Positions 1-42,527 of a stretch of 42,527 nt of DNA are shown here, piece after piece (positions within the stretch are counted from its first letter, which is position 1; each line of letters opens with the position of its first letter). A program made the translations under genes and the position numbers. This stretch comes from Candidatus Polarisedimenticolia bacterium (GTDB lineage: Bacteria; Acidobacteriota; Polarisedimenticolia; Gp22-AA2; AA152): contig DASTZC010000118.1 of NCBI GenBank assembly GCA_035764505.1, positions 1-42,527 of the forward strand, in the 5' to 3' direction. The notes under the pieces were generated by a model. It was not told the origin of the DNA, made no database searches, and worked only from the letters and a program-made list of their open reading frames with translations.

Positions 1-308
1 GAAGGATCAAAGGGATCGACGCGCTGCAGCATGGCTTCCTGCCTTGACGCCACCCTCCTCGGGAGCGACTCCTCCACGTACCAGATGGCGCCGTCCCAGA
101 GGACCGCGTTCCAGACCTGGGGCGAGATGTTCCGGGACCCAAGCATCGTCCACTGGATTGCCATCATCAGGAGGAAGGGGATGACCGCCTGGACCAGGAA
201 GAAGACGAAACCGATGATCCCTGCGAGCAGGGTGAAGCGCCCTTTGGCTTCGTCGGAGACATAGCCTTTGGGCGTGCCGGTCGTCGGCTCGGGAGGAATG
301 GGTTCCAC
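1..308 (-). CDS. Partial membrane protein of unknown function (N-terminal part)
   Basis: The minus strand is open from a GTG at 308 to the window edge, giving about 102 residues without a stop. The GTG has a GGAGG four bases upstream. The protein begins with a Pro/Thr-rich cytoplasmic-type stretch (VEPIPPEPTTGTPKGY). A long hydrophobic segment follows at about residues 27-50 (LLAGIIGFVFFLVQAVIPFL), then a charged amphipathic part containing WYVEESLPRR. I do not recognise the family. It lies 39 bases downstream of the NRAMP transporter on the same strand, so it may be the last gene of the manganese operon. The gene is cut by the window edge, so its size and function cannot be judged. It has no ATG near the start, so an ATG-only ORF search would miss it. 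Confidence 0.55.
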   Translation of the reverse strand, partial: MEPIPPEPTTGTPKGYVSDEAKGRFTLLAGIIGFVFFLVQAVIPFLLMMAIQWTMLGSRNISPQVWNAVLWDGAIWYVEESLPRRVASRQEAMLQRVDPFDP

Positions 309-347
309 GGAGCCTCCACCTCGGGTACAGCCGGGATCATAAAGGAT

Positions 348-2291
348 CTAGGGGACGGAGGGTTCGCTGCCCTGAGGCTGGCGGATCGTGACCACCGGAA
401 TGGTGACGGCGTGCCGGACGGAGGAGATCGTCTGGCCTTTCATCATGTCGCCCAGCAGGCGATGGCCGTGACCGCCCAGGATCAGAAGATCGAGCTTGTT
501 CTGCTTGGCGATCTCCACAAGAGCGTTGGAGGGAACTCCGTAGCCCAGGATGGAGCGGGCCCGGATGCCGCGCAGCTGCAGATCGGCCACGAGCGAGTCG
601 AGATAGCGCCGCGCCTCCGCGGCATCCTTCCCTTCGGCGTCACTGCCGTAGACTTGCGCGCCGACCCCTTCCAGGACGTGGATGAGCACCAGCTCCGTGC
701 TGGGATCCCGCACCAGGCCGAAGGCGTAGGCGAGGACTCCCTTGTCGTTGACCGAGCGATCCAGCGCCAGTCCGGCGGCCTTTACCTGCGGGACGACGAG
801 GCCGCTGAGCACTTCCGAGGCCTCCAGGGGAACAGGCACGCCCGTCGCGCGGCGGCCGGGCAGGAAGGGACGCACCGTGATGTAGAGGAGCAGCCCCAGG
901 CAGGCAACGACGATCGGCAGGGCGACGAATTTCGTCCAGGTGGAGGCCGGCGGCGGCAGTGCCATCCATTCCACCAGCAGGTCGTAGACCAGCTTGGTGT
1001 TGAGCGCGATGATGATGGCGGCTGAGATCCACGCCAGGACGCGCACCCAGCGCGCGCTGACGAACTCTCCCATGCGCTTGCGGTCGCTGGTGACCTGGAT
1101 CAGAGGAATGATGGCGAAGGGGAGCTGCAGGCTCAGGATCACCTGGCTGACGATGAGCAGCTTGTAGGTACCGCTCTCGCCGGTGATGGCGATGACGATG
1201 ACCGCCGGGATCAGCGCGATGGAGCGGGTAATCAGCCGCCGAACCCAGGGCTTGAGGCGGATCTGCAGGAACCCTTCCATGACGATCTGTCCCGCCAGCG
1301 TGCCGGTCAGCGTCGAGCTCTGCCCCGAGCAGAGCAGGGCGATGGCGAAGGCCGTGGAAGCCACGGCGGTCCCCAGCAGCGGCGCCAGCAGCGTGTGGGC
1401 CTGCTGGATCTCGGTCACCTCGATGCCGCGCGTGTAGAAGGTCGCCGCCGACATCACCAGAATCGCGGCGTTGACGAAGAACGCCGCGTTGAGCGCCACC
1501 GTCGTGTCGATCAGGTTGTACTTGCAGGCCCGCCGGATCGCCTCCGGGTTGCGGCCGATCTTGCGCGACTGCACCAGCGCCGAGTGCAGGTAGAGGTTGT
1601 GCGGCATGACGGTCGCCCCGAGGATGCCGATGGCCACGAACAGCGCCTCGGGGTGCGAGAAGACGTAAGGGTTGGAGCCCGACAGCTTGGGGACGAAGCC
1701 CTGCAGCACCGAGCCCCACTGCGGATGCGACAGCAGGATCTCCAGCAGGAAGCAGCCGCCGATCGTCAGGACCAGTGTCAAAATGAAGGCTTCCATCTTG
1801 CGGATGCCCAGCCTCTGGATGGCCAGGAGCAGGAAGGTATCGAGCAGGGTGATGAAGCAGCCCCACATCAGGGGAATGCCGAACAACAAGTTCAGGCCGA
1901 TGATCGTCCCGAGCACTTCCGCCAGATCGCAGGCGGCGATCGCCACCTCGCACAGAATCCAGAGCGCGAACCCCACCGGCCGCTCGAAGGAGGCCCGGCT
2001 CGCCTGCGCCAGGTCCATGCCCGAAGCCAGCCCCATGCGCGCCGACAGCGTCTGCAGCAGGACGGCCATGGCGTTCGACATCAGCAGGATCCAGATCAGC
2101 TCGTAGCCGAACCGGGCCCCTCCCTCGATGTCGGTGGCCCAGTTGCCGGGATCCATGTAGCCGACGCTGACCAGATACGCCGGTCCCGCGAAGGCGAACA
2201 GGCGGCGCCAGAAGCTGGTGTGGTCGACGAAGACGGAGGAGTGGACTTCCTCGAGGGAACGGGTCGGCAGGGCGCGGGCTTCAGTGCTCAT
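348..2291 (-). CDS. mntH: NRAMP-family Mn2+/Fe2+ transporter with C-terminal universal stress (USP) domain
   Basis: This is a 647-residue inner-membrane importer of divalent metals, most likely proton-coupled Mn2+ uptake. The N-terminal ~440 residues carry the NRAMP core. The helix-1 metal motif DPGN is at residues 47-50, and the helix-6 motif ATVMPHNLYLHS is at about 226-237, with Ala226 and Met229 spaced as in structurally known NRAMPs. After a last hydrophobic segment near 465-490, a cytoplasmic UspA-like domain fills about 500-635. It ends with the nucleotide-loop pattern GGHGHRLLGDMMKG followed by S-S and the strand IPVVTIR. Plain MntH proteins are about 400-450 residues, so the USP part is an extension; such fusions are known in other bacteria. 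The start ATG overlaps the stop of the upstream DtxR-type regulator by four bases, so the two are cotranscribed and probably translationally coupled. Metal preference for Mn over Fe is inferred from the regulator. Confidence 0.93.
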   Translation of the reverse strand: MSTEARALPTRSLEEVHSSVFVDHTSFWRRLFAFAGPAYLVSVGYMDPGNWATDIEGGARFGYELIWILLMSNAMAVLLQTLSARMGLASGMDLAQASRASFERPVGFALWILCEVAIAACDLAEVLGTIIGLNLLFGIPLMWGCFITLLDTFLLLAIQRLGIRKMEAFILTLVLTIGGCFLLEILLSHPQWGSVLQGFVPKLSGSNPYVFSHPEALFVAIGILGATVMPHNLYLHSALVQSRKIGRNPEAIRRACKYNLIDTTVALNAAFFVNAAILVMSAATFYTRGIEVTEIQQAHTLLAPLLGTAVASTAFAIALLCSGQSSTLTGTLAGQIVMEGFLQIRLKPWVRRLITRSIALIPAVIVIAITGESGTYKLLIVSQVILSLQLPFAIIPLIQVTSDRKRMGEFVSARWVRVLAWISAAIIIALNTKLVYDLLVEWMALPPPASTWTKFVALPIVVACLGLLLYITVRPFLPGRRATGVPVPLEASEVLSGLVVPQVKAAGLALDRSVNDKGVLAYAFGLVRDPSTELVLIHVLEGVGAQVYGSDAEGKDAAEARRYLDSLVADLQLRGIRARSILGYGVPSNALVEIAKQNKLDLLILGGHGHRLLGDMMKGQTISSVRHAVTIPVVTIRQPQGSEPSVP

Positions 2292-2953
2292 CCCGTCTTC
2301 CTCATCTCCCTTACCTCGAGGGCGGAGGCCACCACCGGGCCGATCTGCACCCGCCGTCGTCCCAGGACCAGGCTGATGGGCCCGCCGAAAGGCGCCACGC
2401 CGGAGATGCGGAAGCGGCGGCCCGGCTCGATCCCCATGCCGCGCAGATGCTCCAGCAGCTCTGCGTCCTGATCGAGGCAGCGCAGGATCTCGCCGCGCGC
2501 TCCTTCTTTCATCGTCGCGAGGCGGACCGGAGGCGTGTCATCGGCGGAGGGGCCGTGCAGCGCCGGAATCGGATCGCCGTGCGGATCGCGCGACGGACGG
2601 CCCAGCATCTCGAACAGCCGGCGCTCGAGCTCATCGTCGGTGGCATGCTCCAGCCGCTCGGCGTGCCGGTGCACCTCCTCCCAGCCGAATTTCAGGTGCT
2701 CGACCAGGAACAGCTCCCAGAGGCGGTGCTTGCGTACCATGCGGCGCGCCGCCGCCTCCCCTTCGGGGGTCAGGCGCACACCGCGATAGGGGGTGTGGCG
2801 CAGCAGCTTGCGGTCGGCCAGCTTGCGGATCATGCCGGTCACGGAGGCTTCGGCGACTCCCAGCCGCCGCGCGATGGCCGAGGTGCCGACCGGACGCTTC
2901 TCGCGCCCCAGCTGGTAGATCGCCTTGAGGTAGTCGTCGACTACGTCGCTCAT
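2288..2953 (-). CDS. mntR: DtxR/MntR-family metal-dependent transcriptional regulator
   Basis: This 221-residue regulator probably represses the operon it heads when Mn2+ (or Fe2+) is plentiful. Residues 1-60 form a winged helix-turn-helix (YLKAIYQLGRE, then SAIARRLGVAEASVTGMIRK). Residues 65-140 are the dimerisation and metal-binding domain, and about 150-221 form an FeoA/SH3-like tail. His76, Glu80, His103 and Glu110 match conserved DtxR-family metal ligands. The position of DtxR Met10 is Asp7, and the position of Cys102 appears to be Asp107; acidic residues at these places favour Mn2+ in MntR-type members. The ATG at 2953 is preferred to the one at 3001. The predicted -10 box lies at 2993-2998, so a start at 3001 would be upstream of the transcription start. 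The next gene is the NRAMP transporter, overlapping by ATGA. Confidence 0.9.
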   Translation of the reverse strand: MSDVVDDYLKAIYQLGREKRPVGTSAIARRLGVAEASVTGMIRKLADRKLLRHTPYRGVRLTPEGEAAARRMVRKHRLWELFLVEHLKFGWEEVHRHAERLEHATDDELERRLFEMLGRPSRDPHGDPIPALHGPSADDTPPVRLATMKEGARGEILRCLDQDAELLEHLRGMGIEPGRRFRISGVAPFGGPISLVLGRRRVQIGPVVASALEVREMRKTG

Positions 2954-2987
2954 GCCGGCCCCATTCCTGTCCGACCGAATCGAGATG

Positions 2988-3021
2988 TTAGGAATATACA
3001 AACTTCGGTTTAGGAATGCAA
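2988..3021 (-). promoter_or_regulatory. Promoter of the mntR-mntH operon with two TTAGGAAT direct repeats (likely MntR operator)
   Basis: Read on the minus strand, TTGCAT (3021-3016) and TATATT (2998-2993) are separated by exactly 17 bases, a good sigma70-type promoter. On the plus strand the octamer TTAGGAAT occurs at 2988-2995 and 3010-3017, 22 bases apart (about two helical turns). One copy covers the -10 box and the other touches the -35 box. This is a fitting place for a repressor, and the metal regulator encoded directly downstream is the obvious candidate. An 11-base palindrome CAAAACTTTTG sits just upstream at 3019-3029. Sequence and spacing are seen; binding by MntR is inference. Confidence 0.55.
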
Positions 3022-3043
3022 AACTTTTGTGCGAAAATTTTTT

Positions 3044-4945
3044 TCAGCGGCGGGCGGCTTCCTCGGGGACCCGCTCCACCCGCCGGGTCGTCCCGGTCTC
3101 GGGGGGGTGGATGATTCCCTGCTCCATCCACCGGTGCCGTCCTTCCAGGACGCGGCGCGAGACGCCGTATTTGACGGCATCCTCGTTGTGCCAGATGGCC
3201 CGGAAGCCGCCGGCGATACGGCGCCGCAGGTTGCGGCAGCAGAGATCGGCCAGCTCCACCGCTTCGGCCCCACCCGGCACCCCGGCGCGGCGCATCGCCT
3301 GGGCGCGCGACACGGCGGCGATCATGGCGAACAGGTCGGCGCCGATCTCGACGCCGCGGAACAGCAGCGCCTGCTTCTTCTCCAGCTTGCCGCCGTAGAC
3401 CATCATGGCGTGGAACAGGTTGCGCGCCAGGCGCCGGCTGGTGCGCTCCACGAAGCGCACGTGCCCGGCGAGAGGGCCGAACTCGCTGAAGCGAGGCCAC
3501 CGACCCCATCCCAGCCAGCGCGTCGGATACCAGACGGCATAGAAGGCGATCACCCCCGGCAGCGCGGCCAGCTTCTTTCCCGCCGGGACCTTGGGATCCA
3601 CCAGCGCGCCGGCGACCGCCAGGTGCCGGTCGACCGCCTCGCGCGCGATGAACAGGCGCATGATCTCGCTCGATCCCTCGAATATCAGATTGATGCGGCA
3701 ATCGCGCAGGATGCGCTCCACCGGCACGGGAGATTCGCCGCGGTCGCGCAGGGAATCGGCTTTCTCGTAGCCGCGCCCGCCGCGCACCTGCACCGTCTGG
3801 TCGGCGATCTTCCAGGCGGTCTCGGTATTCCACATCTTGGCCACGGCCGCTTCCAGCCGGATGTCCTGCTCCCCCTTGTCGGCCATCTGGGATGCCAGCT
3901 CGGAGACCGATTCCATCGCGAAAGTGCCGGCGGCCATGTCGGCCAGAATCTGCCCGATCGCCTCGTGCTTGCCGACCGGCTGGCCCCACTGCACCCGCTT
4001 GCCGGCCCAGTCGCGGCAGATCTCCAGGCAGACTTTGCCGATTCCCGCGACCGAGGCGGGAAGCGTCAAGCGACCGGTGTTCAACGTCACCAGCGCCAGC
4101 TTCAGACCGCGTCCTTCCGCCCACAGGAGGTTCTCTTTCGGAACGCGCACGTTACGCAGGCGGATGACGGCGTTCTCAATGGCGTTGAGGCCCATGAAAT
4201 GGCAGCGGTGGGTGACCTCGACTCCCGGCCAGGCGGTCTCGACGATGAAAGCGGAAATCTTGCGCGTGTCGGGGTGGCGCGCCATCACCACCAGCAGCTC
4301 GGCGACCGTGCCGTTGGTGCACCAGAGCTTCTCGCCGTCCAGGATGTAGCCCGAGCCATCGGGGCTGCGCGTGGCGGTGGTAGCGACGTTCGCCGGATCC
4401 GATCCGACGTCTGGCTCGGTCAGGGCGAAGGCGGAGATCGCGCCGGCGGCGCAGCGCGGCAGGTATTTCTTCTTTTGCTCCGGGGTCCCGAAGATCTTGA
4501 GCGGCTGCGGGACGCCGATCGACTGGTGCGCAGACAGCAGCGCCGTGACGCTGCCGTCGTGGCTCGTCACCAGCTGCATGACGCGGCAGTACTCCACCTG
4601 CGAGAAGCCAAGACCGCCGTATTCCTTCGGGATCTTCATGCCGAAGGCCCCCATCGCCTTCAGCCCATGGACCACCTCGGGAGGGATCTGCCCTTCGCGA
4701 TCGATCCGATCGGGATCCACGCTTTCCTGCAGGAAGCGCTCCATGCGCTGGAAGAATTCCTGGAACTCGGGGCGGGGCGCCTCGCCGACCCCGGGGAAGG
4801 GATGCACCAGATCAAGGCGGAAACTGCCCAGGAACAGCTCCTTCAGGAAGCTGGGCTGGCGCCATTCCGCTTCGCGCGCCTCCTCGGCGACGCGGCGCGC
4901 TTCCCTCTCGCTCGCGGTGATGACCTTCTCGGGATTCTGGCTCAC
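3044..4945 (-). CDS. Acyl-CoA dehydrogenase (FAD-dependent, long C-terminal extension)
   Basis: This 633-residue cytoplasmic flavoenzyme catalyses alpha,beta-dehydrogenation of acyl-CoA thioesters, probably in fatty-acid beta-oxidation. Family signatures appear in order: [19 protein letters not shown] near 100, the FAD/substrate motif [14 protein letters not shown] near 175, [17 protein letters not shown] in the middle beta domain, and the helical C-terminal region with [10 protein letters not shown]. The catalytic base is predicted at Glu423 within [12 protein letters not shown], the position used by very-long-chain acyl-CoA dehydrogenases. About 190 residues follow it, so the length matches the VLCAD/FadE-like class rather than the ~380-residue short-chain enzymes. 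Chain-length preference cannot be read from sequence. The start ATG overlaps the stop of the upstream SGNH-like gene by four bases, so both belong to one transcript from the promoter at 6295-6323. Confidence 0.92.
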
Positions 4946-6264
4946 GGTCGATCCTTTCCGGCGGGCGGGGGGAACGCGGGCTGCGACGAGCCGGCCGTCA
5001 TTGTACCACCCGCCGCGGGCCCCCGCAGGGCCGCGGCCAGCGCCGCGGCCGCGACTTCGTGGCCGCGGGCGGTCAGGTGCAACACTCCGGGAAAGAACAG
5101 AAGCTCCTCGTTTCCAGAATCGCGCGCGGCGCGCTGAAATTCCGGAGTGAGATCGACGAAGGCGAAGCCCATCTCCTCCGCTTTCGTCGCAAGGTACTCG
5201 CGCTGGCGCCGGCTGAACCAGGGCATCAGCTCCGCCAGCTCCGGATCCTGGAAGTCGATCTGTCCCTCGTAGGCGGTATAGGCCGAAGGAGTGTAGGCGA
5301 CAATCGGCACGAAGCGGTGCTCCCGGGACAGCCTCATGAACTCCTCGAGCGCCGCGGTCAGGATTACGGGATCGAGATCTCCCGATCGCAAAGCACGCGC
5401 CGCCCTGACCTCGTCCTGGTCCACGTTGCCTGTATTAAAAGGTATGTCTCCGCCGGGCAAGCGCAAGCGATAGTGAAAATCGGGCGGCGGCTCCTCCCCG
5501 GTCGGGATCCCCGCCACGCGGTACAGTATCCTCCTGATTCCATGATGGATCGCCCGCGATCCGACCACCACCAGGTTGTAGGCATAGCTGGTCCTCCCCA
5601 GGGGGCGCCCTTTCAGGGCACGCCGCGCCGGGGCGCCGGCGCCGGCTCCCACCGCCTGGCGATATTGCTGGAAGCTCTGGGCGTCCCGCAGATCGTTGCC
5701 TTCGTAATAGTTGAGGATCACGACGCGTGGCTGTCGAGCCAATCCGAAGCGCCTGAGGATCTCGAGGTGCTCGTAGAGGCCGATCCCGGGGCTTCCCAGG
5801 TTGATTGCCGAAGCGTCGAGCCGCGAGGCGACCAGGGCCGGCCAGCTCCGGTCGGGCTCCACTCCCGTGCACCAGGTGAACGAATCTCCCAGGGCCACCA
5901 GCTCGCGCTGCCGCGGCTGCGCCGCGCTGCTCCACCTGCCGTTGCAGAAACCCTCCTCGTCCATGACGACCGTGTGGACGAAATGATCGTCCGGCACGTC
6001 GAGCGTCACTTTTGCGCGCGGACGGAAGAGACGCATCTTCCGGGGAGGTCCGCCATCCGTGCGCTCCAGGAAGCGCACCGTCGCCTCCGTGGGAAATCCG
6101 AGGCGCGCCGCAATCTGCTCGCGGGCGGCGGGATTGAAGTCGACGAGCAGAAAAGGCGGGATGAGCGACGGGAAGAGGCGCAGGCACAATTCGAGAAGCA
6201 GCAGCGTGATAGGGAATACGACCAGGATCCAGGCGATTCGCGACAATGCTCTTCGTGCGGGCAA
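4942..6264 (-). CDS. Membrane-anchored SGNH/GDSL-like hydrolase
   Basis: This 440-residue protein starts at a TTG preceded by GAGAGGG. Residues 8-28 ([21 protein letters not shown]) form a signal anchor, so the rest probably lies in the periplasm. The SGNH hydrolase blocks are visible: LGDSFTW with the predicted nucleophile Ser128, a Gly block in [12 protein letters not shown], and Asn in [12 protein letters not shown]. The C-terminal block reads [14 protein letters not shown] with His396 and His402. The usual catalytic Asp three residues before the first histidine is Gly here, so the enzyme may use an altered triad or act only as a binder. Family members remove or transfer acyl groups on lipids, sugars or cell-wall polymers; the substrate is unknown. 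It shares a transcript with the acyl-CoA dehydrogenase (ATGA overlap), which hints at lipid or acyl metabolism. Confidence 0.72.
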
Positions 6265-6294
6265 GTAAACCCTCTCGGGGAATGACCGACCGCA

Positions 6295-6323
6295 ACGCTA
6301 AGCCGCCCGCCGGGGGCTGTCAA
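6295..6323 (-). promoter_or_regulatory. Sigma70-type promoter for the SGNH / acyl-CoA dehydrogenase operon
   Basis: On the minus strand, TTGACA (6323-6318) is followed after 17 bases by TAGCGT (6300-6295). The start codon of the first gene (TTG at 6264) lies about 30 bases downstream. The -35 box is a perfect consensus; the -10 box matches four of six positions. Confidence 0.5.
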
Positions 6324-6438
6324 CCCTTGCGGGAGGAGGCTGTCGGAGGGGCCGGACGCGGCCGGAAAGGCTTCACAGCCGGGCGTCTCTGATAAGATTG
6401 GAGGCCTATTGCGCGCGACGCGACGGGAGAATGAAGGA

Positions 6439-8478
6439 ATGGGCCCGATCGAACCCCCCAAGCTCAAGCCTGGAATGACCCTCGAAAAAGCAGAAGCAGC
6501 GGCGGCACCGGAAAAGACCCGCGCCGACGCCGGCCATGTCATCACCGGCAAGGCCCTTGTCTTCTTCGATCCCAGGAATCCGGGCAAGAAGCTCGACGCG
6601 ATCGACACCGATCAGATCACGCCCGCGGCCGACTGCGTCTCCGAGAGCCTCGACACGCTCGACGAGCGCTGGAAGGCGGGTTCGTTCCGCTACCTGATGC
6701 CCGATTTCGGAGAGCGGGTGCGGCGCGGAGAGAACTTCTTGATCGCCGGGGATCGCTTTGCCATCGGCTCGTCGCGTGAGATGTCGCCGGCGGGGCTCAA
6801 GGGGGTGGCGGAAGCGGCCGGGCTGGAGATGGTGATCGTCTGCGGCAACAACATGGGGGACATCTTCCGGCGCAACGCCTTGAACCTGGGGCTGGAGGTC
6901 GTCCAATCGCCCGAGGCGGTCGCCGACGCGCGCGATGGCGACGAGTTCCGATTCGACACTCACAGCCGCGAGCTGGCGAATGTGACCCAGGGGAGGCAGT
7001 ACACGGTCAAGCCGCTCACGGCGCGGGAGGAGGAGATCCGGCGCGGCGGCGGCATCTTCGCCGTCGGCCGGCGCGATTTCCTTGAATCGCTGCGCAATCC
7101 GCCCGCGATCGGGTTCCCGCCGGAGCGCGAGGCGCGGCGCATGACCTCGACCGAGCAGATCGTCTGGGCCCACCGCGTCGACAAGACGGCGCGTGTCGCC
7201 CCGGGCGAGACGCTGCGGGTCTACGCCGACCTGCTCCCCGCCTCGGACGGCACCGGTCCCTTTTCGATCTACACCTTCAACCGGATTACCGGGGGGAACA
7301 CGATCTTCCCGCGGCGTGCCGCTTTCGCCAGCGACCACTTCGTCTTCACCGGCAAGGAAGCGGACGAGAGGCAGACCTCGATCTCGCGCCAGTTCGCCAA
7401 GGTGCACGGCATCGAGTCTCCTTATTTCGCCACGCCGGGCGACGGGATATTCCATTTCTATTTCCCCGAGCAGGGGCTCATCGTCCCGGGGGGCTTCTAT
7501 CCCGGCGCCGATTCCCACAGCCGAGCCTATGGCGCCTATGGCGCGGTGGGACTCGGAGTCGGCAGCACGACGCTGGGCTACGGCTGGGCCACGGGGGCGA
7601 TTTACTTCACGCTCGCGGCGCAGCGGCGCGTGGTCTTCGCGGGAAAGCTGCAGCCCTGGGTGAACGGCAAGGACGTGGTGCTGGAGCTGCTGCGGCGCTG
7701 GGGCGCGGCGCAATCGCGCGGCATGTGCGTGGAGTTCGTCGACGCCGATCGTCAGCTGCCGATCCCGTTCCGCAACACCATCGCCAACATGATGGCCGAG
7801 GGAGAAGCGCAGAACGGCATCTTCGCCCAGGACGAGATCACCACCCGGTGGTTCGCGGAGCGCGGCATCTCGTTGCCCTATCCGCAGGTCCAGCCGGGCG
7901 CGGAGGCGCGGTACGAAGTTGATGAGACGTTGAAGCTTCAGGACGTGGTGCCGATGGTGGCCAAGCCCTACTCTCCGGGCAACGCCTTCCCGGCGGAAGA
8001 GATCGCGAAAGAGCGGATCACCTTCGACAAGGCGCTCATCGGGTCGTGCACCAACGGCGGCTATGAAGATCTGCTCGGCGCGGCGCTCGTCCTGCGTGCG
8101 GCGCGCGATGCCGGCGCGAGCCGCATCGCGGGAAAGACGGAATTCGTCATCTTCCCGGGCAGCGGACTGGTCAAGAAGCGGATCGAGATGCCGGAGGCGC
8201 GGCTGGCAGGAGAGTCGATCGGTGAAGTCTTCCGCAGCGTCGGCGGAGTCATCCGGGAATCTTGGTGCGGTCCCTGCTTCGGACAGGGCCCCGACGCCCT
8301 GACCAAAGGGCAGCGCGCCGTCACCAGCTTCAATCGCAACTGGCAGAACCGGATGGGAGTCGGAGGAGAAGGGTACCTGGCGAGCCCGCAGGTGGTGGCG
8401 GCCTCGGCGCTCCTCGGCTACATCGCCTCTCCATCGGATCTCGGCCTCGCCTGGAACCCCGAGCGCTTCGCAGTCTAG
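6439..8478 (+). CDS. Aconitase-superfamily hydratase with swivel domain first (permuted LeuD-LeuC-like)
   Basis: This is a 679-residue predicted [4Fe-4S] dehydratase/isomerase of a hydroxy-acid, related to aconitase, homoaconitase and isopropylmalate isomerase. Residues ~37-230 form the small swivel domain, with the substrate-binding motif GSSRE (Ser111-Ser112-Arg113). Residues ~235-675 form the large catalytic domain, with the motif GADSHS (Asp358-Ser359-His360), a Cys ligand in GSCTNG (Cys537) and the CGPC pair (Cys610, Cys613). All three cluster cysteines are present, so it looks active. Classical aconitases have the reverse order, and IPM isomerase has two subunits. The ATG at 6439 has GGGAG nine bases upstream. 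A TTG at 6409 in the same frame is also possible and would add ten residues. The gene stands alone between divergent and convergent neighbours, so context does not name the substrate. Aconitate-like, methyl-malate-like or homoaconitate-like substrates are all possible. Confidence 0.85.
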   Translation: MGPIEPPKLKPGMTLEKAEAAAAPEKTRADAGHVITGKALVFFDPRNPGKKLDAIDTDQITPAADCVSESLDTLDERWKAGSFRYLMPDFGERVRRGENFLIAGDRFAIGSSREMSPAGLKGVAEAAGLEMVIVCGNNMGDIFRRNALNLGLEVVQSPEAVADARDGDEFRFDTHSRELANVTQGRQYTVKPLTAREEEIRRGGGIFAVGRRDFLESLRNPPAIGFPPEREARRMTSTEQIVWAHRVDKTARVAPGETLRVYADLLPASDGTGPFSIYTFNRITGGNTIFPRRAAFASDHFVFTGKEADERQTSISRQFAKVHGIESPYFATPGDGIFHFYFPEQGLIVPGGFYPGADSHSRAYGAYGAVGLGVGSTTLGYGWATGAIYFTLAAQRRVVFAGKLQPWVNGKDVVLELLRRWGAAQSRGMCVEFVDADRQLPIPFRNTIANMMAEGEAQNGIFAQDEITTRWFAERGISLPYPQVQPGAEARYEVDETLKLQDVVPMVAKPYSPGNAFPAEEIAKERITFDKALIGSCTNGGYEDLLGAALVLRAARDAGASRIAGKTEFVIFPGSGLVKKRIEMPEARLAGESIGEVFRSVGGVIRESWCGPCFGQGPDALTKGQRAVTSFNRNWQNRMGVGGEGYLASPQVVAASALLGYIASPSDLGLAWNPERFAV

Positions 8479-8540
8479 CCACGGGAGCCGAGACCCCGTT
8501 ACCCCGACCGGCTCTTCGCGGGACCCTGCGCCGCCCGCCC

Positions 8541-11500
8541 TTAAGACTGGGCCCGTCTTCCCCGGATCAGCTCAAACATTTTCAGTGCGGCAGGTATGCT
8601 GGCGCTCACCGCGCCGATGAACGCGGTCGATAGGTTGAGAAACTGAGGCTGCGTGAGGAAGAACACGAAGGCCACGACGATGGCCGCAGCCACGCTGGTT
8701 CCGCGGATCGTGTGCCAGGGCTGCCAGGCCGCCTTGCGCATCCCGCCGATCCCCTCGCCGCGTCCGAGAAGGATCACGTACCTGGCGAAGCTCTCGTTCA
8801 TGGCTTTCAAGGCCGGGTTGCGCGCGATCAGCCCCTTTTCCCACAGGCTGCGAATCACCGAAGGCCTGGCGTTGATGAACGGGTCGTCGGCGAGGTCGAA
8901 CAAGGCCAGCTTTTCCTCCACCGAGCAGGTCGCCCAGAGGGAGCGGTAGTAGGCCTGCGCCCGCCCGAGGACCTCGCCAATCACCTGATCCTTGCTCGAG
9001 AGTCCGTCGACAGGCAGAGACAGGATATCCATTCCAACGCGGCGCAGCGTGGCGGTTGGGCTGCATTCCAGCCGCAGCGCCACGGCAGCCTCTGCGCGTA
9101 GCTTCGCTCGCTCAATCGCCTCCTGCAGCCGCTCCCTCGAAACGCCGTCCGATTCGTCCTCGGTTGCATTGAACCTTCGGCTGAAGGTGCTCCAGACCCG
9201 CGCCCAACAATCCAGGCTCGCGGCGTCAATCCGCTCCCGGCTCTTGCGCGGGCTCGGCTCGTTTCCCTTGCCGGGCTTCGCTTCATCCTCGGCGCCGCCA
9301 ACCGGAAAGCTCATGGGGTCGGCAGCCGAGCAGACCACGATGCGGCACTTCATGAGGAGAAGCTGTTCCAGCAGCCGCATCTTCCAGCGGTTGCGAGCCG
9401 GATCGTCCTGCAGCGTCTCGAAGTGGTCGATGGCCACGACCTTCCCGGACTGCGGCGCCAGCTGCGCCAGCGTCTCGTCCCATTTCCCCGCCGCCTCGAC
9501 CTGGCGAATGTCGATCCGCTGGAACTCGGGCCCCGCGATAAGCCGGCTCTTTCCAGAAAGCGGCGGGCCGAGCACCAGGGTATTCACCTGGACTTCGCCC
9601 AGGACCCTGTTCTCAGCAGGTCGGGCCGAAGGGAGCGACAGGTCGATGCAGAACAGCTTGCGCAGCACCGAGCGCACCAGCAGGTAGAGAAGCACGGGCA
9701 GGAGAGCGAACCCCAGCAACACTCCAAGCCATCCCGGCGCCGTGGTCGGCAACGACAGGAGAGGCACCTCGGATCCCAGGGGGAGATGATCCCCCGCCCC
9801 GCCGGGTCCCTTCACGAGGGACACGTGGCCCGGACCGACAATCCATTGGCGCGTGCAGTCATCCGAGGAGTCATGCAGGAGATTGTGCGTCTGCACCGAA
9901 AACTCGTTGTAGAGGGGCCGAATCACCTCGAGAACCTCGTCGAACAGATGTCCCCGGGAGGCCTCCTCGAATCGGTGCTTGCTGGAGGTGCAGCGGGGCG
10001 TGTCATTTCGGGGAGGGAGAACCGTGGTATTGAAGAAGAATCCATAATAAAGGTCGGTGTTGTCCTGCAGCCGATGCGCCACGAAGGAAGGAGTCGCCGG
10101 GATGTCTCGATAGTACTGGTTGACTCTCTCCCTGCGCTCGGCGATGGCGCGCGCCAATCCGAGCTGTCCGTGCTTGACGAGTACTTCCATCTCCGTGTCA
10201 TGGGTCGCCCGGAAACAGCCGATCGCGGGCACCACACTGAGGAGAACGACCAGAGAAACGGCGAGCAGGACGTAGGTCGTCAGGGAGCTCGGCCAGGGGA
10301 AGGATCCTCTCAGTGAGCCGATGCGAGGCCATCGGATGAGCCTGCGCGGGAAGGCGACCAGCGGAACGCATGCGCCCATGACGACGCCTTGTAGAATCGT
10401 CACGGCCAGGATCCCGTCCCGTTGCGGCTCCCGATGGGCCTGGAGCCGCTCCAGGATACCGAGCGCAAGGAGCACCATGGGGAGGGCCGTCAGGGCCGCG
10501 AAGTAGGGTGCTCGCCGCCACGCGGAATCCGTCTCGGCCTTCAACCTGACGCAATTCAGCAGGAGCGCAAACGGCGGCAGTGCGAATGCCATGAGGGGAA
10601 TGTGGTGATGAACCGTCGTGAACAGCCGGCTCGCGCAGATCAGGATGAGCACGAGGTTGGCCGCCAGCAGCTGCCGCTCCGCCGGCGCGCGCCGTGCGTC
10701 GTGCCACATCCACTCGGGGCCCGAGAAGCATAGGATGAGAGCCGGCAGCAGGAGGAGGCATGCGTACAGAAGGTAGAGAATGATCGAGGCGGAGAGAAGC
10801 TCCAGGTTCGCGGTGCACTCGATCTCCTTGTCGCGGAATGTGACGAGGGTCCAGGGCACGTCCTTCATCGGAGTGACATACAGACGGTGTCCGCGCCCTG
10901 TATAGGACACGTCGACCCAATCGGCCGCCCGCGCGCTCACCCTGGCCCGCAGGGCGCGGCTCTGGTCGCACTCGGCGAAGAAGTCCTCGACGAGCACCCG
11001 CTTCGAGTCGGAATGGAAGAGGAGGCGTCCCTGCTCGTCGAGGATGGCATAGCCGAACCCGGGCGGAGCCACGACATCGCGCAAGGAGACGAGGTGAGGG
11101 ATCAAGGTCTCCACGCAACCTCCCCGGCAGGGACCGGGTCTCGATAGGACCGACAATGACCGGCCCGTATTCGCCGACAGGACGGTATCGAGGAAAAAGG
11201 GCTTGTCTTCTCCGGCCATCGGCCACCCGCGCTCCTCGTCGATGGTCCGGAAGTAGTCCCGCTCGCTGACGTCGATATTCGCGCGGGTCCGTCGCTCGGT
11301 CGTCCATTTGGCGAACTGCTTGCCGGCCCTCTTATCGGCGCCACCTGCCGCCGACGCCCTCGCCCCCGGGTGGACCAGCGTGAGAACTTCGAAGTAAGGG
11401 GCGCCGCGCTCGATGTCGAGCCAGGCCGGAGGATGCGCGAGAATCCTCTCCTGCTCTTGCTCCTTGAAGTCCGAGGAGGAACGGTCGAAGCGGTTCAGCA

Positions 11501-12599
11501 TCGCGGTCAGCTGCGTGAGTTCGAGATGAAAGTGTTTATCCATCTCCTCCGCGAACCTCTGGAGCTGCAGGTCCAGCTTGCCCCGCAATTGCACGTAGCT
11601 CCACATGTCGAGAACGAAGAAGACTGCCAGGCCGGTCAGCAGGAGGACGGAAGCGCTGATGAAGATGCCGTCCCTGATGCCCAGACGATCGGTCGCCTGC
11701 AGGCTCCAGAGCTTGACCAGCGGCCAGCTCGCGGTAATCGTGATGAAGAGAAACAGGATGACGATCAGCAAGGTGTACGAGAGCGACGTGCTCTCGGCCC
11801 GGAAACGGTCCTTCCGCACCAATCCGCACAGGCTCCAATTGACCACGGACTCGGACGAAGGAGCTTCCGGGCGCCCCTTGGAGAGGGAAACCCTGACCGG
11901 CTGAACGAAGAGGCGGTAAGGGGCGCCGCCCAGGTTCAAGAGGTAGACGTCGGTCGAGGCCAGGACCTTGCTGTACGGCACCTCTTCCCCTGATTCATTC
12001 GTGACGACGCCGATTTGCGTGAGCCTGGGTCCCGAGTTCGCCCGCCGGTAGATGACCTTCGTGTCGTTGTCAACGATGAGCAGATCGTCGAAGGGCTGGT
12101 CGTTGATCGTGCCCAGCAATTCGTCCAGGGCCGTCGCGACTCGGAAGCTCGCGACACAGCGATCACCAGCCGCCCCCGTGAACTGGAATTCCAATCTGAA
12201 TTGGCCCCCTTCCTGAATCGGTGCCAGGACCACGCCGGGCTCCTGCTTGTGACGGGGCTCCAGGCTCGGGGCACCGACAAGCTTCAGCGCAGGCGCAAGC
12301 TCGAGCTGCTCCTTCAGGTTCTTCGAGAACATTTCCTTGTTGCAGGTGCTTCCCGATTTCGATTTCGACGCGTCCCAGGACTTGCTCACCATGTTTCCCA
12401 GCACGTCATTGGCATAGTTCTCGATCATCAGCGTGAGCCGGTCGCTCTGGGCGCCCAGAAGCCGGAAGTTTCGGGTAATCAGATAGGTCCTTTGGCGGGA
12501 TATATAGATGTAGGCAAACGTCCCGAAGGAGATCGCCAGCAACATCAGGACCATGGCAACGACCCCGAAGGTCCGCAGGTCGGTGCTCCGTCCGCGCAT
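8541..12599 (-). CDS. Giant multi-pass membrane protein: two sensor-like exported regions, P-loop NTPase, winged-helix-like tail
   Basis: This 1352-residue protein is not one I can assign to a named family. Visible layout: a membrane helix at 12-33; an exported region at 35-270 that looks PAS/Cache-like; helices at 272-293 and 311-331; a second exported region at 335-590 resembling a double-Cache sensor (SERDYFRTIDEERGWP near 445, FGYAILDEQGRLLFHSD near 515). Then come about six to seven helices between 600 and 792, a third exported region at ~795-950 and a helix at 956-976. The cytoplasmic part holds an NTPase with Walker A GPPLSGKS (1011-1018), a Walker B-like strand VVAIDHFE (Asp1058, Glu1061) and VVCSAADP near 1088. 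A winged-helix-like stretch follows (~1222-1275, CSVEEKLALFDLADDP), then two terminal hydrophobic helices (1300-1316, 1320-1340). The start ATG follows AGAGGAGGAG. Inference: a membrane receptor coupling an external signal to a STAND/AAA-like NTPase. It is monocistronic. Confidence 0.75.
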   Translation of the reverse strand: MRGRSTDLRTFGVVAMVLMLLAISFGTFAYIYISRQRTYLITRNFRLLGAQSDRLTLMIENYANDVLGNMVSKSWDASKSKSGSTCNKEMFSKNLKEQLELAPALKLVGAPSLEPRHKQEPGVVLAPIQEGGQFRLEFQFTGAAGDRCVASFRVATALDELLGTINDQPFDDLLIVDNDTKVIYRRANSGPRLTQIGVVTNESGEEVPYSKVLASTDVYLLNLGGAPYRLFVQPVRVSLSKGRPEAPSSESVVNWSLCGLVRKDRFRAESTSLSYTLLIVILFLFITITASWPLVKLWSLQATDRLGIRDGIFISASVLLLTGLAVFFVLDMWSYVQLRGKLDLQLQRFAEEMDKHFHLELTQLTAMLNRFDRSSSDFKEQEQERILAHPPAWLDIERGAPYFEVLTLVHPGARASAAGGADKRAGKQFAKWTTERRTRANIDVSERDYFRTIDEERGWPMAGEDKPFFLDTVLSANTGRSLSVLSRPGPCRGGCVETLIPHLVSLRDVVAPPGFGYAILDEQGRLLFHSDSKRVLVEDFFAECDQSRALRARVSARAADWVDVSYTGRGHRLYVTPMKDVPWTLVTFRDKEIECTANLELLSASIILYLLYACLLLLPALILCFSGPEWMWHDARRAPAERQLLAANLVLILICASRLFTTVHHHIPLMAFALPPFALLLNCVRLKAETDSAWRRAPYFAALTALPMVLLALGILERLQAHREPQRDGILAVTILQGVVMGACVPLVAFPRRLIRWPRIGSLRGSFPWPSSLTTYVLLAVSLVVLLSVVPAIGCFRATHDTEMEVLVKHGQLGLARAIAERRERVNQYYRDIPATPSFVAHRLQDNTDLYYGFFFNTTVLPPRNDTPRCTSSKHRFEEASRGHLFDEVLEVIRPLYNEFSVQTHNLLHDSSDDCTRQWIVGPGHVSLVKGPGGAGDHLPLGSEVPLLSLPTTAPGWLGVLLGFALLPVLLYLLVRSVLRKLFCIDLSLPSARPAENRVLGEVQVNTLVLGPPLSGKSRLIAGPEFQRIDIRQVEAAGKWDETLAQLAPQSGKVVAIDHFETLQDDPARNRWKMRLLEQLLLMKCRIVVCSAADPMSFPVGGAEDEAKPGKGNEPSPRKSRERIDAASLDCWARVWSTFSRRFNATEDESDGVSRERLQEAIERAKLRAEAAVALRLECSPTATLRRVGMDILSLPVDGLSSKDQVIGEVLGRAQAYYRSLWATCSVEEKLALFDLADDPFINARPSVIRSLWEKGLIARNPALKAMNESFARYVILLGRGEGIGGMRKAAWQPWHTIRGTSVAAAIVVAFVFFLTQPQFLNLSTAFIGAVSASIPAALKMFELIRGRRAQS

Positions 12600-12850
12600 G
12601 GTCTCCTCCTCTTGGGTGCCTTTCCGAAGGACCCGGATCCGGCGGTTGCCGCGAGCTTTTAGGCGAATTGGACCTTCATGTCCCGCCTGGACGAACTTTC
12701 AGGGCGCAAGTGGAGATGGAGCCTCTATACTAGGTAAACGCGTCGGGAGGGGGATTTGCACGGACTATTTATGGAGGGGTCGGTACCCGCCGCCTTCGAG
12801 TGCCTGACGCCTTGCATGCGAACCCCCGGAAGGGCAGGGATTCGGGAGCC

Positions 12851-13396
12851 ATGAAGAAGTGTCCCGGATGCGGCCTGGAGATGCCCGGGAGCCAGGCCGT
12901 CTACGATCAGTATTACAACGCTTCACCCGAGTGCTGGTCGGTCTATACCGAAGTCCTGGGGGCCGAGTTCCAGAACGCGCCCCTCTTCGGCCAGGTCCAT
13001 ATGATGACCGTCGACACGTACGCCGTGCAGCATGCCGGCGGTCCCCATCCCGACAAGTCGGTCTTCATTCACCTGGCGGGTCTCTATCTGACGCAGGAGC
13101 GGGGAATCGCGCCCACCAAAGTTCCTCCGCAACTCCAGCGACTCGCCACGGAGATGAAGGTGTGGCCGCACTTCACTCCGCCGGAGCTCATCGGGCCCTT
13201 GACGGTTTTCGACGTGGCGACGGCCGGGTCGCCGGTGGCGCATGCGCGGATCGTCCGGGATTGGGCCGCGCAGGTCTGGCGGGCGTGGAGCGATCATCAT
13301 GCCGCCATCGCCGCGCTGGTCTCGCAGTATGTGGAGTTGCCCGCCGCGGCCTCGCAGCGCGCGAGCAGCCCGCCGGCCTCCTCGACCTCGACCTAG
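12851..13396 (+). CDS. DUF5946-like protein with N-terminal zinc finger
   Basis: This 181-residue soluble protein starts at ATG 12851 after GGGAG. It opens with a zinc-ribbon half-site, KKCPGCGLEMP (Cys4, Cys7). An aromatic-rich motif follows with ASPECWSVYTEVLG, then VDTYAVQHAGG, FIHLAGLYLTQERG and a C-terminal helical part with RIVRDWAAQVWRAWSDHH. The arrangement of CPxCG, ECW and VDxYAVQH matches my recollection of the DUF5946 family, whose function is unknown. Conserved Cys and His in these motifs suggest a bound metal. It is followed after seven bases by a four-helix membrane protein and then a methyltransferase, so the three are likely one operon. The C-terminus is Ala/Ser-rich and low in complexity (SQRASSPPASSTST). 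Confidence 0.7.
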   Translation: MKKCPGCGLEMPGSQAVYDQYYNASPECWSVYTEVLGAEFQNAPLFGQVHMMTVDTYAVQHAGGPHPDKSVFIHLAGLYLTQERGIAPTKVPPQLQRLATEMKVWPHFTPPELIGPLTVFDVATAGSPVAHARIVRDWAAQVWRAWSDHHAAIAALVSQYVELPAAASQRASSPPASSTST

Positions 13397-13403
13397 ACAC
13401 AAG

Positions 13404-13886
13404 ATGCTGGAAGCCTCGAGGTTCCTTCTGGTTCCCCTGCTCGGCGCGGCCGGATGGGTGCTGGCGACCCGGCTGCCGCGCGCCAGCGCGATCCTGACGC
13501 TGGCGGCGGCTTTGGGCCTGCTGGCGATCTGGAGCCTGGGACTCGCGTCGGGCCTGTTCGGGCTGCCGCTGGGCATCCATCGCAGACTGGCGCAGATCCT
13601 GGTCATGTCCGCCTGGGTCGCCGCACCCTTCGCGACCGGGACTTTCGTGAGCCGCGGCGTGGTCGACCAGGAGAACCGGGAGCTGCTGGGCGCGCTCACC
13701 GTCGTGCTCTCCCTGATTCTGGTGATGGGCGCCTCGTTCACCGGCATGATGGGACCGACGCACGGCGCGCTCGGCTCCGGCAATTCCTCGCGCTTCATGG
13801 TGCTGCACCTGATCGCGCTGCCGCTCCTCAGCGGCCTCGGGCTGGCCGCCTGGGCGTATCTGGCCTGGCGGTCGCGGGAGTCCTGA
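13404..13886 (+). CDS. Four-helix membrane protein of unknown function
   Basis: The 160-residue product starts at ATG 13404. An earlier in-frame ATG at 13242 would overlap the upstream gene by more than 150 bases and is rejected. Hydrophobic segments lie near residues 5-20, 28-50, 60-80 (AQILVMSAWVAAPFATGTFV) and 90-110 (GALTVVLSLILVMGASFTGMM), with a last one at 130-152 (LHLIALPLLSGLGLAAWAYL), so four to five helices. A Gly/His-containing loop (MGPTHGALGSGNSSRF) separates the last two. No enzymatic motif is apparent. The gene is seven bases after the DUF5946-like gene and four bases before the methyltransferase, so it is surely cotranscribed with both. No function can be given. Confidence 0.8.
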   Translation: MLEASRFLLVPLLGAAGWVLATRLPRASAILTLAAALGLLAIWSLGLASGLFGLPLGIHRRLAQILVMSAWVAAPFATGTFVSRGVVDQENRELLGALTVVLSLILVMGASFTGMMGPTHGALGSGNSSRFMVLHLIALPLLSGLGLAAWAYLAWRSRES

Positions 13887-13890
13887 ACCG

Positions 13891-14649
13891 ATGTGGTCGT
13901 TCAAGGATCACTTCTCCGGAGTCTCCGAAGCCTACTCGGAGTTCCGGCCCCGCTATCCGGAAGCGCTGTTCAACTTCCTGGCCGACATCGCTCCCGAGCG
14001 GCGCGTTGCGTGGGATTGCGCCGCCGGCAACGGCCAGGCGAGCCTGGATCTGGCGCTGCACTTCGATCAGGTGATCGCCACCGACGCGAGCGAGCAGCAG
14101 CTGGCCGCGGCGCCCGACCATCCTAAAGTTACCTACCTCGTGGCGCCGGCGGAGCAGAGCGGGCTGGCCGATTCGAGCATCGACCTGATCGCCGTCGCGC
14201 AGGCGCTGCACTGGTTCGATCGCGACGCCTTCTTCCGCGAGGCGAAGCGCGTCCTGGTCGAGAACGGGGTCTTGGCATGCTGGTGCTACTCCGCCGTGCG
14301 GATTCCGGACGACCGGGCCCTCGACGCGGCGCAGGAGCGTTTCTACAACGAGACGATCAAAGGATGCTGGCCCCCCGAGCGGGCACTCGTGGATGCCGAA
14401 TACACGACCATCCCCTTTCCCTTCGAGGAGATTCCAGCCCCCCAATTGTTCATCGAAGCTCGCTGGAGCCTGCCGCGCCTGCTCGGCTACGTCGGCACCT
14501 GGTCCGCCGTCTCCCGCTACCGGAAGCTCACGGGCAGCGATCCCCTTCCCATCCTGGCGGAATCCCTGGCGCCGCATTGGGGGCCACCCGACTCCGAGCA
14601 CCGTCTGGTCTGGAAGATAGGGATAAGGGTCGGCCGCCGAACGGCTTGA
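13891..14649 (+). CDS. Class I SAM-dependent methyltransferase (Methyltransf_11 type)
   Basis: The 252-residue cytoplasmic protein has the Rossmann-fold methyltransferase signatures. Motif I is WDCAAGNGQASLDLA near residues 46-60, with the SAM-binding glycine loop. Motif II is VIATDASEQQLAAA, where Asp ends strand 2. Motif IV is in LIAVAQALHWFDRDAFFREA, followed by RVLVENGVLACWCY. The N-terminal FKDHFSGVSEAYSEFRPRYP and the HWFD pattern are typical of the small-molecule branch that includes trans-aconitate-methyltransferase-like proteins. The acceptor is not predictable. It is the last gene of the DUF5946 / membrane protein / methyltransferase cluster. A 10-bp hairpin at 14697-14734 follows and may end the transcript. 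Confidence 0.88.
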   Translation: MWSFKDHFSGVSEAYSEFRPRYPEALFNFLADIAPERRVAWDCAAGNGQASLDLALHFDQVIATDASEQQLAAAPDHPKVTYLVAPAEQSGLADSSIDLIAVAQALHWFDRDAFFREAKRVLVENGVLACWCYSAVRIPDDRALDAAQERFYNETIKGCWPPERALVDAEYTTIPFPFEEIPAPQLFIEARWSLPRLLGYVGTWSAVSRYRKLTGSDPLPILAESLAPHWGPPDSEHRLVWKIGIRVGRRTA

Positions 14650-14696
14650 TGGTCCGCTGCAGAGCGTTCAGTTCCGGCTTGTCTCTGAAGAAGACC

Positions 14697-14734
14697 GCCG
14701 GTGAGGCGCCGCTCCAGCCAGGCTCCTCACCGGC
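14697..14734. terminator. Possible bidirectional terminator hairpin between convergent genes
   Basis: GCCGGTGAGG (14697-14706) pairs perfectly with CCTCACCGGC (14725-14734) around an 18-base loop. It lies between the stop of the plus-strand methyltransferase (14649) and the stop of the minus-strand Cys-rich gene (14760), where a shared terminator is expected. There is no T-run on the plus side; the minus side runs into GGTCTTCTTC. It is therefore at best a weak intrinsic terminator. Confidence 0.35.
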
Positions 14735-14759
14735 CGATGAATCTCAAACTCTCAAGGAA

Positions 14760-15116
14760 TCAGCAGCAGGTCACGCCCACGCGACAGGAGCCGAGGGCGC
14801 CGCCGCAATCGGCGTCCGTCTGGCAGGGAGCGCCGCAGCTGCAGCGGCAGGTCTTGGGACGGCCCGGAGGCTTGGCAGAGAACATTTCGCCCGCAGACTC
14901 CGCTTTGCAGGCTCCGCCGTTGAGTGCCTGGAAGGCGAGAGTTTCTGGAGCCTGGAAATCCGCGGTACGAGAGCTGGCCGGCGCCGTTATCTCCGGAGAT
15001 CCATGACTGTCATTGGTCACCGGACCGCCGGAGGCGGTATTGAAGGCGAACACGAACAGCACCGCTGTGAACAACGCTACGAGAGAGATACTTCCCGGCT
15101 TCAGGGATCGAGACAT
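14760..15116 (-). CDS. Small exported cysteine-rich protein
   Basis: This is a 118-residue protein. The start ATG at 15116 has a near-perfect AGGAGGAG six bases upstream; another ATG at 15137 would overlap the recD2 stop and lacks this site. Residues 1-31 form a Sec-type signal peptide (basic SRSLK, then SLVALFTAVLFVFAF, with a likely cut near ASG). The mature part is a Ser/Pro/Ala-rich spacer of about 40 residues followed by a cysteine cluster. Cysteines are at 70, 90, 92, 94, 98, 104, 111, 117 and 118, ending in TCC. CQTDADCGG resembles short disulfide-knot motifs of exported proteins. Nine cysteines is an odd number. I know no family for it. It lies 17 bases behind recD2 on the same strand, so it may share the recD2 transcript, an odd pairing. 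A toxin, peptide-like effector or metal binder are all possible. Confidence 0.7.
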   Translation of the reverse strand: MSRSLKPGSISLVALFTAVLFVFAFNTASGGPVTNDSHGSPEITAPASSRTADFQAPETLAFQALNGGACKAESAGEMFSAKPPGRPKTCRCSCGAPCQTDADCGGALGSCRVGVTCC

Positions 15117-15133
15117 CGGATTCTCCTCCTGAT

Positions 15134-17350
15134 TCATGGAAGGTTTGGGGAAGGGGACGTTCGAGGGATCTGGGCGAGCGGCGCGAGGCGGCGGGCGAGG
15201 CGTGTGTAGCGCCGGTCGATGTGGCTGTTCTCGACGGCGAGCGCCAGTGCTTCCTTGCTTCCCACGATCACCACGAGCTTGCGGCCGCGCGTGACGGCGG
15301 TGTAGAGCAGGTTGCGCTGCAGCATCACGTAGTGCTGCGTATGCAGCGGGATCACCACGCAGGGATACTCGCTCCCCTGCGCCTTGTGGATCGAGCAAGC
15401 GTAGGCCAGGACCAGCTCGTCGAGATCGGCGCTGTCGTAGGCGATGACGCGATCGTCGAAGCGCACCTGGACCTGGCGGTTCTCCGGGTCCATCCTCTCG
15501 ATCCGGCCGATGTCGCCGTTGAAGACGTCGATCTGGTAGTTGTTCCGGATCTGCATCACCCGGTCGCCTGCCCGCAGCGTCCGATCGCCGCGCGACACCT
15601 GCTCCGTCCTGCGGTTCAGCAGCGCTCCCAGCTCCTGGTTCAGGTTCGTGGCCCCCACCTCGCCGCGATGCATCGGGGTGAGCACCTGGATCTCGTCGAT
15701 CGGATCGAGCTCGAAGCGCCTGGGAATCTCTTCCGAGACGAGGCGCTTCACCGCGTCGAGGACCTCGGTCGGGTCGTCGCGCTCGATGAAGACGAAATCG
15801 CCCTCTTCGGAGGGGGGCTTGAGGAGCGGCATGTCGCCGCGGTTGATGCGGTGGGCATTGAGGATGATGAGGCTCTCCCGCGCCTGCCGGAAGATCTGCG
15901 TCAGCCGGCAGACCTGCACCGCGCCCGATTCGATGAGATCCCGCAGGACGTTGCCGGGGCCGACGGAGGGGAGCTGATCGACGTCGCCCACCAGCAGCAG
16001 CTGGCAATGCGCGGGCAGCGCCTTGAGCAGGTTGAAGAACAGGGTGATGTCCACCATCGACACCTCGTCCACCACCAGGAGGTCGACCTCCAGCGGGCGC
16101 GCCGCGTTCCTCTCGAAGGTCGCGGTGCGCGGGCTGAACTCCAGCAGCCGGTGCAGCGTGCGCGAGTCGCGCCCGGTGAGATCAGTCAGCCGGCGTGCCG
16201 CGCGGCCCGTCGGGGCGGCGAGCTGGATGACACGGTCCTTCTTCTCCAGGATCGAGACGATGCCGTTGATCAGGGTGGTCTTTCCCGTCCCCGGGCCGCC
16301 GGTGATCACCAGCACCTTGCTGTGCATGGCGCGTCGGATCGCCTCGCGCTGCTCCTCCGCCAGGGTGATCCGCCGGCGCGCCTCGAACCATTCGAGCGCC
16401 TTGTCCACGTCGATCTCGATGGGGCGCACCGGCGTGGCGAGCAACGCCTGCATCCGGGCCGCGGCTCCGATTTCCGCCGTATGCAGCGGGGGGAGGAAGA
16501 TGGCATCCTGGCCCCCGCCCTCCCCCGGCTCGAGAACGATGCAGCGCGTCGGGACCAGCTCCGCGAGCGCCTGCTCCACGATCGCCGCCTCCACCTCGAG
16601 GAGCTTGGCGGCGGTCGAAACGAGCAATCCGCGGGGCAGGAAGGAATGGCCGTCCGAGGTGCTCTCTTCCAGGACATGCAGCAGGCCGGCCTGCGCCCGG
16701 CGCGTGGAGGTGCGCGGCATCCCCTGCCCCAGCGCGATCCGATCGGCCGTCTTGAAGCCGATACCGTAGATCTCCAGCGCCAGTCGGTAAGGGTCCTCCT
16801 TGATGACCGTGACCGCGTCGTCCTGGTAGGCATGGCTGATGCGGCCGGCGAAGACCGGCGACACACCGAGCGATTGCAGGAGGACCATCAACTCGCGCAC
16901 GTCGCGCTGCTCGACCCAGGCGCGGCGCAGCGCCTCGATGCGCACCGGGCCGAGCCCTTCGACTTCGGACAACCTCTCCGGATGGGTGTCGATGATTTCC
17001 AGCGTGTCGGCGCCGAAGGTCTCCACCAGGCGCCGGGCGATGACCGGTCCCAGCCCGCGGACCATCCCGGAGCCGAGGTACTTCTCGATGCCCGCCACGG
17101 TCGCGGGCCTTAGCGTCTCGAAGGCCTCGACCCGGAACTGCTCCCCGAAGCGCCGGTCCAGGACCCAGCGCCCCGACATCCGCAGACTCTCGCCCGGCTG
17201 CACTCCCAGAAGGTTGCCCACCGCGGTGACGGGATCGCGCTTCCCCGTCACCGTGAGGCGTACCACGCTCCAGGCGCTCTCCTCGTTGGCGTAGACGACC
17301 CGCTCGAGGATCCCCTCGAGCCGCGTCGATTCGGGAATTTCCCGGCTCAT
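15134..17350 (-). CDS. recD2: RecD2-type ATP-dependent 5'-3' DNA helicase
   Basis: This 738-residue superfamily 1B helicase unwinds DNA 5' to 3' in recombination and repair without RecBC partners. The N-terminal ~170 residues carry an OB-like part (LEGILERVVYANEESAWSVV). Helix-hairpin-helix repeats follow (GSGMVRGLGPVIARRLVETF and LSEVEGLGPVRIEALRRAW). The motor has Walker A GGPGTGKTT with Lys357, TGRAARRL, Walker B VVDEVSMVD, GDVDQLPSVGPG, RLTQIFRQARES, and the UvrD-C-like end with YACSIHKAQGSEYP and YTAVTRGRKLVVIVG. The length fits the RecD2 family. The reading frame stays open upstream to 18115, which could suggest a 993-residue fusion. That upstream part is only the shadow of the methyltransferase gene. 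The ATG at 17350 overlaps the methyltransferase stop by ATGA, giving the true start. Confidence 0.95.
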   Translation of the reverse strand: MSREIPESTRLEGILERVVYANEESAWSVVRLTVTGKRDPVTAVGNLLGVQPGESLRMSGRWVLDRRFGEQFRVEAFETLRPATVAGIEKYLGSGMVRGLGPVIARRLVETFGADTLEIIDTHPERLSEVEGLGPVRIEALRRAWVEQRDVRELMVLLQSLGVSPVFAGRISHAYQDDAVTVIKEDPYRLALEIYGIGFKTADRIALGQGMPRTSTRRAQAGLLHVLEESTSDGHSFLPRGLLVSTAAKLLEVEAAIVEQALAELVPTRCIVLEPGEGGGQDAIFLPPLHTAEIGAAARMQALLATPVRPIEIDVDKALEWFEARRRITLAEEQREAIRRAMHSKVLVITGGPGTGKTTLINGIVSILEKKDRVIQLAAPTGRAARRLTDLTGRDSRTLHRLLEFSPRTATFERNAARPLEVDLLVVDEVSMVDITLFFNLLKALPAHCQLLLVGDVDQLPSVGPGNVLRDLIESGAVQVCRLTQIFRQARESLIILNAHRINRGDMPLLKPPSEEGDFVFIERDDPTEVLDAVKRLVSEEIPRRFELDPIDEIQVLTPMHRGEVGATNLNQELGALLNRRTEQVSRGDRTLRAGDRVMQIRNNYQIDVFNGDIGRIERMDPENRQVQVRFDDRVIAYDSADLDELVLAYACSIHKAQGSEYPCVVIPLHTQHYVMLQRNLLYTAVTRGRKLVVIVGSKEALALAVENSHIDRRYTRLARRLAPLAQIPRTSPSPNLP

Positions 17351-18075
17351 GAGATGTTCCGGCTCCTTTTCCGCAGGCGCCTCTTCAGATGCAGGGCGCG
17401 ATCCATGACCCCGGAGCCGAAGACCCGGGGGCGATAGTCTAAACCGCTTCCGGCCCTGCGTCCCCACGTGGTCAGTCCGAGCGTTCCGATTTGGTCGAAC
17501 CAGGGACCGGCACGAAAGGATTCCTCGGCCACTTTTCGGGGGCCGGGATGGGCCGCGAGATCGGTGGAGTCGTGCAGGAGCACGAAGCCTCCGGGCTCGA
17601 GATGCGGCAGCCAGGCCTCCAGGTCCCCGCGGGCCGCCTCCTCGGAATGGTCGCCGTCGATCAGCAGGATGCGGATCGGGCCGCACCAACCAGCCGCATA
17701 CTCCCTCGATGGGGCGACTTCGACGCTCACCCACTCCTCCGCGCCGAAGTGGGCCAGATTCTCCCGCAGCTCCGCCTCGGTGCGATAGACATGGGGATCC
17801 ACTGCGAACACACGGCCGGCGCCGCGCCGGCGCAGGCCGAGCGCGAAGCAGAGCGTCGAGCGGCCGCGAAACGAGCCGATCTCCACCACGGCCCCGCTTC
17901 CCGGGCTTTCCCGGGCGAGGCGGTAGAAGAAGGCCGCCTCGTGACCGTAGAGGTAGCCGTCCACCTGCGACAGAACCGGGGCAATCTCGCCGCTCCCCGC
18001 GAAGACGATGCTTTCCGCGGCCTCGAGACGACGGCGCAGGGCGTCCTTCCAGGTTCCTATCTTTCGGACGGTCAT
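17347..18075 (-). CDS. Class I SAM-dependent methyltransferase (Methyltransf_24 type)
   Basis: This 242-residue cytoplasmic enzyme starts at ATG 18075, preceded by GGGAG at a spacing of five. The glycine loop is VVEIGSFRGRSTLCFALGL (near 70), the acidic end of strand 2 is VFAVDPHVYRTEAEL, and the active-site strand reads RILLIDGDHSEEAARGDLE, followed by LEPGGFVLLHDS. The pairs IDGDH and LHDS are typical of the Methyltransf_24 group that includes cephalosporin-hydroxylase-like and glycan O-methyltransferases. The C-terminus is very basic (KRRLRKRSRN), possibly for binding nucleic acid or membrane. It overlaps recD2 by four bases, so the two are cotranscribed. The acceptor is unknown. Confidence 0.85.
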   Translation of the reverse strand: MTVRKIGTWKDALRRRLEAAESIVFAGSGEIAPVLSQVDGYLYGHEAAFFYRLARESPGSGAVVEIGSFRGRSTLCFALGLRRRGAGRVFAVDPHVYRTEAELRENLAHFGAEEWVSVEVAPSREYAAGWCGPIRILLIDGDHSEEAARGDLEAWLPHLEPGGFVLLHDSTDLAAHPGPRKVAEESFRAGPWFDQIGTLGLTTWGRRAGSGLDYRPRVFGSGVMDRALHLKRRLRKRSRNIS

Positions 18076-18230
18076 TGAAACTCCCGGGAGGGACCTCGCC
18101 GGTAAGGAAATACACGCCCAGGGCCTTGGCGCCGGCCCAGGCCCGACCCTGCTGGAGTAGAATACGTCACCCGCCGTCATCCCCAGCCAGCGGGGGGAAT
18201 CTTCGCATCTTTCATCCGGACGCCGGAGCC

Positions 18231-20909
18231 ATGATCGGCAAGACGATCAAGCATTACAAGATCCTCGAGAAGATCGGCGCCGGAGGCATGGGCGAGGTCT
18301 ATGCGGCGGAGGATCTCAAGCTGCACCGACGCGTGGCCCTGAAGATCCTCCCCTCCGGCGTGACCGGCGATCCGGCCCGCCGGGCCCGCTTCGCGCTGGA
18401 AGCCACGGCGGTCGCCGCCCTGAACCATCCCAACATCGTGACGGTCCATTCGGTCGAGGAAGCGGACGGCATCCACTTCATCACCATGGAGCTGGTGGAG
18501 GGGAAGACCCTCTCGGAGATTCTTCCGAAGAACGGCCTTCCCCTGCGACGCTTCTTCGACCTGGCGATCCCTCTCGCCGATGCGGTCGCGGCGGCGCACC
18601 GGACCGGCATCGTCCATCGCGACCTGAAGCCCGACAACATCCTGGTGGGCTCCGACGGCCGGCTCAAGGTCCTCGATTTCGGCCTGGCGAAGCTGGAGGA
18701 GGCGCCCCGGAAAGGCGCAGAAGCCAGCGCGCTGCCGACGCGGCACCTGACGGAGCAGGGGCAGATCCTGGGGACGGTGGCTTACATGTCGCCCGAGCAG
18801 GTCGAAGGAAAGCCGGTCGATTTCCGGACCGATCTCTTCTCGCTCGGCATCGTGCTGTACGAGATGGCCACGGGACGCCGGCCTTTCCAGGGGGACACGC
18901 AGGCTTCGATGATCTCGTCGATCCTGCGCGATTCTCCCTCCTCGGCGACCGACCTGAACCCTCAGCTGCCACGGCACTTGAGCCGGATCATTCGCCATTG
19001 TCTTGCGAAGGATCCCGAGGAACGCGCGCAGAGCGCGCAGGATGTTCGCAACCAGCTGGCGGATCTGCGCCGCGAGGTGGACTCAGGCGTCATCGAGGCG
19101 ACCTCCACACCGTCCGCGGCCGTACCTTCGCGGACCCTCTCCTGGATCGCGGGCGGCCTCGTCGTGGCCGTGGCCGCCGTGGCGGCCGCCGGTTTCTTCG
19201 TGCTCTCCCGCTCCCGCGGGTCCGGGCCGGCCGCCCGCTCCGCCGCCGGACTGCAGGGAACGCAGATGAAGGTCACCGATCAGGCGGGCGAAGAGGTGAC
19301 GCCCAGCCTGTCGCCCGACGGGAAAATGGTGGCCTACGCGGGGAGAGCCTCCGGGAACTGGGACATCTACGTGCAGAGGGTCGGCGGCAGCAACGCCTCG
19401 AACCTGACGGCGGACTCGCCCGACGACGACATCGAGCCGGCCTTCTCTCCGGATGGAGAGCGGATCGCGTTTCGCTCGAAGCGGGACGGCGGTGGGATTT
19501 TCGTCATGGGCGCGACGGGCGAGTCGGTCCTGCGACTCAGTGATTTCGGCTTTCGGCCCGCCTGGTCTCCCGATGGCGAGAGAATCGCCGTGCAGACGGC
19601 CGACTTCACGAATCCCACCGGCCGCCCGGCGCTCAGCGAGCTGTGGGTCATCGAGGTGAAGACGGGAAAGAAGCAGCGGATCTTCGAGGGGGATGCCGTG
19701 CAGCCGGCCTGGTCTCCGGACGGAAGCCGCATCGCTTACTGGGCGATTCCGCTCGGCGGCGGGCAGCGCGACCTGTGGACGATTGCCGCCGCGGGAGGAA
19801 CGCCCGTCCCCGTCCTGCAGGACCCGCCTCTGGACTGGGCGCCGGCCTGGTCGCCGGACGGGAAATTCCTCTTTTTCTCGAGTGAGCGCGGTGGGATTAT
19901 GAATCTATGGCGAATCTCGATCGACCAGGCCACCGGGAAGAGTCTCGGCCCGCCGGAAGAGGTGACACGAGGCGCCTCCACTTCGATTCATTCGCCGGCC
20001 GTTTCCCACGACGGGCGCCGCATCTCCTATGTCGCTTCGGTAGAATTCTCCGCCTTACGGCGCGTGTCGCTGGACCTGGCCAGGGGGAAGGCGACCCTGG
20101 ATCCCAAGCCGCTCCTCAGGGGATCGAGCGCCATGATCTGGCCTTCCGTCTCCCCCGACGGCAGGTCGCTGGTTTACACCACGCGATCGGCGGGAAGCCG
20201 GGTCGGCGTGGTACGCGAAGAGATCGTCGTCATGGACCTGGCCAGCGGCTCGCGGCGCAGCATCGCCGCTTCCGACTCGCGCAACCGGATCGCCCATTGG
20301 TCGTCCCAGGAGGATCGTATCGCTTTCGCCTCGGACCGGGGCGGCGATTACGAGATCTACACGGTCCGCTCCGACGGCAGCGATCTGCAGCCTCTGGACG
20401 ACGCGATCCGCAACACGATTTACCCACTCTGGTCACCCGGGGGAGACCGCCTGCTGATCACCCACATGACGCACGTTCTGACGCAATCCATGGTGCCCTG
20501 GCCAAGAGGCAACGCCCCGGTGGAGGAAATTCCGCCGCTCAGCTCCACCGCCGGCGTCGTTCCGCACGATTGGTCGCCTGACGGATCGACGATTGCGGGC
20601 ACCCTCAACCGCCAGGGAGCCGAGCAAGGCGGAATCGTCCTCTATCACGTCGCGTCGAAGACTTATGAGCAGCTCACACCGCGCGGTGAGAGTCCTTTCT
20701 GGCTTCCCGATGGACGGCTTCTCTACTCAGTCGATGGCGTCCGGTCCCTGTTCGTCTTCGACCCGAAGACACGCAAGGAGCGGGAGCTCCCTATCGACCT
20801 GCCGGGCGGGTTCGACTCCTTCAACGTAGCCATGTCGCGCGACGGCAAGAGCGTCTATCTGGTCGAGGTGGATTCCGAAGCGGACATCTGGCTCATGGAC
20901 GTCCAGTAA
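18231..20909 (+). CDS. Membrane Ser/Thr protein kinase with C-terminal TolB/WD40-like beta-propeller
   Basis: The 892-residue protein starts at ATG 18231 (MIGKTIKHYKILEKIGAGGMGEVY). Residues 1-270 are a complete Hanks-type kinase: glycine loop GAGGMG (16-21), the VALK lysine Lys38, catalytic loop HRDLKPDN (~127-134), DFGLAK, and activation segment GTVAYMSPEQ. A helix at ~304-325 (IAGGLVVAVAAVAAAGFFVL) crosses the membrane. From ~345 to the end are PD40-type repeats with the recurring SPDG motif (TPSLSPDGKMVAYAG, AFSPDGERIAF, AWSPDGSRIAYW, SVSPDGRSLVY), predicting a periplasmic propeller. This kinase-plus-propeller layout is common in Acidobacteriota. It is inferred to sense an external ligand or cell-wall state and phosphorylate cytoplasmic proteins. 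It is divergently oriented from the methyltransferase-recD2 operon. Confidence 0.93.
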   Translation: MIGKTIKHYKILEKIGAGGMGEVYAAEDLKLHRRVALKILPSGVTGDPARRARFALEATAVAALNHPNIVTVHSVEEADGIHFITMELVEGKTLSEILPKNGLPLRRFFDLAIPLADAVAAAHRTGIVHRDLKPDNILVGSDGRLKVLDFGLAKLEEAPRKGAEASALPTRHLTEQGQILGTVAYMSPEQVEGKPVDFRTDLFSLGIVLYEMATGRRPFQGDTQASMISSILRDSPSSATDLNPQLPRHLSRIIRHCLAKDPEERAQSAQDVRNQLADLRREVDSGVIEATSTPSAAVPSRTLSWIAGGLVVAVAAVAAAGFFVLSRSRGSGPAARSAAGLQGTQMKVTDQAGEEVTPSLSPDGKMVAYAGRASGNWDIYVQRVGGSNASNLTADSPDDDIEPAFSPDGERIAFRSKRDGGGIFVMGATGESVLRLSDFGFRPAWSPDGERIAVQTADFTNPTGRPALSELWVIEVKTGKKQRIFEGDAVQPAWSPDGSRIAYWAIPLGGGQRDLWTIAAAGGTPVPVLQDPPLDWAPAWSPDGKFLFFSSERGGIMNLWRISIDQATGKSLGPPEEVTRGASTSIHSPAVSHDGRRISYVASVEFSALRRVSLDLARGKATLDPKPLLRGSSAMIWPSVSPDGRSLVYTTRSAGSRVGVVREEIVVMDLASGSRRSIAASDSRNRIAHWSSQEDRIAFASDRGGDYEIYTVRSDGSDLQPLDDAIRNTIYPLWSPGGDRLLITHMTHVLTQSMVPWPRGNAPVEEIPPLSSTAGVVPHDWSPDGSTIAGTLNRQGAEQGGIVLYHVASKTYEQLTPRGESPFWLPDGRLLYSVDGVRSLFVFDPKTRKERELPIDLPGGFDSFNVAMSRDGKSVYLVEVDSEADIWLMDVQ

Positions 20910-20975
20910 GCGGCAAGTTTCCATCTGTCCCACTGGAGGCTACCGAGCCGCCCGGATCGCAAGGCGCGCCGCAGT

Positions 20976-21021
20976 GCCTCGTACCAAAGTGGTGCGTAGC
21001 GAGGCGCAACGCAGCGAGGCG
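20976..21021. repeat. GC-rich repeat with hairpin potential between convergent genes
   Basis: The octamer GCGAGGCG occurs at 20999-21006 and 21014-21021 within a 15-base tandem unit. GCCTCG at 20976-20981 can pair with CGAGGC at 21000-21005, framing a TACCA/TGGT arm. It sits in the 131-base gap between the kinase stop (20909) and the sufT stop (21041), so it may be a terminator-like structure or a dispersed intergenic repeat. No T-run is present. Confidence 0.3.
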
Positions 21022-21040
21022 GGATGGACGGTGGCCGAAC

Positions 21041-21469
21041 CTACATCATGTTCAGCTGGAGCTTGGCGGCCTCGGACATCATGGCGGGGGTCCAGGGAGG
21101 CTCCCAGACGACGTCGACCTTCGCGTCGGTGACGCCCGGGACGTTGCGGATCTTGGCTTCGACTTCGGGGGGCAGGGAACCCGCCACGGGGCACATCGGC
21201 GAGGTGAGGGTCATCGTGACGCGCACCGCGCCGGCCGGAGCGACATCTACCTTGTAGATCAATCCCAGCTCGTAGATGTTCACCGGAATCTCGGGGTCGT
21301 AGCAGGTCCGCAGCACGTCGACGACCTGCTTCTCGAGATCGTCGCCTCCGCCGGCGGCGGCGACCGGTGTTCCCGCACCGGCGGCGGTTTCGGGGACCGC
21401 TGACGGCTCTGGCTGCTCCGGAGACTTCGCCGGCCCCAGCGTCTCGTCCTTCAGATTCTCATCGCTCAT
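21041..21469 (-). CDS. sufT: SufT-like Fe-S maturation factor (MIP18/DUF59 domain)
   Basis: This 142-residue cytoplasmic protein aids maturation of Fe-S proteins. The first ~45 residues are an acidic, Pro/Ala/Gly-rich tail with low complexity. The MIP18/DUF59 domain follows, with VVDVLRTCYDPEIPVNIYEL, LGLIYKVDV, the conserved Cys in MTLTSPMCPVAG, and the end motif VVWEPPWTPAMMSE. All hallmark residues (DPEIPVNIYELGLIY, and Cys-Pro) are intact. It is the last gene of the SUF operon, 15 bases behind sufU, with GGAG before its ATG. Elsewhere the domain is often fused to the N-terminus of Mrp. Here the Mrp gene in the neighbouring transcript lacks it, so the two probably work as separate chains. 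Confidence 0.92.
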   Translation of the reverse strand: MSDENLKDETLGPAKSPEQPEPSAVPETAAGAGTPVAAAGGGDDLEKQVVDVLRTCYDPEIPVNIYELGLIYKVDVAPAGAVRVTMTLTSPMCPVAGSLPPEVEAKIRNVPGVTDAKVDVVWEPPWTPAMMSEAAKLQLNMM

Positions 21470-21484
21470 GACTGCGCTCCATTG

Positions 21485-21934
21485 CTATTCCGTCGAGACC
21501 CTGTCGCCTTCACCGGCGAGCGCGGCCTTCAGGGCGTGCCAGGCCAGCGTCGCGCACTTCACCCGGATCGGGAACTCGCGGACACCTGAGAAAACCTCCA
21601 GCTTCCCGAGGTCCGATCCGTTTGCCGATGCCTTCGGCGCTCCGGTGAGCAGCTCGTGGAACCGGTCGAACAGGGCGAGCGCCTCCCCGACCGTCTTTCC
21701 TTTTACTTTCTCGGTCATCATCGAGGCGGAAGCGGTGGCGATGGCGCAGCCCGAGCCTTCGAAAGCGGCATCTTTCACCATGTCGTTCTCGACGCTCAGA
21801 TAGAGCGTCACCCGGTCGCCGCACAGCGGGTTGAATCCCTCGACCCGGCGCGCCGCCGGCAGGGAATGGAAGTTCCTCGGGCTCTTGCTGTGATCCAGGA
21901 TCATTTCCTGGTACAGGTCCCGCAGGTCCCCCAT
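21485..21934 (-). CDS. sufU: SufU-type Fe-S scaffold / sulfur acceptor
   Basis: This 149-residue IscU-like protein of the SufU subclass accepts sulfur from SufS and passes it to SufBCD. The zinc/sulfur ligands are visible: Cys in FNPLCGDR with the following Asp, Cys in GSGCAIATAS, and Cys in RVKCATLAWH. The insertion between the second and third cysteines (VKGKTVGEALALFDRFHELLTG and beyond) marks SufU rather than IscU. The start ATG at 21934 overlaps the sufS stop by one base (TGATG), so it is coupled to sufS, its usual partner. The open frame runs far upstream through sufS, but that part is a shadow. Confidence 0.94.
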   Translation of the reverse strand: MGDLRDLYQEMILDHSKSPRNFHSLPAARRVEGFNPLCGDRVTLYLSVENDMVKDAAFEGSGCAIATASASMMTEKVKGKTVGEALALFDRFHELLTGAPKASANGSDLGKLEVFSGVREFPIRVKCATLAWHALKAALAGEGDRVSTE

Positions 21935-23208
21935 CAGGCGAAGACCTCGCGGACTCGCGAGAGACCCTCGACCAGAGTGTCGACCTCGCCCGCCGTGTTG
22001 TAGAGCGCGAACGAGGCGCGCGCCGTCGCGGGGATGCCGAAGCGCTCCATCAGCGGCTGGGTGCAATGGTGCCCCGCCCGGACGGCGATCCCCTGCTGGT
22101 CGAGCACCGTCCCCAGATCGTGGGGGTGGATTCCCTCCATCACGAAGCTCAGGATGCCGGCTTTGCACTGAGCGGTCCCCACGATGCGCAGGCCGGGAAT
22201 GCCGGCCACGGCGCGGGTGGCGCGGGCCAGCAGATCGTCCTCGTGCGCCGCCACCGCGGCGACGGAGAGCTCCTCGAGGTAGTCCACCGCCGCGGCCAGG
22301 CCGATGACGCCGGCGACATGCGGCGTGCCCGCCTCGAACTTGTTGGGGATCTTGTTGTACAGCGTCTTCTCGAAGGTCACGGAGCTGATCATGTCGCCGC
22401 CACCCATGTAGGGAGGCATCGCCTCGAGGTGCTCCGCCTTGCCGTAGAGCACGCCGATGCCCGTCGGCCCGTAGAGCTTGTGGCCGGAAAAGGCGTAGAA
22501 ATCGCAATCCAGGTCGCGCACGTCCAACGGAATCCGTGCGGCCGCCTGCGCGCCATCCAGCATCACCGGGACGCCGCGCCGGTGGGCCATGCCGATCATT
22601 TCCTTCACCGGGTTGATCGTTCCCAGCGCGTTGGACAGGTGCACCGCCGAGACGAGCCGGGTCTTCGGGCCCAGGAGCCGCTCGTATTCCTCCAGGATCA
22701 GCTCGCCGCGATCGTTCACCGGCACCACCCGCAGCTTTGCCTTCTTCGCCTCGCACACCATCTGCCAGGGAACGATGTTGGAGTGGTGCTCCATGCCGGT
22801 CAGGAGAATCTCGTCGCCTTCGTTGAGCCGCGGTCCGGCGAAAGAGTGCGCCACGAGATTGATCGCCTCGGTGGTCCCGCGCACGAACAGGACCTCGCGC
22901 GCCGCGCCGGCGTTGAGAAAGCCGCGGATCTTCTCGCGCGCCGCCTCATAGGAAGCAGTGGCGCGCTGGCTCAGCTCGTGCACGCCGCGATGGATGTTGG
23001 CGTTGTCGCCCGTGTAGAAATCGTCGAGGGCCTTCAGGACCTGTTCGGGCTTGTGCGTGGTCGCGGCGTTGTCGAGATAGACGAGCGGGTGGCCGTGGAC
23101 CGTCTGGTGCAGGATGGGAAAATCGCGTCGGACCGCCTCGACGTCATAAGGCCGGGCGACGGCGCCCGCTGCCGCGGACAGGGGATCGGCCCCGCGCGCC
23201 CCGCTCAC
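21934..23208 (-). CDS. sufS: SufS cysteine desulfurase
   Basis: This 424-residue PLP enzyme takes sulfur from L-cysteine for Fe-S assembly. The start is GTG at 23208 with AAGGAG five bases upstream, and it overlaps the sufD stop (GTGA). An open frame extends to 23421 but only as a shadow of sufD. Signatures are YLDNAATTHKPEQVLKAL near 40, the TGMEHHSNIVPWQ motif, the PLP lysine Lys244 in FSGHKLYGPTGIG, and the active-site Cys382 in RAGHHCTQPLM, which carries the persulfide. The short loop around Cys382 and the family-II motif RAGHHC place it in the SufS class. It works with SufU, encoded directly downstream. Confidence 0.96.
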   Translation of the reverse strand: MSGARGADPLSAAAGAVARPYDVEAVRRDFPILHQTVHGHPLVYLDNAATTHKPEQVLKALDDFYTGDNANIHRGVHELSQRATASYEAAREKIRGFLNAGAAREVLFVRGTTEAINLVAHSFAGPRLNEGDEILLTGMEHHSNIVPWQMVCEAKKAKLRVVPVNDRGELILEEYERLLGPKTRLVSAVHLSNALGTINPVKEMIGMAHRRGVPVMLDGAQAAARIPLDVRDLDCDFYAFSGHKLYGPTGIGVLYGKAEHLEAMPPYMGGGDMISSVTFEKTLYNKIPNKFEAGTPHVAGVIGLAAAVDYLEELSVAAVAAHEDDLLARATRAVAGIPGLRIVGTAQCKAGILSFVMEGIHPHDLGTVLDQQGIAVRAGHHCTQPLMERFGIPATARASFALYNTAGEVDTLVEGLSRVREVFA

Positions 23209-24554
23209 GGCTTCTCCTTGTGCCCGGCGCGCATCGGCAGCCGGGTCATCAGCAGGCACTCCAGCCCGGTGCGCACCGGCTTCACCGGGATCCTCTCCAG
23301 GAGATCGGTGGCAAAGGCGTGGATCAGGAGGCTCCGGGCATCGCCTTCCTCCAGGCCGCGGCTGCGCAGGTAGAACAGCGCGTCCTCGTCCAGCTGGCCG
23401 ATGGTCGCACCGTGGGTGCACTTCACGTCATCGGCATAGATTTCCAGCTGCGGCTTGGTGTCGACCAGCGCCTCCTCCGACAGCAGCAGGTTCTTGTTGG
23501 TCTGCTTGGAGTCGGTCTTCTGCGCGTCCTCGCGCACCCGGATCTTCCCGTTGAAGACACCGTGCGAGCGTCCCGCCAGGACTCCCTTGTAGAGCTCGCG
23601 GCTGGAGCAGTGCGGCTTGGCGTGATCGATGAAGGTGTGGTTGTCGACGTGCTGGTCGCCGTGCGCCAGATAGAGACCGTTGAGCACGCACTCGACGCCC
23701 TCGGCGTCGAGGACCATGTTGAGGTCGTTGCGTGCCAGCGCGGCCCCCAGCGACACGGCGTGCGACGAGAAGCGGGCGCCGCGCCCCAGGTGCGCCTGCA
23801 GCGTCGCCACATGGTACGCCGGCTCGCTCTCGCGCTGCAGCTTGCAGTGATCCAGCACCGTCCCCTCCCCCGCCACCACCTCGGTCACCGCGTTGGTGAA
23901 ATAGGCTTGCGGGTGCAGGCTGATGTAGCTCTCGACCACCGCCGCCTGGCTCCCCTCCTCCGCCACGATCAGATTGCGCGGATGGGACACCATCGGCTGG
24001 CCGTTCGGGATGGCCACGAAGATCAGATGGATCGGCTCCTGCAGGACCTTGCGGCGCGGCAGGTGGACGAAGGCGCCGTCATGGATGAAAGCGGTGTTCA
24101 GCGCCACGAAAGGGTTGTCCTGGGGCAGGGCGTGCCGGCCCAGGTGGCCCAGCACTTTCCCGGGCGCCTCGCCGAGGGCCTCGGCCAGGCCGCCGGCGCG
24201 GACGCCGTCGGGCAGCGGGCGGCGCCGCGAAAGCGCCGGCGCGAAGTGCCCGTTGACGAACACCAGGTGGGTGCACTCCATCTCCCCGAAGGTGAGCTGC
24301 TGGAGCTGTCCCACGGTGAGCCCTTCCACCTTGGAGGCCTCGCCCGTCTCGAAGGGCGTCTTCGCGATGGGAGCGACGCTGGTGTACTTCCAGTCCTCGT
24401 CGTCGAGGGTCGGGAATCCCTTCGCCGCGAAAGAGTCCAGACCCGCCTGGCGCAGGGTGCCGAGCCAGCCGGGGTCCTTGCTTCCGTTCCCGGCTTTGGA
24501 AAACTGCTCCGCGTAATGCTGTCGCACGTCGAATGAAGGGTTCGGCTTGGGCAT
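23205..24554 (-). CDS. sufD: SufD subunit of the SufBCD Fe-S scaffold
   Basis: This 449-residue protein is homologous to SufB but divergent, and forms the SufBC2D complex on which clusters are built. The N-terminal helical part includes LDSFAAKGFPTLDDEDWKYT. The beta-helix core follows, and the C-terminal signature reads HGATIGQLDEDALFYLRSRG, then EGDARSLLIHAFATDLLERI, both typical of SufB/SufD. The His in THGATIG, used at the SufB-SufD interface in known complexes, is present. The ATG at 24554 has only a weak ribosome site. It is 21 bases after sufC, so coupling to sufC translation is likely. Confidence 0.94.
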   Translation of the reverse strand: MPKPNPSFDVRQHYAEQFSKAGNGSKDPGWLGTLRQAGLDSFAAKGFPTLDDEDWKYTSVAPIAKTPFETGEASKVEGLTVGQLQQLTFGEMECTHLVFVNGHFAPALSRRRPLPDGVRAGGLAEALGEAPGKVLGHLGRHALPQDNPFVALNTAFIHDGAFVHLPRRKVLQEPIHLIFVAIPNGQPMVSHPRNLIVAEEGSQAAVVESYISLHPQAYFTNAVTEVVAGEGTVLDHCKLQRESEPAYHVATLQAHLGRGARFSSHAVSLGAALARNDLNMVLDAEGVECVLNGLYLAHGDQHVDNHTFIDHAKPHCSSRELYKGVLAGRSHGVFNGKIRVREDAQKTDSKQTNKNLLLSEEALVDTKPQLEIYADDVKCTHGATIGQLDEDALFYLRSRGLEEGDARSLLIHAFATDLLERIPVKPVRTGLECLLMTRLPMRAGHKEKP

Positions 24555-24575
24555 GATTCGCTAGGCCGCGACGCC

Positions 24576-25331
24576 TCAGGCGTGGGCCACTTTCTCCTCG
24601 ATCCAGGAATAGCCGCGGTCTTCCAGCTCCAGCGCCAGCTCCTTGCCGCCCGACTTCACGATCCGCCCTTCGAACAGGACGTGCACGCGGTCCGGCACGA
24701 TGTAGTTCAGCAGCCGCTGGTAGTGGGTGACCACGATGATGGCGCGGTCCTTGCCGCGCAGCTTGTTGACGCCGTTGGCGACGATCTTCAGGGCGTCGAT
24801 GTCGAGCCCCGAATCGGTTTCATCCAGGATCGCCAGCTTCGGCTGGAGCACCGCCATCTGGAAGATCTCGTTACGCTTCTTCTCGCCGCCCGAGAAGCCC
24901 TCGTTCACCGAGCGGTTCATCAGGCTCTCGTCCATCTCTACCAGGCGGGCCTTCTCCTTCACCAGCGACAGGAAGTCCATGGCGTCCAGCTCCTCCAGTC
25001 CCTGGTGCTTGCGTGCCGAGTTCAGTCCGGCGCGCAGCAGATAGGTGGTGCTGACGCCGGGGATTTCCACCGGGTACTGGAACGCCAGGAAGACCCCCTC
25101 CTGGGCGCGTTCCTCCGGCGCCATCTCCAGGAGGTCCTTCCCCAGATAAGTCACCTCGCCGCCCGTGACCTCGTAGGTGTCCCGGCCGGCGAGGACCTGG
25201 GCCAGGGTCGATTTCCCCGAGCCGTTCGGCCCCATGATCGCATGCACTTCGCCCGCCTTGACCGTCAGGTTGATCCCCTTGAGGATCTCCCGGTCGGCGG
25301 CCTTGGCTCTCAGGTTCTTGATCTCAAGCAC
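24576..25331 (-). CDS. sufC: SufC ATPase of the SufBCD complex
   Basis: This 251-residue ABC-type ATPase powers the SufBC2D scaffold. Motifs: Walker A GPNGSGKST near residue 35, Q-loop in FLAFQYPVEIPGV, signature SGGEKKRNEIFQMA, Walker B LAILDETDSGLD (the SufC hallmark with Asp after Glu-Thr), and the switch His in VVTHYQRLLNYI. It starts at GTG 25331 with GGAG seven bases upstream. It is cytoplasmic; unlike transport ABC proteins it has no membrane partner in the operon. It is placed between sufB (28-base gap) and sufD. Confidence 0.96.
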   Translation of the reverse strand: MLEIKNLRAKAADREILKGINLTVKAGEVHAIMGPNGSGKSTLAQVLAGRDTYEVTGGEVTYLGKDLLEMAPEERAQEGVFLAFQYPVEIPGVSTTYLLRAGLNSARKHQGLEELDAMDFLSLVKEKARLVEMDESLMNRSVNEGFSGGEKKRNEIFQMAVLQPKLAILDETDSGLDIDALKIVANGVNKLRGKDRAIIVVTHYQRLLNYIVPDRVHVLFEGRIVKSGGKELALELEDRGYSWIEEKVAHA

Positions 25332-25359
25332 GGTGCTCTCCGTTGTGGGGAAATGCTCG

Positions 25360-26805
25360 TTAGCCGACGCTGCCCTCGAGGCTCACGCCCAGCAGCTTCT
25401 GGGCCTCGACGGCGAATTCCATGGGCAGCTCGCGGAACACCTCCTTGCAGAAGCCGTTGACGATCATGTTCACGGCGTCCTCGAGCAGGATGCCGCGCTG
25501 CCGGCAGTAGAAGATCTGGTCCTCGCCGATTTTCGAGGTGGACGCCTCGTGCTCCAGGCGCGAGGTGCTGTTCTTGACCTCGATGTACGGGAAGGTGTGC
25601 GCCCCGCACTTGTCGCCGATCAGCAGCGAGTCGCACTGCGAGTAGTTGCGGGCGTTGGCCGCCCCCTTGAGGATCTTCACCAGGCCGCGGTAGGTGTTCT
25701 GCCCGTACCCGGCCGAGATCCCCTTGGTCACGATGGTGCTGCGGGTGTTCTTTCCGATGTGGATCATCTTCGTCCCGGTGTCCGCCTGCTGGCGGTTGTT
25801 GGTGACGGCCACCGAGTAGAACTCCCCGACCGAGTTGTCGCCTTGCAGGATGCAGCTCGGGTACTTCCAGGTGATGGCGGAGCCGGTCTCCACCTGGGTC
25901 CAGGAGATCTTCGAGGCGACCCCCTGGCACTTGCCCCGCTTGGTGACGAAGTTGTAAATCCCGCCTTTGCCTTCCTTGTCACCCGGATACCAGTTCTGCA
26001 CCGTCGAATACTTGATGCTGGCGTTGTCCAGCGCCACCAGCTCCACCACCGCGGCGTGCAGCTGGTTGGTGTCGCGGATGGGTGCGGTGCACCCTTCCAG
26101 GTAGCTGACCTGCGCTCCCGCATCGGCCACGATCAAGGTCCGCTCGAACTGCCCGGTGTTGGCCGCATTGATGCGGAAGTAGGTGGACAGCTCCATGGGG
26201 CAGCGCACGCCCTTCGGGATGTAGACGAAGGAACCGTCGCTGAAGACGGCAGAGTTGAGGGTGGCGAAGAAGTTGTCGCTGTAAGGGACGACGGAGCCGA
26301 GGTACTGGCGCACCAGGTCCGGATGGTCCCGTACCGCCTCGGAGAAGGAGCAGAAGATGATCCCGAGCTCCTTCAGCTTCGCCTTGAACGTCGTCGCCAC
26401 GGAAACGCTGTCGAACACCGCGTCCACCGCCACGCCCGCGAGCATCTTCTGCTCCGACAGCGGGATTCCCAGCTTGGCGTAAGTCTTGAGCAGCTCCGGG
26501 TCCACCTCATCGAGGCTCTTCGGCGCCGCGCTCGTCTTGGGCGCCGAATAATAGATGATTGCCTGATAGTCGATGGGGGGGTAGTGGACGTTGTGCCAGG
26601 TGGGCTCCTTCATCGTCAGCCAATGCCGGTAGGCCTTGAGCCGCCATTCCAACATGAACTCCGGCTCGCCTTTTTTCGCGGAGATCGTGCGGATGACGTC
26701 TTCGCTCAATCCACGCGGAATCGTCTCCGCTTCGATGTCGGTGACGAAGCCGTACTTGTATTCCTGCTCGGTCAGCTCCTGGATGGTCTTGGTCGAGGTG
26801 CTCAT
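25360..26805 (-). CDS. sufB: SufB subunit of the SufBCD Fe-S scaffold
   Basis: The 481-residue main scaffold subunit. The start ATG at 26805 ([20 protein letters not shown]) follows GGAGG and overlaps the stop of the Rrf2 regulator by ATGA. The open frame to 26994 is a shadow. Hallmarks are [20 protein letters not shown] near 30, [20 protein letters not shown], the core [40 protein letters not shown], and the C-terminal [19 protein letters not shown] with a Cys. The strongly conserved sequence leaves no doubt about identity. It is the first structural gene of the SUF operon, directly behind its regulator. Confidence 0.97.
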
Positions 26806-27260
26806 AGAACCCTTGCCTCCTTCCGCAAGGCGATCCCATTCGCGGGGACGGGACTCGAGGGGAACGGCCGGGCCATCTCGGAGAGCTTGACGCTCTCCAG
26901 CGCCTGGCGGATGGCTTCGTTGATCCGCTGCCAGTTTCCATGGACGGGACAGCAGGTTTCCTGCACGCAGCTCCCCGGAGCGCTCTGAGCGCACTGGGTC
27001 AGTGCCACCGGCCCTTCGGTGGCCGCGATGATGTCGGCCATCGATATCTCCTCTGCCGGCCTTGCCAGGCTATAGCCGCCCTTGACCCCGCGGTGCGAGA
27101 CCAGCAAGTGCTTCTTGGTCAGCGCCTTGAGAATCTTGTTCACGGTCGGCAGCGGGAGCCGCGATGCCGTAGCGATGTCCCGGGCGTTGTGCATGCTCTT
27201 TTCGGTGTCTCGGGCGAAGTAGGTGAGGAGGACGATCCCGTAGTCGGTCAATCGAGTCAT
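26802..27260 (-). CDS. Rrf2-family Fe-S sensing regulator of the SUF operon (IscR/SufR-like)
   Basis: This 152-residue Rrf2 regulator probably represses the suf operon when Fe-S clusters are plentiful. The winged helix is in [18 protein letters not shown], and [20 protein letters not shown] is the recognition part. The wing contains the [11 protein letters not shown] motif. Cluster ligands are Cys90, Cys98 and Cys104 (with an extra Cys103) and His107 in CCPVHGNW, close to the spacing of the IscR [2Fe-2S] site (three Cys, one His). The ATG at 27260 gives the usual Rrf2 N-terminus; a TTG at 27284 would add eight residues. It overlaps sufB by ATGA. The inverted repeat over its own promoter makes autoregulation likely. 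Confidence 0.93.
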
Positions 27261-27299
27261 TCGGATCAAATCTGGTGCTCCCAACGAATCAGGACTGAA

Positions 27300-27331
27300 A
27301 AAGTACTGTTTTGCAAAGAAATAGTACCTTT
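27300..27331. promoter_or_regulatory. Inverted repeat over the SUF -10 box, likely Rrf2-regulator operator
   Basis: AAAGTACT (27300-27307) faces AGTACCTTT (27323-27331), a near-perfect inverted repeat with a 15-base A/T-rich spacer. The right arm covers the -10 box and the left arm lies near the expected transcription start, so a bound dimer would block RNA polymerase. The Rrf2 regulator is the first gene of this transcript. The repeat is seen; the protein that binds it is inferred. Confidence 0.5.
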
Positions 27332-27349
27332 CTGGTCTTCAATTGTCAA
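27321..27349 (-). promoter_or_regulatory. Sigma70-type promoter of the SUF operon
   Basis: On the minus strand TTGACA (27349-27344) is followed after 17 bases by TACTAT (27326-27321). The -35 box is a perfect consensus and the -10 box matches five of six positions. The first start codon is about 60 bases downstream. It is the best promoter match in the window and lies upstream of seven co-directional Fe-S genes. Confidence 0.7.
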
Positions 27350-27414
27350 CGCTCGACTCTTATTGATTGTAAGGCGATGTCGGCGCGCCGACTGATCACC
27401 CATGGGTTGCGTCG

Positions 27415-27452
27415 CCGAAGTCGCGTCAAAGCCGAATGTAACGCGACTTCGG
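27415..27452. terminator. Perfect 12-bp hairpin downstream of mrp, before the SUF promoter
   Basis: CCGAAGTCGCGT (27415-27426) pairs with ACGCGACTTCGG (27441-27452) around a 14-base loop, without mismatch. It lies 14 bases after the mrp stop codon (27467) in the minus direction and just upstream of the SUF promoter. It lacks a T-run on either strand, so it may be a T-less terminator, an RNA 3' stabiliser, or a protein-binding palindrome that insulates mrp from suf. Confidence 0.45.
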
Positions 27453-27466
27453 GTACGCCGATACCC

Positions 27467-28585
27467 TTAACGCGCGGGCTCCTTGGGAGCGGTGGGATCC
27501 AGTGAGCGGAGGTAGTCGTAGGTATAGATTCCGCTGCCGTGAAGGTCGGACCAGCTTAACTGAATGCCGTAACGTCCCACGCGTCGGATGTCCAGCGGCC
27601 GCACGCTCATCAGGACCCGGTTCGGATCGGCGCGGCGCTCTCCGGTCCACTCGTCGATACACAGCGCGCAAGGACAGGCCTGGCGGAGAGCGCGGAAAGG
27701 CAGACGGCTGACGTGGCCGTCGGCCCAGCGAATCTCCACCTTGCCATCCTCGGTTTTGATCTCCTCGGGACGATGGCGGACCGAGCCGGTCAGCGAGTGG
27801 ACGCGCTCGATCTCCGTCCTCAACTTCTCGGCAATCTGCAGGAAGGCCCGGGCTCCGGGCGTCTCGGCTCCGGCGCTCTCCAGGGCCACGAGCGGACGCC
27901 CCGTGTCGCCCGCCTCGGCGATCGCCGGATCGAGCGGCACCTCGCCCAGGAAAGGAACTCCCAGCTCTTCCGCGGCTTTCCTGCCGCCTCCGTGCCGGAA
28001 CACCTCCGTCGCCTTGCCGCAATGCGGGCAGACGAAGGAGCTCATGTTCTCGATAATCCCCAGGATCGGCACCTGCACCTGCTCGAACATCCGGAGCCCG
28101 CGCAGGGTGATTCCCACCGCAACCTCCTGCGGGGTCGTCACGATTGCCGCGCCGACCAGCGGCGCCGACTGCGTGAGGGTCAGCTGCACGTCTCCCGTCC
28201 CGGGGGGAAGGTCGATCAGGAGGTAATCCAGGGCGCCCCAGGCCACCTGCGCGAGAAACTGCTGGACCATCTTGGTGGCCATGGGACCCCGCCAGATCAC
28301 CGGCGTGTCGCGCCCCGTGAACAGCCCCATGGAGATGAACTGGATGCCGCGGCGCTCCACCGGCTCGAGGATTCCGGGCTGATTAGAAGGCTCCGCCCCC
28401 TTCCCCTCTCCGAGCATCGTCGGGATGGAGGGACCGTAGATATCGGCGTCCATCAGCCCGACTCGCGCGCCGCCCCGCGCCAGCGCCAGCGCCAGGTGGG
28501 TCGCCACGGTCGACTTTCCGACTCCTCCCTTGCCGCTCGCGATGGCAATCGCGTTCTTGACCTGCCCCATGCCTGGTTCGGGCAT
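27467..28585 (-). CDS. mrp: Mrp/ApbC (NBP35-type) Fe-S carrier ATPase fused to C-terminal DUF971 domain
   Basis: This 372-residue cytoplasmic P-loop ATPase carries and delivers Fe-S clusters. The deviant Walker A is SGKGGVGKST (near 17-26). It is followed by LMDADIYGPSIP, LLIDLPPGTGDVQLT, and the cluster-binding CxxC in SFVCPHCGKATEVF. The first ~270 residues form the carrier. The last ~100 residues (VEIRWADGHVSRLPFRALRQ, then ACPCALC) match the DUF971 domain found in gamma-butyrobetaine hydroxylase N-termini. The MIP18/DUF59 domain that often precedes Mrp is missing; a free SufT carries that domain in the suf operon. The ATG has GGAGG upstream. It has its own promoter at 28661-28689, so it can be expressed separately from suf. 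Confidence 0.94.
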   Translation of the reverse strand: MPEPGMGQVKNAIAIASGKGGVGKSTVATHLALALARGGARVGLMDADIYGPSIPTMLGEGKGAEPSNQPGILEPVERRGIQFISMGLFTGRDTPVIWRGPMATKMVQQFLAQVAWGALDYLLIDLPPGTGDVQLTLTQSAPLVGAAIVTTPQEVAVGITLRGLRMFEQVQVPILGIIENMSSFVCPHCGKATEVFRHGGGRKAAEELGVPFLGEVPLDPAIAEAGDTGRPLVALESAGAETPGARAFLQIAEKLRTEIERVHSLTGSVRHRPEEIKTEDGKVEIRWADGHVSRLPFRALRQACPCALCIDEWTGERRADPNRVLMSVRPLDIRRVGRYGIQLSWSDLHGSGIYTYDYLRSLDPTAPKEPAR

Positions 28586-28660
28586 CTCGCCTCCGTCTTA
28601 TGTCTTCAGAAACCGGCGCGCCTGCGCCGTGCTTCCGTCCTTGTGAGAGATTTTCGTGTC

Positions 28661-28689
28661 AGTTAAGCAGCGGCGTGATGAACTGTCAA
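28661..28689 (-). promoter_or_regulatory. Sigma70-type promoter of mrp
   Basis: On the minus strand TTGACA (28689-28684), a 17-base spacer, then TTAACT (28666-28661). The predicted transcript has a leader of about 70 bases before the mrp ATG at 28585. The -35 box is a perfect consensus. Confidence 0.5.
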
Positions 28690-28710
28690 ACCAGGGCCTG
28701 GAACGGAAAG

Positions 28711-28749
28711 GCCCCCCGCGGCGCCGGACGGGGGTGCGCTGCGGGGGGC
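28711..28749 (-). terminator. GC-rich hairpin terminator after the exported-protein gene
   Basis: GCCCCCCGCGGCGC (28711-28724) and GCGCTGCGGGGGGC (28736-28749) form a 14-bp stem with one mismatch and an 11-base loop. In the minus direction it lies about 70 bases after the stop at 28822 and is followed by CCTTTCCG, a poor T-run. It sits just upstream of the mrp promoter and probably separates the two transcripts. Confidence 0.5.
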
Positions 28750-28821
28750 TTAAACCCCGGGAGCCGGCATGAGGGTCGTCTCGCCGGCGCTCGAGGAAGG
28801 ATTAAGGACGAGGCGCGATGC

Positions 28822-29451
28822 TCAGCGCCCTCTACCGTGGCTTTTTCCCACGGGTGTCGACGGCTCTACCTTTTCGACTTCGAAGGGGCGGCCCTTCCGG
28901 TCCGCCACCACGGTGACCACCGACTCGCCGCGCCCCTGGCCGCGAGCCATCTGATAGGGCGTCATGCGGGCCCAGCGCGATCCGAGACGAACCTGGACGA
29001 GGCCGCGCACGTCGGAGTCGCTCAGAGCGGTGGTCGAAGGGTGCTTCTTCCAGTATCCCCAGGCCCGCCCGTAAGGCGGTCCGGGGTCCCGATCGATCCC
29101 GGCGAACAGGACATCGGTCGGGACGTTGTGCCGCTTCAGGATCGAGGACCAGCTCAGCCCCAGGGCGCGCTGGTTCACGATGGCTTCCAGTGGCCGGCCC
29201 GATTCGCGCGACACGAACAAAATGACGGGCAGATCGGACTCGACGTGCTTGATCTTCGGGAGAAGCGGCTCGAGCGCCGCCCGGTCGTATCCGTAGTCGC
29301 CGACCGCCAGGTTGAGGAACATCTCATGGTCGTTCTTCACGGCGTCCCGGTTGAACAGATACTCGTAGCTCTCCGCGAAGACCGCTTCCGTGCCGGCCGC
29401 GAAAGTCAGGACCAGCATCATCGTGGAAAAGCTCTTCGCATCCGGTCTCAT
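28822..29451 (-). CDS. Exported protein of unknown function
   Basis: This is a 209-residue protein starting at ATG 29451 with GGGAG five bases before. Residues 1-27 look like a signal peptide (KSFSTMMLVLTFAAGTEAVFA, with a likely cut before ES). The mature part has no domain I recognise. Noticeable stretches are EMFLNLAVGDYGYDRAALEP, GLSWSSILKRHNVPTDVLF, the aromatic motif PPYGRAWGYWKK, LSDSDVRGLVQVRLGSRWAR and a basic Gly-rich C-terminus. It starts 25 bases after the stop of the BON-domain lipoprotein on the same strand, so both are likely one envelope-related transcript, ended by the hairpin at 28711-28749. Confidence 0.75.
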   Translation of the reverse strand: MRPDAKSFSTMMLVLTFAAGTEAVFAESYEYLFNRDAVKNDHEMFLNLAVGDYGYDRAALEPLLPKIKHVESDLPVILFVSRESGRPLEAIVNQRALGLSWSSILKRHNVPTDVLFAGIDRDPGPPYGRAWGYWKKHPSTTALSDSDVRGLVQVRLGSRWARMTPYQMARGQGRGESVVTVVADRKGRPFEVEKVEPSTPVGKSHGRGR

Positions 29452-29476
29452 GAGAGCTCCCTTCAAGGCTTCGGCC

Positions 29477-30091
29477 TCAGCCTCGCACCTGGATCTCGCT
29501 GACGACTTCCTTCACACCGGCGGTCTTCGCCGCGGTCTGCTTCGCCAGCTCGGCTTCCTTCTTCGTCGCCACGGTGCCGGTCAAGGTGACCGTGCCCCAC
29601 CGGGTGGTGACGTTGATGTCGGACGCCTTGACGCCTTTCTCGAAAGCCAGGGCAGTCTTCACCGAAGCCGTGGTGGTGGCATCCTTCACCGCCTGTCCAA
29701 AGGTGCGATCCGGGTCCTGATCGTTCTCCGCACGCTCGACCTCTTCACCGATCTGGAGGCGATTCTCGACCGAGCGGGTCCCGGCCACGTTCTTGGCGAT
29801 CTCCTCGGCCAGCTCCTTCTCGATGTCCGACCTCACGGTCCCGGACAACGTCACGGTGCCGTCGTGGGTATCGACATCGATCTTGTGGGCGGCCAGGTGC
29901 TCGTTGAAGATGTAGGCGGTCTTGATGCGGGTGCTGATGCCCGCGTCGCTCAGCTTCTGGCTGAAGTCGGTGCTCTCGTGCTCTCTCTTCTCGTCGGGGC
30001 CGTTGGTGGTCGTCGTGGACCCCGTGCTGCAGCTGACCAGAAGAGGTATGGCGAGGAGCATGGCGACAGCCGACTTTGTGAGTGCGTGCAT
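29477..30091 (-). CDS. BON-domain lipoprotein (OsmY-like)
   Basis: This 204-residue protein starts at ATG 30091 with AAGGAG six bases before it. A lipoprotein signal peptide ends in LLVSC, so Cys is lipidated and the protein sits on a membrane facing the periplasm. After a Ser/Thr-rich linker (TGSTTTTNG) come two BON domains. The first, at about 50-115, includes IDVDTHDGTVTLSGTV; the second, at about 135-203, includes INVTTRWGTVTLTGTV. Each ends with the A..A..GV/TRSV..V/I.. pattern. OsmY-type proteins protect the envelope in osmotic stress and bind phospholipid. The direct role here is inferred from family and from envelope and osmotic genes nearby (mscL, ompA). Confidence 0.9.
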   Translation of the reverse strand: MHALTKSAVAMLLAIPLLVSCSTGSTTTTNGPDEKREHESTDFSQKLSDAGISTRIKTAYIFNEHLAAHKIDVDTHDGTVTLSGTVRSDIEKELAEEIAKNVAGTRSVENRLQIGEEVERAENDQDPDRTFGQAVKDATTTASVKTALAFEKGVKASDINVTTRWGTVTLTGTVATKKEAELAKQTAAKTAGVKEVVSEIQVRG

Positions 30092-30334
30092 GGTGCGCTC
30101 CTTCGTTTCCTGAAATGCCGATGCAATGCGGAGCGCGCCCTCCTGTGGCAAGCGCGATGCCAGCGCCGAATTTCCCGTTTTAGAGAGCCTTTTTCCGGGT
30201 TTTTGCTGCTCGCAGATAGGGTGATTTCCGGAGATTTACGTAGGAATTCCGCGCGCTGGCTTGTCATCCGCGCAGGACGAACGTCGCGCGCCGCGTGCGG
30301 CAAGCCGCCTCACGACGCCGGCGCGACGTTCCAA

Positions 30335-30697
30335 TTACCAGGGTTTGAAGAGGAACAGGACGGCGAGGAGGATGCAGGCGAAGCCGGCGAGGTCGTTCCA
30401 CTTGAGAGGCTGGCCGAGATAGGTCACCGAGAAAACGCTGAACACCAGGAGCGTGATGGCCTCCTGGATCGTCTTGAGCTGCGCCGCCGAGAAGCTGCTG
30501 TATCCGATCCGGTTCGCGGGGACCTGGAAGCAGTACTCGAAGAAGGCGATGCCCCAGCTCGCCAGGATGACCTGCCACAACGGCAGGGAGCGGAAGCGCA
30601 GGTGGCCGTACCAGGCGAAGGTCATGAAAATATTCGACACCAGGAGCAGGGCGATCGTCAGCATCGTGCGTCGACTCCATCCGGGAAGAAAGCTCAT
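30335..30697 (-). CDS. DUF486 / DMT-family small membrane protein
   Basis: This 120-residue inner-membrane protein starts at ATG 30697 and overlaps the stop of the upstream methyltransferase gene by ATGA. Four hydrophobic helices are visible (about 11-30, 40-57, 82-97, 103-118). Conserved-looking motifs are SNIFMTFAWYGHL, ILASWGIAFFEYCFQVPANR and LKTIQEAITLLVFSVFS. These match the DUF486 family, a half-size relative of drug/metabolite transporters that may act as a dimer. Its substrate is unknown. The open frame extends upstream to 30853 but only inside the methyltransferase gene. Confidence 0.9.
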   Translation of the reverse strand: MSFLPGWSRRTMLTIALLLVSNIFMTFAWYGHLRFRSLPLWQVILASWGIAFFEYCFQVPANRIGYSSFSAAQLKTIQEAITLLVFSVFSVTYLGQPLKWNDLAGFACILLAVLFLFKPW

Positions 30698-31458
30698 GGG
30701 AGGTTCAGGCAGAGGCTGCGGGCAGTCAGCTCGCGATGGTCCATTCCCGACGCCTCGTCGAGCCTGCGAATCAGGTCGGGAAGCACGGCGGGGAAGCGCC
30801 AGCTGTCTTCCCGGCCGCCGACTCCCTGGAACGTCGCGGCCCAATGGTCCCACCAGGAGAAGCCGCGCCGGGCGATCGGCTCGACGACCAGGACCCGGGC
30901 GCCGCGGCGCGAGGCTTCGATCATCTTCTCGAGCAGTGATTCTCTTACGCCGGCATCGAGCTCATTGATGGCGAAGGCCGCCAGCACGGCATCCTCGCGG
31001 CCTCCGAGCTGCGCCGCCGCAAAGTCTCCGCGGCGGAGAATTCCGCGCACGCGCAACCGGGAGAAGCACCAGCGCGCTTCGGTGATCGCCCAGGCGCTGC
31101 GCTCCCACCCTGTGACCGCAGGACGCGGATCGCATTCCAGGGCCCAGGCCGCTCCCGCAACCCCGGTCCCGCAGCCGAGGTCGATGATGCGCTTCGGAGG
31201 CGCACTCTCCCCTGCGAGCGCGCGCACCACTCCGCGCACCGTGAGAAAGTGCAGCGGTCCATAGAACAGTGCAAAGGCGGCGCGCTTGCCGGCTCCCTCC
31301 AACGCGGCTCCCTCGCCCAGCCTGCCTCGGCGCTCGACATAAAGAGAAGAGAGGGCCGCCAGGGCCCGGCGCAGCTCGCCGAAAGTGAGGTCGGCAAGCT
31401 GGCGGCGCTCCAGATCGATGACCCAGGCTTCGAAGGGATCCGGGGAGGGGGTCGGCAC
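30694..31458 (-). CDS. Class I SAM-dependent methyltransferase, substrate unknown
   Basis: The 254-residue protein has a helical N-terminus of about 85 residues (DLERRQLADLTFGELRRALA, then a stretch ending ALFYGPLHFLTVRGVVRAL). The methyltransferase core follows, with IIDLGCGTGVAGAAWALE as motif I, VTGWERSAWAITEARW as motif II, and VLAAFAINELDAGVR in the place of motif IV. The tail VLVVEPIARRGFSWWDHW is reminiscent of rRNA or protein methyltransferases, but I cannot name the acceptor. It overlaps the DUF486 gene by four bases and lies seven bases behind the PEBP-like gene, so all belong to one minus-strand operon starting at the kinase gene. Confidence 0.8.
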   Translation of the reverse strand: MPTPSPDPFEAWVIDLERRQLADLTFGELRRALAALSSLYVERRGRLGEGAALEGAGKRAAFALFYGPLHFLTVRGVVRALAGESAPPKRIIDLGCGTGVAGAAWALECDPRPAVTGWERSAWAITEARWCFSRLRVRGILRRGDFAAAQLGGREDAVLAAFAINELDAGVRESLLEKMIEASRRGARVLVVEPIARRGFSWWDHWAATFQGVGGREDSWRFPAVLPDLIRRLDEASGMDHRELTARSLCLNLP

Positions 31459-31465
31459 GGCAGCT

Positions 31466-31921
31466 TCAGGACCGCCGGTAGGTTCCCATCAGCGTCGCCT
31501 CGGCGCGGATGTGTCCGGCCATGGCTTGCTCCAGCGCCTCGCGGGCCGATCCTGCCGGCAGGTCCAGCTCGCAATCCAGGGCGTAGAGACGGAAGAAGTA
31601 ACGATGCGTTCCGGACGGCGGGCAGGGACCGCCGTAGCCGAGACGCCGGGAATCGTTGGAACCCTGGCGCATGCCGTCGGGGAGCTCGGGAAGACGCCGG
31701 ATCCCTTCGGCCAGCCGGCGCGCGCCGGCCGGGATGTTCCAGGCCAGCCAATGGACCCAGGTACCCGCGGGAGCATCAGGGTCGTCGCAGACGAGCGCGA
31801 AGGCAGCCGTGTCCTCCGGAGGATCGGACCAGATCAAGTCGGGGGAAGCGTCGGGGCCGTCGCAGGTGTGGACCGACGGGATCGCACCGCCCGCCTTGAA
31901 CGCCTTCGACTCCAGCTTCAT
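31466..31921 (-). CDS. YbhB/YbcL-type PEBP (Raf kinase inhibitor-like) protein
   Basis: This 151-residue cytoplasmic protein belongs to the phosphatidylethanolamine-binding family. Signatures are the strand IPSVHTCDGPDASPDLIWSD, the anion-site motif CDDPDAPAGTWVHWLAWNIP, the glycine loop RLGYGGPCPPSGTHRYFF, and LYALDCELDLPAGSAREAL. The DPDAP and GTHRY motifs, which form the phosphate-binding pocket, are intact. The length matches bacterial YbhB. The biochemical role of bacterial members is poorly defined. The next gene upstream, one base apart, encodes a Ser/Thr kinase; whether this protein modulates it, as PEBPs do to Raf, is a tempting but unproven idea. Confidence 0.93.
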   Translation of the reverse strand: MKLESKAFKAGGAIPSVHTCDGPDASPDLIWSDPPEDTAAFALVCDDPDAPAGTWVHWLAWNIPAGARRLAEGIRRLPELPDGMRQGSNDSRRLGYGGPCPPSGTHRYFFRLYALDCELDLPAGSAREALEQAMAGHIRAEATLMGTYRRS

Positions 31922-31922
31922 G

Positions 31923-33290
31923 TCAGCCCTTCTTTCCGGCGATGACCTTCTTGAGCCGTTCCTCGCGCACGAAGCGCACGCCGGGCGATGCCAGGACCTT
32001 GCGAAGCTCGTCCTCGGGAAGGTCCTCCCGCACCACCATCGTCATCGGGTCTCCATGATAGAGCCTCTCGTTGGCCGCGGTCAGCAGCGCGTTCAGCTTC
32101 AGGTAGGTCTTGGCCGTCGGATGATCGGCAATGATCGTGAACTGCCCCTTGTGCAGGGTGATCATGCGCACCTCCTTGACGAAGGAGGCCTTCTTGACGA
32201 ACTTGGTGGCCATCCGCTGCCCGCGGTTGCGGAACCGCCGCCAGAGGAACAATCCCACGATGGCGACCATCAGCAATCCGCCCCAGTTGGCGTCGCCCCC
32301 GGAGATCAGGGCGATGAGGATGCCGCCGACGACCGCGCCGCCGATCGCGGCCCAGATCATGCCGCGGGTCGTCATGCCCCCCAGCCAGCTCCTGACCCGG
32401 TCGAAAAGCGGCATGCCGCCGGTCACGCCCGATTCCACCTCGCGCTTGACGCGTTTGAGATCCGTCACCGTCTCGCGCAGGTCCTGGTAGCGATCTTCCG
32501 GCTTCTTCTGGAGGCAGCGATCGACCACTTTCTGGAGCGTGTAGGGGAGGTTCGCCTTCAGCGTGGTGATGGGCCGCGTCTGTTCGTAGGCGATGGCGTG
32601 CAGCGTGTCGAGCATGCTCGCCCCCTTGAAGGGGAGGACGCCGGAGGCCATCTCGTACAGGAGGATGCCGAAGGAGAAGACGTCGGAGCGCCGGTCCGCC
32701 GGAAGTCCCCGTGCCTGCTCGGGACTCATGTAATTGACCGTGCCGAGAATCATCCCTGCCTGGGTCCGGGTCACCGTCTCCATCCGGCTGGCTCCCGATT
32801 CGGAGGAGGTTCCCTCCGAGTCGAGCAGCTTCGCGAGCCCGAAATCCAGAATCTTCGGGTGTCCGTCGCGCGTCACCATGACGTTGTCCGACTTGATGTC
32901 GCGATGGATGATGCCTGCCTCGTGCGCCCGCGCCAGGCCGTCCGCCACCTGGATGCCGACCTCCAGCGCCGATCCCAGGTCGAGCTCCCCGCGCTCCACC
33001 AGCTTGCGCACCGTGGAGCCGTCGACGTACTCCATGGTGATGAAGGTGGTATCGTCCGATTCCTCGATGTCGTAGATCTGCGCGATGGCGGGATGGTTGA
33101 CGGCGGAGGCGGCCCTCGCCTCCTGGATGAAGCGGCGGCGGCGATCGGAGTCCTGCAGCACCTCGGGCTTCAGGACCTTGAGGGCGACGGGGCGGCCGAG
33201 CCGCGTGTCGCGTGCCCGATACACGACCCCCATGCCCCCCTTGCCCAGGAGCTCCTCGACCGTGTAATTCTTCAGCGTCTTGCCGATCAA
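31923..33290 (-). CDS. Membrane Ser/Thr protein kinase with short C-terminal domain
   Basis: The 455-residue Hanks-type kinase starts at a TTG (33290); the sequence MIGKTLKNYTVEELLGKGGMG matches the N-terminus of the other kinase at 18231, supporting this start. Glycine loop GKGGMG (16-21), Lys38 in VALKVL, catalytic loop HRDIKSDN, DFGLAK, and activation segment GTVNYMSPEQARG are intact. The Lys-Ser in HRDIKSDN instead of Lys-Pro is a minor variation. After the kinase (~275) come a linker and two hydrophobic helices at about 315-330 and 336-347 (WGGLLMVAIVGLFLW). The ~105-residue tail (KGQFTIIADHPTAKTYLKLN) has no propeller and is unknown. A PEBP-like protein follows one base later. Confidence 0.92.
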   Translation of the reverse strand: MIGKTLKNYTVEELLGKGGMGVVYRARDTRLGRPVALKVLKPEVLQDSDRRRRFIQEARAASAVNHPAIAQIYDIEESDDTTFITMEYVDGSTVRKLVERGELDLGSALEVGIQVADGLARAHEAGIIHRDIKSDNVMVTRDGHPKILDFGLAKLLDSEGTSSESGASRMETVTRTQAGMILGTVNYMSPEQARGLPADRRSDVFSFGILLYEMASGVLPFKGASMLDTLHAIAYEQTRPITTLKANLPYTLQKVVDRCLQKKPEDRYQDLRETVTDLKRVKREVESGVTGGMPLFDRVRSWLGGMTTRGMIWAAIGGAVVGGILIALISGGDANWGGLLMVAIVGLFLWRRFRNRGQRMATKFVKKASFVKEVRMITLHKGQFTIIADHPTAKTYLKLNALLTAANERLYHGDPMTMVVREDLPEDELRKVLASPGVRFVREERLKKVIAGKKG

Positions 33291-33500
33291 CGATCCCGCC
33301 CCCGCTTTCCGATCGTCACTACGGGCTGAGCCCCGAAACGGTTCATCATTCTATCGTCATGCCCCATTTCTCCGAAAGCGGAACTCCCTTGTCGCCCTCA
33401 GGACACGTCACCATCCCTCCAAGATGCGCTCGGCCGGAGGATTATTGCCGAAAGCATTCATCTTCGAGCATGTCTCGATTCATTGTCCCCGAAGCATCGC

Positions 33501-33530
33501 TTGCAAAAGCTTGGTGCCTTGGACGATACT
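33501..33530 (+). promoter_or_regulatory. Possible promoter upstream of mscL
   Basis: TTGCAA (33501-33506), an 18-base spacer and GATACT (33525-33530) lie 50 bases before the mscL start. The spacing is acceptable and each box is one or two bases off consensus. The 290-base gap between the divergent kinase and mscL holds no other gene that I can support. Confidence 0.3.
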
Positions 33531-33580
33531 CCGACACCAAAATCCAGGACGGGCAGGCAGACCATTCACTGGAGACGGCC

Positions 33581-33994
33581 GTGAAAGGATTCAAGGAGTT
33601 CCTGCTCCAGACCAATGCCCTCGCGCTCGCGATCGGCGTCATCATCGGCGGCGCGGCCGGCAAAGTGGTCACCTCGCTGGTCAATGACATTCTGATGCCC
33701 CCCCTCGGGCTCCTCCTGGGCAACGTCGACTTCAGCAACCTGTTCATCAGTCTGGGCGCCACGCATTACGACACTCTGGCCCAGGCGCAGGCCGCCGGCG
33801 CCCCGACCTTGCGCTACGGCGTCTTCCTCAACACGGTCATCGACTTCGTCATCGTGGCCTTTTGCATCTACGTCATCAGCAAGGCCCTTCTCAAGCCCGC
33901 TCCCGCCGGCCCGGCGATGAAGGAGTGCCCGCAGTGCGGCGAGATGGTGATCGCCAAGGCCAAGAAGTGCAAGTTCTGCACGAGTCCCATCTAG
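33581..33994 (+). CDS. mscL: MscL large-conductance mechanosensitive channel with C-terminal zinc ribbon
   Basis: This 137-residue inner-membrane channel opens under high membrane tension to release solutes in osmotic downshock. It starts at GTG 33581 with GGAG six bases upstream, which places KGFKEFLLQTNALALAIGVI at the N-terminus, as in other MscL. The first pore helix continues through GGAAGKVVTSLVNDILMPPL. The periplasmic loop is ~45-75, and the second helix is FLNTVIDFVIVAFCIYVIS. Instead of the usual helical bundle, the C-terminus is a zinc ribbon with Cys116, Cys119, Cys130 and Cys133 (CPQCG, then CKFC). This variant occurs in some other phyla. The frame is open upstream to 33212, but the 123 extra codons overlap the divergent kinase gene and are not expected. 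It is followed after 52 bases by the DUF481 gene. Confidence 0.94.
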   Translation: MKGFKEFLLQTNALALAIGVIIGGAAGKVVTSLVNDILMPPLGLLLGNVDFSNLFISLGATHYDTLAQAQAAGAPTLRYGVFLNTVIDFVIVAFCIYVISKALLKPAPAGPAMKECPQCGEMVIAKAKKCKFCTSPI

Positions 33995-34046
33995 TTCCAG
34001 ATCACCGGCGGGAGCCCCGGCCCGCGCCCCGAGAGGAGGATATCCG

Positions 34047-34922
34047 TTGGACCGCTTCCGGACGCTTCGATTCTTCGCCGGTTCCGCCACGGCGCTGCTC
34101 CTTTCCTTTGCCTGTCTCTCTGCCGAGGACAAGCCGGCCGAGCCGCCGAAGCTGGGCTGGGGAGACGTGGGGGAGCTCGCGTACGTCGCGACCTCGGGGA
34201 ACTCCGAGGTCAACACCCTCGGCTTCAAGAACCTGCTGAGCCGCCGCTGGGAGAACGCGCTCCTCGAGATCAACGCGGGCGGCATCCGCTCCCGCTCCAC
34301 CGTCACCACTCACACCGTCTCCTCGGCCGGCCCTCCGGTGGACATCGCCGAAGACTCCGATTCGAGCCTCACCGCCGAAGCCTACTACGCCAACGGGAAA
34401 TACAGTCGGGACATCACCAAGACCTTTTTCTGGTACGGCTTCGCCGGCTGGGAGCGCAACCGCTTCTCCGGGATCGAGAACCGGACCACGGTGGCGGGCG
34501 GCGTCGGGAACATCTGGAAGGACACCGATCGCGTCAGGTTCCGCACCGATTACGCGCTGAGCTACGTCGATGAGGAGGATGTCGCCGAGCCTCCCGACTT
34601 CGACGGGACCTACGTCGCGGCTCGCCTTAGCTCGACCTACCAGCAGAAGTTCGGCGAGGTCACGACCTACGGCAACGACTTCATGATCGAGGACGACCTG
34701 AACGACACCACCAACTGGCGGGGCGACATGACCAACTGGGTCGCGGTCGCCATGTCGGCGCGCTTCTCCCTGAAGGCCAGCCTGCGATGGCTGTACGATC
34801 ACGAGCCGGCGCAGGCGGCGGCCTCCGACCCGCTCGGGCTGCTTCCGCCCGGCGAGGTGGCTTTCTTCGAGCTCGACAAGCTGGACACCATTTTCACCAC
34901 ATCGCTCGTCGTCAAATTCTGA
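34047..34922 (+). CDS. DUF481 outer-membrane beta-barrel protein (YdiY-like)
   Basis: The 291-residue protein starts at a TTG at 34047 with AGGAGG seven bases before. A signal peptide is at 1-26 (RFFAGSATALLLSFACLSAE). The rest alternates polar and hydrophobic residues in short beta strands, with the DUF481 motif ELAYVATSGNSEVNTLGF, then FGEVTTYGNDFMIEDDLNDT and SARFSLKASLRWLYDHEPAQ. The last residue of the chain is Phe (SLVVKF), the standard outer-membrane protein sorting signal. In E. coli the family member YdiY is called salt-inducible. It sits between mscL and ompA on the same strand, consistent with an osmotic or envelope role. Actual function is unknown. Confidence 0.9.
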   Translation: MDRFRTLRFFAGSATALLLSFACLSAEDKPAEPPKLGWGDVGELAYVATSGNSEVNTLGFKNLLSRRWENALLEINAGGIRSRSTVTTHTVSSAGPPVDIAEDSDSSLTAEAYYANGKYSRDITKTFFWYGFAGWERNRFSGIENRTTVAGGVGNIWKDTDRVRFRTDYALSYVDEEDVAEPPDFDGTYVAARLSSTYQQKFGEVTTYGNDFMIEDDLNDTTNWRGDMTNWVAVAMSARFSLKASLRWLYDHEPAQAAASDPLGLLPPGEVAFFELDKLDTIFTTSLVVKF

Positions 34923-34963
34923 GGGTCCCGGGGCGCATTCAACACTCGAGGAGGATCCTGCCC

Positions 34964-36304
34964 ATGACGAAAAAAGCTTTGCTGCTGATGGCGGCGCTGG
35001 CGCTGATCGCCACGCCCGCCGCGGCGGAGCGCGGACAGAAGGGGGACTGGGAGCTGGGAGGGTACGGCGGAATCGGCTTTCCCGATACCTATGAGCCAGA
35101 CTCCGGCACCGAGCTGAACCCGCAGGACGGCTGGCTGTATGGAGCGCGCTTCGGCTATTTCATCACCAACACCTGGAGCGCCGAAGGATCGATCCAGACG
35201 TTCAACACCAAGACCGACTATCCCGCTTCGGCCGGGCTGAGCAACGACGATATCGGCATCGATTCGTACCGGATCAACGCGCTTTACAACTTCCGCCCGG
35301 GGCAGGCGTTCCGCTGGTTCCTGACCGGCGGCCTGGGCCGCGAGAAGACGAGCGGCAACGCCCTCTCCAGCAGCGACATGGGGATCAATGCGGGCGGCGG
35401 CGCGCGCTGGTATTTCGGCAAATACTTCGGGCTGCGGTTGGACGGCAAGGTCGTCAGAATCAACTACGACGACGTCCCGGCGCAGCACAATCTCGAAGCG
35501 ACGGTCGGCGTCTTGTGGTCCTTCGGGGGCGAGCCTGCCGGGCCGCCGCCCGATGCCGACGGCGACGGCGTTCCGGACAAGAAGGACAAGTGCCCCAACA
35601 CGGCGGCCGGCGCCCGCGTCGATGAGAAGGGCTGCCCGATCGACACCGACGGCGACGGCGTTCCCGACGGGATCGACGCTTGTCCAAACTCCCCGAAGGA
35701 CAGCAAGGTGGATGCGACCGGTTGCCCGCCTGACGCCGACAAGGATGGCGTGACCGACGACAAGGACGCCTGTCCCAACACGCCGCAGGGCACTCCAGTG
35801 GACGAGAAGGGCTGCCCGCGCGATTCCGACGGCGACGGCGTCACCGACGACAAGGACCGCTGCCCCAACACGCCGGCCGGGACCGAGGTCGATGCCAACG
35901 GCTGTCCGAAGCCGGAGCCGCCTCCGCCGCCTCCTGCCGAGCCTCCTGCGGAGGTCGCCCGCGTCTTCAACGGCGTGCTGGAAGGGGTGAACTTCGCCAC
36001 CGGCAGCGCCAACCTGACCGCCAATTCCAAGACCATCCTGGACAGCGTCGCCAAGACGCTGCAGGAGTGGCCCGAAGTGAAGGTCGAGATCCAGGGACAT
36101 ACCGACTCGCAGGCCAACGACGACTTCAACATGAAGCTGTCGCAGGCGCGCGCCGAATCGGTGAAGAAGTACCTGGTCTCGAAAGGAGTGGACGCTTCGC
36201 GGCTGACGACGCAGGGTTACGGCGAGACGAAACCGATCGCCGACAATGCCACGGCCGAGGGGCGGGCCAAGAACCGCCGCGTGGAGCTGCACCAGATCAA
36301 GTAA
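34964..36304 (+). CDS. OmpA-family outer-membrane protein with thrombospondin-type-3 repeats
   Basis: The 446-residue protein starts at ATG 34964 after GAGGAGG. It has a signal peptide (LLLMAALALIATPAAA) at 1-22. An eight-strand barrel at ~28-190 ends in VGVLWSFGG. A calcium-binding-type repeat region at ~199-312 has four copies of D-x-D-G-D-G-V-x-D, each with a paired Cys (DKCPNTAAG, DACPNSPK, DACPNTPQG, DRCPNTPAG) and a second Cys (KGCP, TGCP, NGCP). After a Pro-rich hinge, a peptidoglycan-binding OmpA domain at ~340-446 contains VNFATGSANL, IQGHTDSQ and the binding Arg in KNRRVEL. It links outer membrane and cell wall. It closes the mscL-DUF481-ompA set, before a strong terminator. Confidence 0.95.
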   Translation: MTKKALLLMAALALIATPAAAERGQKGDWELGGYGGIGFPDTYEPDSGTELNPQDGWLYGARFGYFITNTWSAEGSIQTFNTKTDYPASAGLSNDDIGIDSYRINALYNFRPGQAFRWFLTGGLGREKTSGNALSSSDMGINAGGGARWYFGKYFGLRLDGKVVRINYDDVPAQHNLEATVGVLWSFGGEPAGPPPDADGDGVPDKKDKCPNTAAGARVDEKGCPIDTDGDGVPDGIDACPNSPKDSKVDATGCPPDADKDGVTDDKDACPNTPQGTPVDEKGCPRDSDGDGVTDDKDRCPNTPAGTEVDANGCPKPEPPPPPPAEPPAEVARVFNGVLEGVNFATGSANLTANSKTILDSVAKTLQEWPEVKVEIQGHTDSQANDDFNMKLSQARAESVKKYLVSKGVDASRLTTQGYGETKPIADNATAEGRAKNRRVELHQIK

Positions 36305-36327
36305 GCGGGCAAGCGAGGGATCCTGGA

Positions 36328-36362
36328 GGCGCCCCGGGGGAGACTCCGGGGCGCCTTTTTTT
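36328..36362 (+). terminator. Rho-independent terminator after ompA
   Basis: GGCGCCCCGG (36328-36337) pairs perfectly with CCGGGGCGCC (36346-36355) across an eight-base loop, and seven T's follow immediately (36356-36362). This is a textbook intrinsic terminator, 23 bases after the ompA stop codon. Confidence 0.9.
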
Positions 36363-36396
36363 GCTTTGGGTTAAGATTCGTCGCACCGGAGGATAG

Positions 36397-38835
36397 ATGA
36401 AAGACTTCGAAGGACTGGGAGTCTTCTACCTGGGCCGCCTCCTGGACTCGGCCGGCGCGCCGACCTCCGAGGCGCTTCTCTACGACTCGCGGGATCTGAC
36501 CACCCACGCCGTCTGCATCGGCATGACCGGCAGCGGCAAGACCGGATTGTGCCTGTCGCTTCTCGAAGAAGCCGCGCTCGACGGCGTCCCCGCCATCGCC
36601 ATCGACCCCAAAGGCGACCTGGGCAACCTGCTGCTCGCTTTCCCCGATCTGTCCCCCGCCGATTTCCGCCCCTGGATCGACGAGGGAGAGGCGGCGCGCT
36701 CCGGGATTCCACCCGAGGAGCTGGCGAGCAAGACCGCCGAGACCTGGAAGAAGGGGCTCGCCGCGTGGGGCGAGGATGGCGAAAGGATTCGCCGTCTGCG
36801 CGAAGCGGCCGATTTCACAATCTATACGCCGGGAAGCACCGCCGGCCTGCCCGTGAGCGTCCTCGACTCCTTCCGCCCCCCTTCCGAATCCGGCGACTCC
36901 GACGCGCTCCAGGAGAAGATCACCGCGACCGCCTCGGGGCTCCTGTCGCTCCTGGGATTGGAGGCCGATCCGGTGAAGAGCCGCGAGACGATCCTCCTCT
37001 CCACGATCCTGAAGAATTCCTGGAGCCGCGGCGCCAGCCTGGATCTGGCCGGCCTGATCCGGCAGGTCCAGGATCCCCCGTTCGACAGCCTGGGGGTGAT
37101 GTCGGTCGAGTCGTTCTATCCCGCGAAGGAGCGCCGCGAGCTGTCGCTGGCCCTCAACGGGCTGCTGGCTTCTCCCGGGTTCTCGGCATGGTTGGAGGGC
37201 GAGCCGCTGGACGTCGGCCGCCTCCTGCACACCGCCGCCGGAAAGCCGCGCGTCAGCATCTTTTCGATCGCCCATCTCTCGGACGCCGAGCGGATGTTCT
37301 TCGTGACGCTGCTGCTGAACGAGGTGATCGCCTGGATGCGCCGGCAGAGCGGGACTTCCAGCTTGCGGGCCATCCTCTATATGGACGAGATCTTCGGCTT
37401 CTTCCCGCCGACCGCGAACCCGAGCTCGAAGTTGCCGCTGCTGACGTTGATGAAGCAGGCGCGCGCCTTCGGCCTGGGGGTGGTCCTGGCGACGCAGAAC
37501 CCAGTGGACCTCGACTACAAGGGGCTGTCCAACGCCGGCACCTGGATCCTGGGGCGCCTGCAGGCGGAGCGCGACAAGGCCCGGGTGCTCGAAGGGCTCG
37601 AGGGGGCGTCGGCCGCCGCCGGCGCGGCCTTCGACCGCTCCAGGATGGAGGCTACGCTCGCCGGCCTGAAAAGCCGTATTTTCCTCCTGAACAACGTGCA
37701 CGACGATCGCCCGGTCCTCTTCGAGAGCCGCTGGTGCATGTCCTACCTGCGCGGCCCGCTCACCCGCGGGCAGATCCAGACGCTGATGGCGCCGCGCAAG
37801 ACGAAGACAACGGAAGCAGACGAAGTGCCGGGTCCCGGCAAGTCGGCGCCAGCCCAGGAAGCCTCTCCTCCAGGCGGGCCCGCGGCTTTCGCCGAGAGGG
37901 CTCTGTTGCCGGCCGGCATCAAAGAAGTCTTCCTCAGACTTCGTGTCCAGGCTTCCCCCGGAACACGGTTGGTGTATCGGCCCGCGCTTCTGGGGTCTGC
38001 CCGGCTGCACTTCACACAGGTGAAGCCACGCCTGGATATGTGGCAGGAAGCCTGGCTCCTCGCCGATCTGAAGGGTGGTGCGGAAGACATCTGGAACGAG
38101 GCCCGATCCCTCGAAGGCGAGCCCGCTCTCGACGAGTCCCCCGCCGCCGGCGCTTCGTTCGACCCGCTTCCGGAGCCGGCCGGAAAATCCAAGAGCTACC
38201 AGGATTGGAAATTGTCACTCGTCGACGCGCTCTACCGGAGGCGGATCCTGACGATCTTCTCGAGCTCCCGGCCGGCGGATGTCTCGCGCTTGGGAGAGAC
38301 CGAAGGGGATTTCCGCACCCGCCTCGGCATGGCGCTGCGCGAAAAGCGCGATCAGGAAGTGGAGGCGCTGCGTCAGCGGCATGCGGCGAAGCTCGCGGTC
38401 CTCCAGGATCGGATCCGCCGCGCCGAGCAGCGCGTCTCCGTCCAGCAATCGCAATACGACGCGCAGAAAGTGCAGACGGCGATCTCCGCCGGCGCGACCA
38501 TTCTCGGGGCACTGTTCGGCAGGAAGACCTTCAGCGCAGGGGGCCTCGGGAAAGCCACGACGACTGCCCGCGGCGTGGGACGCGCCGCGCGCGAGCGGGA
38601 AGACGTCGGCCGGGCCGAGGAGAGCCTGGAGGATCTCCGGCAGCAGCTCGCCGATCTCCAGGCTAAGGTCGAATCGGAAGCCGAGGCTCTGCGGTCGGGA
38701 TCGGAAGCCGCTTCCCTGCCCCTGGAGAAGGTGGAGCTCCATCCCAGGAAGGGCGACATCCAGCCCCGCGACGTCCTGCTCGTCTGGACCCCCTGGGAAA
38801 TCGGCCCCACCGGCGAGATGACGCCAAGATTCTGA
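36397..38835 (+). CDS. HerA/FtsK-superfamily ATPase (DUF87/DUF853-like)
   Basis: This 812-residue cytoplasmic protein starts at ATG 36397 after GGAGG. The HerA-type ATPase spans ~25-480: Walker A GMTGSGKT (42-49, Lys48), IDPKGDLGNLLLAF, Walker B ILYMDEIFGF (Asp330, Glu331), the sensor-like LATQNPVDLDYKGLSNAGTW, and LGRLQAERDKARVLEGLEG. The rest (about 480-812) is an extension seen in long single-chain members. It includes LVDALYRRRILTIFSSSR and long charged helices with coiled-coil character (~640-690 and 720-770), separated by a Gly-rich stretch (TISAGATILGALFG). HerA normally works with the NurA nuclease at DNA ends; none is visible here, so it may act alone. Role in DNA movement is by family only. 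It is the first gene after the ompA terminator. Confidence 0.85.
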   Translation: MKDFEGLGVFYLGRLLDSAGAPTSEALLYDSRDLTTHAVCIGMTGSGKTGLCLSLLEEAALDGVPAIAIDPKGDLGNLLLAFPDLSPADFRPWIDEGEAARSGIPPEELASKTAETWKKGLAAWGEDGERIRRLREAADFTIYTPGSTAGLPVSVLDSFRPPSESGDSDALQEKITATASGLLSLLGLEADPVKSRETILLSTILKNSWSRGASLDLAGLIRQVQDPPFDSLGVMSVESFYPAKERRELSLALNGLLASPGFSAWLEGEPLDVGRLLHTAAGKPRVSIFSIAHLSDAERMFFVTLLLNEVIAWMRRQSGTSSLRAILYMDEIFGFFPPTANPSSKLPLLTLMKQARAFGLGVVLATQNPVDLDYKGLSNAGTWILGRLQAERDKARVLEGLEGASAAAGAAFDRSRMEATLAGLKSRIFLLNNVHDDRPVLFESRWCMSYLRGPLTRGQIQTLMAPRKTKTTEADEVPGPGKSAPAQEASPPGGPAAFAERALLPAGIKEVFLRLRVQASPGTRLVYRPALLGSARLHFTQVKPRLDMWQEAWLLADLKGGAEDIWNEARSLEGEPALDESPAAGASFDPLPEPAGKSKSYQDWKLSLVDALYRRRILTIFSSSRPADVSRLGETEGDFRTRLGMALREKRDQEVEALRQRHAAKLAVLQDRIRRAEQRVSVQQSQYDAQKVQTAISAGATILGALFGRKTFSAGGLGKATTTARGVGRAAREREDVGRAEESLEDLRQQLADLQAKVESEAEALRSGSEAASLPLEKVELHPRKGDIQPRDVLLVWTPWEIGPTGEMTPRF

Positions 38836-38872
38836 GCCGGTCTGCCCCGGCATCTCGAACGCTCGAGCCGTC

Positions 38873-39532
38873 ATGTTGATTCGCATCATCCAGGGGATCG
38901 ATGGGGTGCGCGCCGCCCAGGGTGTTGTGGTGGTGATCGACGTCATGCGCGCCTTCACCACGGCCGCGTACGCGTTCGACGCCGGCCTCGCCGACATCGA
39001 GCTGGTATCGACGGCGGAGGAAGCCTTCGCCTCCGATGGCTTCCGCATGGGGGAAATCGGTGGCCGGCTGATCCCGGGCTTCGACCACAACAATTCACCG
39101 AGTCGGCTGATCGGACGAAAACTTGCCGGCCGCGGGATCCTGCGAACCGGCTCCGGAACTCAATGCGTGGTCGCCGCGAAGCAGGCCGGCGAAATCTGGC
39201 TGGGAAGCCTGGTGGTGGCTTCCGCAACCGCCCGGGCGATCAAGGACCGTGACGCGGTGACCCTCGTGGCCTCGGGCGCGCCCAACGAAGGTGAGGAAGA
39301 CCTGGCGTGTGCCGAGTGGCTGGCTTCCCTTCTGGATGGAAGGCCCTGTCGCAAGGACGACGTCATCGCCGTCGTGAGAGGGAGTCGCGCCGCGGCGAAG
39401 CACCGACCCCGCGAGTCGGACTGGCCCCTGGAGGATCTGGACTGCGCCACGTCGTTCGATGCCTTTGACTTCGCCATGAAAGTCGAGCGGCAAGCCGGCC
39501 GGACCATCGCGAAACGCGTGATTCCGCCCTGA
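38873..39532 (+). CDS. ComB-like 2-phosphosulfolactate phosphatase family protein
   Basis: The 219-residue cytoplasmic protein matches the ComB fold. Signatures: VVVVIDVMRAFTTAAYAFDA (the DxxRAxTT metal and phosphate site), MGEIGGRLIPGFDHNNSP, ILRTGSGTQCVVAA and LVASGAPNEGEEDLACAEWL. In coenzyme M biosynthesis ComB releases phosphate from 2-phosphosulfolactate. A bacterium without other coenzyme M genes in view may use the family for sulfolactate or another substrate, so the specific reaction is uncertain. It follows the HerA-like gene after 37 bases and precedes a CPBP-type protease gene by 28 bases. Confidence 0.88.
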   Translation: MLIRIIQGIDGVRAAQGVVVVIDVMRAFTTAAYAFDAGLADIELVSTAEEAFASDGFRMGEIGGRLIPGFDHNNSPSRLIGRKLAGRGILRTGSGTQCVVAAKQAGEIWLGSLVVASATARAIKDRDAVTLVASGAPNEGEEDLACAEWLASLLDGRPCRKDDVIAVVRGSRAAAKHRPRESDWPLEDLDCATSFDAFDFAMKVERQAGRTIAKRVIPP

Positions 39533-39560
39533 TGGAGCTGAGGCGCGCGGGGATGAGCTC

Positions 39561-40499
39561 ATGAGATGGATCATCGCGCTCTGGCGGCGGCTGCCCGTGC
39601 TCGTGCGAGCGTTCGTCCTGGCTTTCGTAGTCTTGACCATCGGCACGACCGTCACCGCGCTTCCGCTCGTGGGCAATCTCAAGCTGCTCCCGGCGGTTCC
39701 CTGGGCCCTGCCCGCCACGATCCTCGTCGTCTGGCTCTTCTGGCGCACCTTCGCGGGAACCGGCTGGCCGGCGAGCATGCAGCCGTTGCGCGACCGCATC
39801 ACGCGCCGCGGGAAGCTGCCTTCTTCCATGTGGGTCCGGCTTTCCTTGCCGATTCTCCTGTCTCTCCTGACGATGCTCTGTCTCCGATTGCTGCTGCCGA
39901 GTCTCTTTCCCATTCAAGCGCCCGAGCTTCCGATCGATGCCGGCGCCTACCCGACCGCCACCTTGCTCGGCCTGGCGCTTTCGCTGGCATTCTCGGCGGG
40001 GGTCGTCGAGGAGATCGCCTTTCGCGGTTACCTGCAACAGCCGCTCGAGGAAGCGTATGGAATCGTGCCGGCCCTGCTCCTCACCGGCATGGCCTTCTGG
40101 CTTGCCCACGTGCCGAAGGTTGGCCTGGGCCATCTTCCTTTCCATCTTCTGGCCAGCGCGCTCCTCGGTTTTGTCGTCTATCGCACCCGTTCGCTGGCTC
40201 CCGCAATCATCGGCCATATGGCGGGTGATGCCCTCTTGTTGCCGGTATACGTCTTTCACAAGCCTGCATCCGCCTGGCATCTCCTCACCCGTCGTCCCGT
40301 CTGGGCCGACCCGCTCGCCCCGTCCTTCGGGCAGAAGCTCCAGGCAGTAGCTCAGGCCATCGTGGCCCCGTCCTCCATCGGCGAGCAGGGGACACAACCA
40401 TTCGCCGTCGTGGCATGGCTGTTCCTGCTGAGCCTCGGGCTCACCCTGATCAGCTTCAAGACGTTGCCTGCGTCGGCGTCGAAGAGGGGTCCATCCTGA
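39561..40499 (+). CDS. CPBP-family intramembrane metalloprotease (Abi/CAAX-like)
   Basis: The 312-residue multi-pass membrane protein has about eight hydrophobic helices. The catalytic region holds EExxxR in VVEEIAFRGYLQQPLEE (Glu150, Glu151, Arg155), the second motif with His in GMAFWLAHVPKVGLGHLP, and the third, IIGHMAGDALLL (His plus Asp where many members have Asn). This suggests an active membrane-embedded protease of the CPBP/Rce1 type, which elsewhere processes peptides or modulates transcription factors. Its substrate is unknown. It is followed after 79 bases by a second CPBP gene in the same direction. The start ATG at 39561 has only a weak GGGG-type ribosome site. Confidence 0.87.
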   Translation: MRWIIALWRRLPVLVRAFVLAFVVLTIGTTVTALPLVGNLKLLPAVPWALPATILVVWLFWRTFAGTGWPASMQPLRDRITRRGKLPSSMWVRLSLPILLSLLTMLCLRLLLPSLFPIQAPELPIDAGAYPTATLLGLALSLAFSAGVVEEIAFRGYLQQPLEEAYGIVPALLLTGMAFWLAHVPKVGLGHLPFHLLASALLGFVVYRTRSLAPAIIGHMAGDALLLPVYVFHKPASAWHLLTRRPVWADPLAPSFGQKLQAVAQAIVAPSSIGEQGTQPFAVVAWLFLLSLGLTLISFKTLPASASKRGPS

Positions 40500-40578
40500 T
40501 GGCGCTGGCAATCATCATCAGCTGGTACGCGGGTATCGGCGCGCCGGCCGCAACAGGCGCGATGCTCCTCACCCACCG

Positions 40579-41310
40579 ATGAAGGCCATGCAAGCCAGCA
40601 GGCAGGATTCGAGCATCCACTGGAGGGGTCATCTTTTCCTCTTCGACCGGAAACGCACGCCGACCTACGCTGCCTCGGCGGGCGTTCGCCTGCTTCTGAT
40701 CTTCGTGCTCCTGGAAGGCATTATTGGCCCCCGCCTTTCGCTTTTCGGCTTCCTCGGCCTTCCGCTTCCCCCCTTTTGGATTCGGATCCCCCTGCTGCTC
40801 GCATTCGCCTTGCTGGCGGTCTGCTTCGTCGCAAAGGTGAAGGTTTCCGACCTGGGTCTCATCCGGTGGCGCGAATGGAACGGCACGGAAAAGTCCTACT
40901 TCGTCCAGCTGATGATCCTGGCGAACGTCGTCTTCGCGCTGGTGAACGCGGACCGGCTGCGAACGGCTCTCGCCGAGCCCGGGGGGATGCAAAAAGTGTT
41001 GACCTTGTTGCTCCCGTATTTGCTCTGGGGGTTCTATCAAGAGCTGATGTACCGGGGAATTCTGCAGACGGAGCTGGTTCGCCGCTGGGGACCGCTGGCC
41101 GGGGTCCTCGTCGCGAACACTCTCTTTACCTTCGGACCCCTGCACTTCTACCACTTCACGCGCACATCGGCGGCGCTTCCGATGTTCGCGGGCATTTTTG
41201 CGATCGGCCTGTTCTTCGCAGTACTGTTCCAGAGATCGGGCAATCTCTGGATCGTCGCCATCGCCCATGGCATCGGAAATTTCTATATCGAGGGCCTGGG
41301 TGGATCCTGA
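40579..41310 (+). CDS. Second CPBP-family membrane protein with altered first motif
   Basis: The 243-residue membrane protein has about six to seven helices. The first catalytic motif reads YQELMYRGILQ, that is Gln154-Glu155 and Arg159, so the first Glu of EExxxR is Gln. The second motif region NTLFTFGPLHFYHFTRT and third motif AIAHGIGNFYIEG (His-x-x-x-Asn) look intact. In many CPBP proteins the double Glu is needed; a Gln may lower or abolish activity. It is encoded directly after an intact paralogue, so it might be a regulatory or partner subunit, or still active. It begins at ATG 40579 (MKAMQASRQD), and the N-terminal ~30 residues are cytoplasmic and basic. Confidence 0.83.
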   Translation: MKAMQASRQDSSIHWRGHLFLFDRKRTPTYAASAGVRLLLIFVLLEGIIGPRLSLFGFLGLPLPPFWIRIPLLLAFALLAVCFVAKVKVSDLGLIRWREWNGTEKSYFVQLMILANVVFALVNADRLRTALAEPGGMQKVLTLLLPYLLWGFYQELMYRGILQTELVRRWGPLAGVLVANTLFTFGPLHFYHFTRTSAALPMFAGIFAIGLFFAVLFQRSGNLWIVAIAHGIGNFYIEGLGGS

Positions 41311-41374
41311 GGGCCAACGCGGAGGCTCTCGTTCGAGGCGGCGGGGTGCTTTCATTGGATCGTAGAGGGACGAG

Positions 41375-42313
41375 ATGAGAATTGCGGTATTTGGGACCGG
41401 TGGCGCGGGTGGCCGTTTCGGCGCGCAGCTCGCGCTGGCGGGACACGAGGTCGTCTTCATCGCGCGCGGCGCACATCTCGCGGCGATTCAGGCCGACGGC
41501 TTGCGGGTCGAGACGCCTGAAGGCGAGATGCGGGTCCGGCCTGCCGATGCCACCGATACACCTTCCCGGGTCGGCGCCGTCGATCTCGTGATTCTCGGCG
41601 TGAAGACCTGGCAGGTCGCCGACGCGGCGCGCTCCATGAAACCTCTCATCGGTCCCGACACCCTCGTAGTACCCCTTCAAAATGGCGTCGAGACTCCCGG
41701 CCAGCTGGTCGAGATTCTCGGTCCCGATCCGGTGCTCGGCGGGCTGTGCGCCACCTTCAGCTGGATCGCCGCGCCGGGGGTGATTCGCGGCATCGGGGAC
41801 ACGCACTACATCCGATTCGGCGAGCTGGACGGCCGGACCAGCGGGCGCGTCGAGCGGCTGCGGCAGGCCTTCGTCGAGGCGGGCGTTCAGGCCGACGTGC
41901 CCGAGAGCATCCAGGTGGCGCTCTGGAAGAAGTTCCTCACCGTGGTCCCCTTCGGAGGCATCGGAGCCGTCACACGCGCTCCCGCCGGCGTGATTCGCCA
42001 GGTCCCGCAGACGCGCGCGATGTACTCCACGGGCACCCGTGAAATCTTCGATGTGGGACGCGCCCGCGCCATCGCGCTGGAGCCGGACCTCCCGGAGAAG
42101 ACCATGGGCTTCTTCGATGCTCTCGTCCCCTCCGGCACGACCTCCCTCCACCGGGACATTGCCGCCGGGAAACCGTCGGAGCTGGAGGCCTGGGTCGGCG
42201 CCGTCGTGCGTCTCGGCCGGGAAGCCAAGGTCCCAACCCCCCTGCACCAGTTCATCTACGACGCGCTCCTTCCGCTGGAGATGCGAGCGCGCCGCCAGAT
42301 CGACTTCGAGTGA
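41375..42313 (+). CDS. 2-Dehydropantoate 2-reductase-like (PanE/ApbA family)
   Basis: The 312-residue NADPH-dependent enzyme is related to ketopantoate reductase, the pantothenate pathway step. The nucleotide loop is MRIAVFGTGGAGGRFGAQLA (GxGxxG). The signature LVVPLQNGVETPGQL contains the conserved Asn. The catalytic Lys lies in ALWKKFLTVVPFGGIGAVTR, and a Glu in KPSELEAWVGAVVRLGREAK aligns with the catalytic acid. Many paralogues of this family act on other 2-keto acids, so the exact substrate is unproven; no other pantothenate gene is nearby. It starts at ATG 41375 after GAGGGACGAG. It converges on an anti-sigma factor gene, with nine bases between the stop codons. Confidence 0.9.
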   Translation: MRIAVFGTGGAGGRFGAQLALAGHEVVFIARGAHLAAIQADGLRVETPEGEMRVRPADATDTPSRVGAVDLVILGVKTWQVADAARSMKPLIGPDTLVVPLQNGVETPGQLVEILGPDPVLGGLCATFSWIAAPGVIRGIGDTHYIRFGELDGRTSGRVERLRQAFVEAGVQADVPESIQVALWKKFLTVVPFGGIGAVTRAPAGVIRQVPQTRAMYSTGTREIFDVGRARAIALEPDLPEKTMGFFDALVPSGTTSLHRDIAAGKPSELEAWVGAVVRLGREAKVPTPLHQFIYDALLPLEMRARRQIDFE

Positions 42314-42321
42314 CAGCCGGC

Positions 42322-42527
42322 TCAGATTTTCCCGAGCAGGATGATCTTGCCGGTGGGTTGGGGGGAGCCGCCGGCCGGCTCGGGCGTGACGGCAGCGGCC
42401 ACGACCGCACCGGCATCCGTCGGCACCGCGACGCTTCCCGCGGCTTCTTCGGATGAAGGATCGAACACGCCGGCGCTGATCTTCGCCTGCGCCGTCACCA
42501 GCCACAGCTGATAGGTCTTCCCTTCGC
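42322..42527 (-). CDS. Partial RskA-like anti-sigma factor (C-terminal end)
   Basis: The minus strand is open from the window edge to the stop TGA at 42322-42324, giving 67 C-terminal residues. The sequence contains GKTYQLWLVTAQ, ISAGVFDPSSEE and ends in PTGKIILLGKI. YQLWLV followed by an SAGVF turn is typical of the periplasmic C-terminal domain of RskA-type anti-sigma factors, which hold an ECF sigma factor at the membrane. Only a short end is visible; the sigma factor gene would lie outside the window. Confidence 0.65.
   Translation of the reverse strand, partial: EGKTYQLWLVTAQAKISAGVFDPSSEEAAGSVAVPTDAGAVVAAAVTPEPAGGSPQPTGKIILLGKI

Follow-up and report, generated by a model that had tools for sequence, protein, structure and literature searches.

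Enzymes of the aconitase type are known in several arrangements of the catalytic domains 1–3 and the swivel domain (domain 4). Mitochondrial or AcnA-type aconitases follow the order 1-2-3-linker-4. In the LeuC/LeuD isopropylmalate isomerases, the large and small subunits are separate, and the archaeal-type isopropylmalate/citramalate isomerases and homoaconitase (MJ0499, MJ1003, MJ1271, 3vba) are likewise built from two subunits. The excerpted text of PMC8184944 describes domain 4 as N-terminal in AcnB, fungal IPMI and single-chain AcnX; it gives the order 4-1-2-3 for AcnX type I and identifies this single-chain enzyme as a [2Fe-2S] hydroxyproline dehydratase. At the level of whole pathways, the HphA-HphB-HphCD homophenylalanine pathway of cyanobacteria is a LeuA/LeuB/LeuCD-like elongation set. 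According to excerpts of PMC12961565, the key specificity residue of HphA is an alanine, used for aromatic 2-oxoacids, and its exchange for leucine gives 95-fold more activity with the IPMS substrate.

The window, by which we mean the whole stretch of 42,527 nucleotides analyzed here, encodes a swivel-first isomerase that we call PERM (Table 1). The ORF at 6439–8478 is a real gene, with a GC content of 0.66/0.49/0.86 at codon positions 1/2/3, and the neighboring genes are alike in this respect. In the ATG form, the close relative L003 aligns with PERM from residue 1, and PERM residue numbers count from this ATG (679-residue form).

Table 1. Features of PERM and their positions in the window
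Feature	Positions	Strand	Basis or remark
PERM CDS, swivel-first isomerase, 679 aa	6439..8478	+	ORF list, profile matches, GC by codon position
Alternative PERM start, in-frame TTG	6409	+	689 aa from here; own GGAGG
Swivel domain (domain 4), LeuD-type, residues 53–209	6595..7065	+	TIGR02087; structure matches 2pkp, 3vba
Substrate-recognition loop D65-C66-V67-S68	6631..6642	+	Alignment with 3vba and 2pkp loops
GSSRE motif, residues 110–114	6766..6780	+	97/97 T1 rows
Catalytic domains 1–3, LeuC-type, residues 235–668	7141..8442	+	PF00330, NF001614; 4kp2, 4kp1
DSH motif, residues 358–360	7510..7518	+	97/97 T1 rows
Cluster cysteine C537	8047..8049	+	97/97 T1 rows; invariant in T1+T2 alignment too
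Cluster cysteine C610	8266..8268	+	T1 and T1+T2 alignments
Cluster cysteine C613	8275..8277	+	T1 and T1+T2 alignments

PERM belongs to the aconitase superfamily, with the three cluster cysteines, the DSH motif and the GSSRE motif of the swivel all present. In profile searches, PF00330 matches the protein with 236 bits (E 1.1e-69; Pfam cut-off 28.7), the LeuC-type large-subunit model NF001614 matches its C-terminal part with 288.4 bits (E 7.6e-86), and the LeuD-type model TIGR02087 matches its N-terminal part with 74.2 bits (E 9.5e-21); the Pfam family Aconitase_C, at 19.2 bits, stays under its cut-off. In the structure predicted by AlphaFold (pLDDT 89.9, pTM 0.90), residues from about 30 to 221 are matched by LeuD folds (2pkp, Z 20.6; 3vba, Z 19.5) and residues 235–668 by LeuC folds (MJ1003, 4kp2, Z 46.2; MJ0499, 4kp1, Z 42.6–42.9). 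Profile matches and predicted structure bear out the swivel-before-catalytic order proposed in a preliminary description of this DNA (LeuD fold at ~33–221, then the LeuC fold), and the positions it gave for GSSRE, DSH (358–360) and cysteines 537, 610 and 613 are all correct in the 679-residue numbering. We read the aconitase active-site positions by their usual numbers. In 97/97 aligned rows of PERM and its close relatives (clade T1), all the catalytic and cluster positions checked are invariant; this set is partly redundant, as it includes the window sequence two times and draws on two collections for some genomes. This agrees with the earlier suggestion that a functional single-chain LeuD-LeuC-like enzyme is plausible. 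Judged from its sequence, PERM is a one-chain LeuD-LeuC-like enzyme with the swivel first and a predicted complete [4Fe-4S] catalytic domain.

Domain by domain, the nearest folds and sequences are those of the archaeal-type isomerases and homoaconitase. These proteins have two subunits and the loops YLVY or YLRT, whereas PERM is one chain, with the small part first and the loop DCVS. PERM also differs from LeuC/LeuD in being one ORF and stays below their curated cut-offs (NF001614, 288.4/385 bits; TIGR02083, 256.8/610.65; TIGR02087, 74.2/108.95). AcnB (1l5j) resembles PERM in being one chain, swivel followed by domains 1-2-3, and is the best full-length collinear match among the structures listed, with model residues 24–679 on 154–841 (595 aligned, Z 36.0, rmsd 3.0). 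However, AcnB shares 20% identity with PERM, takes another position in the tree, at the end of a very long branch, and has a HEAT-like N-terminal domain that PERM lacks: about 30 residues precede the swivel of PERM, and the 1l5j alignment begins at its residue 154. The AcnB family model TIGR00117 gives 54 bits against a cut-off of 1287. AcnX type I (7cnq) has the same domain order and is collinear (Z 18.0, rmsd 5.3), but is 13% identical; PERM has no AcnX family match, as a Pfam search with E values of 1 or less gives Aconitase and Aconitase_C alone. Mitochondrial/AcnA-type aconitase differs in the place of the swivel, which is N-terminal in PERM, and its model TIGR01340 scores 100.3 bits against a cut-off of 825.35. 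PERM passes the curated cut-off of none of the 25 NCBIfam models listed. The preliminary description had set the domain order against that of classical aconitase and homoaconitase and against the separate subunits of isopropylmalate isomerase; this comparison is incomplete, as AcnB and single-chain AcnX are already swivel-first in the excerpts of PMC8184944, and the AcnB structure is collinear with the model. The domain order is known already, and the new part is the pathway link. What is unusual in PERM is a bacterial LeuD-LeuC single chain with the swivel first and without a HEAT domain.

The T1 clade has 100/100 support, and its stem is 2.3 changes per column long. Like PERM, the members of a second clade, T2, are swivel-first without a HEAT domain and about 30% identical to it (about 28–36%), but they form a separate clade of their own with 100/100 support. 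T2 comprises proteins of Acidobacteriota and plasmid proteins of Burkholderiales, Roseomonas and Streptomyces, the plasmid members being publicly annotated as ‘aconitase family protein’. Both a single permutation event common to T1 and T2 (AU p 0.57) and a joining of T1 to stand-alone LeuC (AU p 0.39) are compatible with the data. In the first tree, T1 and T2 were separated by AcnA/mitochondrial aconitase, with long branches; the swivel-domain tree is rough, its bootstrap not having settled. In the phylogeny, PERM stands apart from AcnB, and the refuting case named earlier, tight grouping with a characterized permuted enzyme, did not occur. The genome collection gave 149 stretches that match PERM, of which the 80 best are considered here; these T1 loci encode proteins 68–85% identical to PERM and fall, at about 70% identity, into eight named phyla: 51 in Acidobacteriota, 12 in Chloroflexota, 8 in Eiseniibacteriota, 2 in Actinomycetota and one each in Cyanobacteriota, Krumholzibacteriota, Armatimonadota and Vulcanimicrobiota, with 3 lacking a phylum. 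Nearly all of these genomes are MAGs, so the phyla with a single case may reflect binning errors. T1 is a genuine and widespread branch that is apparently uncharacterized.

PF00330 matches two proteins of the source genome (G000; 4.46 Mb, computed completeness 100%): PERM itself and an aconitase of the mitochondrial type, for which TIGR01340 gives 1018.9 bits against a cut-off of 825. Its one HMGL-family protein is a LeuA-like synthase of 416 residues, here SYN, which is under the cut-off in 19/19 families matched and far under all IPMS cut-offs. Two Iso_dh proteins are present, an NADP isocitrate dehydrogenase and a LeuB-like dehydrogenase, here DH, which exceeds the cut-off of the 3-isopropylmalate dehydrogenase model PRK03437 (437.6 vs 393 bits). 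The leucine-type synthase, isomerase and dehydrogenase occur once apiece, on different contigs (SYN at L085:1102-2352, DH at L086:1468-2550). A search of the genome found neither ilvD, for the upstream branched-chain step, nor a LeuC-like protein other than PERM. Since the mitochondrial-type aconitase is separate and leuC and ilvD are absent, PERM would be neither the TCA aconitase nor part of ordinary de novo leucine synthesis. This search for a separate acn and leuCD had also been advised earlier, and the refuting case, that PERM is the sole TCA aconitase, did not occur.

We examined co-occurrence in 149 genomes of the source phylum, counting T2 at E up to 1e-150 and SYN at E up to 1e-50. 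T1 occurs in 15/149 genomes and T2 in 36/149, with 0 having both. SYN is present in 60/149, comprising 15/15 genomes with T1, 32/36 with T2 and 13/98 with neither; the Fisher p values for its association with T1 (3.6e-7) and with T1 or T2 (4.9e-22) are both inflated by kinship. The four T2 genomes without SYN are G031 (77% complete), G052 (87%), G066 and G097. DH at a minimum of 62% identity is found in 13/15 T1 genomes, and G071 (T2) and G101 have such a DH as well; in the two remaining T1 genomes the closest DH has 45% (G028) and 39% (G033) identity. The module occurs both with and without leucine synthesis, given that classical LeuA and LeuC are both present in 6/15 T1 genomes and ilvD likewise in 6/15.

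Genes around the best 80 of the 149 loci were assigned by homology search of the flanks. SYN and/or DH lie beside PERM in 10/12 Chloroflexota loci, SYN in L010, L020, L029, L066, L068, L076 and L080, and DH in L020, L047, L065, L068, L070 and L080. A 2-oxoacid dehydrogenase E1 gene is near PERM in nine loci (L010, L020, L029, L047, L065, L066, L068, L076 and L080), and an E2 gene in L080. In the flanks of the other 68 of these 80 loci, many of them on short contigs, SYN or DH was found in 0/68, and in 0/51 of the Acidobacteriota loci did either adjoin PERM. The earlier remark that partner genes giving a clue to the substrate are lacking therefore stands inside the window but fails beyond it, since SYN and DH lie on other contigs of the genome and adjoin PERM in Chloroflexota. 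Apart from ilvD in a few, no other conserved PERM neighbor was seen among the Acidobacteriota loci searched. A row in which LeuC and LeuD, as separate genes, come after DH is found in L183–L186, from SYN genomes without T1 or T2, and the same row occurs in G101, which has no SYN, and G005, which has T1.

A search of 72,556 plasmid records with SYN gave one match, on a plasmid of Streptomyces sp. KN37 (NZ_CP139046.1; 39.5% identity), a record found independently with PERM and with SYN as query. There, the SYN relative overlaps a swivel-first isomerase gene and an Iso_dh gene follows, all in one row. The surrounding cluster (L205:26776-38965), which we presume to be phenazine-type, combines NRPS/PKS and phenazine-type genes with an acyl-CoA dehydrogenase and two crotonyl-CoA carboxylase/reductases. 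Together with the row itself, this gene content suggests an extender or starter unit that is both branched and elongated. On plasmids of Burkholderiales and Roseomonas, T2-type isomerases lie by HMG-CoA-lyase-like genes (L197:2134-8920, L199:6941-13785, L200:4719-8980), with CoA transferases also nearby in L197 and L199, which hints at a dicarboxylate catabolic set. Further neighbors of the plasmid T2-type relatives include CaiB and tripartite (tricarboxylate-transport) transporter genes. As a class, swivel-first isomerases probably serve more than one pathway.

Two sites bear on the substrate. In PERM, D65-C66-V67-S68 aligns with YLVY of isopropylmalate/citramalate isomerase (3vba) and YLRT of homoaconitase (2pkp); the third position is Val in PERM and 3vba and Arg in 2pkp, while D65, C66 and S68 differ. 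Residue 67 is Val in 96/97 T1 rows and Ile in 1/97, and a hydrophobic residue at this deciding position argues against citrate and homocitrate. In SYN, mapping of the pocket with the help of 6ktq and 3rmj gives five residues, A102, M166, V168, C196 and H257, conserved in 38, 34, 42, 36 and 42 of 42 SYN rows. The corresponding residues given in the excerpts of PMC12961565 are A,D,A,M,S for HphA, H,R,T,S,H for homocitrate synthase and L,E,S,N,E for IPMS. SYN has the specificity Ala of HphA, but its remaining pocket residues are unlike those of HphA, and it matches none of the characterized enzymes compared at all five positions. By one-residue analogies, the SYN pocket is predicted to be roomier than that of IPMS and to lack the homocitrate synthase Arg.

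Taking the architecture, conserved residues, co-occurrence and neighborhood together, we consider it fairly probable that PERM supplies the isomerase step of a module that lengthens a hydrophobic 2-oxoacid by one carbon. SYN would condense the 2-oxoacid with acetyl-CoA; PERM, as a LeuC/LeuD-like [4Fe-4S] hydro-lyase, would shift the hydroxyl of the resulting 2-substituted malate to position 3; and DH would oxidize and decarboxylate the PERM product to a 2-oxoacid one CH2 longer. In the Chloroflexota loci, the neighboring 2-oxoacid dehydrogenase (E1, E2) could then make the acyl-CoA. The reaction, the step order and the hydrophobic nature of the substrate are inferred, and the substrate is probably bulkier than 2-oxoisovalerate. 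The Streptomyces row, the DH-LeuC-LeuD rows of some SYN genomes, the Val of the PERM loop and the specificity Ala of SYN also speak for such a module. The 13 SYN genomes without T1 and T2, the four T2 genomes without SYN, the two T1 genomes without a close DH, the missing SYN and DH neighbors in the 51 Acidobacteriota loci and the other contexts of the plasmid T2 relatives count against it, and with the SYN pocket unlike any characterized one at all five positions, the choice of substrate is a guess.

Leucine biosynthesis, with PERM as the isopropylmalate isomerase replacing LeuC/LeuD and with SYN and DH as the matching LeuA and LeuB, stays the main rival, chiefly owing to the ilvD neighbors and one genome. 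ilvD lies directly upstream of PERM in seven acidobacterial loci (L004, L011, L023, L039, L119 at L119:6261-7937, L120 and L123, of which L023 and L120 are probably one contig), and genome G128 has ilvD, PERM, SYN and DH while classical LeuA and LeuC are absent. The lack of another LeuC-like protein in the source genome, the DH score above the 3-isopropylmalate dehydrogenase cut-off and the IPMI-like Val of the PERM loop point the same way. We nevertheless regard this reading as unlikely, because 9/15 T1 genomes, the source genome among them, lack ilvD and would need 2-oxoisovalerate from imported valine, because the module would be redundant in the 6/15 with classical LeuA and LeuC, and because SYN differs from IPMS in both its pocket and its profile scores. 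That PERM instead provides a further aconitase for the TCA cycle, or acts as a homoaconitase, is highly improbable: its superfamily membership and its full set of cluster and catalytic residues would fit, as would the SYN His at a homocitrate synthase His position, but another PF00330 protein, whose reading frame stays open for 750 residues or more, occurs in 15/15 T1 genomes, and both the loop Arg of homoaconitase and the substrate Arg of homocitrate synthase are replaced, by Val in PERM and by Met in SYN.

A catabolic role, in which a leucine-derived 2-oxoacid is lengthened for beta-oxidation, sparing the HMG-CoA lyase route, seems improbable to us. SYN being the sole HMGL-family protein of the source genome speaks for it, as do 3-hydroxyacyl-CoA dehydrogenase genes near module genes in L020, L066, L076, L174 and L179 and enoyl-CoA hydratase genes in L155, L174 and L179; the beta-oxidation-type neighbor clusters (c12, c19) are few and scattered. 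HMG-CoA lyase passes its cut-off in 4/15 T1, 20/36 T2 and 42/149 genomes overall, so there is no exclusion between it and the module. Its absence as a sign of a leucine-catabolism bypass, suggestive in the source genome, was undone by this wider count.

For the elongation module, we found no description of a swivel-first LeuDC type or of a SYN-isomerase-DH set in open-licence PMC papers. A bolder version, which we put forward tentatively as a possibility, is that PERM, SYN and DH form an undescribed homologation pathway, widespread in Acidobacteriota, Chloroflexota and others, which would convert a bulky leucine-, isoleucine- or phenylalanine-type 2-oxoacid into the one-carbon-longer 2-oxoacid and on to the acyl-CoA, beside and independent of leucine synthesis, with T1, T2 or a LeuC+LeuD pair replacing one another in the isomerase slot. 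Should the elongation reading hold, a type of chain lengthening known chiefly from leucine synthesis and a few natural products would belong to the everyday metabolism of large soil phyla, isomerase architectures would be interchangeable, and ‘aconitase family protein’ entries would receive a reaction. An uncharacterized swivel-first branch of the aconitase superfamily gains a testable pathway context, and the one-chain enzyme set could serve as a tool for homologated amino acids.

The window holds several further genes of note. A local operon with the acyl-CoA dehydrogenase gene at 3044–4945 was considered and set aside, as among the loci searched a close homolog lies near PERM in L117 alone (79%, same family). 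Adjoining PERM on the minus strand is a 1352-residue ORF (8541–12599) for which a Pfam search at E 1e-5 gives no match, and a DUF5946 protein is encoded at 12800–13396 on the plus strand. Besides the Fe-S isomerase PERM, the window encodes a SufBD-type Fe-S cluster assembly protein (25360–26994, minus strand). The stretch 348–3001 (minus strand) encodes a 647-residue fusion of an Nramp metal transporter with a universal stress protein domain, next to a DtxR/IdeR-type repressor with a FeoA domain.

What the first reader, a model, noticed from the sequence alone, without database searches (positions are those of the whole stretch)
8541..12599. A 1352-residue membrane protein coupling Cache-like sensors to a P-loop NTPase
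Seen: three exported regions, about 12 hydrophobic helices, a clean Walker A (GPPLSGKS at 1011-1018) with a Walker B-like strand ending Asp1058, a winged-helix-like region with CSVEEKLALFDLADDP, and two terminal hydrophobic helices. Known: Cache domains sense small molecules in histidine kinases and chemoreceptors, and STAND-like NTPases act as molecular switches. Inference: this is a one-protein signal receptor whose output is NTPase-driven conformation or oligomerisation rather than phosphorylation. It has its own strong ribosome site and no histidine kinase, GGDEF or methyl-accepting domain.
Basis: partly seen in the sequence, partly recalled or inferred. Interest (0 to 1): 0.8.

Follow-up and report, generated by a model that had tools for sequence, protein, structure and literature searches.

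The report
Cache receptor with degenerate STAND core
This gene encodes a very large bacterial membrane receptor that joins two outside chemical-sensing (dCache) domains to an inside switch domain descended from STAND ATPases but mostly worn out, a combination found in at least three bacterial phyla that has no family name in the libraries searched.

Summary
The 1352-residue ORF is real (minus strand, 12599 to 8541). It belongs to an unnamed family of 1200-1900 aa receptors in Acidobacteriota, Bacteroidota and Alteromonadaceae. Both large exported regions are dCache domains (structural Z up to about 14 and 13). The cytosolic region has an AAA+/STAND-type P-loop core followed by a STAND-type winged helix and a transmembrane hairpin; profile-profile comparison with nSTAND-type NTPases gives E=2e-8, against 0.3 or more for shuffled controls. 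The Walker B acidic partner is missing even here (DHFE against DEYE). The P-loop is poorly conserved; the winged helix and final hairpin are the most conserved cytosolic parts. The best reading is a ligand-gated receptor with a non-hydrolysing, pseudo-STAND platform as output, not an NTPase-driven switch. The gene stands alone, without a conserved partner, and is missing from its class-mates; a sister genus has the same flank without it. The full-text library held no description of a Cache-STAND fusion. Ligand and output partner are unknown.

The parts
8541..12599 (-). Whole gene, 1352 aa, 12 predicted TM helices
   Evidence: ORF and translation; homologues of similar length in three phyla
12605..12610 (-). 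Ribosome-binding site AGGAGG, 5 bases before ATG
   Evidence: sequence read directly
11796..12494 (-). Exported region 1 (residues 36-268): dCache domain
   Evidence: AF2 model matches PctA, TlpC, Tlp1 and sensor-kinase dCache domains over model residues 36-267, Z up to 14.6
10800..11603 (-). Exported region 2 (residues 333-600): dCache_1 domain with conserved RxYF and LFHSD motifs
   Evidence: Pfam dCache_1 E=8e-4 here, 1.2e-6 in a relative, 6 of 10 members; model residues 333-600 match 3lif, Z 12.9; conservation
10215..10784 (-). Six-helix central membrane block (TM4-TM9, residues 606-795)
   Evidence: hydropathy; poorly conserved
9735..10211 (-). Exported region 3 (residues 797-955), no known fold assigned, poorly conserved
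   Evidence: topology, conservation; not modelled
9300..9608 (-). Degenerate STAND/AAA+ type P-loop core (residues 998-1100)
   Evidence: AF2 model versus AAA+ ATPases, Foldseek best E 3.6e-3, VIA Z 10.5; hhalign versus nSTAND-type NTPases
9546..9569 (-). Walker A-like GPPLSGKS (residues 1011-1018)
   Evidence: sequence; at the homologous site only here and in L080 among 49 proteins
9417..9440 (-). Walker B-like strand VVAIDHFE (residues 1054-1061): Asp kept, next residue His instead of an acidic one
   Evidence: aligned with DEYE of an nSTAND1-type NTPase
8745..8987 (-). Winged-helix domain (residues 1205-1285), most conserved part of the family
   Evidence: hhalign versus the winged helix of STAND NTPases, E=1.4e-7; conservation
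8565..8711 (-). C-terminal transmembrane hairpin (TM11-TM12)
   Evidence: hydropathy; conserved W1295 and above-average conservation

Best explanation
It is a stand-alone transmembrane receptor. Two periplasmic dCache domains (shown by predicted fold) bind small molecules (inferred). Binding shifts the attached helices, as in other dCache receptors, and the shift passes through the membrane block to a cytosolic platform (inferred). The platform is a STAND-derived P-loop core with a winged helix (shown by profile and predicted fold), anchored in the membrane at both ends by TM10 and the TM11-12 hairpin. The core has largely lost its ATPase motifs, so it most likely works as a non-hydrolysing pseudo-enzyme: ligand state changes the exposure or oligomer contacts of the conserved winged helix and hairpin, which then recruit or release an unidentified cytosolic partner (inferred). 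This copy may still bind a nucleotide as a structural or inhibitory cofactor.
For: dCache: Pfam dCache_1 in 6 of 10 members; Foldseek to PctA/PctB/TlpC/Mlp24 with probability 1.00 and E down to 1e-5, and to an integrative McpB model at 3.6e-6; VIA Z up to 14.6 for region 1 and 12.9 for region 2. STAND/AAA+ core: VIA Z 10.5 for the top row over model residues 29-180, all listed rows AAA+; hhalign E=1.7e-8 over 193 columns against nSTAND-type proteins, column-shuffled controls 0.3 or more, reversed control 0.59; a profile search of genomes picked up the winged helix of an nSTAND1 and an nSTAND2 protein at E 4e-4 and 8.5e-4. Degeneration: Walker A at the site in 2 of 49, no acidic residue after the Walker B position in the aligned members. 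Output site: mean top-residue frequency 0.51 for the winged helix and 0.41 for the last hairpin, against 0.24 for the P-loop segment. No partner gene recurs across phyla.
Against: No ligand, partner or phenotype is known. AF2 models rest on five sequences (mean pLDDT 62 and 56). The NTPase core on its own reaches only E=2e-3 to 4e-3 in hhalign. The Alteromonadaceae clades are strongly altered in this region. Walker A is intact in this very protein and in L080, more than chance gives at that site (0.02 expected), so nucleotide binding may have been kept in some lineages. Conservation values also depend on alignment quality.
Confidence: 0.5

Rival explanations
1. Active STAND-like switch: ligand binding outside triggers NTP exchange or hydrolysis and oligomerisation of the cytosolic domain.
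For: Intact GPPLSGKS and D1058 in this protein; the same motif at the homologous site in L080; STAND-type winged helix.
Against: 47 of 49 proteins of the family lack Walker A; no acidic residue follows the Walker B position; only about nine residues separate the GKS from the next strand, against about 17 in an nSTAND1 protein.
Confidence: 0.15
2. Membrane-tethered transcription regulator: the winged helix binds DNA under control of the Cache domains, in the manner of CadC or ToxR.
For: The winged helix is the most conserved domain; membrane-bound one-component regulators exist (established knowledge).
Against: The domain resembles the winged helix of STAND NTPases, which usually serves intramolecular and oligomer contacts (established knowledge), and it is followed at once by a TM hairpin; no conserved adjacent target gene.
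Confidence: 0.15
3. An invader-sensing or defence protein related to the inactive-STAND (iSTAND) components of conflict systems.
For: Inactive STAND domains are known as sensor parts of MoxR-vWA and BREX systems (PMC7159879, PMC8195603, PMC12839542); patchy occurrence and fast divergence.
Against: No PADLOC hit for ten members; no effector, MoxR or vWA neighbour recognised; stable chromosomal place beside recBCD-type genes in several Alteromonadaceae; none found on plasmids.
Confidence: 0.1
4. A transporter or channel whose central helices are gated by the dCache domains.
For: 12 TM helices; Cache domains also occur in calcium-channel subunits (PMC4822843).
Against: The central TM block is among the least conserved regions, with no column conserved above 60%; no transporter family match.
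Confidence: 0.07

Closest known systems
dCache chemoreceptors and sensor kinases (PctA, TlpC, Mlp24, rpHK1S-Z16)
   Same: Two exported regions with the dCache fold between TM helices.
   Different: Output is not an MCP, kinase or cyclase; two dCache domains in one chain plus a third exported region; Pfam score below the curated cut-off.
nSTAND1/nSTAND2-type STAND NTPases
   Same: P-loop core with winged helix right after it.
   Different: Walker motifs mostly lost, no repeat superstructure, membrane-anchored at both ends, fused to Cache sensors.
iSTAND components of MoxR-vWA and BREX systems (BrxB, BrxF, PglW)
   Same: STAND domains with eroded Walker motifs used as non-enzymatic modules (PMC7159879, PMC8195603, PMC12839542).
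   Different: Those work inside multi-gene defence loci; this is a lone receptor with Cache domains. 'Cache' does not occur in the two eLife papers.
KdpD-like or other sensor receptors with P-loop parts
   Same: Large membrane sensor with an unusual cytosolic nucleotide-fold module (from memory, a lead only).
   Different: No histidine kinase here; not tested as homologous.

Membership tests
dCache (Pfam dCache_1) sensor | dCache fold in an exported region between TM helices | tested here: met
   VIA Z 14.6 (residues 36-267) and 12.9 (333-600); Foldseek probability 1.00
dCache (Pfam dCache_1) sensor | Score over the Pfam gathering cut-off | tested here: not met
   19.5 bits against 45; E=8e-4
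dCache (Pfam dCache_1) sensor | Binds a small molecule | not testable with these tools
   needs ligand screening
STAND NTPase | AAA+-type P-loop core fold | tested here: met
   VIA Z 10.5, all listed rows AAA+; model confidence is low
STAND NTPase | Winged helix directly C-terminal to the NTPase | tested here: met
   hhalign E=1.4e-7, shuffled controls for the whole module 0.3 or more
STAND NTPase | Walker A GxxxxGK[ST] conserved in the family | tested here: not met
   present in this protein and L080 only, of 49
STAND NTPase | Walker B with two acidic residues (D[DE]) | tested here: not met
   DHFE here; next position not acidic in aligned members
STAND NTPase | GxP motif in the helical bundle | tested here: inconclusive
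   not evident in alignments; region poorly aligned
STAND NTPase | C-terminal repeat superstructure (TPR, WD40, LRR) | tested here: not met
   only about 65 residues with a TM hairpin follow the winged helix
iSTAND conflict-system component | Eroded Walker motifs in a STAND core | tested here: met
   true of the family as a whole, only partly of this member
iSTAND conflict-system component | Located with MoxR-vWA or BREX genes | tested here: not met
   neighbours are Nramp, acyl-CoA dehydrogenase, aconitase, RecD2; no recurrent partner
Histidine kinase / GGDEF / chemoreceptor | Corresponding output domain | tested here: not met
   no such Pfam or NCBIfam match in ten members

The most novel reading that the evidence does not exclude
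A separate class of transmembrane signalling receptors, present in at least three phyla, in which dCache domains drive a membrane-clamped pseudo-STAND/winged-helix platform, an output type absent from the published list of Cache outputs.
Probability: 0.5. Interest if true: 0.75.

Novelty: new variant of a known kind. Interest (0 to 1): 0.58.

Why it matters
Cache domains are described as the largest superfamily of extracellular sensors in prokaryotes, and a survey lists their outputs as chemoreceptors, kinases, cyclases, phosphatases, transcription factors and channels (PMC4822843); a STAND-derived output is not among them. If it signals, it would extend STAND-type switching from cytosolic immunity and regulation to direct sensing across the membrane, and would give another case of a worn-out ATPase kept as a signalling scaffold. 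Members in culturable marine Alteromonadaceae make it testable.

Tried and rejected
Single-sequence scan of genome contigs found nothing; Pfam, NCBIfam, PADLOC and PHROGs gave no whole-length family. Sequence search of the PDB gave only noise with the single protein; the C-terminal profile's best hit, adenylyl-sulfate kinase (E=0.047), covers the helix and sensor-1 region and was not followed as a family assignment because the winged helix points to STAND. A gene-neighbourhood hunt found only local synteny; an acyl-CoA dehydrogenase near three members is two different situations (adjacent in L005/L033, a 22%-identity relative kilobases away in the window). A contaminating contig was considered and rejected: flanking genes match genus and family mates at 75-81% DNA identity, in the same order in G003. 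A first maximum-likelihood tree did not finish; FastTree was used.

Full report
WHAT IS THERE. The ORF at 8541-12599 is on the minus strand, begins with ATG at 12599 and codes for 1352 residues. AGGAGG stands five bases before the start. Hydropathy gives 12 helices at about 13-31, 277-295, 312-330, 606-624, 645-663, 666-684, 698-716, 730-748, 777-795, 957-975, 1297-1315 and 1327-1345. With the N terminus inside, this puts 32-276, 331-605 and 796-956 outside and 976-1296 inside; loop charges mostly agree.

FAMILY. The single sequence matches no family over its length: Pfam gives dCache_1 at 516-587 with E=8e-4, below its cut-off, and a weak CHASE4; NCBIfam, PADLOC and PHROGs give nothing. Searching whole genomes with the C-terminal part and then with growing alignments found homologues of similar length and architecture: in other Acidobacteriota, in Bacteroidota, starting from Parachryseolinea (11 of 241 genomes of that order), and in Alteromonadaceae (28 of 148). 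That the window lies in Acidobacteriota follows from its kinship with G260, whose contig is titled Acidobacteria. Forty-nine proteins over 900 aa were collected. They are mostly single copy and very divergent (end branches about 1.1 changes per column). In the tree the window protein sits with G271, G306 and G307 (support 96) inside an Acidobacteriota group (100), though long branches call for caution.

SENSOR PART. Two AF2 jobs were run with the window sequence and four permitted relatives. The N-terminal model (mean pLDDT 62) matches dCache domains of chemoreceptors and sensor kinases: Foldseek probability 1.00, E 1e-5 for PctA; VIA Z 14.6 over residues 36-267 and 12.9 over 333-600. Across ten members, six hit dCache_1, best E 1.2e-6. 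Region 2 has near-invariant R447, Y449, G524, H529, Y566 and G568. Region 3 (797-955) and the six-helix block 606-795 are the least conserved parts and were not modelled.

CYTOSOLIC PART. The C-terminal model is weak overall (pLDDT 56) but its core aligns with AAA+ ATPases, Z 10.5, rmsd 3.5 over 131 residues for the top row (Foldseek best E 3.6e-3). The family profile weakly detected an nSTAND1-type and an nSTAND2-type protein in other Acidobacteriota, at the winged helix behind the NTPase. Profile-profile comparison against a small set of such NTPases gave E=1.7e-8 over 193 columns, with Walker B, sensor 1 and winged helix in register; 30 column-shuffled controls gave 0.3 or more and the reversed control 0.59. 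The winged helix carries most of the signal (1.4e-7); the core alone reaches about 2e-3. One caveat is that two proteins of the comparison set were themselves found by the profile.

IS IT AN NTPASE? Walker A is complete at the homologous site only here (GPPLSGKS) and in L080 (GVPIVGKS); 0.02 such matches would be expected there by chance in 49 proteins, so these are probably remnants of an ancestral P-loop (inference). All others have lost it. Walker B reads DHFE here where the nSTAND1 relative has DEYE; the residue after the Asp is not acidic in the aligned members. Only about nine residues lie between GKS and the next strand, short for a normal helix 1. Conservation is highest in the winged helix (0.51) and the last TM hairpin (0.41), and low in the P-loop segment (0.24). 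The simplest account is that the core is a scaffold and that the winged helix and hairpin carry the output.

CONTEXT. Flanking genes in the window are ordinary: Nramp, acyl-CoA dehydrogenase and aconitase on one side, a methyltransferase, RecD2 and a protein kinase on the other. In the sister genus G003 the block corresponding to window 1602-8502 is collinear and the match stops just past the aconitase gene; the receptor is absent there and from the other genomes searched in the class (1 of 41 has it, this one). So it was gained here or lost repeatedly; its slightly lower G+C (63.5% against 66-68% for the neighbours) hints at gain. In several Alteromonadaceae it keeps one chromosomal place between a small conserved gene and recBCD-type genes. 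No partner gene recurs across phyla. No plasmid copy was found.

COMPARISON WITH THE LITERATURE. Inactive STAND domains are a known idea: in MoxR-vWA conflict systems (PMC7159879, PMC8195603) and as BrxB, BrxF and PglW parts in BREX (PMC12839542). The Cache survey PMC4822843 lists known outputs and names no STAND domain, although its data set was drawn from proteins with known outputs. A combined search for dCache and STAND terms listed papers with one or the other, none with both. The library is not complete, so this is absence from what was searched.

VERDICT. The proposed NTPase-driven output is not supported for the family and is doubtful for this member. It works like a ligand-gated receptor with a pseudo-STAND output platform; it should not be filed as a STAND NTPase, since defining motifs were tested and not met. 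What it senses and what it talks to are open.

Noticed in passing
L038:68-5977 (+): A family member of 1970 aa appears to hold two tandem copies of the degenerate NTPase-like segment and a much enlarged N-terminal exported region.
   Followed up: no
L039:6659-11626 (-), L082:5954-10257 (+), L083:129-4636 (+): In these three loci the family gene is split between two open frames, either true two-gene forms, decay or assembly errors.
   Followed up: no
L080:5898-9875 (-): The only other member with a complete Walker A motif at the homologous site, from Bacteroidota; its nearest relative L030 lacks it.
   Followed up: partly
36397-38832 (+): 812-aa protein with a weak HerA/DUF87-type match at its N terminus.
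   Followed up: no
17709-20909 (+): Protein kinase with WD40-like (PD40) repeats; many partial DNA matches elsewhere in the same genome suggest a large paralogous family.
   Followed up: no
12859-13494 (+): Divergent small ORF starting MKKCPGCG, reminiscent of a DUF5946-type start, but without a Pfam hit and with low third-position G+C; may be broken or not a gene.
   Followed up: partly
L005:3962-5668 and L033:11631-13328: An acyl-CoA-dehydrogenase-like gene lies directly upstream on the same strand in two related Acidobacteriota; could be shared synteny or an operon.
   Followed up: partly
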